NCBI GenBank assembly: GCA_037447655.1
Contig: JBBHKE010002135.1
Coordinates: forward strand, 434,001 to 498,000
Length of the DNA: 64,000 nucleotides
Origin: Zygnema cylindricum
Taxonomy: Eukaryota; Streptophyta; Zygnematophyceae; Zygnematales; Zygnemataceae
Reading direction: 5' to 3'
The first letter of the stretch is position 1; the number at the start of each line of letters is the position of its first letter. The position numbers and the translations under genes are program-made. Shown one piece after another: positions 1 to 64,000 of the stretch. The notes below the pieces were generated by a model, which saw only the letters and a list, made by a program, of their open reading frames with translations, made no database searches and was not told the origin of the DNA.

Positions 1-470
1 ATTTTTGCTTACGAATACATGAGGGTGTTGTCTAGTTCTTGAAAAGTGTAGCTCCAATATCATGGAAATAGAGGGAGAGGAGATGACGGGAGAGATAAAG
101 AGAAATAATGGAGGGAAACAACACAAGATGCGGGAAGGGAGGGAGAAAGAGGAAAAATTCACGAAGGCGCGACGATGGAGAGAGAACAGTGAAGATGGAG
201 GGAGGGAGGGAGGGAGGGAGGGAAGACGAGGAGTTGGCGGAAGGTGTCAAGGAGCGACGGAGGAAAACAGGAGAGGAGATGAACGATGATAGAAGGAGAG
301 ATGTTGGAGGAGACAAGAGTTGAAAGGAGGGAGTTGTTGGAGGGAGGGAATTGGATTTGTCGGAGGGAGGGAGAAACGTGATTGTAGAAAGAGGAAGGGA
401 AAGAGGGAGGGAAAGAGGGAGGGAAAAAAGGAGGGAGGGAGGAAAAGGGAAGTGAGAAATACTCATTTTA
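1..470 (+). repeat. Purine-rich (GGGA/GGAG) tract in an intron, G-quadruplex-prone
   Basis: Almost pure G and A with tandem GGGA units; one stretch near 198-222 has five consecutive GGG runs separated by single A residues, a textbook intramolecular G-quadruplex motif. It lies upstream of the LRR exon at 728 on the sense strand of the left gene, so it would be in an intron. The right arm keeps the same tract as its complement at 53,150-53,545. Open frames on both strands here are compositional and have no domain content. Confidence 0.85.
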
Positions 471-727
471 GTCTTAATAAGAAAAAGTTATTAAATATGT
501 TACGATAAATCTGGTAATCATGCATCATATTTAAAAGGCTATCTTAAGTTGTTTATAAATTTAAACAATTACGTCGATAGTAATTTAGTAAAACACAGGC
601 GTGCGTAAAAACGTAATGATACGACATATAATAAAACTATAAGAACATAACTAAAAACACAACACGAAGTAAAACTATCATAACATCCATTTTATTATAG
701 GAATGGATTTCGGTGGGGCATTCGCAG

Positions 728-799
728 ATGGCTAGATAATAATTTTTTGACTGGAAGTATCCCGTCATCTATTGGTCAACTGCCGTCTTTTATAAGCTT
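728..799 (+). CDS. LRR exon (24-residue plant-type repeat), left gene
   Basis: Seventy-two nucleotides between a TTCGCAG acceptor and a GTAAGT donor, encoding one LRR with the core N-N-F-L-T-G-S-I-P-S-S-I-G-Q-L. The reading frame starts with one base completing the previous codon and ends with two bases, phase 2 on both sides, as in plant LRR genes. The right-arm counterpart at 52,801-52,872 has the same length, phase and donor. Confidence 0.88.
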
Positions 800-3700
800 G
801 TAAGTTTTTCTTTTCCCGTTAGAGAGTTTATGTTTTTGGTTCTAACTTTAAAAGAATAAAAATCAATTGAGATTTTATTTTAGCTCTAGAATTTGATCTC
901 GGTTTGAATTTTTATTTTGATTTTGATTTTTATTGTTTTTTTCTCGTTTATATTCTTGTTTTCATTTCATGTTTATTTGATTTTGATTTTGGTTTCAGTT
1001 TTTATTTTGGTTTTGAATTTTGTTTCAGTTTCAAGTTTTTTTTCGATTGTCATTTATAAATTTGATTTTGACTTTGAATTTGTTTTTTTTTTTTTTTAAT
1101 TTGACGTGCAAGTTCAGGTATTAGTTTTGGATTGTGATTGGTTTTGGATTGTGATTGGTTTTGGATTGTGATTGGTTTTGGATTGTGATTTGTTTTGGTT
1201 TTAGCTTTCGTTTCGACTTTTTTTTTTTTTTTCGTTATCATTTCATATTCAATTTTATCTTCATCTCAATTTTCTTCTTCCTTTCAGATTTCATCTGTCA
1301 TTCATAAACAGTTTCTGGTTTTGAATCTAATTTTAGGGCTTTTTATGTTTTTAAGTCTGTTTTTTATTTTTTTTTTGATTCTGATTTTTATTCTGATTTC
1401 AGTTTTTCGTTTTGACTTTGCAATTTTGATTTCCTTTTCAATTTGTGTTTCGGGAAATGTATATATATATACACATATATATAGACATATATATATATAC
1501 ACACACATATATGGTAAGTTATCATATTTTTTATGTAGCTTTTTGTGTTCCTTTCGAATGCTGTCGTGTTTTGCGTTTGGAAGAACCTCAAAAAAGTGAA
1601 AAACCCGCGAAAACCTATAAATCCCAAACGCTCTTAAAAGGAAAAGTACTTTATTGACATATTTGCGACCGCAAATTTTAATGAAACATTTTGAATAGTT
1701 CTATCGTAAAATCTGATAAATAAATATTTTTTATTGGTGACTCAAGCACTATAGGGTATCAGGACTGAATAGCTTTCCAAAAGAAAAAAACGCCTGTAAA
1801 TCCGAAAATACATGACCAAACTTGCAATAAAACATAAAAAATTATAAAAATATACTTCATACTCAAAGAATCTGATGCATAAAACCAATAAAAGCTAAAA
1901 TAAAAGTTGGAGCATAGGTTTTGACTGTCAATTCTTCTTTTGTGATCGTCAAAATCCACCATTACTAAATGAAAAGGGGTTGGGGTGGGGGGAGAGGGAA
2001 CTGGATCTGGTGAATTCAACAGACATATATTCAATAACTCATTCAGCGGAAACGTTCCAGCATCCTTTGCTGATTTAACGAATCTTCAACTCTGGTACAA
2101 ATACATCTCTTATTTTTCAGTTTTATTAAGTAAAAATAAATCTTTTCTTTTTATGTGACAATCATGTCCTAACTTTCCGTTTATGCAAAAAGTAAAAAAT
2201 GGTGTCTTAATTCTTTCGTTTTTCTATTTTTCCCTTCATGATCATGTTACTATATTTTACACGCAACACTACTATTTCCCATGATGATAAATAGTGATGA
2301 GGACGCAACACTACTATTTACCATGATAATAAATAGTGATGAGGACGCAACACTACTTACCATGATGATGAATAGTGATGAGGACGCAACACTACTTCGC
2401 ATGATGATGAATAGTGATGAGGAAGCAACTCTACTATTTACCATGATGATAAATAGTGATGAGGACGCAACACTACTATTTACCATGATGTAAATAGTGA
2501 TGAGGAAGCAACACTACTATTTACCATGATATAAATAGTGATGAGGAAGCAACACTACTATCTACCATGATGATAAATAGGTTGAACAAAAGGTTACAAT
2601 TGAAACAAGACTTTAAAAATGATACAAATAATTTCAAAAAGGCCAAAACAAATGCACTAAATGATATATGAAAATGATAAATTACTAAAAAATAATAATT
2701 GGTAATACCGCTCAATTTTTCCGTATAAATTATCTTAGAAATCGAAAGAAAATGTCCATAGAGGAACTTAATAATCACTATTGCCCCCGATATAGTTTTT
2801 TAGTTGTATGATGCATTACCCGGGTTACATAGTTTATCACTTGAATTTCAACTTCATGTTTAACCAATTGAATGTTTCTTAAAAATTATATAGTTTTGTA
2901 AAGATTGGCCGAGAAGCAATTTATGTGACCTGCGTCAATAGTTCCAGACCTATTCAAGAATTTGTATTTTGAGGATTTTAATTGAATCTAAACAGGATTT
3001 TTGAAAGGTGCAAACCTATCATTGCGCTTCTTGGTTGAGATGTCTTTGATGTCACTCTTAGTAAGCCATAAGAGTTTGTGATTTCCAAAAACTTTTTTGG
3101 GCTTTTTTTGGGTTTCTAGGATTCTCAGTGGTTTTTAAGGGTCTTTTATAGCTGGATAATTTTGCCTTCATTGTCCTTGTGGTACTTGAGCCATTTTTAT
3201 TGGATTCAAAATACAATCGTATACATGGTTTTCTGTACTTTTACTGTTTAGGACATCAACCCATTGTGTAAACTAAGTATCTCCAAAGTTGTTTTTGCTG
3301 TTTTATTTTTAAATCTATTTAGCGTGAAAGGCTGGTGGGAGGGGGAAGGAGTTATTCTATTTAAAAATGATTGATTTCACGCTAATTCTTTTGGAGAAGA
3401 GCCTTATTAATTATTCAATTTTCATTCTCAAACTATTAGCGGTCTTATTTGAGATTGGATAGTTATTTCTAAGTTTCTTGTTAGTTTGTATGACCAATAT
3501 TGCAATTTATTAATAAACTGCGATATATACTTATGTTAACATATTACAAAAGCCAGGCTATGTACTCTATTTTTCCGAAACAAGACTTCCACTAGGTCCC
3601 AACACATATTGGGTGTCGACAAGTATTATCTTTTTTGAAAGACAGAAATCAATGTTTGGGGCGTCGCCTGTTTTGTGTTTGGGTTTTTATAACAAATTTG

Positions 3701-6700
3701 TCGTATCTTTAAATTTTATCTAATAAAGTGTTAACCGAGAGAAGACTTTTGTTTTCTAACCATAGTAAATAAGGTTTCTCGATTGTTATCGACCCGTATA
3801 TATTAGAATGTTCTTGTTGCCGCTGGAGCGTAAATTGATAAAAAAATTGAAAACAAATTTCTTGCCTCTATACTTTTCCATTCACACACGTCAGGTTTCG
3901 ATGTCTGACATAATTTTCTTGCGTTTTCTAACTTCTTTACTGTTTTTCTCGGTACTTTTGTCCTCATGTTCCAGTAATATCTCATCAAACTATCTCACGG
4001 GATTGGTCACTACATCAAATGGACATCCTCAATGTGACGAACTGGAAAAGAACTGTTTCAAATCCACAGAAATTCCGTCCGGATGTCCTATTGCAAAACA
4101 GCGAAGTGGAAACGAATGCAAACAATTCTGCAATGCAAGTCAGGAAGGAGGATCTTGCGGGGGACATGGAACGTGTAAAATTAGTGTGAACGGAATGACC
4201 TTTACATGCGAGTGCTATGACGGATATATCAACGATGAAGACGAGTACACTTGCATCCGTACGTCTATTTCACCTTTTCTTGATTATTTGTTATGCATAT
4301 TACAATATAGTTGACTTTAAAATGTGCATTGACTCTAATGGGAGATGTCTACAACAATAAAGTAGCTTTCCTTGGATATTATTTATGTATATGACGATAT
4401 ATTTATACCCTAAAATATGCTGTATCCTTCATGAGAAACGACATTAAAATCGATAGACAGGTTTTGGGCTAAAATATCTTATTCCTCAAACAGCCGATAG
4501 TGTTGAACACGATTTTTTTTTGTAATATAACTCAAAAACTAGTTTACAATGCCAAAATATTCCACTTCTTAGGAGATGAGATTGGACTTAACAAATGCCA
4601 AGTCACTGGCAGCAAAAATTCAATCCTAAAAAACCTAGTCACCAGATTTGCTAGTAGAGTATTCACGATTTGGGAATACTCGGACGGGAATATTTTGCAA
4701 ATGAAAAAACCCCATTTGTTTCCCAATTTTGCCAGTATGATGATAGTGTCAATTTTTATTTTTTTTAATATAATATTTAGTCGACATTGACAAGTAAAAA
4801 TCTAGTATTAAGTAAAGGTAAGAGAGGAACTATAGGAGAGGGAGGGAAAAGAACAAATGGCTGCCTGAGATGTGAAGAAACGAAAAAAGGTGCTAACGCC
4901 AAAAGGGCTAATAAATTTTGGGAAAACGAGATGGAAAAATAAATTTTCAAGAAAAACAACGTTTAAGGAAGACCCTAAAGGTAGGATTTGACTTTGTTTG
5001 AACGACACAACAGAGTCCAAAGATACTCGTTTACATGTAGTCTTTAATACCGTACATAGGTACGCTCCTTTGTCATACATACCTTGGACATTCCTCAAAT
5101 ATGAATCTACAGTGCTACGCCCCGCAAAAGCCAGTGTAATAAATATCATTGTTGAGAAGGACAAAATAGCAACCTCTGCTCCTTTTCGTTTCCACAGCAT
5201 TGCCCTCGGCTTTTTTTTTATGTGTGTCTTTGTAAGGGGTCGCTCTTGACCTCCTTTGCTCTTTGAATAAGTTGTAAGAGTTGTACTGCTCTAATGCGCA
5301 AAACGGCTTGACAGTAGACGGGAGCGAAGTACTCCCCTCCTTGCATCCCTTTTTGTAAAACCGAAAGCATATTCAGAAGAACCGAAGGCATGATGTAAGT
5401 ATGAGGAAAAAATACGGTAGGGAGCAATTTTGCCTTTTACTCTACTTCTACTGTTGCAACGTGCATAGCAGGACAATGTAGACCCTTTTTCCACTTGTTG
5501 CCTTATTCAAACATCATTTTGGCATACGATCCGATGGTACTGTTGTTGTTTGTTACTTTGACTACATTTTCTGTACACATTCACATTTTAGTAGGCTTGT
5601 CTAACATAAAGAAACCCAAAAAATAATGTGTAATTGGGTTTTTTGTTTTGGAAAATCCTTAAAGGTTCATTGTCACTGTTTTTTGGTCCGCAAAAGGCAA
5701 AACCCTAATATTGAAAAGAATATTCACCTATCTTTGCGAATGAGGGGCTGCAACTGAATACGCACCTTACCAAATGATGGTGTTATCATTGACTCGGAAG
5801 TAAAATTCCAGAATTAACAACTTTGCGATTGATAAAAAACTTAAAAATTAAAATGTCGCTGTACTGAATTGTTATTTTCTTTTGATGCCCCTGTATACTT
5901 TGATTTAGTGCTATGAATCAACGATGTTAATATTTTTGCCACTTCACAACTTTTTTTTGCCTCAATCTAATCCCTGTTAAATTATTCATCTAGAAGAAGA
6001 TTAATACAAAAATCTCATTCAATAATAATTGTAAAGTAATCAATAAATGGTTATCGTGATTGTGTACTAGAGTTTAATTTATCATCTCGAGAATTTATTA
6101 TTTTGTCCCACATAAAATGCAGAAATTCTCAGTCACCCCATCGAACTATCTCCTTCTCTTGCTGCAACTCCCACGTCACATTGCACTTCGCAAGCGCTTG
6201 AAGAATAAAGGAAAACATTTTTATAGTCCTCAACATTTTACTAAACACTGATTTCTGAAAATCCAATGAGTTATTCACTTTTCCAAAAATATACGAAAGG
6301 AAAAAATTCCAGTTCCGCACATTGCGCATCTCCTCTTTATTACCATACTATATTACACTCTTGTTGTAACAAATGGGATAACAACTAAAAACTAACTACA
6401 AACAACCGTGATTCCAATTCAACAATTTTCCTAACTCTGTAAGATTAATTTATTTGATTTTTCATCTATCTTTTTTCTACAACAAATGCAAAAATTCCGG
6501 TTTCACCCATAGCACCAACTCCTCCAACTGTGATTCCCACATCGATTTGCAATTTACTCCCCTTGACTAACATTAGTAAAGTTAATGAAGAACAGTGGAA
6601 ATCCCTTCTCATTAAAATTCATGAGTTTCACATTTGGCAACATGTACATGCAGGGAACACCGGTCCACCTCGCCCACCTCCTCCAACTTCACCTTCTCCT

Positions 6701-9700
6701 CCACCTTCACCTCCTTCTCCACCTTCACCCCCTTCTCCTCCACCTCCACCGTCACCATTTTGTACCTTGCAATATGGTTGGGTGATAAATGGGAACGACA
6801 TCAAAGGCTATCCTGGAGTCCAAACTTCATCTGCGGAAAAGTGTTGCGATTTTTGTAACCAAGTATTGGCTTGTGGGGCTTTTACATTTTTCTTGAGAAC
6901 TAAAATATGTCGGTTAAAGACTTCTGTGGGGACAAATGTCATCCGTGGCGAAGCGACAACAGGCTTCGGTGGAGGTACTCACAAACTTAACCACAACCCT
7001 CAAATAGTATGTATTAATTCTGGTTGACATCTTACTTGTCAATTGGGAATTGTACGATATTTCAAATTTTAAACGGTCTTGAAAAAACATATTGCACCAT
7101 CGCGATTTTTATCGATAGTATTTCTGGCCCAATTATTTCTTTGTCGATTGTCTTTATCCAATTTGTCTTTTTCTGGCCATACTTAAAGCAAACAATAATT
7201 GTCTTTTGCAACATGCGGAGATTTTATCTTTCTAACCACTTTTCTGTATGGACCTTAAATTCTTTTCTTTCCTGTAAATTTATCCGAATTTTTTTTCGTC
7301 GATATAATCCAGTTCACAGTGGTAAATTTTCTATCTTGGTTCTTTGGTTATTGTGATTTTATTGGTCGAGAGCCTCTCTAAGGGCGGTTGCAACTCTCAA
7401 ATTTCTAGTTTAATTTAAGTACGTCACTCTTTCGCACGTGTACAGTGGTTGTTGAGGAGCAAATAGTCGTTTGCTTCAAACCATGTCCCCAACCAAAGAC
7501 CCAGTTACAAGTTCCCCGAATTTTCTATGACCAATTAAAAAGCAGAGTTTGAAGATTCTCCAACATGTTCACGTAAAGGATTGTTTTTATACTAACGACA
7601 AAGATTTCAAATCTTCGTCCAGCTTTTATGAAATTTGTCGTACGAATACGTGGGAGCGACCTGTGCCCTTAGAACCTTTGCGATTCATGTGCAAAGTCAT
7701 AAAAACTGTTGGTGTAAAATGATTCATGTGCACCGATTTTACATTCTTTTGCCTGTTTAATCGTCTGACGAAGCAAATTATAATTGGACTCTGGCAAGGG
7801 CAACCGTCTTTAAGTTACGTGATTTGGAAAAGCTACACGGGAGAAAAGAAATCTAAGAAAAAAATAATCAGGGAAGGCCACCGAAATAATGACCGGTCGG
7901 GCGACAACTTTGTTCACCAACAGGTTCAATATTAAAGATATTCTTACTTACAAAATATTTCCACTGCTTTTTTACTATCAATGTTCGGCAAACCAAAAGT
8001 AAAAAAGTCCTAGTCTATAGATATAGGCGAGCAGGTAACCATTTATCCAAATAGAGTGGCGGGCGGAGAGAAACCCTTGGGTTGATGAATTTATGAAATA
8101 GTGTTGAAAGCCAGCGAAGCCAAGATGCTCTGTCGTTCTCATGCATTATGCTATTTATCCATACTAAATCAAATGTAGCAATGAATACGTAATAAAATTT
8201 ACCGATCTGCGTCTGATAAATCGTGTGACCTGCTTAGGTAAAATAACAGAAACTAGTTATCTTTAGAAGACCAGCAGCAGTAAAACATACTTAAAAAAAT
8301 AGAGTTTTCTAACTCATCATATAAAAACAAAAGTACTCAGATGCAGTAATATTTCGTCATTATATTTGCTTTTAGTGTATGATGTGGCCTTCATAAGAAT
8401 AGAATTCAAAGCATGGTAGTATTAAAGCAGCATCATAGTCTTATTCGAAACTATAATGATTGTACCAATGTTTTTTGACATCTCGTGTAAGTGTTTTTTG
8501 AGATCTTCTGTTCTTGCAGAAAACTTAGCCTTCATGAAACCCACTGAATTGAGTAGCACCTTTTAGGACTTAGACAAAGTTTTGGACGAGAGTTATTATG
8601 GAAACGACGGCTCCAGTTGGGGGAGGTGGTTTTGCACTGAAGCTTATGGGGTTAATTGGTGGAAAGTAGATTTACTCGACACGTATATGGTTGGTAAAGT
8701 GGAACTGTACAACCGCATCTGCTGTTTGTTTGGTGTTCCGTGTAGCGAATGTTGGTGGCGTATGACAGGCGTCCAGGTGCATATCTCCAACTCGAGCGTT
8801 TCCTACAATAGGAATGGATCCGAGTGCAATCCCGAGGCATACTTTGACTATAATGGTGGTTCTTACGGATTTCCGTTTGTCAAAGAGTGTAATCGCGTTG
8901 GCAGATATGTGTGGGTGGTTTTGCTAACCGGCCAGTGGTTACATCTTAGTGAAGTACGAGTTCTTCGAAAAAGTACGCGTTTTACTTCTCACTGTCCTGT
9001 TTTCTCTTTGTAATGACCTCGTTTCATGCAGAATATTTTATTTTGGCTAAATAATTAGGGCAAAATTAATGAAGAACGGTGAAAGCCACTTCTCGTTGAA
9101 ATTCATGAGTTTAACATTTTGCAATCATGTACATGCAGGAAATACCAGTACACCTCGTCCACCTCTTCCACCTTCACCTCCTTCTTCACCTCCTCCTCCA
9201 CCACTTTCACCTCCCCCTCCACCGTCACCATTTTGTACCTTTCAATATGGTTGGGTTATTACTGGGAACGACATCATAGGCTATGCTGGAGTTAATACTT
9301 CATCTGCGGAAGCGTGTTGTGATCTTTGTAACCAAGTATTGGCTTGTGGGGCTTTTACGTTTTTCTTGACAACAAAAACATGTTGGTTAAAGACTTCTGT
9401 GGGGACAAATGTCAGCTCTGGCGAAGCGACAACAGGCTTCGGTGGAGGTACTCACAAACTTAACCACAACCTCTGAATATTATGTATTAACTCTGGTTCT
9501 GGTTGACATCTTACTTCTCGATTATATTCAAGTTGAACTCATAAATTTCTCATATTCAAAATTTTTAGAAAGTTTTCAAGTGAAACTCAGTGGCCAACTT
9601 AAGTTTTAAAATTGTAAGAATGGTACCCACAAAATCGGATATAATCCCCAAATATCCTACATTTATTATCGACGACAACACAATGCTTCTATAAATAAAA

Positions 9701-12700
9701 TTTCTTCGGTCAAAAATTTCCAGAGACTTTTTAGTGTATTTGAATTACCAACGCAATTCTTGTGTATGCAAATGTTCTTAGGATCAAAATCCGCAAAGGG
9801 TTACCAAGTTTTCTTACGTTTGTAGATTAACCCAATTGTTGTAGCCGATAAGATGTTTGCCGACTATGGGAACATAAACTGGTGAGAATTGTGTTCGTAA
9901 ATTTGTAGATTCCTTACAAAAGCATTGTTCTTCTTCCTTCGTGTTCTAGCGTTTTTTTGTTTCCACGTAGGTATTAGTAGGTTTTTGTGACCTGTTTGTC
10001 CGGATATGATTACCAATCATATCTTGTAATAGTTGTGTGTAGAAATAACTCCTTTTTACGACCTTTCAATTAAATTATCGGTTTTGTTCCTTAGCAGAAT
10101 AATATACGTATCCTAGTCTGGCTTTACCGGCCAAGAATTTTATTGGTTGTATCATGATTGGAAGAATTTTCATAACTACCATATTGTTGCGCTTAAGCAC
10201 TAAATAGCCTAACAGGCCGCCCCCTTTGGGATTTAGAATCCATACTTGAGCATACACATTTCCGCTTTTCTGGTGGATTCTTATCCAACCATACAGGAGA
10301 GCCTCACGGAAAATCTCTTCATATCAAACGTCTTTTCCAACATTTGCAGTCGCGTTTCTCTATCAGTACGAATTCACTAAAACACAAACATTCAAGTGGA
10401 TTGAACAAATCCATACATAAAAACATTTTTCCTTAGGTGTCGTGATTTCATTTTCATGTGAGTTTCATCACTCCGAGACGTCCACGCATCAGCATTGTAC
10501 GGTCATACTTGAAACTGTCTTGAAAGTGTCAAGAGAGGAGAGAGGACACATAATGTACAATCGCGATTTTAATCAATAGTATTTTTGGCACAAATTTTTT
10601 TGATCTGTTGTCTTCATCCCATTTGTCCTTCCCTACTCATACTTTAAGCAATAAAAAATTATCTTTTGCAACATGCAAAGATTTGATCCTTTTACCACTA
10701 TTTTCTGTCTACACTTTATGTTTTTTTCCATTCCAGTAACTTCATCCTAATTCCTTTTTCGTATATAAATTTCAGTTCACAGTGATTTAAATTTTCTGTA
10801 TTGGTTCTTGCTTATTGTGATTTTCTTGGTCGAGGGCCGCTCTAAGGCCGGTTGCAATTATCAAAATCTCGTTGAATTTAAGTGCGTCATTTTTCCGCAC
10901 GAGTGAAACAAACACATTTGGTACAATGGTTGTTGACGAGAAGATAGTCATTTTCTTCAAACTACGTCCCCAACCAAAGACCCTGTTACAATTTCTCCGC
11001 ATTTCTTTTACAAATCAGAATGCAAAGTTTGAAGAATCTCCAGCATCCTCACGTAAAAGATTGTTTTCATCCTAACGATAAAGATTTCAAATCGTCGTCA
11101 GGCTTTTATGAAAATGTCGTGCTAACATGTGGGAGCGACCTGTGCCCTAAGAAGTTGGTGGCGTGCCTTCGATTCATGTACGAAGTCATAAAAACTGTTG
11201 GTGTAAAATAACTCATGTGCAACATTTTTACATGTTTTTTCCTTTTTAGCAAACGTCTGACGAGCCAAATTATGATTGAAATCTGGCAAGTGCAACCGTC
11301 TTAAGTTACAGTGAAATTCTGGGGTTTTGGAAAAGCTCCTCGGGAGAAAACGTTTGCTGGAGGCACTACAGACATCTTCTATCTAAGAAAACAATTGTCA
11401 GGGAAGGACCCTAAAATAATGATTCGTGCGGACGACAGCTTTGTTCACCACCAGGTTCAATAGTAAAGATGTTATTTAATTACAAAATATTTTGGTTTAA
11501 TCCGCTGCTTACTTACTACCAATGTTCGGCGAACCCACCTAGAATAGTCTTAGTTTAGAATTCTAGGCTAGCAGGTAAATATTATCCAAATAGAGTGGTG
11601 GGCGGAGAGAAATCCTTGCATAGAGGAATGTATGAGTTGCTCTGTCGTTCTCAATGCATTATGCTATTTTTTCATACAAAATCAAATGTATCAATGAATA
11701 CGTAATAGAATATACCGAACTATCTCTGATAAATCGTGTGAACTGCTTACATAAAATAACAGAAATTGTTACATTAACCAGACCATCTGTAAAACATAAC
11801 CTTGGAAAATAGAGTTTCCTAACTCATTGTGTTCATAGATTTATTCGAAACCATAATAATTGTACCGATGTTTTTGACATCTTGTGTTCTTGCAGAGAAC
11901 TTAGCCTTCATGAAACCCACTGAATTGAGTAGCACCTTTTGGGACGTAGACGGTCTGATGGACGAGAGTTATTATGGAGCCGACGGCTCCACTTGGGGGA
12001 GGTGGTTTTGCACTTATCCTCAGTCAGTCAATTGGTGGAAAGTGGATTTGCTCGACACGTATATGGTTGGTAAAGTGGAACTATACAACCGCATTTGCTG
12101 TTTGTTTGTTGATCCGTGTAGCGTATGTTGGAGGCGTATGACAGGCGTCCAGGTGCATATCTCCAACTCGAGCGCTTCCTACGATATGGATGGATCAGAG
12201 TGCAATCCGGAGGCATATTTTGACTATAATAGTGGTTCTTACGGATTTCCGTTTGTCAAAGAGTGTAATCGCATTGGCAGATACGTGTGGGTGGTTTTGC
12301 TAACCGGCCAGGGGTTACATCTTAGTGAAGTGCGAGTTCTTCGAAAAGGTACGCGTTTTGCTTCTAACTATCATGTTTCGCTTTGTAATGACATAGTTTT
12401 ATGTAGATAATTTTTGAATAACATTGTGATATGGAGATATTCAGAAAAATTCTGAAAAATTAACTTGTGATAAAACATATAGCTTTTCTTAGTTTTCTAA
12501 TCCTTGGCTTGGCATTGTCAGTATTAAACTGTTTTCAGCATCTCGATGCTCCATAAAGAGTTAGAGACGGAAAGTCACAATAGCGAGGTTTTACAAAATC
12601 ATACTAGTATTTAAATCATGAAAACTACGTACTTCCTATTTGTTATCACTAATTTGTTATCACTTTATAAGCCCTTTGTAAAATTTATACATCAAAACTG

Positions 12701-13884
12701 GCCACTCACATCTAATAACTCACGAATTTCTCTTAAATATCAGTATGTATCCTTAAATCCCCATAATAGCTCCTGCACATTGGTGGAAGTATTAAAATTG
12801 ATGTTATCCTTATTAATGCTCTATACTGTTAGTTTTTTTCTTTTCCAAGTTTTAACTCATCTTGAATCCAATAAAGAATGATTATATTTTAATGAACAAC
12901 CTCAAAATCTTTCAAATGCCAAAATAAATCTAAAATACCAGCCTGCGGATCATGTAATCTTTTGCATCTTATGAAGGAAAGTATCTAACTAACTTGCGAA
13001 TATAATGACTATTGTTTTTACCAGTGACAATTGGTCCTCCACCACCGCGTAAAGCGATACCTCCTCCTCGTCCTCCGATCCCTCCTCCTCCTCGTCCTCC
13101 GATCCCTCCTCCTCGTCCTCCGATCCCTCCTCCTCCCCCAGTAATAACTAAGACTCCTGTCAACATCACCTACAAGTCATTTGAGAAGTCGTCGCGAATG
13201 ATTTTCTTAAACACTGCAAAAATTTGGGCTCCATGGGTTTGTCTCACTTCGCCGTTGCCCATGGAACATGGACAAGCATTGCATCGCTCTCCAATCGAAA
13301 TTTTGCGTGTGAATACTGGAGGAACTTGTCAAGGAGCTTCTTTCACAACAACATTTAGTTTCAGGATTCGCAGTGACGGGACTACAAGAGGAAACGGACT
13401 CGCTTTCATTCTTCTTGCATCTAACGCTAATTTTGAAGCTTTTGGTATCGGAGCCTCAGAGACTCTCGGATATACTTATGATCAAATCCCAAAAGTAGGG
13501 AGTTTCGCTATTGTGTTCGACACATTCTCGAATGTTGGTGAACCGCTTAAACCCAACATTGCCTTTCGTGAAGGATTTCTTTCAAATTCGATTTCTGCAA
13601 AAATGGTTCCAAATCTCAATAAAGTCAACAAAACAGTAAACGCATGGGTGGATTATGACGGCTTGTCGAATGTTTGGAAAGTTTATTTTACTGTTTCCAA
13701 GCGAAAGCCTATTAACCCATGGATCGAATACACACGTTCACTTTGCGACTTGTTACGACCGTCCGAATGTGCTACTTGCGGTCAAGTGAGTTCGGCATAT
13801 ATTGGTTTCACAGCATCTACAAATACAAATAGAGACAATCACGAGGTGCGCCAGTGGAATTTTACAAGCTACTGGGATACTTGA
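728..13884 (+). CDS. Left mosaic gene: LRR - EGF - (PAN - F-lectin)x2 - L-type lectin, probably a pseudogene or exon-skipping allele
   Basis: Multi-exon gene; the 5' end lies outside the window. Supported exons: 728-799, 2023-2094, 3975-4258, 6654-6974, 8520-8972, 9139-9447, 11896-12348 and 13025-13884 (stop TGA). LRR exons have phase 2 boundaries and join directly to the EGF exon, which completes the last LRR and then switches to phase 1. All later exons are phase 1 on both sides. The domain content (LRR, EGF, apple, two lectin folds, Ser/Pro linkers) indicates an extracellular protein that binds glycans or proteins. No kinase or membrane anchor is seen after the legume-lectin domain, so secretion is inferred; the signal peptide would be upstream. 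The first F-lectin exon has an in-frame TAG, so full-length protein needs that exon skipped, which keeps the frame. Otherwise the copy is dead. A near-identical convergent paralogue is at 43,568-60,306. Confidence 0.78.
800..2022 (+). other. Intron of left gene with T-rich simple sequence
   Basis: From about 880 to 1445 the intron is (TTTTGA/TTTTGG)-like low-complexity DNA, including four tandem copies of a 17-bp unit (TTTTGGATTGTGATTGG) at about 1125-1192. It is followed by a TA/CA microsatellite at about 1454-1513. The right arm keeps the same composition, complemented, at about 52,200-52,790. Long open frames here are products of the base composition. Confidence 0.8.
2023..2094 (+). CDS. 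LRR exon present only in the left copy
   Basis: Another 72-nt phase-2 exon: preceded by AACAG and followed by GTACAA. It encodes H-I-F-N-N-S-F-S-G-N-V-P-A-S-F-A-D-L followed by T-N-L-Q-L. Splicing from 799 and into 3975 gives an unbroken LRR periodicity. The right arm has no equivalent, because the segment matching about 1,855-3,310 of this arm is missing there; loss or gain of this exon leaves the frame intact. Confidence 0.85.
2262..2580. repeat. 39-42 bp minisatellite, about 8 units
   Basis: Units share GACGCAACACTACTATTT followed by ACCATGATGATAAATAGTGATGAG, with small internal deletions that change unit length. The array lies in the intron after the LRR exon at 2023-2094. It is within the block absent from the right arm. 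Both strands give short repetitive open frames without meaning. Confidence 0.92.
2581..3974 (+). other. Intron of left gene, no further exon recognised
   Basis: No domain-coding sequence is recognised. The part from about 3,310 onward matches the right arm at about 50,314-51,790 in reverse. The right arm carries a solo LTR in this intron where this arm has uninterrupted sequence (around 3,600). Confidence 0.6.
3975..4258 (+). CDS. Exon: end of LRR domain plus EGF-like domain, left gene
   Basis: The exon begins after TTCCAG in phase 2 with N-I-S-S-N-Y-L-T-G, which completes the last LRR. A Cys-rich segment follows, with spacing typical of an LRR cap and an EGF-like module (C...C...C-G-G-H-G-T-C...C-E-C-Y-D-G-Y...C). 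It ends one base into a codon before a GTACGT donor, so the exon converts phase 2 to phase 1. The right-arm copy (50,030-50,313) is also 284 nt and differs at about 8 of 94 residues by eye. A hydrophobic open stretch just upstream (from ATG at 3901) resembles a signal peptide but is probably the polypyrimidine tract of the intron. Confidence 0.85.
4259..6653 (+). other. Intron of left gene
   Basis: No coding domain is seen. The sequence is collinear, in reverse, with 47,673-50,029 of the right arm. A segment of about 300-350 bp just before the PAN exon is imperfectly duplicated: the stretch near 6,120-6,360 and that near 6,480-6,660 share the order CTC-rich motif, CCCAC, TTGCA. Confidence 0.6.
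6654..6974 (+). CDS. Exon: Pro-rich linker + PAN/Apple domain, module A (left gene)
   Basis: A phase 1-1 exon of 321 nt between ACATGCAG and GGAG|GTACTC. The first ~30 residues are a Ser/Pro linker (PPSPPPSPPSPP type), as seen in hydroxyproline-rich wall or matrix glycoproteins. The rest is a PAN/Apple-like domain with the sequence order G-N-D-I, S-S-A-E-K-C-C-D-F-C-N-Q, C-G-A-F-T-F-F. Cys spacing matches PAN_4/PAN_1-type domains, which mediate protein or carbohydrate contacts. It is open throughout. Paralogous exons are 9139-9447 and 47,241-47,672; most of their length difference is in the linker. Confidence 0.85.
6975..8519 (+). other. Intron of module A, left gene
   Basis: Intron between PAN and F-lectin exons of unit A. 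It shares blocks with the B intron and the right-arm intron but has lost about 1 kb near its 5' end. No coding potential with recognisable domains. Confidence 0.6.
8520..8972 (+). pseudogene. Exon: F-type lectin domain, module A, with in-frame TAG
   Basis: A 453-nt phase 1-1 exon between TTCTTGCAG and GTACGC, encoding a fucolectin/tachylectin-pentraxin-like (F5/8C-fold) domain. Visible landmarks are the N-terminal N-L-A-F-M-K-P-T motif, N-W-W-K-V-D-L-L-D, the strand V-E-L-Y-N-R-I-C-C with adjacent cysteines, and C-terminal L-H-L-S-E-V-R-V-L-R. The codon at 8564-8566 is TAG where the two sister exons have TGG (Trp in T-F-W-D). The rest is open. The exon is symmetric in phase, so skipping would preserve the downstream frame. 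Confidence 0.85.
9139..9447 (+). CDS. Exon: Pro-rich linker + PAN/Apple domain, module B (left gene)
   Basis: A 309-nt phase 1-1 exon with the shortest Ser/Pro linker of the three PAN exons. The PAN part closely matches the right-arm exon, with W-V-I-T-G-N-D-I, S-S-A-E-A-C-C, C-G-A-F-T-F-F-L and C-W-L-K-T-S-V-G. It is open throughout and ends at GGAG|GTACTC. Confidence 0.86.
9448..11895 (+). other. Intron of module B, left gene
   Basis: No domain-coding sequence. Parts near 9,500-10,085 and 10,555-11,895 match the right-arm intron (45,433-47,240) in reverse; about 10,090-10,550 is unique to this unit. Confidence 0.6.
11896..12348 (+). CDS. Exon: F-type lectin domain, module B (left gene)
   Basis: A 453-nt phase 1-1 exon, open throughout, with the same landmarks as the other two F-lectin exons, including T-F-W-D at the site mutated in module A. 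Paired cysteines after Y-N-R and the terminal S-E-V-R-V-L-R fit the F-type lectin (FTP) family. In canonical fucose-binding members this strand reads N-R-x-D-C-C; here Asp is missing (N-R-I-C-C), so fucose specificity should not be assumed. The donor is AAAAG|GTACGC. Confidence 0.86.
12349..13024 (+). other. Intron before the L-lectin exon, left gene
   Basis: AT-rich with no coding domain. It ends in a pyrimidine stretch and TTTTACCAG acceptor that is also kept in the right arm. Confidence 0.6.
13025..13884 (+). CDS. Terminal exon: Pro-rich linker + legume (L-type) lectin domain, left gene
   Basis: Starts after TTTTACCAG in phase 1 with a Pro/Arg-rich linker (repeats of P-P-R-P-P-I-P), then a full legume-lectin domain of about 240 residues. 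Family landmarks are S-F-T-T-T-F-S-F-R-I, G-N-G-L-A-F-I-L-L, the metal-site region S-F-A-I-V-F-D-T-F, N-A-W-V-D-Y-D-G and the terminal Y-I-G-F-T-A-S-T followed by H-E-V-R-Q-W-N-F-T-S. It ends at TGA 13882-13884, only a few residues after the domain. Plant lectin receptor kinases carry this domain N-terminally with a kinase behind it; here it is last. The right copy differs at about 17 of roughly 245 residues by eye. Confidence 0.9.
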
Positions 13885-14938
13885 ATGGTTACAAGTCAAT
13901 GTTAAGTGGATTAACATCAGCTCTGTGTTTTGCACCATTCATCACTAATGGAAACATCGTAGAGAATTGTGGAGTTTCTGTATTTTACGAATCTTCGTTT
14001 CTGGGAGACTTTCCGTATCGCCAATCTTTTAAAGAGTTGGGATTCGATTATATTAATATTTTCGCTTGGATCAGTTTTAATAGGACTCTGGGTTGCGTGG
14101 AATTGTTCAAAAAGATTTTGGGTTTTCTTTTATATTTGAGATAATTTTGGACTTGCATTGGTCTGAACATGGTTTTGGGTTTCTCAACCATAAAAAGGTA
14201 TTTGGTTGCTTACTGCGTGTGTAAAGATATTGAGACTTAATTAAACAAAAAAAAATTACTCCCCATGTAAATTTATATAATCTTTGAAGTTATGTAGAAT
14301 CATGACTCTCTTATATGCAATGCTATATTTATTTAATTTTGATTTTTTTTCTCGGTGTTTTATGTATTCAATTTCAATTGCATGTGATCGTATTTGTTTT
14401 AATATCAGCGATATAGTATCCTAAGTCTCGCATGGGTTTCCGTGCATGCATGTGTGTGTCATTTCTTCACTACAGATAATGTATGCGTCGTTCTCTAACA
14501 TCATGTGTTATAGATGTGTCATTTTTCAACAACAAAGATAATATGTGTATCATTATTTACAGAGGTAATGCACGTATCATTTTCTAACACCATAGGTAAT
14601 AGGTGGGTTATTACTTAACAACATCAAAAATTTACGTATTATTCTCTAAGATAGGTAGAGTTTGAGTCTTTCCTTTAGAACGTAGATACTTAAACGTTGT
14701 TCTTTAACAAAGCACATATTGCATGTTAGATGATTTTTTCTCATTATGTTGCATTAAATATAATATATATGTTATTCTTTAACAAAATAGACCATAATGT
14801 ACCAAAAAAATACGATAATGTACAATAATGATTTTTTTTTTGTTTATGTCATTCTTGAACAACATTGGGTAACATCTTTCTCGTGTACTAAACACATATA
14901 TGACATTTCATCTGTTAAATGATATTATCTACGACAGG
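13885..14938 (+). repeat. 3' flank of left gene with degenerate ~30-bp minisatellite
   Basis: From about 14,448 to 14,880 there are diverged units around GTGTCATTTTTCAACAAC...ATAATATGT, with periods near 30 bp. The same array is present in reverse at about 42,720-42,990, so it predates the inverted duplication. Just after the L-lectin stop is an open frame in another register that is also open in the right arm (see findings). Confidence 0.7.
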
Positions 14939-15066
14939 ATAAATTAAAATGCACGATGATAAGCCATCTGAGTCCGGGGGTACAATAAGAGTGGCAACGC
15001 CAATAAATTAAAATGCACGATAGTAAACTATTTGAGTCTGGGGGTACAATAGGAGTGTCAACGCCA
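14939..15066. repeat. Two tandem copies of a ~65-bp unit
   Basis: The stretch AATAAATTAAAATGCACGAT...TGAGTC(C/T)GGGGGTACAATA(A/G)GAGTG(G/T)CAACGCCAA occurs twice in a row. It lies just inside the inner end of the left arm. Confidence 0.85.
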
Positions 15067-15486
15067 AAACTGAAAAACTACAAGCAGGGCAATAGAAAAA
15101 GTAAAAAAGCAACTTGAACACATAAAATTGGCAAGGAATATTACCCAAACCCAAAATGAAGAGCACGACAACAAACAAAACCAAAACTACAAGCCCAACC
15201 CCAAGCACATTGAGGGAGTTCCAGAACACATTGACGATCCATAACCGCCATAGCCGATCGAAGGAGAATAGAAGCCTACACTCGCTGTAAAGCCACAGAT
15301 AAACGTTGATGATAAAAAGAAGAAAAGACTAAGGAGGAAGGCTCCCGGGTCCTCGTCGCTCGAAAGCACGTCGAGTACAGGTACGGAGAAACTCGTCTAA
15401 CGCAACACCCAAACAACCAAATTTCTCGACTGCCATCGGAATGAAGTCATCAATAGGGTCCCGGTGGGCATAATTATTAAGAAAAC
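15067..15486. other. Spacer left of the young LTR element; no clear gene
   Basis: On the minus strand about 15,335-15,470 reads as a short peptide resembling the C-terminal part of retroelement polymerases (D-D-F-I-P-M-A-V-E-K-F-G-C-L-G), too short to classify. The last five bases, AAAAC at 15,482-15,486, are the target duplication of the next element. Confidence 0.4.
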
Positions 15487-16580
15487 TATTGAAATTTATG
15501 TATTTTCTAGTTCTGTGTTAGAAAAATAAATAGAGTGTTGAAAAGAGGTGACTAATAGTTCACTTCTATATTTTAGTTAGAATGTAAAGAGAGAGAAAGA
15601 GAGGACCAAAGGCACGCCATGGTTGCCGCATCATCTAGAAGGAGGAAGAATGAATTAGAAAGTATTTTACTAGTTTTAGCAAAATACTGCCGCCGCCCGG
15701 ATTTGAACCGGGGTTTGTAGGCTACTAAATAGACCAACGCCATATCCATTAAGTTACTTACGAAACGATACACGTGACGGGTTTCATAAATGTATAAATA
15801 TTAACGAAACAGCTAATTAACAGCAGACTAACCAAAATGAGCAATTTCTGCATATACGCGAATCTGAACCGTGTAAAATATGTTTTGATCGGACGGCCGG
15901 AATTATAGCCGCCACGCGAAGTGAGCTTTTTGGCGGCATACGGATATAGCGTCACGCGGTGCCACGTGGCGCCACATTATTTGATACCGGAGAAGATGGG
16001 AGGAGGAACCATGGCTTCCGATATGACAAGTGTCACCTTGTAGACCTTGTCGTACAATGGTTGTACAATAAGTACATCGCCCATTGTACCTTCTTGTACT
16101 TTATAGTGTTCCTATTGGACTAGGGTTTAATAGTAGGTAGCCGTGAGTAGGCAGACCGAGACTTAGTAATATTTAGGTACCTCTCTCTCTAAGAGAGCTT
16201 GTAACTATAAAGGTCATCTTTGACCAGCCATAACTTAATCCTCGGGTGAGCAAATTCAGTGATTCTTTTTGCAGCGGACTCAGGGGAGTCCAATCTACAC
16301 AAGAGTGTAGTCGGTCAGAGTCTTTGCGTGCCAGGGTGGCACTTATTCATTGGGAAAGTCAAATTGGGGAATATTGTCCAAAACAAATATTGAAGCTTTG
16401 CATTCTGTGGTGGAACTGAGCACACAGAAGGTCTTCTCTTCACAGGGGTGAAGGTGTATTGGGGTTCTAATTGTCAAGGGATCATTCATTTGGGTTTATA
16501 TCAACTTGGAGTCGGCACTATCTAGATTAGCTTCTTTTGGATCTGCGAATTCTGTGGGCAATGGAGCCCATAGAATTTCA
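15487..16580 (+). repeat. 5' LTR (1,094 bp)
   Basis: Aligned to 18,058-19,150, it shows only scattered single-base differences. It begins TATTGAAATTTATG and ends TAGAATTTCA. The Gag ATG (16,561) lies inside the LTR end, so the ORF crosses the LTR/primer-site boundary. Confidence 0.93.
15688..15765 (-). other. tRNA-like segment with Pol III A and B boxes inside the LTR
   Basis: On the minus strand, GGTTCAAATCC (15,699-15,709) matches the B box in 10 of 11 positions and is framed by a five-pair T-stem, CCCGG/CCGGG. TAACTTAATGG (15,746-15,756) is near the A-box consensus at plausible spacing. No convincing acceptor stem forms. It is better read as a tRNA-derived relic or an internal Pol III promoter than as a functional tRNA. 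The same segment occurs in the 3' LTR at 18,259-18,336. Confidence 0.4.
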
Positions 16581-17109
16581 GGTTATGGGCCCACCATCTA
16601 GGGTGCCTATGTTCGATGGAACAGACTTCACTTTTTGGGAGTATAAAAACATTATAGCTAAACATCTTATACTTAGATATGTGTCTAAGTCCATAGTTAT
16701 CACTCTTTTAAGTCTTACCAAGTCTTCGGAAATATGGGAAACACTAAGGCAGATTTATAAGAGTGAGACTATTCAGAGGCAGGAGTTAGTAAAACAAGAA
16801 ATAGAGGCCTATGTTTATAAAGGCGGTAACATGATAGAGTTTTGCAATGATATTGCTGCGTTATATGTTGAGCTTGCTAGTGCGGGGTATGTAGAATCTG
16901 AGGAGAGAAAGATCAATACACTACTCATGAAACTCCCAGATGAGTACGAAAACATCATTAATCGTATGCAGGCAATGGATGGCTCCTCATGGACTTGGAG
17001 CTTTACCATGGGGATAATTCTTGTGAGGGAAAGCACTTTGGAGCTTCTTAGGGGAAGTGAGAGGGTAACTGCCTTTACAGCTGGTGGTGATTGGCGGAAG
17101 TGTGGATGA
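16561..17109 (+). CDS. Gag-like ORF of the non-autonomous LTR element
   Basis: Starts at ATG 16,561 within the LTR end (M-E-P-I-E-F-Q-V-M-G-P-P) and resembles the Copia Gag N-terminal region: F-D-G-T-D-F-T-F-W-E-Y-K-N, I-W-E-T-L-R-Q-I-Y, and L-L-M-K-L-P-D-E-Y-E-N. It forms the capsid in related elements. No zinc knuckle is present. TGA at 17,107-17,109 ends this frame, but the same frame is then open to 18,018. Confidence 0.82.
   Translation: MEPIEFQVMGPPSRVPMFDGTDFTFWEYKNIIAKHLILRYVSKSIVITLLSLTKSSEIWETLRQIYKSETIQRQELVKQEIEAYVYKGGNMIEFCNDIAALYVELASAGYVESEERKINTLLMKLPDEYENIINRMQAMDGSSWTWSFTMGIILVRESTLELLRGSERVTAFTAGGDWRKCG
16581..16593 (+). promoter_or_regulatory. Primer-binding site for a half-tRNA of initiator Met
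   Basis: GGTTATGGGCCCA immediately follows the 5' LTR. It complements the anticodon-loop region of eukaryotic initiator tRNA-Met (UGGGCCCAUAACC) rather than a tRNA 3' end. Drosophila copia uses the same internal tRNA fragment as primer. Confidence 0.8.
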
Positions 17110-18018
17110 GGAGGAAGAAAGGAAGAGGATGAAGAGGATGAAGAAATTTTGGAGCTTCTTCACATCGGTAGAATGGAGAAGAGAGAGAAGTACACAGAAA
17201 TTACACGGAAGCAACGATGTGCTTTTGGAGGTATAAGGGAAGTAAGAGGAAGGGAGGTACTTGAGGGAGTTAGAAATGATGAGGATGTGAAAGAGTGTAA
17301 AAAGTATGACTTAGAAATGAGAAAGTCAAATCTAGGATACATAAATGAAAAAGGGAAAAATAAAAATAATGAGGATAATTTTATAAATATTTTGGAAATA
17401 GAAAACTGGTTGGAAAGTGTGACTTCAACGGATTTGGAGGAAAGGGGAGAAGTAAAACTAGAGGGGTTTTTAAAGAATAGGGGAGAAAAGAAATATTTAA
17501 TGAAAAGTTTAGGGGAGGAGAAATACTCTTTGGGAATCATTATAGAAAGTGATAGTGGAAAGAATTCCATGGGAGAGAGTGAGGAAAATTCAGAAAATGG
17601 GGTGAGTATCATGGATAAAAATATGAGCTCGCAAGATGTAGATTTTATGAGGAACTTAGTGGGGAATCTTGATATAACGATAAATATGGGGAGTAATGGG
17701 TTTGACATCACTAATGAGAGTGATGGCATTTATGAAGGTGTGCCTGTAAGAGGGTTAGCATCTGGGTGTGTGTTGCAGATTGGAGATGGGGCTGGCTGTT
17801 TGAGTTGCAAGAGGGAAATTGGATTTAGTGAGGATGGAAAAGAAATGAGGTGGATAAAGTATTTTCTCGGATTTATAAAAAATGGCATGCAAAATAAATT
17901 TTGTGATGTAATTATTATTTCGGTTCATCTAACACACTTCTTTAAATACAAGGGTATTCACTTAGAGTTTAATGAGGAGAAAAGAAAAAGAAGAAAAAAA
18001 AAAAAAAATTGTGTTTAG
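17110..18018 (+). CDS. In-frame downstream ORF of the LTR element, unknown function
   Basis: In the same frame as Gag and separated from it by a single TGA, it stays open for 302 codons. The first part is acidic (E-E-D-E-E-D-E-E) then Lys/Glu rich. A short Cys/Gly segment (G-D-G-A-G-C-L-S-C) follows, and the end is strongly basic (K-R-K-R-R-K-K-K-K). No known retroelement domain is recognised. It may be a rapidly changing Gag extension, reached by readthrough or after loss of the stop. A TTG at 17,149 or ATG at 17,173 could be starts, but no evidence picks one. Confidence 0.5.
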   Translation, partial: GGRKEEDEEDEEILELLHIGRMEKREKYTEITRKQRCAFGGIREVRGREVLEGVRNDEDVKECKKYDLEMRKSNLGYINEKGKNKNNEDNFINILEIENWLESVTSTDLEERGEVKLEGFLKNRGEKKYLMKSLGEEKYSLGIIIESDSGKNSMGESEENSENGVSIMDKNMSSQDVDFMRNLVGNLDITINMGSNGFDITNESDGIYEGVPVRGLASGCVLQIGDGAGCLSCKREIGFSEDGKEMRWIKYFLGFIKNGMQNKFCDVIIISVHLTHFFKYKGIHLEFNEEKRKRRKKKKNCV

Positions 18019-18057
18019 TGGGAGTTGAAAAGAAAGTAGACTAGAAAATAAGGGGAG

Positions 18058-19150
18058 TGTTGAAATTTATGTATTTTCTAGGTCTGTGTTAGAAAAATAA
18101 ATAGAGTGTTGAAAAGAGGTGACTAATAGTTCACTTCTATATTTTAGTTAGAATGTAAAGAGAGAGAAAGAGAGGACCAAAGGCACGCCATGGTTGCCGC
18201 ATCATCTAGAAGGAGGAAGAATGAATTAGAAAGTATTTTACTAGTTTTAGCAAAATACTGCCGCCGCCCGGATTTGAACCGGGGTTTGTAGGCTACTAAA
18301 TAGACCAACGCCATATCCATTAAGTTACTTACGAAACGATACACGTGACGGGTTTCATAAATGTATAAATATTAACAAACAGCTAATTAACAGCAGACTA
18401 ACCAAAAGGAGCAATTTCTGCATGTACGCGAATCTGAACCGTGTAAAATATGTTTTGATCGGACGGCCGGCATTATAGCCGCCACGCGAAGTGAGCTTTT
18501 TGGCGGCATACGGATATAGCGTCACGCGGTGCCACGTGGCGCCACATTATTTGATACCGGAGAAGATGGGAGGAGGAACCATGGCTTCCGATATGACAGG
18601 TCTCACCTTGTAGACCTTGTTGTACAATGGTTGTACAATAAGTACATCGCCCATTGTACCTTCTTGTACTTTATAGTGTTCCTATTGGACTAGGGTTTAA
18701 TAGTAGGTAGTCGTGAGTAGGCAGACCGAGACTTAGTAATATTTAGGTACCTCTCTCTCTAAGAGAGCTTGTAACTATAAAGGTCATCTTTGACCAGCCA
18801 TAACTTACTGCTCGGGTGAGCAAATTCAGTGATTCTTTTTGCAGCGGACTCAGGAGAGTCCAATCTACACAAGGGTGTAGTCGGTCAGAGTTTTTGCGTG
18901 CCAGGGTGGCACTTATTCAGTGGGAAAGTCAAATTGGGGAATATTGTCCAAAACACATATTGAAGCTTTGCATTCTGTGGTGGAACTGAGCACACAGAAG
19001 GTCTTCTCTTCACAGGGGTGAAGGTGTATTGGGGTTCTAATTGTCAAGGGATCATTCATTTGGGTTTATATCAACTTGGAGTCGGCACTATCTAGATTAG
19101 TTTCTTTTGGATCTGCGAATTCTGTGGGCAATGGAGCCCATAGAATTTCA
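18058..19150 (+). repeat. 3' LTR (1,093 bp)
   Basis: Begins TGTTGAAATTTATG after the purine tract and ends TAGAATTTCA followed by the AAAAC duplication. Nearly identical to the 5' LTR and includes the same tRNA-like segment. Confidence 0.93.
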
Positions 19151-19155
19151 AAAAC

Positions 19156-20279
19156 AAGGATCAACTCACTTCACAATAATAAACCAAGATGATGCACAGC
19201 GAAAGCTTACACAATGAAATCTCAATCACCTCATAACATATCACATCGACAAAATATATATTTATTAAGCCAAGGCTTTTCCAAAACAATCTCTCCCTCT
19301 TACCAATCTAACTCACTTAGATTTCTAACTCTCATTTATTACTTATTATCACTCATACTTACACAACACATTTTGATGATATATTTTCTCACTCACTAAA
19401 TACTCACTACAATGATAAAAAACAAGTACAATTGAAATGAATACATAACAAACAGTCCCTAAATATAACAACCAGATGCACGCTGAGTGCGCCTGTAATG
19501 CGTCTGCCATAGCCTGCAGCATCAAGTTGCTAACTCAACTCTGACAAATATGCTCTCTGTAAACTGAAACAAAATGTGGCAAAATGGTTGCAGAATCATA
19601 GCAGGATCGGCCGTACAAAGGTATTGTTGCTTTGTCGTACGCATAGAACATTCCCGCGGACCAAAACATCGCGTCACGCTTCGCGAACATGTAATATTTC
19701 ACGGACGCCAAATCGCACTTTGCAAACCAACATTTCGTCAAATCGTCCAATGCTCGTACAGAGATATAATGATCGCACCGAACCGTCATTAAAGTACCAC
19801 ACGAAACAAAACAACATTGTCGCACTGAAATGAATGAAACATTTAGTGGCGCGATTTCGGCCGACGCCGATTTGCCCAATATCCTTACAACCCCCCTCAT
19901 ACTGGGAGAATCGTTTGGAGGCGCGACACCGATGTTGGTAGCCCCTTCTCAAATAGAAAACCTTACACAAAACATAAAACCATACTCTCACTCTAAAAAT
20001 CAAACATACTCACGAGCAGACTAACCGTGCAATTGAAACTTACTCTAAACTTCAAACCTCACTTTTTTCATCTCAATCACTTCTTTCGCTCATTGACGTC
20101 CCTCTCACATTTCAATTCCTGACGTCTCTCTCACATTTCAATTCCTCAGTGCTCACTTCTCATTGATCCAATTTCAAAATCTCCACTCACAATTTATTAT
20201 TTCACTTTCTTAACTACTTGACCGTACTTACACTTAATTGGCAATTCGCTCATTGGCACTTGCCGATTTCCCAACAAAA
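19156..20279. other. Spacer / degraded retroelement sequence, unassigned
   Basis: Directly follows the AAAAC duplication. Read on the minus strand, its beginning has the base pattern of an LTR end, but no partner LTR was located. Overlapping open frames on both strands at 19,535-20,003 have no recognisable domain. A short direct repeat (CTCACATTTCAATTCCT) occurs near 20,105-20,145. Confidence 0.4.
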
Positions 20280-21273
20280 TTAAAACTGTAATGCTTTGTG
20301 TATCGCAATGTCGTTGAAATCTTCATCTAAGCCAATAAAATATCCATGGCTTCCTCCTCGCCCATTTTTGCGACTAATTTCACGGCCACGACCACTTCTT
20401 CCTCTTCTGTCCGAGTTCCCTTGAGCCCTTTCAAAACATTGTGTACTTACATGTCCCCGTCGCTGACAAAGATAACACTGTTTTTGAAAAACGGAACATT
20501 GTGCAGCATAAAATCCCAATTTGTTGCATTTGTAGCATGTCACATTAGCGTCAGTGTGACTGCCACTAACACCTACATTTTGCGTGCCTCCTCTACCTCC
20601 TCTACCACTACCGCCTATAGCTCTAAATGATCTACCACCCACTCTTCTATTGAGTTGATTCAAAATTGCATATGTGGAAATATTAAGGGGGGGCAGATTC
20701 ACCAAGATTCACCAAACGTAAAAGATGCCTTCACTCCTCTACTCGTACCATCTCGTGTCTTATCCACTCGCTTCAAATAACTCACCGTATACTCGTATAT
20801 GGCCCTTTTCTTCGATTGAATAATGTCACACGGAGTACAAAGGTATTCTAGAAGCTTGTTCAAAAACACTAGGAATTTGTGGTCTTCGTGTAACATTCGT
20901 CCAATATTGGTCAGCAGCTCCACAATAATATTAAACCTTTTCACTGTATCGTTGATAGATTCGTTTTCTTTGAATCGAAATTGAATGAGAACACAAATTT
21001 TCCCTTAACTTCATCCCCTTTCTCAAATTAATTTTCCAAACTTGCCTAACATTCATGAACACTTCCATAAGCCAAGAAATGATCTTAAACTGAACCATGA
21101 CAACTTTGCATCATACTGTTAGTGGCGGCGATATCTTTTCGCTTCCATAATTTCCTACCAAGGGGATCTTTTGGTTCCCTCTCCTCTGTGTTCACAGTTT
21201 TCCACAAATTTTACAAGATTAATTCTCCCTTATTATATATTTTCCAAACGGCATAATTCGAGCCATTAAACAT
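20280..21273 (-). pseudogene. Copia-type gag with two zinc knuckles (partial copy)
   Basis: From the ATG near 21,273 (F-N-G-S-N-Y-A-V-W-K) the minus strand reads as Copia Gag, broken by stops and frameshifts. It ends in a C-terminal part with two CCHC-type knuckles: C-Y-K-C-N-K-L-G-F-Y-A-A-Q-C (His replaced) and C-Y-L-C-Q-R-R-G-H-V-S-T-Q-C (canonical). Gly/Arg-rich RNA-binding-like stretches flank the knuckles. It lies downstream of an LTR that also ends the neighbouring pol, so it belongs to a second copy rather than to that pol. Confidence 0.75.
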
Positions 21274-21387
21274 TACTGTTTTTTTCGAGACATACGAAAA
21301 TTCCCCTCAACTTCGGCCTCACTACCGAGATCTAAATCCTCTTCCTCATCAATTTTCCATTTACCTCTACGAATTTGATGGATCTAA

Positions 21388-21906
21388 TGATCTCACACAA
21401 AATTTGAGTGCAAGATGACAGCGGAAGCATTCATATAAGTCATACAAGAGAGAGCTGTCCACGGAAGCCAATATATTCCATAGACTTTTTCTACCATATA
21501 AGATAAAGTTCCCTTCTCCCTCTAAGCTGCAATATATAGTACACCAACCGTAACGTCACTACTTCAAACAAAGCAAACATAAAGTGCGCACGAAGCGCCT
21601 AACAATCAAATCGCGTCTATAGGAGAAACTAAATAGTAGCAAAAAGTACTAGTCAAACGTACACAAAGCGCACACACCAAATAATACTGTACACTACAAA
21701 TGCACCCGTATAAACGAAGCCATACACACCAAACGACAATTGAACCTAGTAATCGCAAAACCGAATCCACGCTAGACCAGGAATCTACGAAACGATAACA
21801 AATCATAATGACTCCAAACTAACCAAGACCACACACTTTAACAAAACGACAAACTAGTTGGCCGCGCAACAAAATGTGATGGCTGATTACAAATTTTAAC
21901 CTAACA
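21388..21906 (-). repeat. Copia LTR shared by two partial copies
   Basis: On the minus strand it begins TGTTAGGTTAAAATT right after the purine tract GAGAGGGGGAT, as a 3' LTR should. It probably ends in GTGAGATCA near 21,388, after which gag sequence follows, as for a 5' LTR. The end point is inferred from the CA terminus and is less certain than the start. Confidence 0.6.
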
Positions 21907-21930
21907 ATCCCCCTCTCAAAGTTGTAATCA

Positions 21931-24900
21931 TTACACCAAACCTAATTTATCTATCCCCCTCAATAATACGTCATGAGCCGCATCTTTCGTCAACATATCC
22001 CCGACTTCCTTCAACGTCGAAATGTACAAAAATTCAACCTCCTTCAAGGCTACCAAATCGCGCGCAAAATGCCACAAAATCCGCATATGCTTATTCCTTT
22101 TGTGAAAGACAAGATTCTTAACCAACGCCATCAAACTCATACTATCATAAAAGATTTGTATGTAACCAATAGGAATTCCCAATTCTCTAAGCAACTCTTT
22201 GATCCAAATCGACTCTTTAGAAGTGTGACAAGCCGCCATATACTCCGCTTCGGTCGAACTTTATGTGACAGTCGGGTGAAATCACAACTCCAAGAAAACT
22301 GTCGCGCCGCCAAAGACAAAAGCATAACCAGACGTTGACTTTCCTGTGTTGAAGTCGCCATCCCAATCAACGTCACAATATCCCACGCACTCCAAAGAGG
22401 TCCGTCCAAATCGAAAGAACAAACCGATCTTGACCGTACTTGCAAGGTAACGAAATATCATCTTCACGACCTCCCAATGAATCTTCATGGGAGCCTAACA
22501 AAATATACTCACGACAAAAACTGCGGCTATGATATCCAGTCGCGTGGCCACACTAAAATACATCAAACTCCTAACGGCCTCACGATAGGGCACGTGGATA
22601 GTTTCCTCCTCAAATTTGCGATATTGGAGTTGGGAATCTAGTGGTGTCAAAACCGGCTTAGAATCCAACATAACAAACTTTGTCAGTACTTCTTTTCAAT
22701 ATTGCGCTTGCAACAATTTAATATCACCATTACCGTACCCTAAAACTTCCACTCCAAAAATATATCGTACGTCCCCCAAATTTATGACTTTAAATTTTAG
22801 ACCCAAGTATTCCTTCAATTCCGCGATTTGCGTCAATTTGTATCATGTCATGAAAAAGTCATCCACTGACTGAAAATATAATTTGATCCTCCCCCTCACC
22901 TTTGACGTAAATGTAAGAGTTAGAAACTGTACGTTCGAATCCAAATTCGGTTAGGACTTTGTGTAATCGTAAGTACCAAGTCCTGCGTGCTTGCTTTAGT
23001 CCGTACAAGGACTTTCGTAAACACCAAACCTTCCCCTCCTTCGACACTACCCCCTCCGGTACCTTCATCTAAACCTCCTCCTCTAAATCACCATTCAAGA
23101 ATGTCGTTTCAACGTCTATTTGGTCAATATGCTTGTTACCGGCAGCGATAATATCAATAATCATCCTTAAAGAATCAAACTTCACAACCGGTGCATATGT
23201 TTCCGTGTAATCTACTCCTTCCCTTTGCTGGAAGCCCTTGCAAACTAGCCGAGCCTTATGCTTCACTACTTCCCCCGATGCACCAGTTTTTGTTTTGAAA
23301 ATCCACTTTGCATCAATAGCCTTTTTACCCTCCGGTAGGCTTACCTCCTCAAATGTTTGGCTGTCGATAATAGATTGAAGTTCCCGTTTCCATGTCGGTT
23401 TCCAATGCTTCTCCCAATCGCATGATTTTTGTTCTTCCACATACGATTGCGAATCGCCCAGCTTATTATCACATAATGATTACTATAAAATAAAATCATC
23501 CCCCCTCTCCGCTGAAATAAAATAATACCAATTCTCCACATTTCCCTTACCATCAAAAGAAAGACGAGCCGGTTTCTTTCCCCGATTTTCCCGCATACTC
23601 CTCCTCGGCTCAAATTCTTTCACCTCCTTTGCCGGTTCATCCTCAATTATATTCGGTTCACTCGATTTAAAAGACGAAGATTTCTTCGTGTCCGAAGACA
23701 TCCAGGAATTTTTGCTTCGTGAATCCCCAACAATGTTACCAAAATTTACATTTTCCACAATTTTGCCTTTCCCCCTCTTAACATTGGAGGTGGATTCCGG
23801 CTCAACTTCCGAATCTGAATCCTCAATTCATCCAAATCCGCGATTTCAAATTCCTCATGAAAATCAAGATTAGAAGGTCGCTTTGCCGATCGAAAAATCG
23901 TGGATAATAAATCCTCGTGAAAATCCACATTCCACGATTCCTCAATGACATTTCGAATCGGATCATAAACTTGATAAAGACTCCCTTTAGAGCTATACCC
24001 CACAAAATAACCACTCCAACTCCTTGATGCAAATTTTCCCTTTCTGTTTTGTGCTTGAATATAAACCGATGCACCGTATCCCCAAATCCGAATGTGGTGA
24101 AGAGTAAGTTTTCGGGCATACCACAATTCGTACGGAGTTTTATCAGCCGAAACCGATGTAATCCTCCGATTGCAAATATAATTTTCCGTCAAATTCGCAT
24201 CGCCCTATAAAGTAATGCTCCTTCCGGATCCGTGTACCATTTCTTGAAGAGTACGGTTCTTTCTTTCCGCCACTCCATTGGATTGCGGTAAGTATGATGC
24301 GGTTTATTGGTGAAAAATTCATCACTCTTTACAATAAGGATCAAAAGCAAGAAATTTCCCTCCATTATTTGATCTAATAGATTTTAGTTTTCTCTCACAT
24401 TGCCTTTCGGCCATCACATACCACTCTTGAAAGCGTAAAAATGCTTCGAATTTGTGTTGAAGTAATATTACCCATGTAAAGCGAGAGAAGTCATCCACCA
24501 CCACCGTAATATATTTGTTTCCACCAATTGTCTCCAGTTTTACGTCCCCACATGAATCAATATGCACTAGATTAAGTGGATGCTTAGATTGATGCATCGG
24601 ATCCGTAGCCGGATGTGGCTCTCGGATTTGTCTCCCCTTACTCCACCCCTCACATCCGTTAATTTTCTCCCCCGACGCTAAATCTAATCCCCATACGCTC
24701 CCATATTTAATCATCTGGCGTAAACTCCTTTCGGATGTTTGACACATCCGGTGGTGCCACAAAGTTAAAATGCCTTTCAATTCGGAGTTTTGCGAAATAA
24801 TGCCATAGGAATTTGGGCTCGGCCGACACCATATAAGACGACTATGCTTGAAATCCGTATGATTAAGTTCGTTGAAAAAACAACATAAACCACGACCAAC

Positions 24901-25264
24901 AACAAGCTTAAATAAAACAACACATGCGCCATTGGACAAACACACATGCTTGAGTAGGATGTAAGCTCTCATTGTCCAACATGGTCCGGTAACATGTCCC
25001 GCCAACCCCCTGTTAATCCTACTACGTTTTAACTTACACACCTTGCCTTCACCCCTTCCCTTCCTAATCTATAAACTTTTAAATCTTTCTCTTCAAAGTA
25101 GCCTTTACAACATGCTAGTTACTTCTTTTGCGGACATCTTTCTTTTCTTTTTCTTCAACAGCTTCAAGCGGCGAGACATAGATCGGCTTACAAACTTCCC
25201 TCTCTTGCCCATCCCTACTTCAAGGTCTTCTTCCGTAACGTTCGGGTACCGCCCAAAAACGGAC
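21931..25264 (-). pseudogene. Copia pol (pre-integrase, integrase, RT, RNase H), inactivated
   Basis: In minus-strand order: a gag/pre-integrase HHCC region (W-H-H-R-M ... C-E-G-W), an integrase core (L-V-H-I-D-S-C-G-D; the second Asp region reads S-I-R-S-N-N-G-G-K-F instead of S-D-N-G-G), the integrase C-terminal part (P-Y-E-L-W), RT (K-A-R-L-V-C-K-G-F, D-V-E-T-T-F-L-N-G-D-L, S-L-Y-G-L-K-Q-A-R), and RNase H (G-Y-C-D-V-D-W-D-G-D, K-S-T-S-G-Y). Several frameshifts and stops break it; one is next to the Y-V-D-D site, which reads S-V-D-D. The 5' part including gag is missing, cut off where the tandem repeat begins near 25,264. Confidence 0.88.
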
Positions 25265-26440
25265 ATAAAATGAGGTGTTACATTCGGTATTTTATACCAT
25301 TTTCGGCCCTTTTTTTAGGCGCAAGTCAAATTAGTTTATCTCCACCGCTCCTTCTCCGTTTGCTGCTTTCCAAATATCGTTGGATGGGTCATAATGTGTA
25401 GACTATGAAACAAACATAATAATGCGTAGGTACCATACAATATACCACGGAAAACGAAGCTCCAAAATCGGATTTTCTGTCAAAATTTTGGACCATTTTT
25501 GGGGGAGAAGCCAGAAAATTATATCTCTGCTATCCCTTTACCGTTTTATGCGCTCCTTAGGTTGTCGGATAGGTAATAAGGTGCAGAGCATCGAAAAATT
25601 ATAATACGGCGTGAGTACCTTCCCCCTTTCCTTGTACACAAGCCATTTTTAGGGAGTGGAACCCTCCTACGTTGAAATCGTCAGTAGTTTAAGTTATTTG
25701 GGTTCAAAGTTGGGTAGCATAAAGCACTCGTACTAAATTTTTATTAACGGACACCAAGCAGCCGTTACCTTACCCTCGGCATGAGGTTCGATATAAAGGT
25801 AATAATTTTACGCTATTTGGGTTCAAATTTGAGTAGCCTAGAGCACTAGAACCGAAAGTATAGTCAATGTTTTTTAACCGCTGTTTTGATCCATTTTTGG
25901 ACCATTTTTGAGGGGCAAGTCAGAAAATTATATCTCAACCGTCCCTTGTCCGTTTCCTTCCATTCATAGGTCGTTGGATAGGTAATAATGTGTACATTAT
26001 GAAACAAATATAGTACTGGATGGTTCCAGTACCAAATCCGATGGAAGTTGCCGTTTTATAACCGGCGTTTTGGTCCATTTTCGGACCATTTTTGAGAGAA
26101 AAGTCAGAAAATTGTATCTCTCTTGTCCCTTCTCCGTTTGCTGCCGTTTATACGTCGTTGTATAGGAAACAAGGTGTAAATTACGAATAAAATATAATAC
26201 CAGCCGGTCACCATACAAAAAACCACGGATAACGATGATGTAGAATCGGTATTTTGGTCCCTTTTCTGACCATTTTTGGGAGAGATTTTTGGGAGAGAAG
26301 TCAGAAAATTGTCTTTCCTGTCCCTTCTCCGTTTTCGGCGTCCCATGGGTCGTTGGATAGGCTATAATGTGCGGAGAATGGTAAAAACATAATAATGCGT
26401 GGGTACTATACAAAAAACCACGGCTTAAGCAGGGTACTTC
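25265..26440. repeat. Degenerate ~185-200 bp tandem repeat array
   Basis: At least five units share GGACCATTTTTGGGAGAGAAG, then CAGAAAATT(A/G)TATCTC, GTCCCTTCTCCGTTTGCTGC, and CGTTGGATAGG(T/A)AATAA. Unit anchors fall near 25,287, 25,489, 25,898, 26,084 and 26,267, i.e. spacings of about 202, 409, 186 and 183. Between the second and third anchors a different pair of repeats (ATTTGGGTTCAAA, period about 119) occurs at 25,690 and 25,808. A lone related copy lies near 36,575-36,665. Confidence 0.75.
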
Positions 26441-26942
26441 ATAATTTTGGCTTAGTACCTAAGCTAGTGTACGCAGAGTTCGAGAACCATCGAAATCGAC
26501 TAAGTACCTAACAGGGTACAAAGTAATGGAACACTCCCTAGGAGAATAATTTCGAAATTCTTGTGGGGAACCCTTTGGGACTTAACGTCAAAACGATTTA
26601 AGTCTTATTGCCCCGTCACATTGGGCCAGAGCGGAAAAATGGTTAAGTCTCGAAGCGCTCCCTCACATGCTCATCTTAACTTTTGCCCATAATTGAGATG
26701 AGTTTGCGAGGGAGAGTTTTGGGACTTAGCCGTTTTTTCGCTCCGGGCTCCTGTGAGGGGGCGCTACGGGACTTGGCCGCTTCGGAGTAGTGAGCCGCGT
26801 CGGAGTACTGAGGGCCGCCTATACGTAATACAAAGTGGCGAATCCGCGTCAGCACGCAATGAGGGCCGCCTATACGTAATACAAAGTGGCGAATCCGCGT
26901 CGGCACGCAAATAGACAGGACAAAAAAAACTTACGACACTTA
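26441..26942. repeat. Spacer with a 51-bp direct duplication
   Basis: GAGGGCCGCCTATACGTAAT plus the following ~31 bases occurs twice (26,810-26,860 and 26,861-26,911). The rest of this stretch is unassigned. TTA at 26,940-26,942 is the target duplication of the next element. Confidence 0.8.
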
Positions 26943-27638
26943 GGGCGTGTCCCCATGTAATAAATATTTTGAAACGTTATTTTGGAATTTAGCGCTGATT
27001 TTACGGTGTACTTTTCAAAGTGTGCCTATGTGAATCGTTACTTGCGCGTTCGTTATTTTGAATATGTGGCAGCTGTACACGTCGCCAATACTTGCTAAAC
27101 CCAAACTGCTGACATTTGTAGACGCCAACGGTCTCGGAACAAACTGCGGACATTTGTACGCCGCAAAGAGCTCTTGACATACTGGGACAATTGTCGACGC
27201 CAACTGTCATTTGTTGACGCCCACACGTGAACGACATAAGCAATCGCCTACGTCTAAAAAATGACATTTGTAGACGCCCACAAGTGGACAACATAAGCAA
27301 ACGGACAAACAATTTTTTTTTCGTGTATTCTCCCAACTGCAAAAAAACAATTGAAAACTTTTGACGCGTGCAACCCAAGATTTCTATTCGTCAATAGGGT
27401 AGTATTTTGATTAAAAGCAGGTCGCGACTTGATTTCATTGCAAGTGTGAAGTTGAGCTGGAAGTGGGTCGCGATGATAATACTGCCAAATCACCGTACCT
27501 TTCAAGTTCCAAGATGACGCAAAATGTATTTGAGTTTTTGCCCATTTTTCGTACGGCGTAATATTTTCAAGTAGGAAGTCCCATTTTCTGTGTAAACGAC
27601 GGAAAAAAACCCTTACTTGAACACATGGGGACACGCCC
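26943..27638. mobile_element. PIF/Harbinger-like MITE (696 bp)
   Basis: Terminal inverted repeats GGGCGTGTCCCCATGT are perfect over at least 16 bp and flanked by TTA on both sides (26,940-26,942 and 27,639-27,641). The GGG...CCC ends and 3-bp TTA/TAA duplication are typical of PIF/Harbinger (Tourist-like) elements. Internal direct repeats around GACATTTGTAGACGCC occur several times between 27,108 and 27,300. No transposase is encoded. Confidence 0.85.
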
Positions 27639-27720
27639 TTAGCCAAATTTTCGACAAGTTCCTTCAATACCGGCAATTCTTTCAATACCGGGAATTCCTG
27701 TTACGATTCATTGGAAAAAT

Positions 27721-28157
27721 TAGTGTTGTGTATCGGTAAAATCGTTATCGCCATAACACCGATACCGATAGCTATCGATTATCGAACCGTCAGAGTTACC
27801 GATATATTTGTACTTTTTGCACTTTCTTTTCGTAGTACACGTGGCAAGTTTCTAGTGGATCTCAAGGAATAAAAGGACAGAGCCATGGCGTCGGATGTGA
27901 CGAGTACATCGTTTTAACTGGAGCCATACTAAAGCATACATATCTTATGCCGGCTACTGTACTTTCGGCTTGTACAAATGATCTGATTGGTAGGCACCTC
28001 AGTACGTTTATTTTTGTTTATGATTTACGTTTATGATTGGCCGTACGTTTATCTGTACGGTTTGTACATTTATCTCCGTACCGATATATCGATTCTCGGC
28101 TACCCGAAAAAAGGCCCATATCGGTTATCGGCAAATCCTTACCGATACACAACACTA
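27721..28157. mobile_element. hAT-like MITE (437 bp)
   Basis: Inverted termini TAGTGTTGTGTATCGGTAA are matched at both ends and flanked by a perfect 8-bp duplication GGAAAAAT (27,713-27,720 and 28,158-28,165). An 8-bp target duplication and a (C/T)AGTGTTG-type end are hallmarks of hAT elements. ATCGGTA motifs recur inside near both ends. No transposase is encoded. Confidence 0.88.
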
Positions 28158-28230
28158 GGAAAAATAGAATAAGCGCGGAATCGGCTCGATTTCGTGTTGG
28201 TACTTTTTAGATTGTTTCGCGAAAGTACTT

Positions 28231-28759
28231 CACCGCCAATCGTTATTTGCGTTGTGTACGCTAATTCCGTCCCGCTTTTTTTTTTATTATTTTCCATTAG
28301 TGTAGTTCATTCTATTTTTTTCTTTATTCTATTTAGGGTTATTTTCAGTACGTTTTCTCTTAAAAAGAGTGGGGTACGGTCAATGTCAGACCGTACATAA
28401 ATGTGCCTTTTTAACTTAAAAAGTAGAATAAATTAGTTTTAGTAATCGCGAAAGCATGAGAATGTGCCTAAGAAAAACCAGGTTGTAAAAATTCGCGTTC
28501 CCACATATTCGTCCGACAGCCGCGTTTCGACCGTGTGAATGTAAGATTTATGTACGATTTGTCAAATTTTGTGCGGAGACCTATATTAGTGTAAGCATGT
28601 TTGCGACCGACATTTTTTTTTTCAAAGATCCAAATTACCATGACCAAACAATTAGAATGTATGATTTTTTGCAAAATTTTCAAATTCTTAAATAGCGTAC
28701 ACCACGGTAATTATTTTTATACGCTAAAAAAACTTACACGCTAATAACGATTGGCGATG
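28231..28759. mobile_element. MITE of the CACCGCGAATCG family, copy 1
   Basis: Left end CACCGCCAATCGTTATT and right end AACGATTGGCGATG form inverted termini. The interior shares the family's GTGGGGTACGG...GTCAGACCGTAC segment and a poly-T stretch. Family members apparently target TA. Confidence 0.65.
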
Positions 28760-28766
28760 TACTCTA

Positions 28767-29284
28767 CAACGTGAATCGCTATTAGCGTTATCAAAGCTAA
28801 TTCGGTGCCCCCGAATTTTCACAAAAAATCTTAAATAGAGTTAATAATTTTACAATGTTTTTAACGTTTTTTTAGGTTCTTTCGTATTAGGGTTAATAAC
28901 TGTAATATAGCTTCGTTTTCAATAGTGTTGCGTCCAGACCGTATATATCCGGACCGTTATGTACTTTTATAAGGATAAAAGTACAAAAAAAAATGTAATA
29001 GTCTCGCGCGCATGTAAAGTGCACTCAAAAACGTACGACAAAAACAATGTGACGCTACACGATTCACGGTGTAGCGTTAACATTTAACTGTGTGAAAACT
29101 GGCGGCACGTGCGCATGTCAAAATTGCGCGACGCCGTACGATATTGAGCATTTTGTACGCTTACCTATTTTAGTGTGGAAATCTTCATCGCCGACAATTA
29201 TTACAGGGAAAATCAGAAATTAGCGTTAATAATGCTAATTGTTTTTTAACCCTAGTGATTTCATAACGATTATAGCGAATTAGC
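28767..29284. mobile_element. MITE of the CACCGCGAATCG family, copy 2 (eroded)
   Basis: Begins CAACGTGAATCGCTATTAGCG directly after copy 1 and contains the family interior (TAGTGTTGCGTCCAGACCG, then GTACTTTTATAAG). A palindrome, ACGCTACAC...GTGTAGCGT, lies inside near 29,041-29,067. The right end is poorly preserved and approximate. Confidence 0.45.
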
Positions 29285-31879
29285 CATTCATGGCGAATCG
29301 TAATTAGAGTAATATACGCTAATTTCGCCACCCCAAATTTTGACTCTATCGCCATAAATGGAGTACATTATTCTAAATTATTCTTCACGTTATTTAAGGT
29401 ACTTTTTGAATGAGCGTTAATAACTCTAATACAGTGCCGTTTTCAATAGTGTGGTGTACGATCGGTGTTTGACCGTGCATAATTGTACTTTATTAAGTAA
29501 ACAAGTACAAACAATGACTTAATACAAGCCGTTATCATGTAACTCTGTTTTAACAAACCGCATAGTGAAAACGTCATAGTGACAATAAATTGTTTGTTTT
29601 GTCACATTCTGTAGGAATACCTAATTTAGAATAGAGATATTCATTACGTCATATTAGAATACTTAAATAAATTAGACTAAGGGTGCGTCTCCATGTGTTT
29701 AAGGGTGAAGTTCAATCATACGTTTCTGTAATCGTACGGCCAACTTTACAGACCGGGTCGATTGAGTTGATGTTCCATCACGAGGAGTCTGTAAACCACG
29801 TGTTCTAAATTGACTGTCGCCACGCAAGCTACAATTCGATAGTGAATATCTTTCACATTTTTAGCACCGACACACTTAACTTCAATTTTGCACTTGCGTA
29901 CCATGTACCTGTCTACGATGTAATCATACGGCAGAACTTTTATACTTTTTGCAGACGCCAGTCTGTACGCCAACTCATTTTTAAGGGTTTATGTTTTTGA
30001 ACCTGACGAGAGTCTTTTGAGAGAAATAGTTTGACGAACAAAAGTTACCAAAAATAGCTTCACTAAGGAATGTTACAAAATTTCGTTTTTATTTCGGTTG
30101 TATTTTGGAAAGCGCGTGTTATGTGCAAATCTTAAGATTTTTCGTTGGTTTTCCATCATGACACGTAGCTTAATCGCTTGCGTGTCACAATTTTTTTTTT
30201 CTGTATCTGCCAACCCACCTACTCGAGGTACGTTGAAAGTTATAGAGAAAAATGAAGCAAACTCCTCCCAGATGAACATCCGAGGGCCAACGTAACCTCC
30301 AAGACCTTCGGAGAGAATCGGCAAGATTCTGTGTAATGTTGTTTTTCGTATAAAAACAAAATTGGCAGTACAATTTGGTATAAAGAGTCGCAGATTTGTG
30401 TAAACTAGGCCACTTTTGTCTGATAGAACATCACCCTAAGTAAGGGTTTTTTTCTGTCGTTTTCCTCTAAAACTTAGCGCTATACCGCGTAAGTGTCAAC
30501 CGTACAAAATAATAGAATAATAGTCACGGGCGACCAAGTGCTTAGCCCTTTAGTTTTCAAGGGCCTTTCGTTTTAGTACAGTACCTGCAATTCGTTACAT
30601 TTTGTCGTTTTCATAAAATATATGTATTACATGTTAACTTATGTTGCGTGTTTTGATTTAGTCCGTCGTTTGATGTCTTCGTGTCCCCATCGACGGCGCG
30701 GTATGCAGTTTCCAAAGAATACGTTTATTTTTGTTTGTGCCGTCACTTTCGTCGTTGTTGTCGTAGTTGCCTGTTCTTACACAAGTCAATCAACGCTTGT
30801 TACACGTGCGTGTACTATGTCTTATTTCTCATGGTCATTTATCATACCGGATTATCATGCCAGTTTTAAAAAACGATCAACCTTAACATTTCCCTAGCTG
30901 GTCTTGTGTATTATATGTTTTTACCTTAAAACGGGGCATGTTCAACCTCTGCGCCACTTTTGGCAAACCGGGCCTGATTTTAAAGTTACCCGGATGGTGT
31001 CCGTATGGTGGTGGTCATGGTTGCCGTCGACGTCGCTTTCGTGGTCGCTGTCGCCGGCGTGTTATGTAAAACGACGTCACGTTTCGTAGATTGTCTTCGC
31101 GGTACACAAATGTCTTGTTAAACGACCTCATTTGGAAGTCTGACAGCCGGTGAAGTCGCCCGTGTAATGAGTTGGTTCCACAATTGTCGCTTCATATATC
31201 GTACTTCGACGGCGGTTCTCGTTGGTAAACCCAATCAACGGCAAATTGTCAGCGGTTTGTCGCCGGTTTTGTACGGTGTTGTCGGTTCGAACATTGTCCT
31301 TCCGCGGTAAAAAAATGTTGTAAACAACCTACTTTAGAAGTTTGACGGACGGTTTCGAACCGTTTTTCGGCGGTTTTTGTTTGTAAACTCAGTCGATGAC
31401 AATTTGTGCCTGGTTTTGTACCGTATGCTAATTTTTGTATAGAGATTACCATTACTTGCCATCTTCTTTCTTTTTTCTCTTTATTTTTTTTTCACTTATA
31501 TTTTTTTTCTTGAACGTGATTGTGTTCTTCGTTTTTTTTTTATACATTACGAATTGTTTCACTTTCCAATCATTTGCGAAGGCTTAAAATATTCAGTAAG
31601 TGGTTTTTTTACGTATTAAATGATTTATAGTGGTTTGTGGGAAGTTTATCTTTTGTTTTTTTATTTATTTTTTGTTTAATATATATTTTTTGTTTTATTT
31701 TTTAAATAATCCTATTTTGTTTTTCTATTTTTTTATTTTTGCATATTTGAGAAAGTTTGTGTTAAAAACATATTGTTCTGTTTTTTGATTTGTTTATTAA
31801 TGTTTATTTATTTTTTGTTATTCAGGTGTAAGTGTTTTTTTTTTCATCTTTTGGGAATACTTTTTTAGGTTAGCTCATT

Positions 31880-32470
31880 ATGGCACGAATTCCTCTTTTT
31901 CGATTATATGTTATAGGGGATGGGAATTGTTTGTTTTGTGCCCTTTCCCTATTATTGTTTGGCAATGAGTCTAAATATTCTTATGTAAAAAAGGTAATTA
32001 TTAGTTATTTATTTTGTAATTGGGACAAGCATGTTATTTTTATAAGTTGTGAACATGGAATTCAATTTATATACTTTAATCATCATCAAACGTATATGTA
32101 TGTTGATAAAGTTTGGGGCAGTTGTGGTGAAGTTCGTGTTGCGGCAATAATTTTTGATACTGTTTTTCATATTTGGAATGCTAATTTTTTTAGAGCATTG
32201 TTTGCTCTTAATGAAAGATGGGCTCATGATGATGATGATGATGTTGGTGATGATGATGATGATGATGAGCAGGATGATGATGATGATGATGAGCAGGATG
32301 ATGATGATGATGATGACGATGATGACGACGATGACGATGATGACGATGATGACGATGATGACAACGATGACGATGATGACGATGATGACGATGTAGTCAA
32401 AGTATCACCAAAACAAAGTATTCAAATTATTTGTATTGTATTTAAAAAAAAAAGAAAACAGTGTTTGTAA
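31880..32470 (+). CDS. OTU-like cysteine protease fragment with Asp-rich tail, in the transposon
   Basis: The 196-residue ORF begins M-A-R-I-P-L-F-R-L-Y-V-I-G-D-G-N-C-L-F-C-A-L-S. G-D-G-N-C-L-F is the signature around the catalytic Asp and Cys of OTU-family deubiquitinases. W-G-S-C-G-E-V-R-V-A-A-I-I at about residues 80-92 resembles the second conserved OTU block (W-G-G-x-x-E-L-x-A-L-A). The C-terminal catalytic His region is not found; after about residue 115 the ORF is a run of Asp from a (GAT)n microsatellite (32,227-32,395), which probably replaced it. OTU and ULP proteases are repeatedly captured by mobile elements. Activity is doubtful. Confidence 0.6.
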   Translation: MARIPLFRLYVIGDGNCLFCALSLLLFGNESKYSYVKKVIISYLFCNWDKHVIFISCEHGIQFIYFNHHQTYMYVDKVWGSCGEVRVAAIIFDTVFHIWNANFFRALFALNERWAHDDDDDVGDDDDDDEQDDDDDDEQDDDDDDDDDDDDDDDDDDDDDDNDDDDDDDDDVVKVSPKQSIQIICIVFKKKRKQCL

Positions 32471-33130
32471 TAATGGTCACATAAAAAAAAACAAAGTAAT
32501 CAAGTATCACCGAAACAAATTAGTCAAAGTATTTGTGTTGTATTTAAAAAAATATATATATACTAATGTTTGTAATGTTGGTCAGCCTTTGAGCTAATAA
32601 TGATGTTCAACAACTTTTTTCATCTTTAAAATAAGTTGGTTGATCGGAAAAAAAATATATATATATTCGAAGTAACAATGTAATCTAACCAACAAATATT
32701 ATGAATGAAAACAAGTGTTTGTAATGTTGGTCAGCCTCTGAGTTTATAGTGATGTTTATGCAACCTTCTAAGTCTTAGGACTAAGTTGGTTGATCACAAA
32801 AAATGAAAAACAAAAACAAATTACTCAAAGTAATCAATCTACTATAATAAACAATGAAAATTAATTAATATTACGTAATTGTAATGTTAGTCAGTATTTG
32901 AGCTGATAATGATGTTTATGCAACCATCTGGGTCTTCAACTAAGTTGCTTGATCAAAAAACAAGAAAAAATACTTAAAGTAATCAACATGTTCTAACTAT
33001 CAAAAAATGTAAAAGTAAATATGTGCTTGTAGTGTTAGTCAACCATCGAGCTGATAATGATATCGTTCCAACCATTTGGGTCTTAAGACTAAGTTGGTTG
33101 AATCCTAGTTAAGTCTGATGTTTGTTCTTT
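32471..33130. repeat. Four ~150-bp tandem repeats
   Basis: Units share TTGTAATGTTGGTCAGCC, then GAGCTGATAATGATGTT, then CTAAGTTGGTTGATC, at about 32,570, 32,718, 32,880 and 33,027, separated by AT-rich spacers. They lie just after the OTU-like ORF. No coding content is seen. Confidence 0.75.
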
Positions 33131-34188
33131 TTTTTTTTTTATTTTCTTATTATTTTTTTTTATGTTTATATTTGTTTCTTTCGTTTATGTTATGTGATGA
33201 AGGTTGTATTGTGGATATTTATTTTGTTTGTCTTTTTTTTGTTTTTTTTCTTTTGTAAAAAAATGAATTGATAAAAAATATATAAAAAACATATATGCAA
33301 CACCTTAATATAAAATAAATAAAAACCATTAGTATTATGTTTGAACGAATAATGATTGAATAATGCTAAGGGTTTAATGTGTATTATAGATTTAACATTA
33401 AAGTATTTAATACTACATTTTATATTCAGTCCATTCATTCATATCGTTCATTAGATTGAGGACGAACGCTCAAATTAATGTGAAACTTTTACGCTTAATC
33501 AAATCCCCTATAAGAACAAAACGTGAATTAAACCATTCACTTGGTTTCGTCATCTTCTTCTACACACATGAACCTTTCCGACATGGATTTTGATAGAAAA
33601 TAATTAATAAACCTGTAACATACGAGTATTTAGCGTAAAATTTTGTCTTTTTCATGAAATATATTAATTAGATGTTAACTTCTCTTGCGTGATACAATTT
33701 AATTCGTTGTTTCATTTCTTCGTGTCTTTTCAATGGACAATTGTGCCTCGATATGGTTTTCATTTATCATACATTTTTTTTTTTCAATTGACTGTTGACT
33801 ATCATTGACAAAGTGTTGTTTGAATTACATTTATGAACGGATTTATACAGTGTTATTTCGGTTCATGCCTCATTTGATTCTGTCGTTTCAACTTATTTCC
33901 ATGTTACATATTATATTTTCATTTTGTATTGGGTTTATAAATTGTATATAATGATTTATTTTTGTGGTCGGATTGAAATTTAACAGTCGCAACGTTAAAT
34001 AGTGTCGGATTTTATGTAAAACGTTAATTGATTTTCCTTTTTTCGTAAGTTTGCTTTAGCCGTGACGTTTTTCAAACCAATCGTTAACGACTTCGGTTAC
34101 AATATGGTACAATACCATGTACAATGTAATAGTATAGTGCCTACCATGTACGAACATAGTACATGACGCCAATAGTGATATTACAGTA

Positions 34189-34793
34189 GACCGCGAATCA
34201 TAATTAGAGTAAATAACGCTAATTTAGTTGCCCTAAATTTCAACTCTCTCACCTTAAATAGAGTGAATTATTATAAATTTTTCATTATAGTATTTAACGT
34301 AAGGTTAATTAGCGTAAGAAATTATAATATAGGTTCGTTTTAAATAGTGTGGTGTAAGGACGTCGTCCGACCATGCAAAATTGTACTTTTATAAGTAAAA
34401 AGGTAGAAATAATGATTTAATAGAATCGCGCTCGCACGTGAAATCGCACTAAACAAAAAATTCAATCACATTAAAAAAAAATCGTTCGCATAACTCTCGT
34501 CTGTTGACAGCATCGTCGTCAGTGTCAACATTACTTGACATTCAGCGCGACAAATAGTAATAACGTCAAACTATACGGACTGACAAATTTTGTTCATCTA
34601 CATAATTTAGTGTTTATAATTACAGCAAGGATAATTATTGCTGACATAACCAAACATAGAGTACTTAAAAAAATTAGCGTAAACTTCCTTTGTGAAAAAG
34701 TTATAACACACAATCTAGCGTTCATAACTCTAATTGTTTTTTTTCTGTTTTTAAGCTCTAATTTTTTTTCTACTCTAATTACGATTCGCGGTG
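34189..34793. mobile_element. MITE of the CACCGCGAATCG family, copy 4 (605 bp)
   Basis: Ends GACCGCGAATCATAATTAGAG and CTCTAATTACGATTCGCGGTG are inverted, with TA on both sides. It lies inside the Harbinger-like element and is therefore younger than it, or inserted while it was resident. Confidence 0.8.
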
Positions 34794-35403
34794 TAGTGCA
34801 CGGATATTGAGAACACGACAACGTGGCGTGATGTGACAGGATCACACGCACCGAAATTAAAAGTACGATACTGTACGTTACTGTACCGGTATTGATTACA
34901 AGATATTTGGCATGACGTCGAATTTGTCTAGCCGTTTATCATACCATTACAACCACGCGAAAATACAACAAATAGTAATGTACCACGTGTCTCTTTTCAT
35001 TACATCATAATTGGAACACAAAGCCAATCAAAACTCAAATCACTCAACGTCTCACTATCTTACACAAAAAAAATTGACGATCAACTATCGTTGTCACCAG
35101 AGACGAATGCGACTACAATGCTTTTCCCTTTTAGAAACAGGACAAAGAAAAATAGGAGAAGTACATTTTTCGTCATCATCGAATTTAAAATGTACTACAT
35201 GTTTTCGTCTTGAAATCTTCGACCCACGGCCACACCAAAAAACGTCATCTTCAAACATTTATTTAAAACAAATTATTTTTGCTAAAAAAAAATAACACCC
35301 ATTTACACGTGTATATTTTTTTCAATAAAATTTCAAATGAATTCAAGCGACGACGAAAAATACACAATTCGGTATGTGTTGTCTGTTTGTGTCCATCAAA
35401 GTA

Positions 35404-35903
35404 CACCGCGCATCGTAATTAGAGTAAATTACTCTAATTCGGTCGCTCAAAATTTCGGCTCTATTACATGAAACAAAGTAAATGATTATAATTTTTTCAT
35501 TATTCTATTTAAGGTAAAGTTTAATTAGCGTTTTTAATTCTATTATAGGTTCGTTTTAAATAGTGTGGAGTACGGACGGTGTCAGACCGTGCAAAATTGT
35601 ACTTTATTAAGTAAAATAGTACAAGTAATGATTAGATACAGGTCGTTATCATGTATCTGCGTTATAACAAATAGCGTAGTGCAAACGTCATAGTGACGAT
35701 AAACTGTACGTTTTGCCAAATTATGTACGGATACCTTATTTACAGTAGAGGATCTTAGCGTGCCAAATTAGAGTACTTAAATAAATTAGAGTAAACTTCA
35801 TAGTTGAAAAGGCTCTATCACATAAATTAGCGTTAATTACTCTAATTGTTTTTTCAGTTTTTGTACTCTAATTATTTCATTTCTCTAATTACGATTCGCG
35901 GTG
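35404..35903. mobile_element. MITE of the CACCGCGAATCG family, copy 5 (500 bp, best preserved)
   Basis: Ends CACCGCGCATCGTAATTAGAG and CTCTAATTACGATTCGCGGTG, flanked by TA within GTAC on both sides. The interior has AATAGTGTGGAGTACGGACGG, then GTACTTTATTAAG, and an AATTAGAGTACTTAAATAAA stretch that pinpoints where copy 3 was interrupted. Confidence 0.85.
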
Positions 35904-36364
35904 TACATAACTAGTTTTGTTTTGACAGGTTTCATTAAGTACGGATTTATTTTTTTCAGGGGATCTGAAGATTCCAATGCCATTTCACAAAAACGCGAGA
36001 AATCTCTAAGGGCGCCACATCAACTCGCACTCGCCGCCTCTCACTGTACAATTATGCGACGTCACGAACACTTTGGAAAATCATAGATTGTAGACGTTGG
36101 CAACCGTCACGCGCATGTCAGTATATACAATCGTCACACCCTTAAGTTTTAATTCCGTTTTCACACATAGGGACACTTGAAATCCGGGTGCGCCAGATCT
36201 ACGCTAAAAAAAAAAGTAATTTCTCTAAGTTACAAGTACATGGAGACGCACCCTAAATTCTTTTTTTAAAAATTTCTATCACACAAATTAGAGTTCATAA
36301 CTCAAATTATTTTTTTCTCTTTTTTACTCTAATTTTTTCTTTGCTCTAATTACGATTCGCTGTG

Positions 36365-39050
36365 TACTGTACGTGTTTGTTGTTTCGCGTCACTGTTTGT
36401 TGTTTTCACTTGGATTGTATGTTGGATGTGCGATTTTAGTGTAGGCGCGCCAACCGATTTCCCACTTTATTCAGAGTAGATAATTTTAACAAAACCATGG
36501 ATTTTTAGATAGTGTAGATATTGGCTCGTCTGCAAGTTGTACCAGAACGTCACCAACAATTTAAAAAATGCACTTTTGCTTCCTCTTTCGGAGGTAAACT
36601 TGAAAAAAATTCTCCACCCTCCCTTCTCGGATAGCAGCCCGTGATGGCTCGTTGGGTAGGCATCAGCAAAAATTTTGTTATAAAGAGAAGCGACATTGGA
36701 GAAACAAGTATAAAACTAGCTTAAATTTGAAGCTAAAGCAGATATAGTCAACTATAACTTTTATACGAGCGCGTTTAAAGGACGTTCTTATATCTAACAT
36801 ATAAAGACATTTGAAACTAATGCAACGAGCCTTCGCGGAGCCCCAAGGATAAGCGACAGTCGAGAACAAGTATGAGTTTAACTCAAATTTCAAACCGTTC
36901 GAAAACGCCTTCCTTGTACTTCGACCTCTTTAACTTCTTCAAGCCCTCAAATAATGCATTGTTGAACAACATCCGTTTAGGTTTAATGTAAATCAATGCA
37001 ACACCTGCCCGATAAGTCTTCGTAAGAAGCAATCGGATAAGCAGTAGTCGTCGAACAATTCTCCAATGTTGAGCTAAAATTTTGGACAATGCTAAAATTT
37101 TTTGCGTATGCCTTTTCGACAGGCCAATAATTTTTAGAAAGTATGGATTTGAAACCTACGGAATAAGCCATCGGGAGCCACGATCAGATAACCAACGTCG
37201 AAGAAACAATTCCTTCAAGCTATGACTCGAATAATCCACTTTAGTCTATTTTTTTTGCCACTACTATGGACGCAAACAAAACTAATTTGTGGAATTCGGC
37301 CAAATGGTGTTTTTCCAAATATCTACCGTAGAGGTGCTTTAACCGAAATGGTTCGACTTGGACAATATTTCGCAAAAAAAAGACGAAACCACAAAAACGA
37401 TGGCCTTCGTGGAGGGTCCACTTAATAGGACTTTTTCCGAAATAGCCCACTTTAGTGAAATTTAACAACTTGAAAGTTGTACTATATCGGTCTACGATGG
37501 TATATATTCGCAGTTAACAATAGACACATATAGGTTATCTATAAGCAACATCTAATCGTTATCTACGAAAAACATTATTTTAGTGCCCTTTGTAAAGTAA
37601 GGTTATTTTAAGCCTTAGATATTTGAGTTGCATGTAGTGCGATAACATTTTCAATTTAAATATTGTACCTAGGATTTGTTTTTATAATAGCATTGACATC
37701 CTATGGTCACTTGATAACGGTTATCATAGCACGGTATTGAGCCATTAATTGTGAGAGAACACTAGTTTATCTCTCCTTGTCGAGACCTAGTGTAAGCATT
37801 TTGGACATTAACCTTGCCATTTCAATGTTTTTTATAAACGAAAATGATCACAAGTGTAAGCATTTTGGAGATTAATCTTGCCATTTCATTTAATTATGTG
37901 AACACATATCCAAATTATTGGTAGAGGTATAAAATAATGTTAATGTTTTATTGGTGTTAAACCTATGAACCCAAAAGAGAGTTGATGACATCTTTTGAAT
38001 TTTTACTCTCAAAAAATTATTTACTCTATTAGCGATTCACAATGTACTATAATTGTGAACGTAATAAACCTCAAAATCTTGTCAAACGCACGATTGTATT
38101 TAAGAGTTTAAAAGAATTTGCTTCCTTTTATTTATGTTGGTTAGTCAGTTAGTTAGTCGATGTTAGACGATTTATGCCTCGGTGCCACAAGTTCCGGTTT
38201 TAAGATTCTAGTCAATTCTATTTCGATATAAAATTATTTACGGACAAATTGTTTACAAGACTTTGAACCATTTCAAAATTCAGTTTGATGCCTATTTTGT
38301 CCAGAATTGGTCAATTTACATCTACACGCTAATTATATAACTACACCGCGAATCGCTATTAACATCAAATATTAAATAGCGTAAGAAAATAATTAGTGTT
38401 ATTAACGCTAATTGGGAATTTGGAAATATAAAAAAAAAACATATATTCTAATTTTTACTAATGCTCATTTGGTTTTTTTTTTTTTTAAAAAAAAAACCTT
38501 AAACATGGTTACACTTGTATCAGTACAAAATATTTGAAATCATACGCCGTCGCGTAATTTTACCGTCCGTACTGGTTAGATTATTTAATGTCAGTTAAAA
38601 TTTTCGCTTTCTTCCAGTGCACATTCACATGCACACGAGCCATTGTTAAACTCTTTTTTTTACTTTTTCACTTAGAAAGGTACAATTTTGTACTTTTTGA
38701 CATTGAACCACACTATTTAAATTGCAAAATATCAAATTTTGCATGTTAGTAGAATTGTATTTTTAGTATCTCTTGACCAAGTTTCAAAGGTTTTAGTTGA
38801 TTAGAATATTGTTTTTGTGAATCAAAAAGTGCCAGTTCTAGGTTATGATAAAAACTTTGTCAGGGAATGTTTCTCGGGTTAGAGAGGCAATGTTCGGTAG
38901 CTTTACTGCATGTGACGTGTTGGGTAGCTTTGCAGCAAGTGATTTTAGAATGGAAGAATCTGAACTGTAGGTTACGGGCCCAAGCCCAAAGCTGCCAGTT
39001 TTCAACGAACGAACTACATTATGTTGATGGTTTTAATGACCAGTTACTTA
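36365..39050. repeat. Spacer with MITE ends and a stray tandem-repeat unit; no gene recognised
   Basis: A single unit related to the 25.3-26.4 kb array lies near 36,575-36,665 (CTCCACCCTCCCTTCTCGG, then CTCGTTGGGTAGG). A MITE right end lies at about 38,044 (CGATTCACAATG) and a left end at 38,344 (CACCGCGAATCGC) with inverted family interior to about 38,720. A ~40-bp direct repeat (GTGTAAGCATTTTGGA) occurs at 37,790 and 37,852. Short open frames have no domain content. Confidence 0.55.
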
Positions 39051-42000
39051 AAGTAAAAATGACTCCTACATGTGGCTGACAAATTGGTTCCTCGACCAGT
39101 AAAAAAGCCAAGCAGAAAAGATACTAAAGGAAAGATGCCACCCAAAATAAAAGCCCGAATCACATCAACTTCGACAATTAAGGTAGGATATGACAATACA
39201 CGTATTAGAAATATTTTATTCATGTGAATGATTAATGACTTCACAGTGACTTGTCTCACATTCCAGAAAGCAATAGACATATGGAATGAGTGGGATAAAA
39301 TATACCAAATTTCCACTTTGGAGGAAAAAATAGTGGTAAATAATATGATACCCAAGTATAGGTCTGATGGTGATCCAATAGTTGAATACGCCAATGGCTT
39401 TCAACAAATGCACACTGAAGCAGCCAAAGTTGGAAAATTATACGAAGTTCATAAGCGAGTGTTTCGCCTAGTCTGTATGTTACCATCTGAAAACAAAAAT
39501 GTTTTAAGTTGCTATAATAAAAGGATCAGAGAAGTGGTCAGAAGGTGCAAGATAAATCTTAGCAGAAGAGTCCAATTTAAAACTAATGGGAACAATTTGC
39601 CAGCCCAAGCATTAACTACCAAACATAAGAAAAAATGGAAGTCTAACTTCAAGGGAGGTGGCATCAGTGAGATTGAAAATTACCTATGCTTTTTCTACGC
39701 CATAATAAGACATTAAAAATTAGAATGCCAATTATGCAAAAAAACGACAGTTGAGAAGGGAGGTAGCAAACCTCATCTAATGGAAGAGGTATTTGTTAGT
39801 AAGAATGCACCAAATACCCAAGAGAAGTTGGAACATCATACCCATCTAAACTCTCGTGCTCGACTACTATCACTCGAGGAGGGAGAGAATTCGAGTGGAT
39901 AAAGGATTGTGGGGCTATTGTATATGTGCAAGAATCGAGAGCCGTTTTGTTACTTCAACAGATTCCTCTAAAAATGATATATTGTGGGAATGGAACCACT
40001 AAAGTTGCCTCGGCCAAAAGAAATGTGATATTAATGGCCAAAATAGGAGAGAAAGATGCGCCATGGATGTTAAACGATGTTTTGTATGTCCCACGCTTTG
40101 CCAAAAATCTATATTCCACTTCCCAAGTCATAAAGAAAGGATAAAAGACAGTAACAGAAGGAGATAAAGATATAGTGAGCAAGAATGGGAAGTTAGTGAT
40201 AGAAGGCGTAACGGGGCACAACAAAAGGTTTAAACTTACTTTGAGTGACAATGAAAAACCTTCTTATGGATTGAATACAATTGTCATGTCGAATAAGAAC
40301 TATGGCATAAGAGACTTTGTCATGTTCACTATGATTAACTGATAAGAATGATAGATGATGGAATAACCGGTGAAATTTAGAAGGGAAAAGCAATCTAATA
40401 CGTGTAATGGGTGTGCAGTTGGAAAAATACACATTTGGATGTGTGAGGGGCAGCCAGGCAAGAATCGCTTGGCAGGAAAAGGTACATGCTAACAATTACA
40501 GAGGTTTGGTCTGAGCATATGAAAGTATATTTTATGAAACAGTAAGGTTTGGTCCAAGCATATGAAAGTATATTTTATGAAACAGAAATCAGAAGTATTT
40601 TAACATCTCAAAGAACACACAATCTGGGGCGAAAAATGTTGTTTTGAAAGCTTTAGTCCTCTCTATGCCTAGGGTGTGAGGAGAGAGGCGGTTCCGGACT
40701 TAGAATATATATGGTAAGTCCGGTTCTGTATGAACCAGATTTAGTATTACAGTGACACAGTAGGGGATACACTAACGCAGGCACTCCTTGGACACGTGTC
40801 GTCACGAGAAACGAGGCATTCCTTGAATATCCGTTTGTTTGTTCGTGGATACACTTGAGGGTCTTGATAACACACGACATTTCATCTAGGGTGCCGATTG
40901 AGGTAAACGAAAAAGGGACAACGACCGCCGACAAATGTTGATTAAAGAGGACCACATTTATGATTTGATGACTCGATGAACACGCCTTCATGTCGGTGTA
41001 AATATTTGGTCCAACAATGATTTTTCTTCTCGTAATCAGTTGATTATTGTAGGTTCAGTTATTTCTGATATACCTTGTTTTAATCAAGTATACCATGTTT
41101 TAATAAAGTTTACCGACATCTGTAAAGGTAATAGGTAGATAATGTACGGTTCGTATGCCTTCGAACTTCAGCAAGGTGTCTGATTGAACGACAGATTTAG
41201 TAGTGTATCTGTGAGTGTATGGGTAGGACTTAGTCATTTTGTTGTTAGGAACTCGTTTGCATCAAAATTGTGTGCATTGTTTTCGATAACTTTCATTGAG
41301 AATATCTCGCAGAATTGATCCAATATTTATGTGAAAATTTACATGTGTGAAAATTTGCACGTGTGTTCCTTATTGTCAAATCTACACTGTGGTAAATTTT
41401 TAAACCTATTATGTGCCTATTTTGTGTTTTGTTGTTTGTTTTAGTTGTTTGCTGAATTTGTCTTTTTTGAGAGCTTTTAGCTTGTTTACTTCTGTGATGA
41501 CGACTATATCATTTTCTTCCACCCTTGTTGTTATCACCGAATAACCAAAAACTCCACGTTGTAGCTATTCTTTAGAGACAAACGGACAACAGAGGTGAAT
41601 ACGCGTCATCAGAATTTTCGAAGAAACTCAAGCTTGAATGTATTCATCACCACCTGATAGTTTTATACACTCCAGAGCAGAATGGAGTGGTTGAATGGCT
41701 GAACCGTACAGTGACAGAAAGCACCAGATGCATGCTGGCTGATCAAGGCATGGACTTAAAAAATTTGGTGAGGCCCTCCACTGTGCCAATCATATCAAAT
41801 ATCAACTAAACACGTGGGAAAGAACAAGATGGTAAAACACCCTTTGAGCTATGGATTGCTAGGAAACTTGATGTTAGACACTTTAAAGTCTTTGGTAGCA
41901 AAGTGTTTAGTTTAATCAATGATAGAAAATAGATCGAGAGGTGATCCAGGTATTTTCTTAGGATATGATGCGATTCCAAAGGTTAGAGAATATTTGTTGT

Positions 42001-42545
42001 TAAAACACAACTGGTGAAATTTGTAAGAAACATAATTGTAAAAGGTGAATGGCAATCCATTGATCCTTTCTTTGAGTGTCAGAAAGAAAGTAGGTCTAAA
42101 TACAGAGTGCTGGACCTAAATCTAGAGCTAAAAGGAAAAGAACAGATTATACGAGGATCTTTACAGGCTGATGAAATTCTAATTGACACAGCAGATGACA
42201 TTCCGGATAATCTCATAATTACTCAGAAAAAATCCACCTATCAACCATCCATTATGTCATTAGAATTTTGAAGAGGGAGACGTACAAGTTCAAGAAACAA
42301 GGAAAGAAATATGGTGTACACTCTCTCATCCCTAGTTAACCTTTAACTTAAAAGGAAACATTGGAGTGTAATGAAAGTGACAGCTGGAAAGAAGCAATTA
42401 ATGATGAAATGACATGGATACTCAGATATGATGAAACAACATCGATAATGCAAGCTTAGACTTGTGATCTTGAGGAATTACCCCTAGATAGGAAAGCTAT
42501 TGGGTGCAAGTGGGTTTTTAAACTAAAATTCAACCCGGAAAACAT
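39051..42545 (+). mobile_element. Decayed Copia retrotransposon, plus strand
   Basis: Pieces in order: a Gag segment (39,228-39,716; I-D-I-W-N-E-W, M-L-P-S-E-N-K-N-V), a protease/pre-integrase segment (39,926-40,144; N-D-V-L-Y-V-P-R-F-A-K-N-L), a zinc-binding remnant near 40,400 (C-N-G-C-A-V-G-K-I-H), an integrase core (about 41,577-41,770; Q-T-D-N-R-G-E-Y then T-P-E-Q-N-G-V-V-E-W-L-N-R-T), the integrase tail near 41,825, and an RT start (about 42,361-42,545; G-C-K-W-V-F-K-L-K-F). Stops and frameshifts are frequent. About 40,600-41,550 is unrelated sequence, probably a later insertion. No LTR is seen, and the RT is cut at the arm boundary. Confidence 0.85.
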
Positions 42546-42560
42546 ATAAAATGAATGAAC

Positions 42561-43567
42561 GAGAAAGATGTCACCTAATGTTATTTAAGAACGACACAAA
42601 ATGCAAAATTGTTTATTAATGTGCATTATAGTATTATTGTCGTAAATTGTGATGTACATCGTAAAGAAAACATATATATTATATTTATCACAACAAAATG
42701 AGAAAACCTAATCTAGCATGCACTATCTTCTTTGTGAAAGAATGAAGTTTACATATCTACATTCTAAAGAATTGGCTCAAATTTTACATGTCTTAGAGAA
42801 TAATACGTGAATTTTTGATGTTGTTAAATTATAACCCATCCATTACCTATGCTGTTAGAAAATGATACGTGTATTGCCTCTATTAACAAATGATACATAT
42901 ATTATCTATGTTGTTGAATAATGACACATCCATAACACATGTTGTTAGAGAATGACACATACATTGTCTGTAGTCAAAGAGTGCACACATATGCATGCAC
43001 GGTTGAAGATTAACAGACTGAAATATATCCCATGCCAGATTTAAGATACCATATCGCTGAAATTAAAACAAGTACAATCACATGCTATTGAAATCGAAAA
43101 CATAAAACAACACCCAGCCAAATATATCATTGGGTATAAAGGCGTTCTGATTCTATATAACTACAATGATAATATAGTATAATATGGGGAGTCAATATTT
43201 ATTTTTTCAATTGAGTCTCAACATCTTTATGGACGCAGTAAGCAACCAAATATCTTCTTATGATTGAGAAACCCAAAACCATGTTAAGACCAAGGCAAGT
43301 CCAAAATTATCTAAAAAAGTTAAAGAAAACCCAAAATCTTTTTGAAAACTTCCACGTAACCCAGAGTCCTATTAAAAATGAACCAAGCTAAAATATTTAT
43401 AAAATTGAATCCCAGCTCTCTATGAGATTGACGGAACGGAAAACCTCTCACAAAAGAAGATTCGTAAATTACAGGAACTCCACCATTCTCTACGATGTTT
43501 CCATTAGTGATGAATGGACCCAAATAGAGAGCTGATGTCAATCCACTTAACATTGAATTGTAACCAT
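42561..43567 (-). repeat. 3' flank of right gene with degenerate ~30-bp minisatellite
   Basis: Reverse counterpart of 13,885-14,883. Units around AATGACACAT(C/A)CAT...CATGTTGTTAGAG lie at about 42,720-42,990. An open frame overlapping the L-lectin stop in another register continues to about 43,320, as in the left arm. Confidence 0.65.
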
Positions 43568-44379
43568 TCAAGTATCCCAGTAGCTTGTAAAATTCCACTG
43601 GCGCACCTCGTGATTGTCTCTATTTGTGTTAGTCGAAGCTGTAAAACCAATGTATGCCGAACTCACTTGACTGCAAGTAGCACATTCTGATGGTCGTAAC
43701 AAGTCGCAAAGTGAACGTGTGTATTCGATCCATGGGTTAATAGGCTTTCGCTTGGAAACGGTAAAATAGACTTTCCAAACGTTCGACAAGCCGTTGTAAT
43801 CGACCCATGCGTTTACTGTTCTGTTGACTTTATTGAGATTTGGAACCATTTTTGCAGAAATCGAATTTGAAATAAATCCTTCGCGAAAGGCAATGTTAGG
43901 TTTAAGGGGTTCACCCACATTCAAGAATGTGTCAAAGACAATAGCGAAACTCCCTACTTTCGGGATTTCATCATAAGTATATCCGAGAGTCTCCGAGGAT
44001 CCGATACCAAAAGATTTTAAATTAGCGTTAGATGCAAGAAGAATGAAAGCGAGTCCATCTCCTCTTGTAGTCCCGACACTGCGAATCCTGAAACTGAATG
44101 TTGTTGTAAACGAAGCTCCTTGACAAGTTCCTCCAGTATTCACACGCAGAATTTCAATTGGAGAGCGATGCAATACTTGTCCGTGTTCCATGGGCGACAG
44201 CGAAGTGAGACGAATCCATGGAGCCCAAATTTTTGCAGTATTTAAGAAAATCATTCGCGAGGACTTCTCAAACGACTTATAGGTGATGTTTACTGGAGTC
44301 TTAGTTATTACTGAGGGAGGAGGGTGCGAAGGACGAGGAGGAGGTATCGCTTTACGCGGTGGTGGAGGAGAAATTGTCA
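43568..44379 (-). CDS. Terminal exon: Pro-rich linker + legume (L-type) lectin domain, right gene
   Basis: Phase 1 start after ACCAG. The linker is shorter than in the left copy by about 16 residues. The lectin domain has the same landmarks (G-D-G-L-A-F-I-L-L; F-A-I-V-F-D-T-F; N-A-W-V-D-Y-N-G; Y-I-G-F-T-A-S-T), and the stop is at 43,568-43,570. Asp in G-D-G-L-A-F matches the usual legume-lectin sugar-site position, whereas the left copy has Asn there. Confidence 0.9.
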
Positions 44380-47300
44380 CTGGTAAAAAGAATAGTCATT
44401 ACATTCGCAAGTTGGTTAGATACTCTCTTTCATAAGATGCTAAAAATTACATGATCCGCATGCTTGTATTTATTTTGTTATTTTAGGGATTTTGAGGTTG
44501 TTTATGAAAAGATTCTCATTCTTTACTTGATTCAAGATTAGTGAAAACTTGGTAAAAGCAAAAAACAAACAATATAGAGCATTTATAAAGATAATATCAA
44601 TTTGAATACTCCCACAAATAAACGGGAGCTATTATGGGGATTTAAGGATACATACTGAAATTCATAAGAAAACTCCGGAGTTATTAGATGCGATTGGCCA
44701 GTTTTGATGTACAAATTTCATGCAGGGCTTATAAAGTTATTTTCATTAGTGAAAATAAGTACGAAGAGCGTTGTTTTCATGGATTGAATACTGGTATGAC
44801 TTTCTAAAACCTCGCTGTTGTGACTTGTTGTCTATTTCTAAAAGCTATATGTTTTATCACAAGTTGATTTTTCACTATTTTCCCGAATATCAACATACGA
44901 CATTGTTATTCAAAAAAGTTATGTATGAAACTAAGTTATTCCAAAGAAATAATAAGATTGTTAGCAGCTAAACACGTACCTTTTCGAAGAACTCGTACTT
45001 CACTAAGATGTAACCACTGGCCGGTTGGCAGAACTACCCACACATATCTGCCAACGCGATTACACTCTTTGACAAACGGAAATCCGTAAGAACCACCATC
45101 ATAGTCAAAATATGCCTCCGGATTGCACTCTGATCCATTCCTATCGTAGGAAACGCTCGAGTTGGAGATATGCACCTGGACACCGGTCATGCGCCACCAA
45201 CATACGCTACACGGAACACCAAACAAACAGCAGATGCGGTTGTATAGTTCCACTTTACCAACCATATACATGTCGAGCAAATCCACTTTCCACCAATTAA
45301 CCGCATAAGGTTGAGTGCAAAACCACCTCCCCCAACTGGAGCCGTCGTTTCCATAATAACTCTCGTCCAACGTCCCGTCTAAGTCCCAAAAGGTGCTACT
45401 CAATTCAGTGGGTTTCTTGAATGCTAAGTTCTCTGCAAGAACAAAAGATCTCAAAAAACACTTAGACTAGATGTCAAAAAACATTGGTACAATCATTATT
45501 GTTTCAAATAAAACTATGAACATGATGAGTTAGGAAACTCTATTTTCTAAGGTTATGTTTTACAGTTGGTCTATTAAAGGTAACAATTTCTGTTATTTTA
45601 CGTAAGCAGTTCACACGATTTATCAGAGATAGATTGGTAAATTCTATCACGCATTCATTGATACATTTGATTTAGTATTAGACTATAGCATAATGCATTG
45701 AGAACGACAGAGCAACTCATACATTCAACTATGCAAGGGTTTCTCTCCGCCCACCACTCTATTTGGATAATATTTGCCTGCTAGCCTAGAATTCTAGACT
45801 AAGACTTTTCTAGGTGGGTTTGCCAGACATTAGTAGCAAGTAAGCAGCGGATTAAACTGAAATATGTCGTTATTGAATAATATATTTACTATTGAACCTG
45901 GCGGTGAACAAAGCTGTCGCCCGCACGAATCATTTTTTTAGGGTCCTTCCCTGACAATTGTTTTCTTAGATAGAAGATGTCTGTAGTGCCTCCAGGAAAC
46001 GTTTTCTCCCGAGGAGCTTTTCCAAAACCCCAGAAATTCGCTGAAACTTAAGACGGTTGCACTTGCCAGCGTCAGACATTTGCTAAAAAGGCAAAACAAT
46101 GTTAAAATTTTGCACATTAGTTATTTTACACCAACAGATTTTGTGACTTCGCACATGAATCGAAGGCATGCCACCAACTTCTTAGGGCACATGACGCTCT
46201 CACATGTTCATACAGCAATCTTCATAAAAGCCTGACGACGATTTGAAATCTTTATCGTTAGGATAAGATAAACGAGATTTTGATAATTGCAACCGGCCTT
46301 AGAGTGGCCATCGACCAAGAAAATCACAATGACCAAGAACCAATACAGAAAATTGAAATGACTGTGAACTGAATTTTATAAACGAAAAGAATTTAGGATA
46401 CAGTTACTGGAATGGAAAAAAACATAAGGTCTAGACAGAAAATAGTGGTAAAAAAGATAAAATCTCCGCATGTTGGAAAATATAGTTTTTGATTGCTTTT
46501 AGTATGGCAAAAGGACAAATTGGATAAAGACAATTGACAAAAAGAAAAATTGGGCCAAAAACACTATCGATAAAAATCGCGATGGTACAATATATTTTCT
46601 CGCACATACATTACGGAACCGATATTTGAATTAAAAGGTAGTAAAAAGCCAGATCATTCTACACGCAACTATTACGAGATATGATTGGTGATCATATCCA
46701 GACAAACACGTCACAAAAATACCTGCATGGAAACTAAATACGGTAGAACGCAAAGAAAGCAGAACAATGCTTTTGCAAGGAAACTACAAATTTACGAACA
46801 CAATTCTCATCTTTTTATGTTCCCATAGTCGGCAAGCATCTTGTGGGCTACAAAAATTGGGTTAAACCAGAAACTCAAGAAAACTTGATAAACGCTTGCG
46901 GATTTTGATCCTAAGAAATTTTGGATATACAAGAATAGCGTCGGTAATTCAAATGCACTTTAAAAAGTCTCTGGAAATTTTTGACCGAAAAAAAATTATT
47001 TATAGAAGCATTGTGTTGTCGTCGAGAATAAATGCAGTATGATTAAGGGTTACATCCGATTTTGTGGGTACCACTCTTACGATTTTAAAAATTAAGTTGG
47101 CCTCTGAGTTAAACTTGAAAACTTTCTAAAATTTTTGAAGTTGAGAAATTTATGAGTTTAACTTGAAAATAATCGACAAGTAAGATGTCAACCAGAGTTA
47201 ATACATAATTGTCGGAGGTTGTTGTTAAGTTTGTATATACCTCCACCAAAGCCTGTTGCCGCATCGCCAGGGCTGACATTTGTCCCCACGGAAGTCTTTA

Positions 47301-50300
47301 ACCAACATTTTTTAGTTCCCAAGAAAAACGTAAAAGCCCCACAAGCCAATACTTGGTTACAAAGAGCACAACACGCTTCCGCAGATGAAGTATTGACTCC
47401 CGCATAACCTACAATGTCGTTTCCAGTTATAACCCAGCCATATTGCAAGGTACAAAATGGTGACGGTGGAGGTGGCGAAGGACGTGAAGGTGAAGGAGGT
47501 GAAGGTGGTGGAGGAGGAGGTGAAGGTGGTGGAGGAGGAGGTGAAGGTGGTGGAGGAGGAGGTGAAGGTGGTGGAGGAGGAGGAGGTGGAGGAGGAGGTG
47601 AAGGTGGTGGAGGAGGTGAAGGTGGAGGAGAAGGAGAAGGTGGAGGAGGTGGGCGAGGTGGACCGGTATTTCCTGCATGTACATGTTTGCCAAATGTAAA
47701 ACACGTAAATTTCATTGAGAAGTGGATTTCATTGTTCTTCATTAGCTTTTTAGCCAAGGGTAGTTAACCGCAAATTGATGTGGGAATCGAAATTAGAGGA
47801 GGAGACGGTGCGATGGGCCAAACCGGAGTTTGCATTTTTTTTGGTTATGAAAAAAGAAAATCATGTTACAAAGTGAGCAACATTGTTGAATTAGAATCAC
47901 GGTTGTTTTCAGTTCGTTTTAAGTTGTTATCCCATACGATACTACCATAATGTAAAAGAGAAAATAGTATGGGAATAAAGAGGAGATGCGCAATGTGTGG
48001 AACTGGAATTTTCGCATTTCGTATGTTTTTGACAATGTGAATAACTCATTGGATTTTAAGAAATTGGTGTTTAGTACGATTTTGAGGACTGTTTTTTTTT
48101 CCCTGTGTTATTCACGAGGTTGTGAAGTGCAAACTGATGTGGGAGTTGCAGCAAGAGGAGTAGAAAGTTCGATAGGGCGACTGGGAATTTTGGCATTTTA
48201 TGTGGGACAAAAAAAGAAATTTTATAGAAAAGAAAGTAAAACTCTTTTACACGATAACCATTTATTATTTTAGAATTATCATTGCATGCGTTCTGTGTAT
48301 TAAGCATCTTTTGAATGAACAAATTTACAGGGAATAGATTGAGGGATAAAAAGGTTCAAAAATATAAAAAATGTTAACATCCTTGATTCATAGCAATGTT
48401 TGAAGTGTAAAGGATTATCAAAAGAAAAATTATCCTTTAGTACAACTATATTTTAATTTTGAAGCTTTTCATCAATCGCAAAGTTGTTAATTATGAGATT
48501 CTGTACTTCCGAGTTAATGATAACGCTATCATTTGGTGGTTCTCAAAAAAAAAAAAAAATCAGTTGCGGCCTCTCCTTCGCAGAGATTTGTTTATATTCC
48601 CTTCAATTTCAGGGTTTTGACTTTTGAGGACCAAAACACGGTAAAGATGAACCTTTTAGGATTTTTCAAAACAAAAAACCCATTTACATATTCTTTTTTG
48701 GCTTTCTTGATGTTAGACCAGCCTACCAAAATTTGAATGTGTATAGAAGATATAGTCAAATTTATAAACAACAACAGTACCATCGCATCCTATGCAAAAA
48801 TGATGTTTGAATAAGGCAACAAATGGAAAAAGGGTCTAAATTGTCGTGCTATGCAAGTTGCAAAATCACAGTAAAATTAGAGTAAAAATCAAAAGTGCTC
48901 CCTACCGTATTTGTTTCTCATACCTTCAACATGCCTTCGGTTTTACTGAAGATGCTTTCGGTTTTACAAAAGGAGATGCAAGGAGAGAAGTACCCCCTTC
49001 CCGCCTACTGTCAAGCCCTTTTGTGCATCAGAGCAGTACAACTCTTACAACTTGTTCAAAAATAAATTAAGGTCAGGAGCGACCCCTTACAAGAACGCAC
49101 ATCACGAAAAAAGCCGATGCCAAAGCTTTGGAAATATAAAAGAGCACAGTCTGCTTTTTTGTCCTTCTTACAACTCCGTCAGTTTAACAATGGAATTTAG
49201 TACACTGGCTGTTTGCGAAGAGTAGCACTGTCGAAATGTCCTAGGTATGTATGACAAAGGTGCGTAGCTATGTACGGTATTAAAGGCTACATGTAAATGA
49301 GTGCCTTTGTACTCTGTTGTGTCGTTCAAACAAAGTCAAATCCTATCTTTAAGGTCTTCTTTAAACCTTGTCTTCTTGAAAATTTCCTTTTCCACCTCGT
49401 TTTCCCAAAGAACTTAGCCCTTTTGGCCTTTTCTTCCCTCACTCTCCCTTAGTTCCCCCTAATACCTTTTACTTAATTCTAGATGTTTACGTGTCAATGT
49501 CGACTACATATTATACTATAAAAAACATCCGACACTACTATCATACTGGCAAATATGGAAAACAAATGGGGTTTTCATTTGCAAAATATTCCTGTCTGAG
49601 TATTCCCAGGTAGTAAATGCTCTTCTAGCAAATATGGTGACTAGGTTTATTTGGAATTGAATTTTAGCTAACAGTGACTTGGCATTTATTAAGTTCAATC
49701 TCATCTCCTAAGTACTGGGACATTTTTGGCATTGTAAACTAGTTCTTCAGCTATATTACAATCTTTTTCCGTGTTGTACACTATCGATTGTTTAAATGCA
49801 AAGGAGCAAGAGATGGTAGCGCAAAACATATCTATCGATATAAAAGAAGTTTCTCATCAAGGATAGAACATATTTCAAGGTATAAATATATTGTCAAATA
49901 CATATATCATATGCATGGAAAGTTACTTTATACTTGAAAACGTCTCCCACTAGGGTTAATGCACATTTTAAAGACAACTATATTGTAATATACATAACAT
50001 ATAAGCAAGAAAAGGTGAAATAGACGTACGGATGCAAGAGTACTCGTCTTCGTCGTTGATATATCCGTCATAGCATTCGCATGTATATGTCTTCCCGTTC
50101 ACACTAATTTTACACGTTCCATTTCCCCCACAAGATCCTCCTTCTTGAGTTGCATTGCAGAATTGTTCACATTCATTTCCACTTCGCTGTTTTGCAATAG
50201 GACATCCGGATGGAATTTCTGTGGATTTAAAACAGTTCTTTTCCAATTCGTCACATTGAGGATGTCCATTTGATGTAGTGACGGATCCCGAGAGATAGTT

Positions 50301-53300
50301 TGATGAGATATTACTGGAACATGATGATAAAAGTACCGAGAAGAATATTATAAACGGTAAGAAATTAGGAAACACAAGAAAATTTTGTCAGACATTGAAA
50401 CCTGACGAGTTTGATCCGGAAAATTATGGAGGCAAGATGCAAACATTGGTTTTGCAGCAGCAACAATTCTTAAATTGGTGGTAAGTTTACATTCGTTCTT
50501 AATACAAATGCTCACCTTCAATTTCCACAGATTAACTGTTTTAGAAAATCATTTTCAGTCAATTTATGCTCCATCGGCAAAATGAGCGTTCTAGAATATA
50601 CGGGTTGATAATAATCGAGAAACCTCAATTACTATGGTTAGAAAGCAAAAGAATTTTCCAATTTTCTTCAGTTAACTGTTTATTAGATAACATTTGAAGA
50701 TACGAAAAATTTGTGAGTTTCGTATAACGTTTGGTGCAGATCCGTTGAGAATAAACATCCCAAAAAAAAATAGGCGACAGGTAAGTTGATATATATGTCT
50801 TTCATAAAAGATAATAATCGTTGACACCCATGTGTTTGATGTTGGAATTGGGAGAATCGGCGGGTTTGGTCGATCTAATATTATTTTTGTTCGCGTTGTA
50901 TTATAGTTACGTTTCGCTTGGTTTGGTTTGAAGTTACGTTTCAGTTTACGTTTGATTGAATTATTGTTACGTTTGATTGAATACGTTTCAGTTTTTTTTG
51001 CGGCATTATAGTCTCGTCGGTGTCGTTTGATCCTGTACGGTAGTGTAACATTTTAGTGCGGCTACTTTGTGTTAAGTGCTAGTTCGTTGCATGCCGTGAA
51101 GTTACAGTTCTTCGTGTCTTGTTAGGCATGGCGTGAAATGTTCCACGCGCCAATGTGTTTTGTACGGCGCACGTATGCATGTGGATTGCGGCGCCTTGTG
51201 TTTGGTTTCTTAGTGGATCTTTCAGGCAGTTTGGTGTCGATCAGGAGAAATGTATTTAAAGGTACGGTGACAGTGTTATTACAGTCAGAAGTTAGTGAGT
51301 TAGTAGTCAGTGTGAGAAGTGAGGAAATATTTGTAAGTGAGAAAAGCTTCAGTGAAATATATTTATGTTTTTCTGGATTTCTGTGTGATCTATAAAATTG
51401 TGAATTGTAGTTTTCTATTTGCTTCCGCTGTGATTCGTGAGTGTATTTGTGAGCATCAGATCGATCCTGGTTTATAACATTTGAGACCTAGTAGAAGTCT
51501 TACTTTGGAAAAAAAAGTAAATAGCCTGGATCTTGTAATATGTTAACATAAGTAAATATCGCAGTTTATTAATGAGTTGCAATCCGGGTCATAATAACAA
51601 GAAACTTAGAAATCACATTCAAATTTTAAAACAAGACCGCAAATAAGTTGGAGAATTAAAATTGAAAAATTAATAAGGCTCTTCTCCAAAAACGTTAGCG
51701 TTAAATCAACCATTTTAGATAAAATAGCTTCTCCCCCCTCCCAACAGTCTTTCACGCTAAAAAACGAAAAACGAAAAGGTTTTATGATTTACCTTTTTAT
51801 AAATTTATATGTTCTTATGCAAAGATTGGTCAAACATTTTCGGATTTCCAGGCGTTTTTCATTTTTTTGAAAGCTATTCAGTCCTATTATCCTATAGTGC
51901 TTTTGATACTAGAATCTCCAATAGAACATATTTATTTTTCAGTTTTTGCAATATAACTTTTAAAACGTTCATTCAAAATTGCAGTTGCAAATATGTCAAT
52001 AACGTACGTTTTCCTTTAAATTATGAGCCTTATCTCTTACCTCCCAAATTATAAGATTTCACGATTTTCAAGGGTTTTTCAATTTTTTGAAGGTTTTCCA
52101 AATGAAAAACCGTACAATACTCTAATGGAAAACAAGAACCCACAAACAAAATGATAACTTAGCATATATGTATATATACATTAATATATATATTTGTTTC
52201 CGAAACACAAATCAAAACGAAAATCTAAAATTAAAATCAAAATCAGAATCAAAACAAAAATCAAAAATAGATTTGGAAAGTTAAAAAACCCTAAAAACCC
52301 TAAAATAAGATTCAAAACCAAATCCGTTTATGAACGAAAGATGAAATTTGAAAGGGAAAAGAAAATTGAGATGAAGGTAAAATTGAAAATAAAATGCTAA
52401 TAAATGAAAGTCGAAACGACACCAAAACCAAAACTAGTACCTGAACTTGCACATAAAAAAAATAAAAAAAATCACATTCAAAGTCAAAATCAATTAAAAA
52501 AATTATAGTCAAAAACAAATTTGAAATTGAAACAAAATTAAAACCAACATAAACACCAACAGCATAATACAAACAAAATTTAAAACCAAATCCAAAACCA
52601 AAATCCAAGCTAAAACAAAAATCAAAATCAAATGAACATGAAAATGAAAATAAGAATAAAAACGAGAATAAAACAATAAAAAATAAATTCAAAATCCAAC
52701 TTCAAACCGAGATCAAATCCTAGATCTAAAAGTAAATCTCCATTAAAATCAAAATCATAACCAAAATCACAAATCTTCCAACAGGAAAAGAAAAACTTAC
52801 AAGCTTTGAAAATATGGCAACTGACCAATAGATGACGGGATACTTCCAGTCAAAAAATTATCATATAGCCATCTGCGAATTCTCCAACAAAATCCAATCC
52901 CGTAATACAATGGATGTAATGATTGTTTCATTTTTAATTATATTTATAGCTATGTTCTTTTAGTTGTGTTATATGTCGTATTATTATGTTTTTACACACG
53001 CATGTGTTTTAATAAATTTTTATCGATGCAATTGTTTAAATCTGTAAAAAACTTAAGATAGTCTTCTAAATATGATGCATGATTACCAGATTAATCGTTT
53101 TAGAATTTTAAGAACATTTTCTTAAATGTCTAAAACGTGCATTTCTATATTCCTCTGATCCTCCCTTCCTCCCACTTTCCCTCCCTCTTTCCCTTCCTCC
53201 TTCCGACAATCACGCTTCTCCCTCCCTTCGACAAATCTTTTCCCTCCCTCCAACAACACCCTCCTTTCATCTCTCTTTGTCTCCTCCAACATCTCTCCTT

Positions 53301-56300
53301 CTACCATCGTTCATCTCCTCCCCATTTCCCTCCGTCGCTTCTTCACACCTTTCCTCCAACTCCTTGTCTTTCCTCCCTCCCTCCCTCCCAGCCTCCCTCC
53401 CCCTCGTCATCACTATTCTTCTCTCTCCATCGTTGCCCCCTACCTCCGTCCATTTTTCCTTTCTCCCCCCGCTCCCCCTATCTCCTCTGTTTCCCTCCAC
53501 TATATCTCTTTATCTCTCTCCCTGCATCTATTTCCATGTTAATATTGAAGCTACACTTTTTAAGAACCAAAAAACACCCTCATTTACTCATAAGAAAAAA
53601 ATTGTTAATAGCCGATTTTGGCAACTTTTATTCCAAAAGACTTTCACCTTTTCATTTTTTATATGTTTTCGTCATAGTCATCGAACTCATTCTTTTTCAA
53701 AGCTCGAAGTTCAGAACTCGCATTTGACAAAAAAAAGAAAAATCCATTTGCCAAGAAAATCCAGTTGTCGAAAATAGATTTTCCATTCCTTCTCCGGATA
53801 AAACGGGGGCATCATTTATTTTTTCTATAAAATCTCTACTTTTAAGGTTCGGGATTTAGGGCTTCCAGGTTATAATTTTAGAATTCAGGCCCTATTAGTT
53901 TTTAGGTTTTCAAGATTTAGGATTTTAGACTTACAAAATTTGGAGGAAATACATTTGACTGATGGACGACGGAATGCTTCCGGTCAACTGATTATTATAT
54001 AAATATCTGAAAGAAAAAAAAAACAATGTCCTGTCTTTTCTTCTTAGTTTTTGTAAACATGGTAACAAACAAAAATATATGTCTGACTGTCTATTTTAAA
54101 ATATGTATACATTTATGGGTGTCATTCCAAACCAACAAAACCCGCCTTAAGTGTAGATATTCGATGTAAATAGTGAAAAAAGGGTTGATTTTCAAAAAAA
54201 TCTCCATGAATAAGACCACCACAAGGGAAAAAAAAAAAAAAAAAATGCAAAATTATATGATACGACTTTTCCGTTAAAATTTGGAACAAAATATTCAGTA
54301 AATCGTTGTTAAAAAAAAATTATTCGTTTTCCTTTCACTGTTCACAACTTCACACTTTTTAATTTTCCATCTCTGTTTTTTAAACAGCAGTTGAAATTTC
54401 CAATCCTTCAGCCTTCGATATTATAATAAAATATGATTTCTTTCGAGAAAAAACCAAAGTCGCTGTGTCAAAAAGTCAGGAATGAATTTGAATATTTGGA
54501 TACCATTGAATAAATATTTGCTTCGAGTTTTTGGGAAACATTAAACATTTAAAAATATAATTATCTAAAAATTTAGGGCATATTTTCAGTCACACGTAGA
54601 GATTATAGATTTTTTTCCACTTTTTGAAAAATTGTAGTATTACCGAATGACAGCTTCTTTGTACACATCCAAACATTTACAGGATAGACAATTTTTTAAT
54701 TAAATTTCATCATGGTGGAAAAGATATTTATTTTTGTAGGCATGTCCTAAAATTAAAATTAAAATTATAATTCATCAATGGAAATATGTATTCGTTTCTA
54801 TTCCACAAGCATTTAGTACAATTCAAATTACAAATGTAATATCGTCATTGATGTCCATTTTTCAATTCTCACTTGCATTTGTGAATTAGAGTTCAATTTT
54901 ACTTCAACTTAAGAAAATACCGTTTTCAATTTCGACAGGCATTCATTAAAATTAAGGTTCACCTTTGGAGAAGAGCTTCTAGTGCACAAACAACGTATCC
55001 TCTAAGTACATATAAACTATATACGTATGTAAGGAAATAAGAAATCATAAAATAATAAAATAAATTTAAAAAATGGTGAGCATTAAAAGAAGCAGAGTTA
55101 CAAGTATTTCGGGGATACTAGGCACATGTTTATCCGCTCATTTGTCATCCGTTGCAATTGGAAGGTCATTTTGTGGACTAAAATATCATAACAGTGAACG
55201 CGTTACCTAATTTTTTCGTATTGTGCCAAAAGTAGATGTCAATTACACCGTTTTCCTGTATTATTACTACATTAGTATATATCATTACGAATGTTCATTT
55301 GTTGAAACGAACGTTAGTGTCAAAAGTGTAACAAATGAATGATTTTTCCATAAGTATTGACTAAGTTTTTTTTTGCAGAATCTTTGTTTTTTTTTGCAGA
55401 ATTTCTTAGCCGCTTTCTTCACACTAAAGGCAACCGTTTTAACTCTTTCACCTCTCTCCATGACTTCGTTCTGTTGACACTATACTTAAAAATGACGGCT
55501 CCGATCAAAAAGCCGATTAATTCGGTTGGAAATAGACCCGATGGCGCCTTTTAGATACAATTTTGATTTTAATACGAGAAAAAAAAAATATTTGATTCCC
55601 ACACGGGTTCCAACGCCAAAAAAAACAGGTTAATGTCGTCAATAGTTTGCTAGTCATGCCATCGGGCATAACAATGACTTCAACATCTCATGGCCGTCCA
55701 ACTTTGAGTTTAGTGGACGGTCGGGATCTTGGTCCACATACGTGTGAATTTGTATACAATGATGTTGGCGAAACAATGTGTTCCCATTGGCTCGCTAATC
55801 GGTACTACAAGAAATGGAGGTTCGCGTTCCGCAAAATGCACATTAAATATTTTCGGACTTTTGTGACCACATGGACCAGATTTCTGCAAAGGCGCTAAAC
55901 AACAAATCCGTAGAAATTGACAAACCAATAAATGCTTTGTTTTGATTGTTTGAAAATTGAAAGCTCTACATCTTTCTCACTAATGTGTTCTTTTCTTTTA
56001 CATTGCGTCACTTTTACTTCTACTTTACGCCTACCCAAATTCAGAATTTTCAGTAGTCTAAATGTTTGTCCACACACAAATTGTCCATTTCTGATTGGTC
56101 ACTGTGAAAAATTGTAGCTTTGCCGCTTTTTGGTGGAGGAATCTCATTTTTTCGCCATAAGTACTTTGTCGTGCTGTCTATCATTCACACAAAGTTGGAT
56201 TTTTTTTTGTAAAAAATGACAATGATAATCAAAGACGCAAGATGGACTGATTTGCCTAGTCAACCAAAAATTCCAATTCATTTACTTCCAGCTCTGGTGT

Positions 56301-59300
56301 TAACGAATATTATCAAAATCTTTCTCCAAAAATGTAGCGCATAAATAGATTATTTATATATTCCAATTATAAAGAAAAAAAAAATCACTATGATGTTACT
56401 GCTGAATACGGGAAACAAAATGGGATTTTCCATTTCCTAATATACTTACGCAAATACAATACAGTGACCATGAAATGAAACAAAATCATAACAAAAACAG
56501 CAACAACAATCCGTATAATAAACTTTACTTACACTACTTGAACATTCACTAATTGATCGAAATTTGGGATACTTCCGGACAAGCGGTTGCTATTTAAACC
56601 CCTGTCCTCTCCCTCCGCGGCCGCCCCCGCCCGAACCCCCAAATCCCCACCATCCACAATTTTACTTTATTCTTTTTTCTCCTTATTTTCTTCTGTTTTT
56701 ATATTTCAAGAATGGATTCGAATTCTTTTGTTATAATAATAATAATCATAGATGACCTAGCTTAAGATTCAAGTTCTGTGATTTTTTTCTTACATTTCAA
56801 ATGTTAACTCTGGACATTGATCTTCAAAAAATACCTTTTGGAAACTTTCAACATTGATTGGACAACCTGGTTCCACCTTCCCTCTCACGACTACTCTCTT
56901 TCTCCCTCTCTTTCCCACCCTCACGCTCCAAGTCTTTCCCCTTTCGCTTACAGAGAGACCCTCTTGCTCCCTCTTCTCTACCTCTCCCTCCCCCTCTCCA
57001 TCCCTATCCCCACTTGACTCCCCTCACCCTTTTTAGTCGTCATCTCTATCCGTCGCCCTTTCTCTTTACCTCATCTCCCGCCTCTCTCTCTTCCTCGTAC
57101 TTTTTCACCTCTCTTTTTTCCTCGTCCACTTCCTCTCCCTCTCCCTCTCCCTCATGAAATGTCATGAACATCACAAGTACTGCTAGCTTGATTAGCGGAA
57201 AAATATACAAAAAACACATGAAAAAAGAAAGAAACAAAAAACTAAAACTGAAAAACCATAAAAATGAGAGAAATAAATGCCCTAAAAAAATGTCACATAA
57301 AATTCTTTAAAAACCCCGATATCTTTAAAATACTTGAAGATCCTAAAAATTTCCTACAAAAGTCTTTAAAGAAATGTTGAATCATAGCACATAACACTAT
57401 AAGAAATGTTAAAAACACGCCGAGCAGCTTAAAAAAATAAAAATTAAAATCCAAGAAATTTGGAAAAAATAAAACCCTCAAAAATGTAAGAAGCGAGAAT
57501 TGAAAAAACAAAAAAAAAGAAACCCTAAAAAAGTCATGAAAAAAAACGTACAATTTTATAAGGCCTGTTATTTCGTTGATGGACGGCGGAATTCTTCCCG
57601 TGAACTGGTTATCCGACAACCAACTGTGACATTTGTAACACCACTGAAAAATCTTAGGTCTATCAAATTACGGGATGTTTGTGGTTTTGTTTTCAGTTTT
57701 TTATAAATTATACAATTTCAAAACTAAAAAACGAAAATAAATAGCCAAAAAACAACCGAAAACTTTTATGGTTTAGGTTTTTTTGTGGTTTTTTAGGTTT
57801 ACGACTTGGTAGGAAATACTACAGAGATTCAATCTTGACATTTGTAACCCCGCTCAAATAAACTCTTAACAGTCACGAATTATGGGAAATTTATTTTTGG
57901 TTTTTTATTTGTGGTTTCCTACGTTTTATTTATCATTTTTTTTAACAGCTTTTAGGGTTTCGTAGGATAATTTGGATGAATTATGGAATCTGAAGTCAAC
58001 AAACGGGAAACAAAAGGACAAAAGTGGTGTTGCAGTCAACAACTGCGGGTAGCATCAAAATCAATTCAAAAAGGAAATTGAAAAACAAATTGTGATTAAC
58101 ACTGGATAGTTTGGTTATGGCACCAACTTTGAAGCATATTTGACCATTTTTGGAACACATTTTTCACCTGTGAAAATTTATCCGATTGAAACTTTATCTT
58201 TTTTTAATTGTAAAAAATATGTTTTATTCATGATCGTATATTTTACTCTGATACCTTTCCATTCTATATATTTTTTTAAATATATGCAGGATAATGTTAA
58301 AAACAAACAAACATTCGACTTTTTCACAACATTTTTTAGATAGACAACTTTTAAGAAATTTTCACTCCGATTTATATTAAGTAGCTTTGGAGAAACGGAA
58401 ATAATAGGAGAAAAAATCACTTTGATTTGAATATCAACTCACCAATCTACGGTTCTTGAGGGATCCTCACCTCTAGAGGAGAATCAATAAAAAAAAAATG
58501 AAATGCATTCTCAATTGCTAAGCTCATTTCGGCTATTTTTTTTTGTAATGGTAGAGATTGCAACTTAAAGGATTTGTGCCAAAAAAGTTGGTTTTAAGTA
58601 TCATATTATGTTAACAGTTTACAAAACCAAAGCCAGGAGTATTTTTTTATTGTAATGAAACTCTGTATGTAGTTTACAACAGTACTAAAGTTTTACATCA
58701 GTCCTATTAACTATATTGCTTGAATACAAAAGTCAATCATACCTGAACCCTAAACTCATAACCACTGCTCAGATCATATAAATCACAAGTCACAAAGGTA
58801 ACCAAGGATAGAAATAGAATCAATGATTGCAAGAAAAATGTAATGAAAAGAATGCAATGCAACATGAAAGATAACTTTACAAGCTTGTCAACGTCTTCTT
58901 ATATCGCTTGCAATACCTTATCTTTGCTAGTGACTTCATTGTTTGTCTGTAGCATTGAATGGATTACACAATGCTGATTGACTTCCGATTTGTAATAAAT
59001 TTGACTCTGGCAATTTTTCTTGTAAACCTTTTTGGATACTCCAACGAAAATATTATCTATGTTGGTTGAGAACAGTCATTCAATGAAAAAACTAATGGCA
59101 GCCTTGAGTGATTGAAAGATGTGTCAGACCGAGTAACGTGACAATATTGCTAACTGACAAATAGTAACACGTGCTGAATGATGTACGCAAAGTGAAGGCT
59201 GACGTGGATCACATCCGAACGTCCTTTTACACAAAGACGTGTATCATGACGTTTCAGGTCCAGATCTGGTGAAGTGCAAATGAAGCATTTACAAATACCA

Positions 59301-60306
59301 CTAAGTATGTTTACAAAAATTACAGGATAAAAGAGAAGTTCCTGATTTAACATGAAATATTGTGTATTTGTATTATTTAGCATTTTGTATTCCTTTCGCA
59401 ATTGCGTTTCAAACCTATATTTTTTTTCTGCCCCCAATTTACCATGGAAAAAAGACACCAGGTGCTTTTCAACAAACTCTTATATGCATCATTTGGATAA
59501 GAAGTGTAGGTTTTAGGTGGGGTAGATAACAAGGGCTATTTAAGCACTTTTCGATCCCCCCGAGTTTAAACAGCTTGTGGCAGGAAAGGCCATGAAAGGC
59601 AGAGAGAAAAACAAAAAATAGAAAAGTCAAAAAAATGAAGTCTAGAAGGATCAAAGTATATGTAGAAAGGGGAGACAAACAAAGAAGCCAAAACGGAGAT
59701 TTTTGTTGTTGAAATTTTGCCTTTGCTAAGGATAATTTTTACAATTGAGATAGAAAGACTTTTATAGAAAAAGGACAACCGAGAAGCCGCAAAGGAGGTC
59801 CAAGGCACAACTAATCTAGGCGTATCTGATGGAGGGATAGGCAAAAAGAATCAAGAAAAATAAAAAATTCTTTAGGTTCCGATATGAATCTTCTACACTA
59901 CCAACGGTATGTGCACACCGCTAGAAAGATTACAGCACTAAAATAAAGTTATAGACTCCAATTTAACGTTTAGGAATTAAAAGTTAGAAGGACATGTTAA
60001 TTTAGTCATTTTATTTGGTAGACTTCCAATAAGGCTACTAGTGTTAAAATGACAAAAAAGTTAAAAGAAATGTCTGTATACATATATACATAGCTATAAT
60101 GACAAAATTAAAAATAATGATTATCTATATCAAATATTAACAATAAGAATAGCAACAAAAGAAAAAATAACAACAACAAAACCGAAAACACTTATAATAT
60201 AAAATGATAAAAGGAAAACTAGAAAAAAACTTACATTTGTTGAAGACGGGTCATCATCCCGATGCATTCCGGAACGGTCCCACTTAATTTGTTGTCGGCT
60301 AACACT
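43568..60306 (-). CDS. Right mosaic gene: LRR(n) - EGF - PAN - F-lectin - L-type lectin, apparently intact over visible exons
   Basis: Exons on the minus strand, 5' to 3': 60,306-60,235; 57,623-57,552; 56,601-56,533; 54,006-53,935; 52,872-52,801 (five LRR exons); 50,313-50,030 (LRR end + EGF); 47,672-47,241 (Pro linker + PAN); 45,432-44,980 (F-lectin); 44,379-43,568 (Pro linker + L-lectin, stop). More LRR exons and the N-terminus are probably right of 60,306. Every junction fits the frame, phase 2 in the LRRs and phase 1 afterwards, with no stop. The domains point to an extracellular or cell-surface recognition protein combining protein-binding LRRs with two lectin folds. No anchor or kinase follows the last domain. 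It lacks one LRR exon and one PAN + F-lectin pair relative to the left copy. A solo LTR and long AT-rich introns separate its exons. Confidence 0.82.
44380..44979 (-). other. Intron before the L-lectin exon, right gene
   Basis: Reverse counterpart of 12,349-13,024. No coding domain. Confidence 0.6.
44980..45432 (-). CDS. Exon: F-type lectin domain, right gene
   Basis: A 453-nt phase 1-1 exon, the same length as both left copies, open throughout, with T-F-W-D intact where left module A has a stop. N-W-W-K-V-D-L, Y-N-R-I-C-C and S-E-V-R-V-L-R landmarks are kept. The CC pair without the preceding Asp is shared by all three copies. Confidence 0.88.
45433..47240 (-). other. Intron between PAN and F-lectin exons, right gene
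   Basis: Collinear in reverse with the left module B intron, including the segment near 9,500-10,085 that left module A has lost. No coding domain. Confidence 0.65.
47241..47672 (-). CDS. Exon: long Pro-rich linker + PAN/Apple domain, right gene
   Basis: A 432-nt phase 1-1 exon. The linker is about 70 residues of PPPPPPSP-type repeats, encoded by an 18-bp tandem repeat (GGAGGAGGAGGTGAAGGT on the plus strand), more than twice the length in the left exons. The PAN part is very close to left module B: S-S-A-E-A-C-C-A-L-C-N-Q, C-G-A-F-T-F-F-L-G, C-W-L-K-T-S-V-G. The donor is GGAG|GTATAT. Confidence 0.88.
47673..50029 (-). other. Intron between EGF and PAN exons, right gene
   Basis: Reverse counterpart of 4,259-6,653, including the imperfectly duplicated stretch next to the PAN exon. 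No coding domain. Confidence 0.6.
50030..50313 (-). CDS. Exon: end of LRR domain plus EGF-like domain, right gene
   Basis: 284 nt as in the left copy, entering in phase 2 (N-I-S-S-N-Y-L-S-G-S-V) and leaving in phase 1 at GTACGT. EGF-like cysteines are all kept (C-G-G-N-G-T-C...C-E-C-Y-D-G-Y...C). The hydrophobic stretch upstream of the acceptor is broken by a frameshift and stop here, which argues that it is intronic. Confidence 0.86.
50314..52800 (-). other. Intron of right gene containing a solo LTR
   Basis: Matches left-arm parts of 800-1,855 and 3,310-3,974. The intervening 1.45 kb of the left arm, including an LRR exon and minisatellite, is absent: the join is near 51,780. T-rich (minus strand) simple sequence fills 52,200-52,790. 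Confidence 0.7.
50840..51479 (+). mobile_element. Solo LTR (640 bp) in the right gene
   Basis: Begins TGTTGGAATTGGGAG and ends GGTTTATAACA, flanked by a perfect 5-bp duplication TTTGA (50,835-50,839 and 51,480-51,484). The corresponding site in the left arm near 3,600 is empty, so it inserted after the inverted duplication. Termini and duplication length fit Copia/Gypsy LTRs. No internal region remains, so it probably formed by LTR-LTR recombination. Strand cannot be fixed; plus is given because TG...CA is symmetric. Confidence 0.88.
52801..52872 (-). CDS. LRR exon, right gene
   Basis: 72 nt, phase 2-2, donor GTAAGT. Orthologous to left 728-799: W-L-Y-D-N-F-L-T-G-S-I-P-S-S-I-G-Q-L. It would splice straight to the EGF exon, giving one LRR fewer than the left gene. 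Confidence 0.88.
53150..53545 (-). repeat. Pyrimidine-rich tract (purine-rich on the sense strand), intron
   Basis: Complement of the left tract at 1-470. CCCTCC repeats with a run of four CCC blocks near 53,372-53,390 give a G-quadruplex motif on the sense (minus) strand. A second, similar CTCTCC/CCCTCC tract lies at about 56,865-57,155 in the next intron upstream. Confidence 0.85.
53935..54006 (-). CDS. LRR exon, right gene
   Basis: 72 nt, phase 2-2, acceptor TTTCAG, donor GTAAGT. Encodes Y-L-Y-N-N-Q-L-T-G-S-I-P-S-S-I-S-Q-M and joins in frame to the exon at 52,872. Confidence 0.88.
54007..56532 (-). other. Intron of right gene
   Basis: Mostly AT-rich. A less AT-rich stretch at about 55,360-56,120 contains an 83-residue plus-strand open frame (55,647-55,898) without recognisable domain; it could be a mobile-element remnant but has no visible termini. 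Confidence 0.5.
56533..56601 (-). CDS. LRR exon, right gene (23-residue variant)
   Basis: 69 nt, one codon shorter than the others but still phase 2-2, donor GTAAGT. Encodes G-L-N-S-N-R-L-S-G-S-I-P-N-F-D-Q-L; the codon lost lies after I-P. It is preceded by a C/G-rich patch unusual for the window (GCGGCCGCCCCCGCCCG on the plus strand). Confidence 0.85.
56602..57551 (-). other. Intron of right gene with pyrimidine-rich tract
   Basis: About 56,865-57,155 (plus strand) is CTCTCC/CCCTCC simple sequence, purine-rich on the sense strand. The long open frames there are compositional. Confidence 0.6.
57552..57623 (-). CDS. LRR exon, right gene
   Basis: 72 nt, phase 2-2, acceptor GTCACAG, donor GTACGT. 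Encodes W-L-S-D-N-Q-F-T-G-R-I-P-P-S-I-N-E-I followed by T-G-L. The short frame usually read from M-S-D-N-Q is this exon read with a spurious start. Confidence 0.88.
57624..60234 (-). other. Intron of right gene, no exon recognised
   Basis: Long AT-rich stretch. A diverged LRR exon could be hidden here, but none with the 72-nt phase-2 pattern was found by eye. Confidence 0.5.
60235..60306 (-). CDS. LRR exon, right gene (most 5' exon seen)
   Basis: 72 nt, phase 2-2, acceptor TTTTACAG, donor GTAAGT. Encodes V-L-A-D-N-K-L-S-G-T-V-P-E-C-I-G-M-M. Its own 5' side is phase 2, so more LRR exons must precede it. Confidence 0.86.
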
Positions 60307-61430
60307 CTGTAAAATTCTCTCTCCCCGCACCACCCAGCCAAACCCCCCTCCCCATATAGTGGCCGCACAAGTGATAAACTAACAAGATAATATGAACAAC
60401 TAAATAAAATACTAGTCCTATTTTGTAAACAATATTTACAATATGGTGCTCTGAATTCTACGAGAGAAAACCTATAGTTGGGAATGTTCGGAATTGCAAT
60501 GTGTTGAATCGATTCATTATTAGCGTGGTTTCATTTCGGTCGAGAACTGGATCACGCCTTTAGGTTTCAATTTGTACGTTTTGTTTCTTAATGTATTCGT
60601 ACAGTTAAAGTAATGTTTCACTCCTCACTTTGTTTCTTGTTCATACTTAGTGCGCATCCTTTTGTACTTTAGTTTGTTTCAGGAGTCCGTGTCCACAATT
60701 ATTCTTGTTTTAGAGTCTCAACGATTTGTAGGTAGATTCACACAACGAATTTTCGTCAAAATGTGAGAGAAAAAATGTTTGCGATATTTTCTGAAAATAT
60801 AAGTGCATTGTGGAAGAGAAAAACATGTGCCACAGATGTAGCTTTGTAAAATAAGTATTATGGGAATGACTTATATGAGGTCTTAAGTTCTTTTGATTTG
60901 CCTGATAATAGGATCAAGGATCAATAAAAAGACAGTTCACACTAGCGAAAGTAAAAGCATTTCCAAGGACAAAACAATTCCTGGCAAAATCTTGTACTTA
61001 GCCGACGCTTTTCTAAAAATGAGATTTATTTTCCACACCACTCACTCCATTTAACCCATTAAGCCCGAGAAAAAACAATTCTGTACAAAACAAAACGGAA
61101 AGCAATACAAAGTCAAACCTGCCACAAAAGATGACCAAACGCACGAATAAGTGGGTCGACCATAGCCTGACTTGTCTAAGCTATCTGCTTATTCTACCAT
61201 AACTTCTAAGCGAACTAATATGAATCGGCAGTACAACCGCAACAACAAAGTACCTAACAAAAGATACTGCAACGTCAACATACATACTCAAAATAGAATC
61301 GTACTCCACAAATCGAAACATACTGGAAATCTGCGAAAGCGTGATTCTCAACGGTAAATCCAACAATTCCTCTCTCAATATGACAATCGTTAAAGACTCA
61401 TAACGTTTTGGTCACCTTCTCAAAATTACA
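60307..61430. other. Probable intron of right gene; nothing recognised
   Basis: AT-rich with no domain-coding sequence seen. The next upstream LRR exon was not found before the Copia remnant at 61,431. Confidence 0.45.
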
Positions 61431-62880
61431 TCATGGAGTTGCCATTATCAGCATATTGGCAGCCACTTTCAAAATGGTCACATGACAAAACTTGATTTCT
61501 TTCGAAGTCACCAGATTTCGTATGCCAAGCCAGTGGACATGAAAATGTTTTGTGCGCTTGTGAAAAACGGGATTTTTCACAAGTACCATAAAACTCATTC
61601 TGTCCATAAAAATACTTAAAACAACTAATGAAAAATTTAATTCACCTAAAATTTCCCTTGATCGAAATAGAGACCTTGGATGCATGACAACCAGCCATGT
61701 ATTCCGCTTTGGTTGAACTGATGGCGACGGTTGGATAGGGATGCGAGCTCGACAAAATTGACGCCCTACCAAAGAAAAAATTATATCTAGATGTAGTTTT
61801 CTTTGTATCAAAGTCTCCGCCCCAATTTGAATGGCAATATTCGGTGAGTCTAGAGGTTCTGATCTATATTTGTAAACAAGGTTGATATCGATCACGTTTC
61901 CCAAATAGAAGAATATCTGTTTCAATAGCTCCCAATGTGACTTTTCAATCGACCGACGGTATCTACTCACCACAAAGATGACCAAAATATCGAGCGGCGT
62001 ATTAACATTTAAAAACGTAACTTTGAATCGTTGCATGATATAGGACATCAACAATCTGTTCAATTTCAAATTTCCGAATCTGTAACTTGTTATTCAAAGG
62101 CGTCATCATTGATTTATTGTTAAGCATAGAGAACTTGGATAAGACTTCGCAATAGTATTCCACTTGACTTGGTTTGACATCACCGTTTTCTTGACGAATC
62201 GTTTAAATCCCAAGGATGTAACGGACAACTTCAAAGGAGTTTACCTTAAAATATAGTCGCATATAATCCTTCAACCTGCGTCTCTTATTGAAGCTACGTC
62301 TCTTATTGAAGCTATTAAAGGTCTATATGAAGTTATCAATGTACACCAAAAAAATTACTTGGCTCACTACTTCGTCTTTCACGCACTCTAGAGTCTTTTG
62401 TACAAAACTAAATTTTGAGGGCGCTTTATGCAAACAAAGGCACCATGAACATAGATAGATTGTGGAGGCATCACGCAATCGATACCTTCATGTAGATTTT
62501 TTCTTCCAATTCACCATTCAAAGATAAATTTTCAAATTCTGTTTGATGGAACTTTCGTTTTCTCGCCTCCGCAATGATAATAATCATATGTAGGGAATCA
62601 AACTTTACTACCAAAGTATAAGTCTCCGTACCCCTGTTTATGTTGAAACTTCTTACAGATGAGAGAAGCCTTAAATTTTAAGACTTTGCCAAAAGTACCA
62701 ATTCTCAATTTAATTACCCACTTCGTCTCGAATGCCTTTTTCCCATTCGGTAATTCCACTTCTTCTGATGTCCGGTTTTCAGCGATTGATTTAGATTTTT
62801 TCCGCATGTCGATTTATAATTGGACTCCTAATTGCAAGACTGTCTTGCTTCAAAATACGATTGAGGGTTCAAGATGATTA
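61431..62880 (-). pseudogene. Decayed Copia pol (RT end and RNase H), minus strand
   Basis: 62,598-62,807 encodes the start of a Copia RT domain (E-V-E-L-P-N-G-K-K-A-F-E-T-K-W-V, then K-A-S-L-I-C-K-K-F-Q). 61,431-62,069 encodes the late RT/RNase H region, ending with the pattern F-H-K-R-T-K-H-F-H-V-H-W seen also in the Copia at 21.9 kb. Many substitutions and frame changes separate them. It may extend right through 64,000, where gag- or linker-like sequence is too decayed to assign. Confidence 0.75.
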
Positions 62881-64000
62881 CCGTAGAAAGAGACTCAATT
62901 CGTATGAAGTAATGCGATTGTTCAATGCCTCCATTTTTCGGATCAAATGATAACCGAGTCGCTTTTTCCCCTATGTTATCTCGATTACTTCATTGAATCG
63001 TGGTTTTGTTTTCCTTTTTCAATCATTTTTTCTTTTGCACCTGGCGGGCCTGATTTGGAACTCTCCGATTTCTAAGTGTCAGACGACATTTGAGAATGTG
63101 AGAGACATTGCTTCGAGCATCGAATTCAACGTCTAACATCTTTTTGATTCCGAATTTTTACCATGTCAAATTGACATAAAGATCAATTTCAACGCCTAAA
63201 ACTAATTCATCAATGTTTGAAATGCCTCAATTTCGTCCATTTTATAAGAATCCAAATTTTCCTTAATTTCTTAGAAAATGTAGCACATTTGATGATGCCA
63301 AAGATTTAGACGTTCCTTTATGTTTTAAATACAGGTAATTAAGCAGTTAGTTAGAGCGTTGTTTTTTTAGGTTCCAAAATATTTTGTGCATAGTCGGTCA
63401 AAATACCTTTTCCAATGTTAGCTCTATCTTCCGTTAAGATTCAGTTTGATCCATCGCTATGAGGAATGACGCTAAAACCAATTCGTTAAACTTGCATTTA
63501 GGCAAGCAAATACATTAAATTGTTGGATATGTAGCACTTCAGCTAGTTTCGTTTCGACCAATTCCTAAAAAGGCATATCCCGTATAATACTTAGCTTGCC
63601 AGCTTGAATGACGTGGCCGCTCGCCACCATTATGCGCTTTAGCATTGTCAATTCGCGCATATCAATGGTTAGAGTGTCATTAGTGCACACGTGGAGTCTT
63701 ATTAGAACATCATGCGTAGACTTATTATAATTATATTCAAATTGCATGTGGTCACCGGAAACTTTTTGACCTTTATTCTTAGTACATTTCTCAAAATGAT
63801 TTTCATGTATTCTCTGAGACACGTGAGTTTAACCTAAATTTGGAAAGCGTTCATGAAACAAAAGAGTGCATGAATGCATTAGGTTAGTGATAGCCACCAA
63901 ATTCTTCATTTTCGACACTCTAACTCCATCACTGTCTTTATCCAAAAGTTTATCCTCTCCAATCACCACCTTCCATAGATGGCGCAACACCAGCTGTGTC
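62881..64000. other. Unassigned, possibly the continuation of the Copia remnant
   Basis: A minus-strand frame at 63,565-63,822 and scattered Lys/Arg-rich frames near 63,000 could be the region between integrase and RT of a Copia element, but no diagnostic motif was recognised. Confidence 0.3.

Follow-up and report, generated by a model that had tools for sequence, protein, structure and literature searches.

A candidate mosaic gene of Zygnema cylindricum combining LRR, EGF-like, PAN, F-type lectin and legume-type lectin modules in two inverted copies

The analysed window, meaning the whole 64,000-nucleotide stretch of Zygnema cylindricum DNA, carries on its minus strand between 60306 and 43568 an exon series in which all five module types (LRR, EGF-like, PAN, F-type lectin and legume-type lectin) are present, and a diverged copy of this series lies in inverted orientation at the other end of the window. 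The modules, their order, their phases and their duplication are directly observed. The series is probably a real and functional mosaic gene, built from known domains in an architecture that is new to the searches made here; with a probability of roughly 0.7, the two convergent, diverged copies represent one gene whose presumed transcript would encode a secreted or wall-bound, kinase-less, glycan-binding mosaic protein of recognition or adhesion. The exons of the focal copy, in order of translation, are as follows.

60235 to 60306, minus strand: LRR exon a; 72 nt, phase 2 to 2, scan score 20.5
57552 to 57623, minus strand: LRR exon b; 72 nt, phase 2 to 2, scan score 20.5
56533 to 56601, minus strand: LRR exon c; 69 nt, phase 2 to 2, scan score 16.0
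53935 to 54006, minus strand: LRR exon d; 72 nt, phase 2 to 2, scan score 21.5
52801 to 52872, minus strand: LRR exon e; 72 nt, phase 2 to 2, scan score 20.5; counterpart of 728 to 799 on the plus strand
50030 to 50313, minus strand: partial LRR (NISSNYLSG, in register), Cys-rich linker and EGF-like module; phase 2 to 1
47241 to 47672, minus strand: Pro-rich (PPSPPPP) linker and PAN domain; phase 1 to 1
44980 to 45432, minus strand: F-type lectin; phase 1 to 1
43568 to 44379, minus strand: Pro-rich linker and legume-type lectin; starts in phase 1, TGA stop at its end

Joined in this order, from the five LRR exons through the EGF-like, PAN and F-type exons to the terminal legume lectin exon, the sequence forms an open chain of 778 residues that lacks its N-terminus and meets its first stop in the terminal TGA; the phases are compatible at every junction. 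The lectin, PAN and EGF exons are bounded by AG acceptors and GT donors; since AG/GT was the criterion by which these boundaries were set, and the LRR scan likewise required AG/GT and phase 2, the support for the chain lies in the phases and registers. The LRR exons belong to the phase class 2-2, the PAN and F-type exons are 1-1, and the legume exon starts in phase 1; the EGF exon combines a phase-2 start with a phase-1 end and so unites both phase classes, tying the LRR part to the lectin part. The NISSNYLSG segment at the start of this exon stands in the LRR register, its spacing from the acceptor matching that of the LRR exons; its score of 14.0 equals the best score of 20 shuffled windows, a good value that is not decisive by itself. 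Taken from the sequence, this arrangement supports the assignment of the LRR, EGF, PAN and lectin exons to one gene, presumably read as a single transcript. The original prediction of one splice-compatible series is borne out by the compatible phases and the open chain, and by a second copy that keeps order and phases. Five LRR exons, including the 69-nt exon ending at 56601, are present in the focal copy; the inverted second copy had not featured in that prediction. No start codon or signal peptide was assigned upstream of 60306.

Stop-free stretches of at least 150 codons number 20 in the window, against a mean of 0.45 in shuffled windows; several of the 20 are low-complexity or copia frames. 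An alternative code with TAG and TAA as Gln was rejected, as the focal chain uses CAA or CAG for all 23 of its Gln residues and has no in-frame TAA or TAG.

The LRR exons stand out in a scan of both strands of the window for phase-2 segments of 22-24 codons between AG and GT that carry the core of a plant-type LRR: of 333 open candidates, 7 scored at least 16, the next best reached 9.5, and the best in 20 Markov-shuffled windows 14. Five of the seven are focal (60306, 57623, 56601, 54006, 52872) and two lie in the second copy (728, 2023). The repeats measure 23-24 residues and carry the N.L.G.(I/V)P core of plant-type LRRs; over the whole chain, the LRR_1 matches sum to 49.5 bits (cut-off 20.6). 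For the other modules, Pfam was queried exon by exon, with a little flanking frame included. The legume lectin exon matched PF00139 with 97.7 bits (cut-off 26.3, E 1e-27) over profile positions 3-237 of 250, the F-type exon matched PF22633 with 29.5 bits (cut-off 27.8), and the PAN exon matched both PF14295 (PAN_4; 29.6 vs. 27) and PF00024 (PAN_1; 28 vs. 21.4). When the whole 778-residue chain was scanned, PF22633 (26.2) and PF14295 (26.3) fell just under their cut-offs, and PF00024 (24.4) and the legume match remained above theirs. Among known structures in PDB, the F-type exon matched FBP32 (E 2.9e-14) and eel agglutinin 1k12 (E 7.6e-9), and a profile of three F-type copies recovered the same structures at 1.5e-11 and 1.7e-8; the legume exon found nothing at a threshold of 1e-12 and 59 sequences at 0.001, with plant seed-type lectins at the top (best 7.3e-11). 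AlphaFold models built from three sequences each had low mean pLDDT values (F-type exon 32.9, legume exon 31.8) and were discarded, so that both lectin folds are assigned from sequence. The EGF-like assignment is weaker: all Pfam EGF models stayed under cut-off (best cEGF 20.9 vs. 26.6; 21.6 in the second copy), and the six Cys of the exon match, by eye, what we take to be EGF spacing. Hence, of the domains originally proposed, the LRR, PAN, F-type and legume calls are supported by the profile matches, whereas support for the EGF call is weak. The 778 residues, which exclude the N-terminal part, gave no kinase match in Pfam, and a stop codon ends the legume exon.

The second copy, here termed copy C, occupies 2 to 14884 on the plus strand; it is a diverged, inverted copy in which the module order is kept. 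Its counterpart on the minus strand runs from 53600 to 42559, and the aligning blocks, which take in introns and the 3' flank, are 71 to 91% identical. Its exons are listed below.

728 to 799, plus strand: LRR exon; counterpart of 52872 to 52801, score 20.5
2023 to 2094, plus strand: LRR exon; score 21.5, without an aligned counterpart in the focal copy
3975 to 4258, plus strand: partial LRR and EGF-like exon
6654 to 6974, plus strand: PAN exon 1
8520 to 8972, plus strand: F-type lectin exon 1; broken by an in-frame TAG
9139 to 9447, plus strand: PAN exon 2
11896 to 12348, plus strand: F-type lectin exon 2; 31.4 bits
13025 to 13884, plus strand: legume lectin exon with stop; 95.2 bits

The resulting order (LRR, LRR, EGF, PAN, F-type, PAN, F-type, legume) shows the PAN and F-type pair doubled as a cassette between the EGF and legume exons, and the stretch 1862-3317, which holds the LRR exon at 2023, has no aligned counterpart in the focal copy. 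All three PAN exons of the two copies pass a PAN cut-off, and the two F-type exons scanned, the unbroken ones (focal and copy C exon 2), pass that of PF22633. Retroelement sequences lie between the two copies. The preservation of module order and phases in copy C strengthens the one-gene reading.

Sequence divergence between the copies differs among exons. Pairwise Nei-Gojobori estimates of dN/dS between exon copies were 0.168 for the EGF exon and 0.173 for the legume exon; the three PAN pairs gave 0.438, 0.308 and 0.508, and the three F-type pairs 0.223, 0.51 and 0.531, the last value of each set being the comparison of the two copy C cassettes. Introns diverged by K of 0.197 (EGF-PAN), 0.198 (F-type-legume) and 0.125 (PAN-F-type against cassette 2), and the 3' flank by 0.189; values of 0.17 in the EGF and legume exons, next to introns at about 0.2 per site, support one gene. 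Mismatches at first, second and third codon positions show a third-position excess in the legume (14/8/35) and EGF (5/4/11) exons and between the focal PAN exon and copy C PAN exon 2 (10/7/21). The focal F-type exon differs from copy C F-type exon 1 by 7/8/13; the excess is absent against copy C F-type exon 2 (14/10/13) and in the sole LRR exon pair (4/2/2), and the copy C F-type exons differ from each other by 15/10/15. Constraint on the EGF, legume and PAN exons is clear; on the F-type exons it is weak, and the LRR exon pair gives no sign of it.

These patterns bear on two rival accounts of the locus. Both copies could be decaying pseudogenes, with an exon conservation that predates the loss of function in one or both; the in-frame TAG in copy C F-type exon 1, the retroelement sequences between the copies, and the little or no third-position excess in the F-type and LRR exon comparisons fit such decay, and pairwise dN/dS does not tell on which branch the constraint acted. 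Yet the focal chain is free of stops over 778 residues, the EGF and F-type exons are equal in length between the copies, the PAN and legume exons differ by whole codons, which a reading of the sequences places in the Pro-rich part, and two exons combine a dN/dS of 0.17 with intron divergence of about 0.2, so that decay of both copies appears unlikely. It is also conceivable, and somewhat less probable again, that two neighbouring genes were duplicated together, an upstream LRR gene and a second gene that begins with the EGF exon and has a signal peptide of its own, as co-duplication alone would not separate two genes from one. The EGF exon of copy C is directly preceded by an in-frame ATG and a hydrophobic run; the focal EGF exon, however, has no in-frame upstream ATG, the pyrimidine-rich tract of an acceptor by itself translates as hydrophobic residues, and, immediately before the exon, the aligned copies show gaps of 8 and 1 bases that break the frame relation between them, which argues against coding there. 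Moreover, this exon starts like the LRR exons, with an in-register partial LRR behind an AG acceptor in phase 2. More generally, an in-frame ATG before the first upstream stop is lacking at 5 of 10 exons, including the legume exon of either copy and, in the focal copy, the EGF and F-type exons, and is found at the copy C EGF exon, the focal PAN exon, copy C PAN exon 2 and both copy C F-type exons; no module has one in every copy.

Within the one-gene reading, the sugar-binding capacity of the lectin modules is a separate question, and the alternative that they lack it and serve as protein-protein or lipid-binding scaffold modules of an adhesion protein has an appreciable, if minor, probability; apart from glycan binding, it overlaps with our preferred explanation. 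In the legume domain, the Asp of the DGLAF motif is present in the focal copy but replaced by N in copy C and by E in the close protein relative of the legume exon (P0001), and the Glu preceding FDTF is absent, while FDTF and the following Asn are kept; we take these positions to be the conserved Asp and the metal-ligand set of the sugar site. In the F-type domain, the three copies differ at 24 of 135 columns, including 19-21, 40-43, 71-72, 76 and 79, which in our reading sit around the aligned pocket loops; columns 40-43 are all variable (hypergeometric 0.0008, for a region picked after seeing the data). Column 40 aligns to His52 of eel agglutinin, and the fucose motif HX24RXDX4(R/K), with residue roles as given in PMC5712786, is not satisfied: the His is replaced by Q, Y or E in all three copies, and the Asp is not kept, with Cys at the position of Asp81. 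The eel pair Cys82-Cys83 has Cys at both aligned positions, split by an insertion of 8 residues. Against a pure scaffold, both Arg positions of the site align with eel agglutinin (by eye), and oyster F-type isoforms without the basic triad are described in PMC5712786. Since the sugar-contact residues are only partly kept, glycan binding by the lectin modules is possible but not secure, and the module is best termed F-type-lectin-like rather than a proven fucose binder.

Protein searches were made with the legume exon, the F-type exon and the chain region 340-778 (F-type to legume); such searches need shared exact words and gene models, and cover spliced eukaryotic genes poorly. A close relative was found only for the legume exon, where 1 of 287 candidates was significant (P0001, with 58% identity across 86% of the query); none of 6 candidates was significant for the F-type exon. 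For the chain region, 2 of 4046 were significant: a long protein (P0002) with PF00139 and kinase models, and another long protein with legume-lectin models and PF03160, presumably Calx-beta. In the contig collections, pattern matches were confirmed neither for the legume exon (0 of 60 in genome contigs, 0 of 56 in viral contigs) nor for the F-type exon (0 of 22 and 0 of 35). Among the papers listed on F-type lectins with legume lectins, LRR, PAN or EGF, mostly in algae and with subscription papers poorly represented, no title or opening part of an abstract describes a protein of this make-up. The domain combination, regarded as unfamiliar from the outset, was accordingly not met in the protein, contig and literature searches made.

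Individual features have counterparts in known systems. Plant L-type lectin receptor-like kinases and ectodomain-only proteins share the legume-lectin domain and a cell-surface or secreted setting; unlike the receptor-like kinases, the focal chain has no kinase, and its legume domain comes last, C-terminal to the LRR, EGF, PAN and F-type modules. L-lectin ectodomains and RLPs have been traced back to glaucophytes and red algae (PMC10834447). The F-type lectins or fucolectins, such as eel agglutinin and MsaFBP32, match in sequence over the domain; in contrast to them, the focal module lacks the full fucose motif, has the 8-residue insertion and is joined to a legume lectin. F-type domains are known from green and brown algae among others, mostly alongside other domains (PMC5712786). 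The brown-algal LRR-ROCO genes, as described in PMC11378527, encode one LRR per 72-bp phase-2 exon, a plan shared by all focal LRR exons except the one of 69 bp; they carry a ROC-COR GTPase, whereas the focal gene has extracellular-type modules instead. Chlorophyte and bryophyte proteins join an EGF-like module to a lectin, as in the focal gene, but the combinations described in PMC6362431 use GNA or ricin-B lectins in place of F-type and legume lectins.

Under the favoured one-gene reading, the protein would consist of an LRR solenoid, an EGF-like module, an extensin-like Pro-rich spacer, a PAN domain, an F-type fold, a second Pro-rich spacer and a terminal legume fold followed by the stop. 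The LRRs may bind a protein or peptide partner, the two lectin-fold modules may bind glycans on cell surfaces or the wall, and the stiff Pro-rich spacers would hold the lectin-fold modules apart; exon shuffling would have assembled the gene. More speculatively, and on balance doubtful, the two copies could belong to an exon-shuffled, variable repertoire of two-lectin recognition proteins, with a logic like the LRR-exon shuffling of brown-algal ROCO genes; loci would then gain, lose and exchange phase-2 LRR exons and phase-1 PAN and F-type cassettes, and residues near the sugar pocket would diverge. The locus presents known domains, each module encoded by a separate exon, in an arrangement that the searches made did not recover, with legume-type and F-type lectin folds combined in one chain; it would provide a concrete case of a receptor-like protein assembled through exon shuffling, probably in a lineage other than animals and land plants.

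The F-type exon block of the focal mosaic gene (minus strand, 60306-43568) finds its nearer match, at 90.9%, in F-type exon 1 of copy C, the diverged inverted second copy (plus strand, 2-14884), when blocks 8433-9039, 11069-12487 and 46264-44840 are compared; the intron upstream of the focal F-type exon is nearer to the second PAN + F-type cassette of copy C (block 87.5% vs. 70.9%). These sequence affinities hint at conversion or unequal exchange between cassettes. The additional LRR exon that copy C carries has a tandem repeat beside it (2261-2580; 42-base unit, 7.8 copies), within a stretch to which nothing in the focal copy aligns.

Copia-type sequence was recorded in these stretches:
15489-19150, direct repeat pair, about 1.09 kb each and 98.4% identical, around an interior of about 1.5 kb
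20283-25068, minus strand, broken copia-type frames with zinc knuckle, reverse transcriptase, gag and integrase matches

A copia-type gag match (16531-17106) forms the start of the interior of the repeat-flanked unit, a young LTR element that appears to be gag-only. In the broken frames, reverse transcriptase (RVT_2) scored 97.9 bits; the gag and integrase matches fell under the cut-off. Short dispersed repeats (69-84% identity) are scattered through 28773-36373, and a frame at 31874-32467, which extends into an Asp-rich repeat, has a weak OTU-protease match slightly under the cut-off (22.1 vs. 23.3).

In two of the three PAN exons (47240-47190 and 6975-7025), translation continued beyond the PAN donor meets a stop after 17 residues; the two tails resemble each other and end in CINSG, so retention of the intron could conceivably give a short form.
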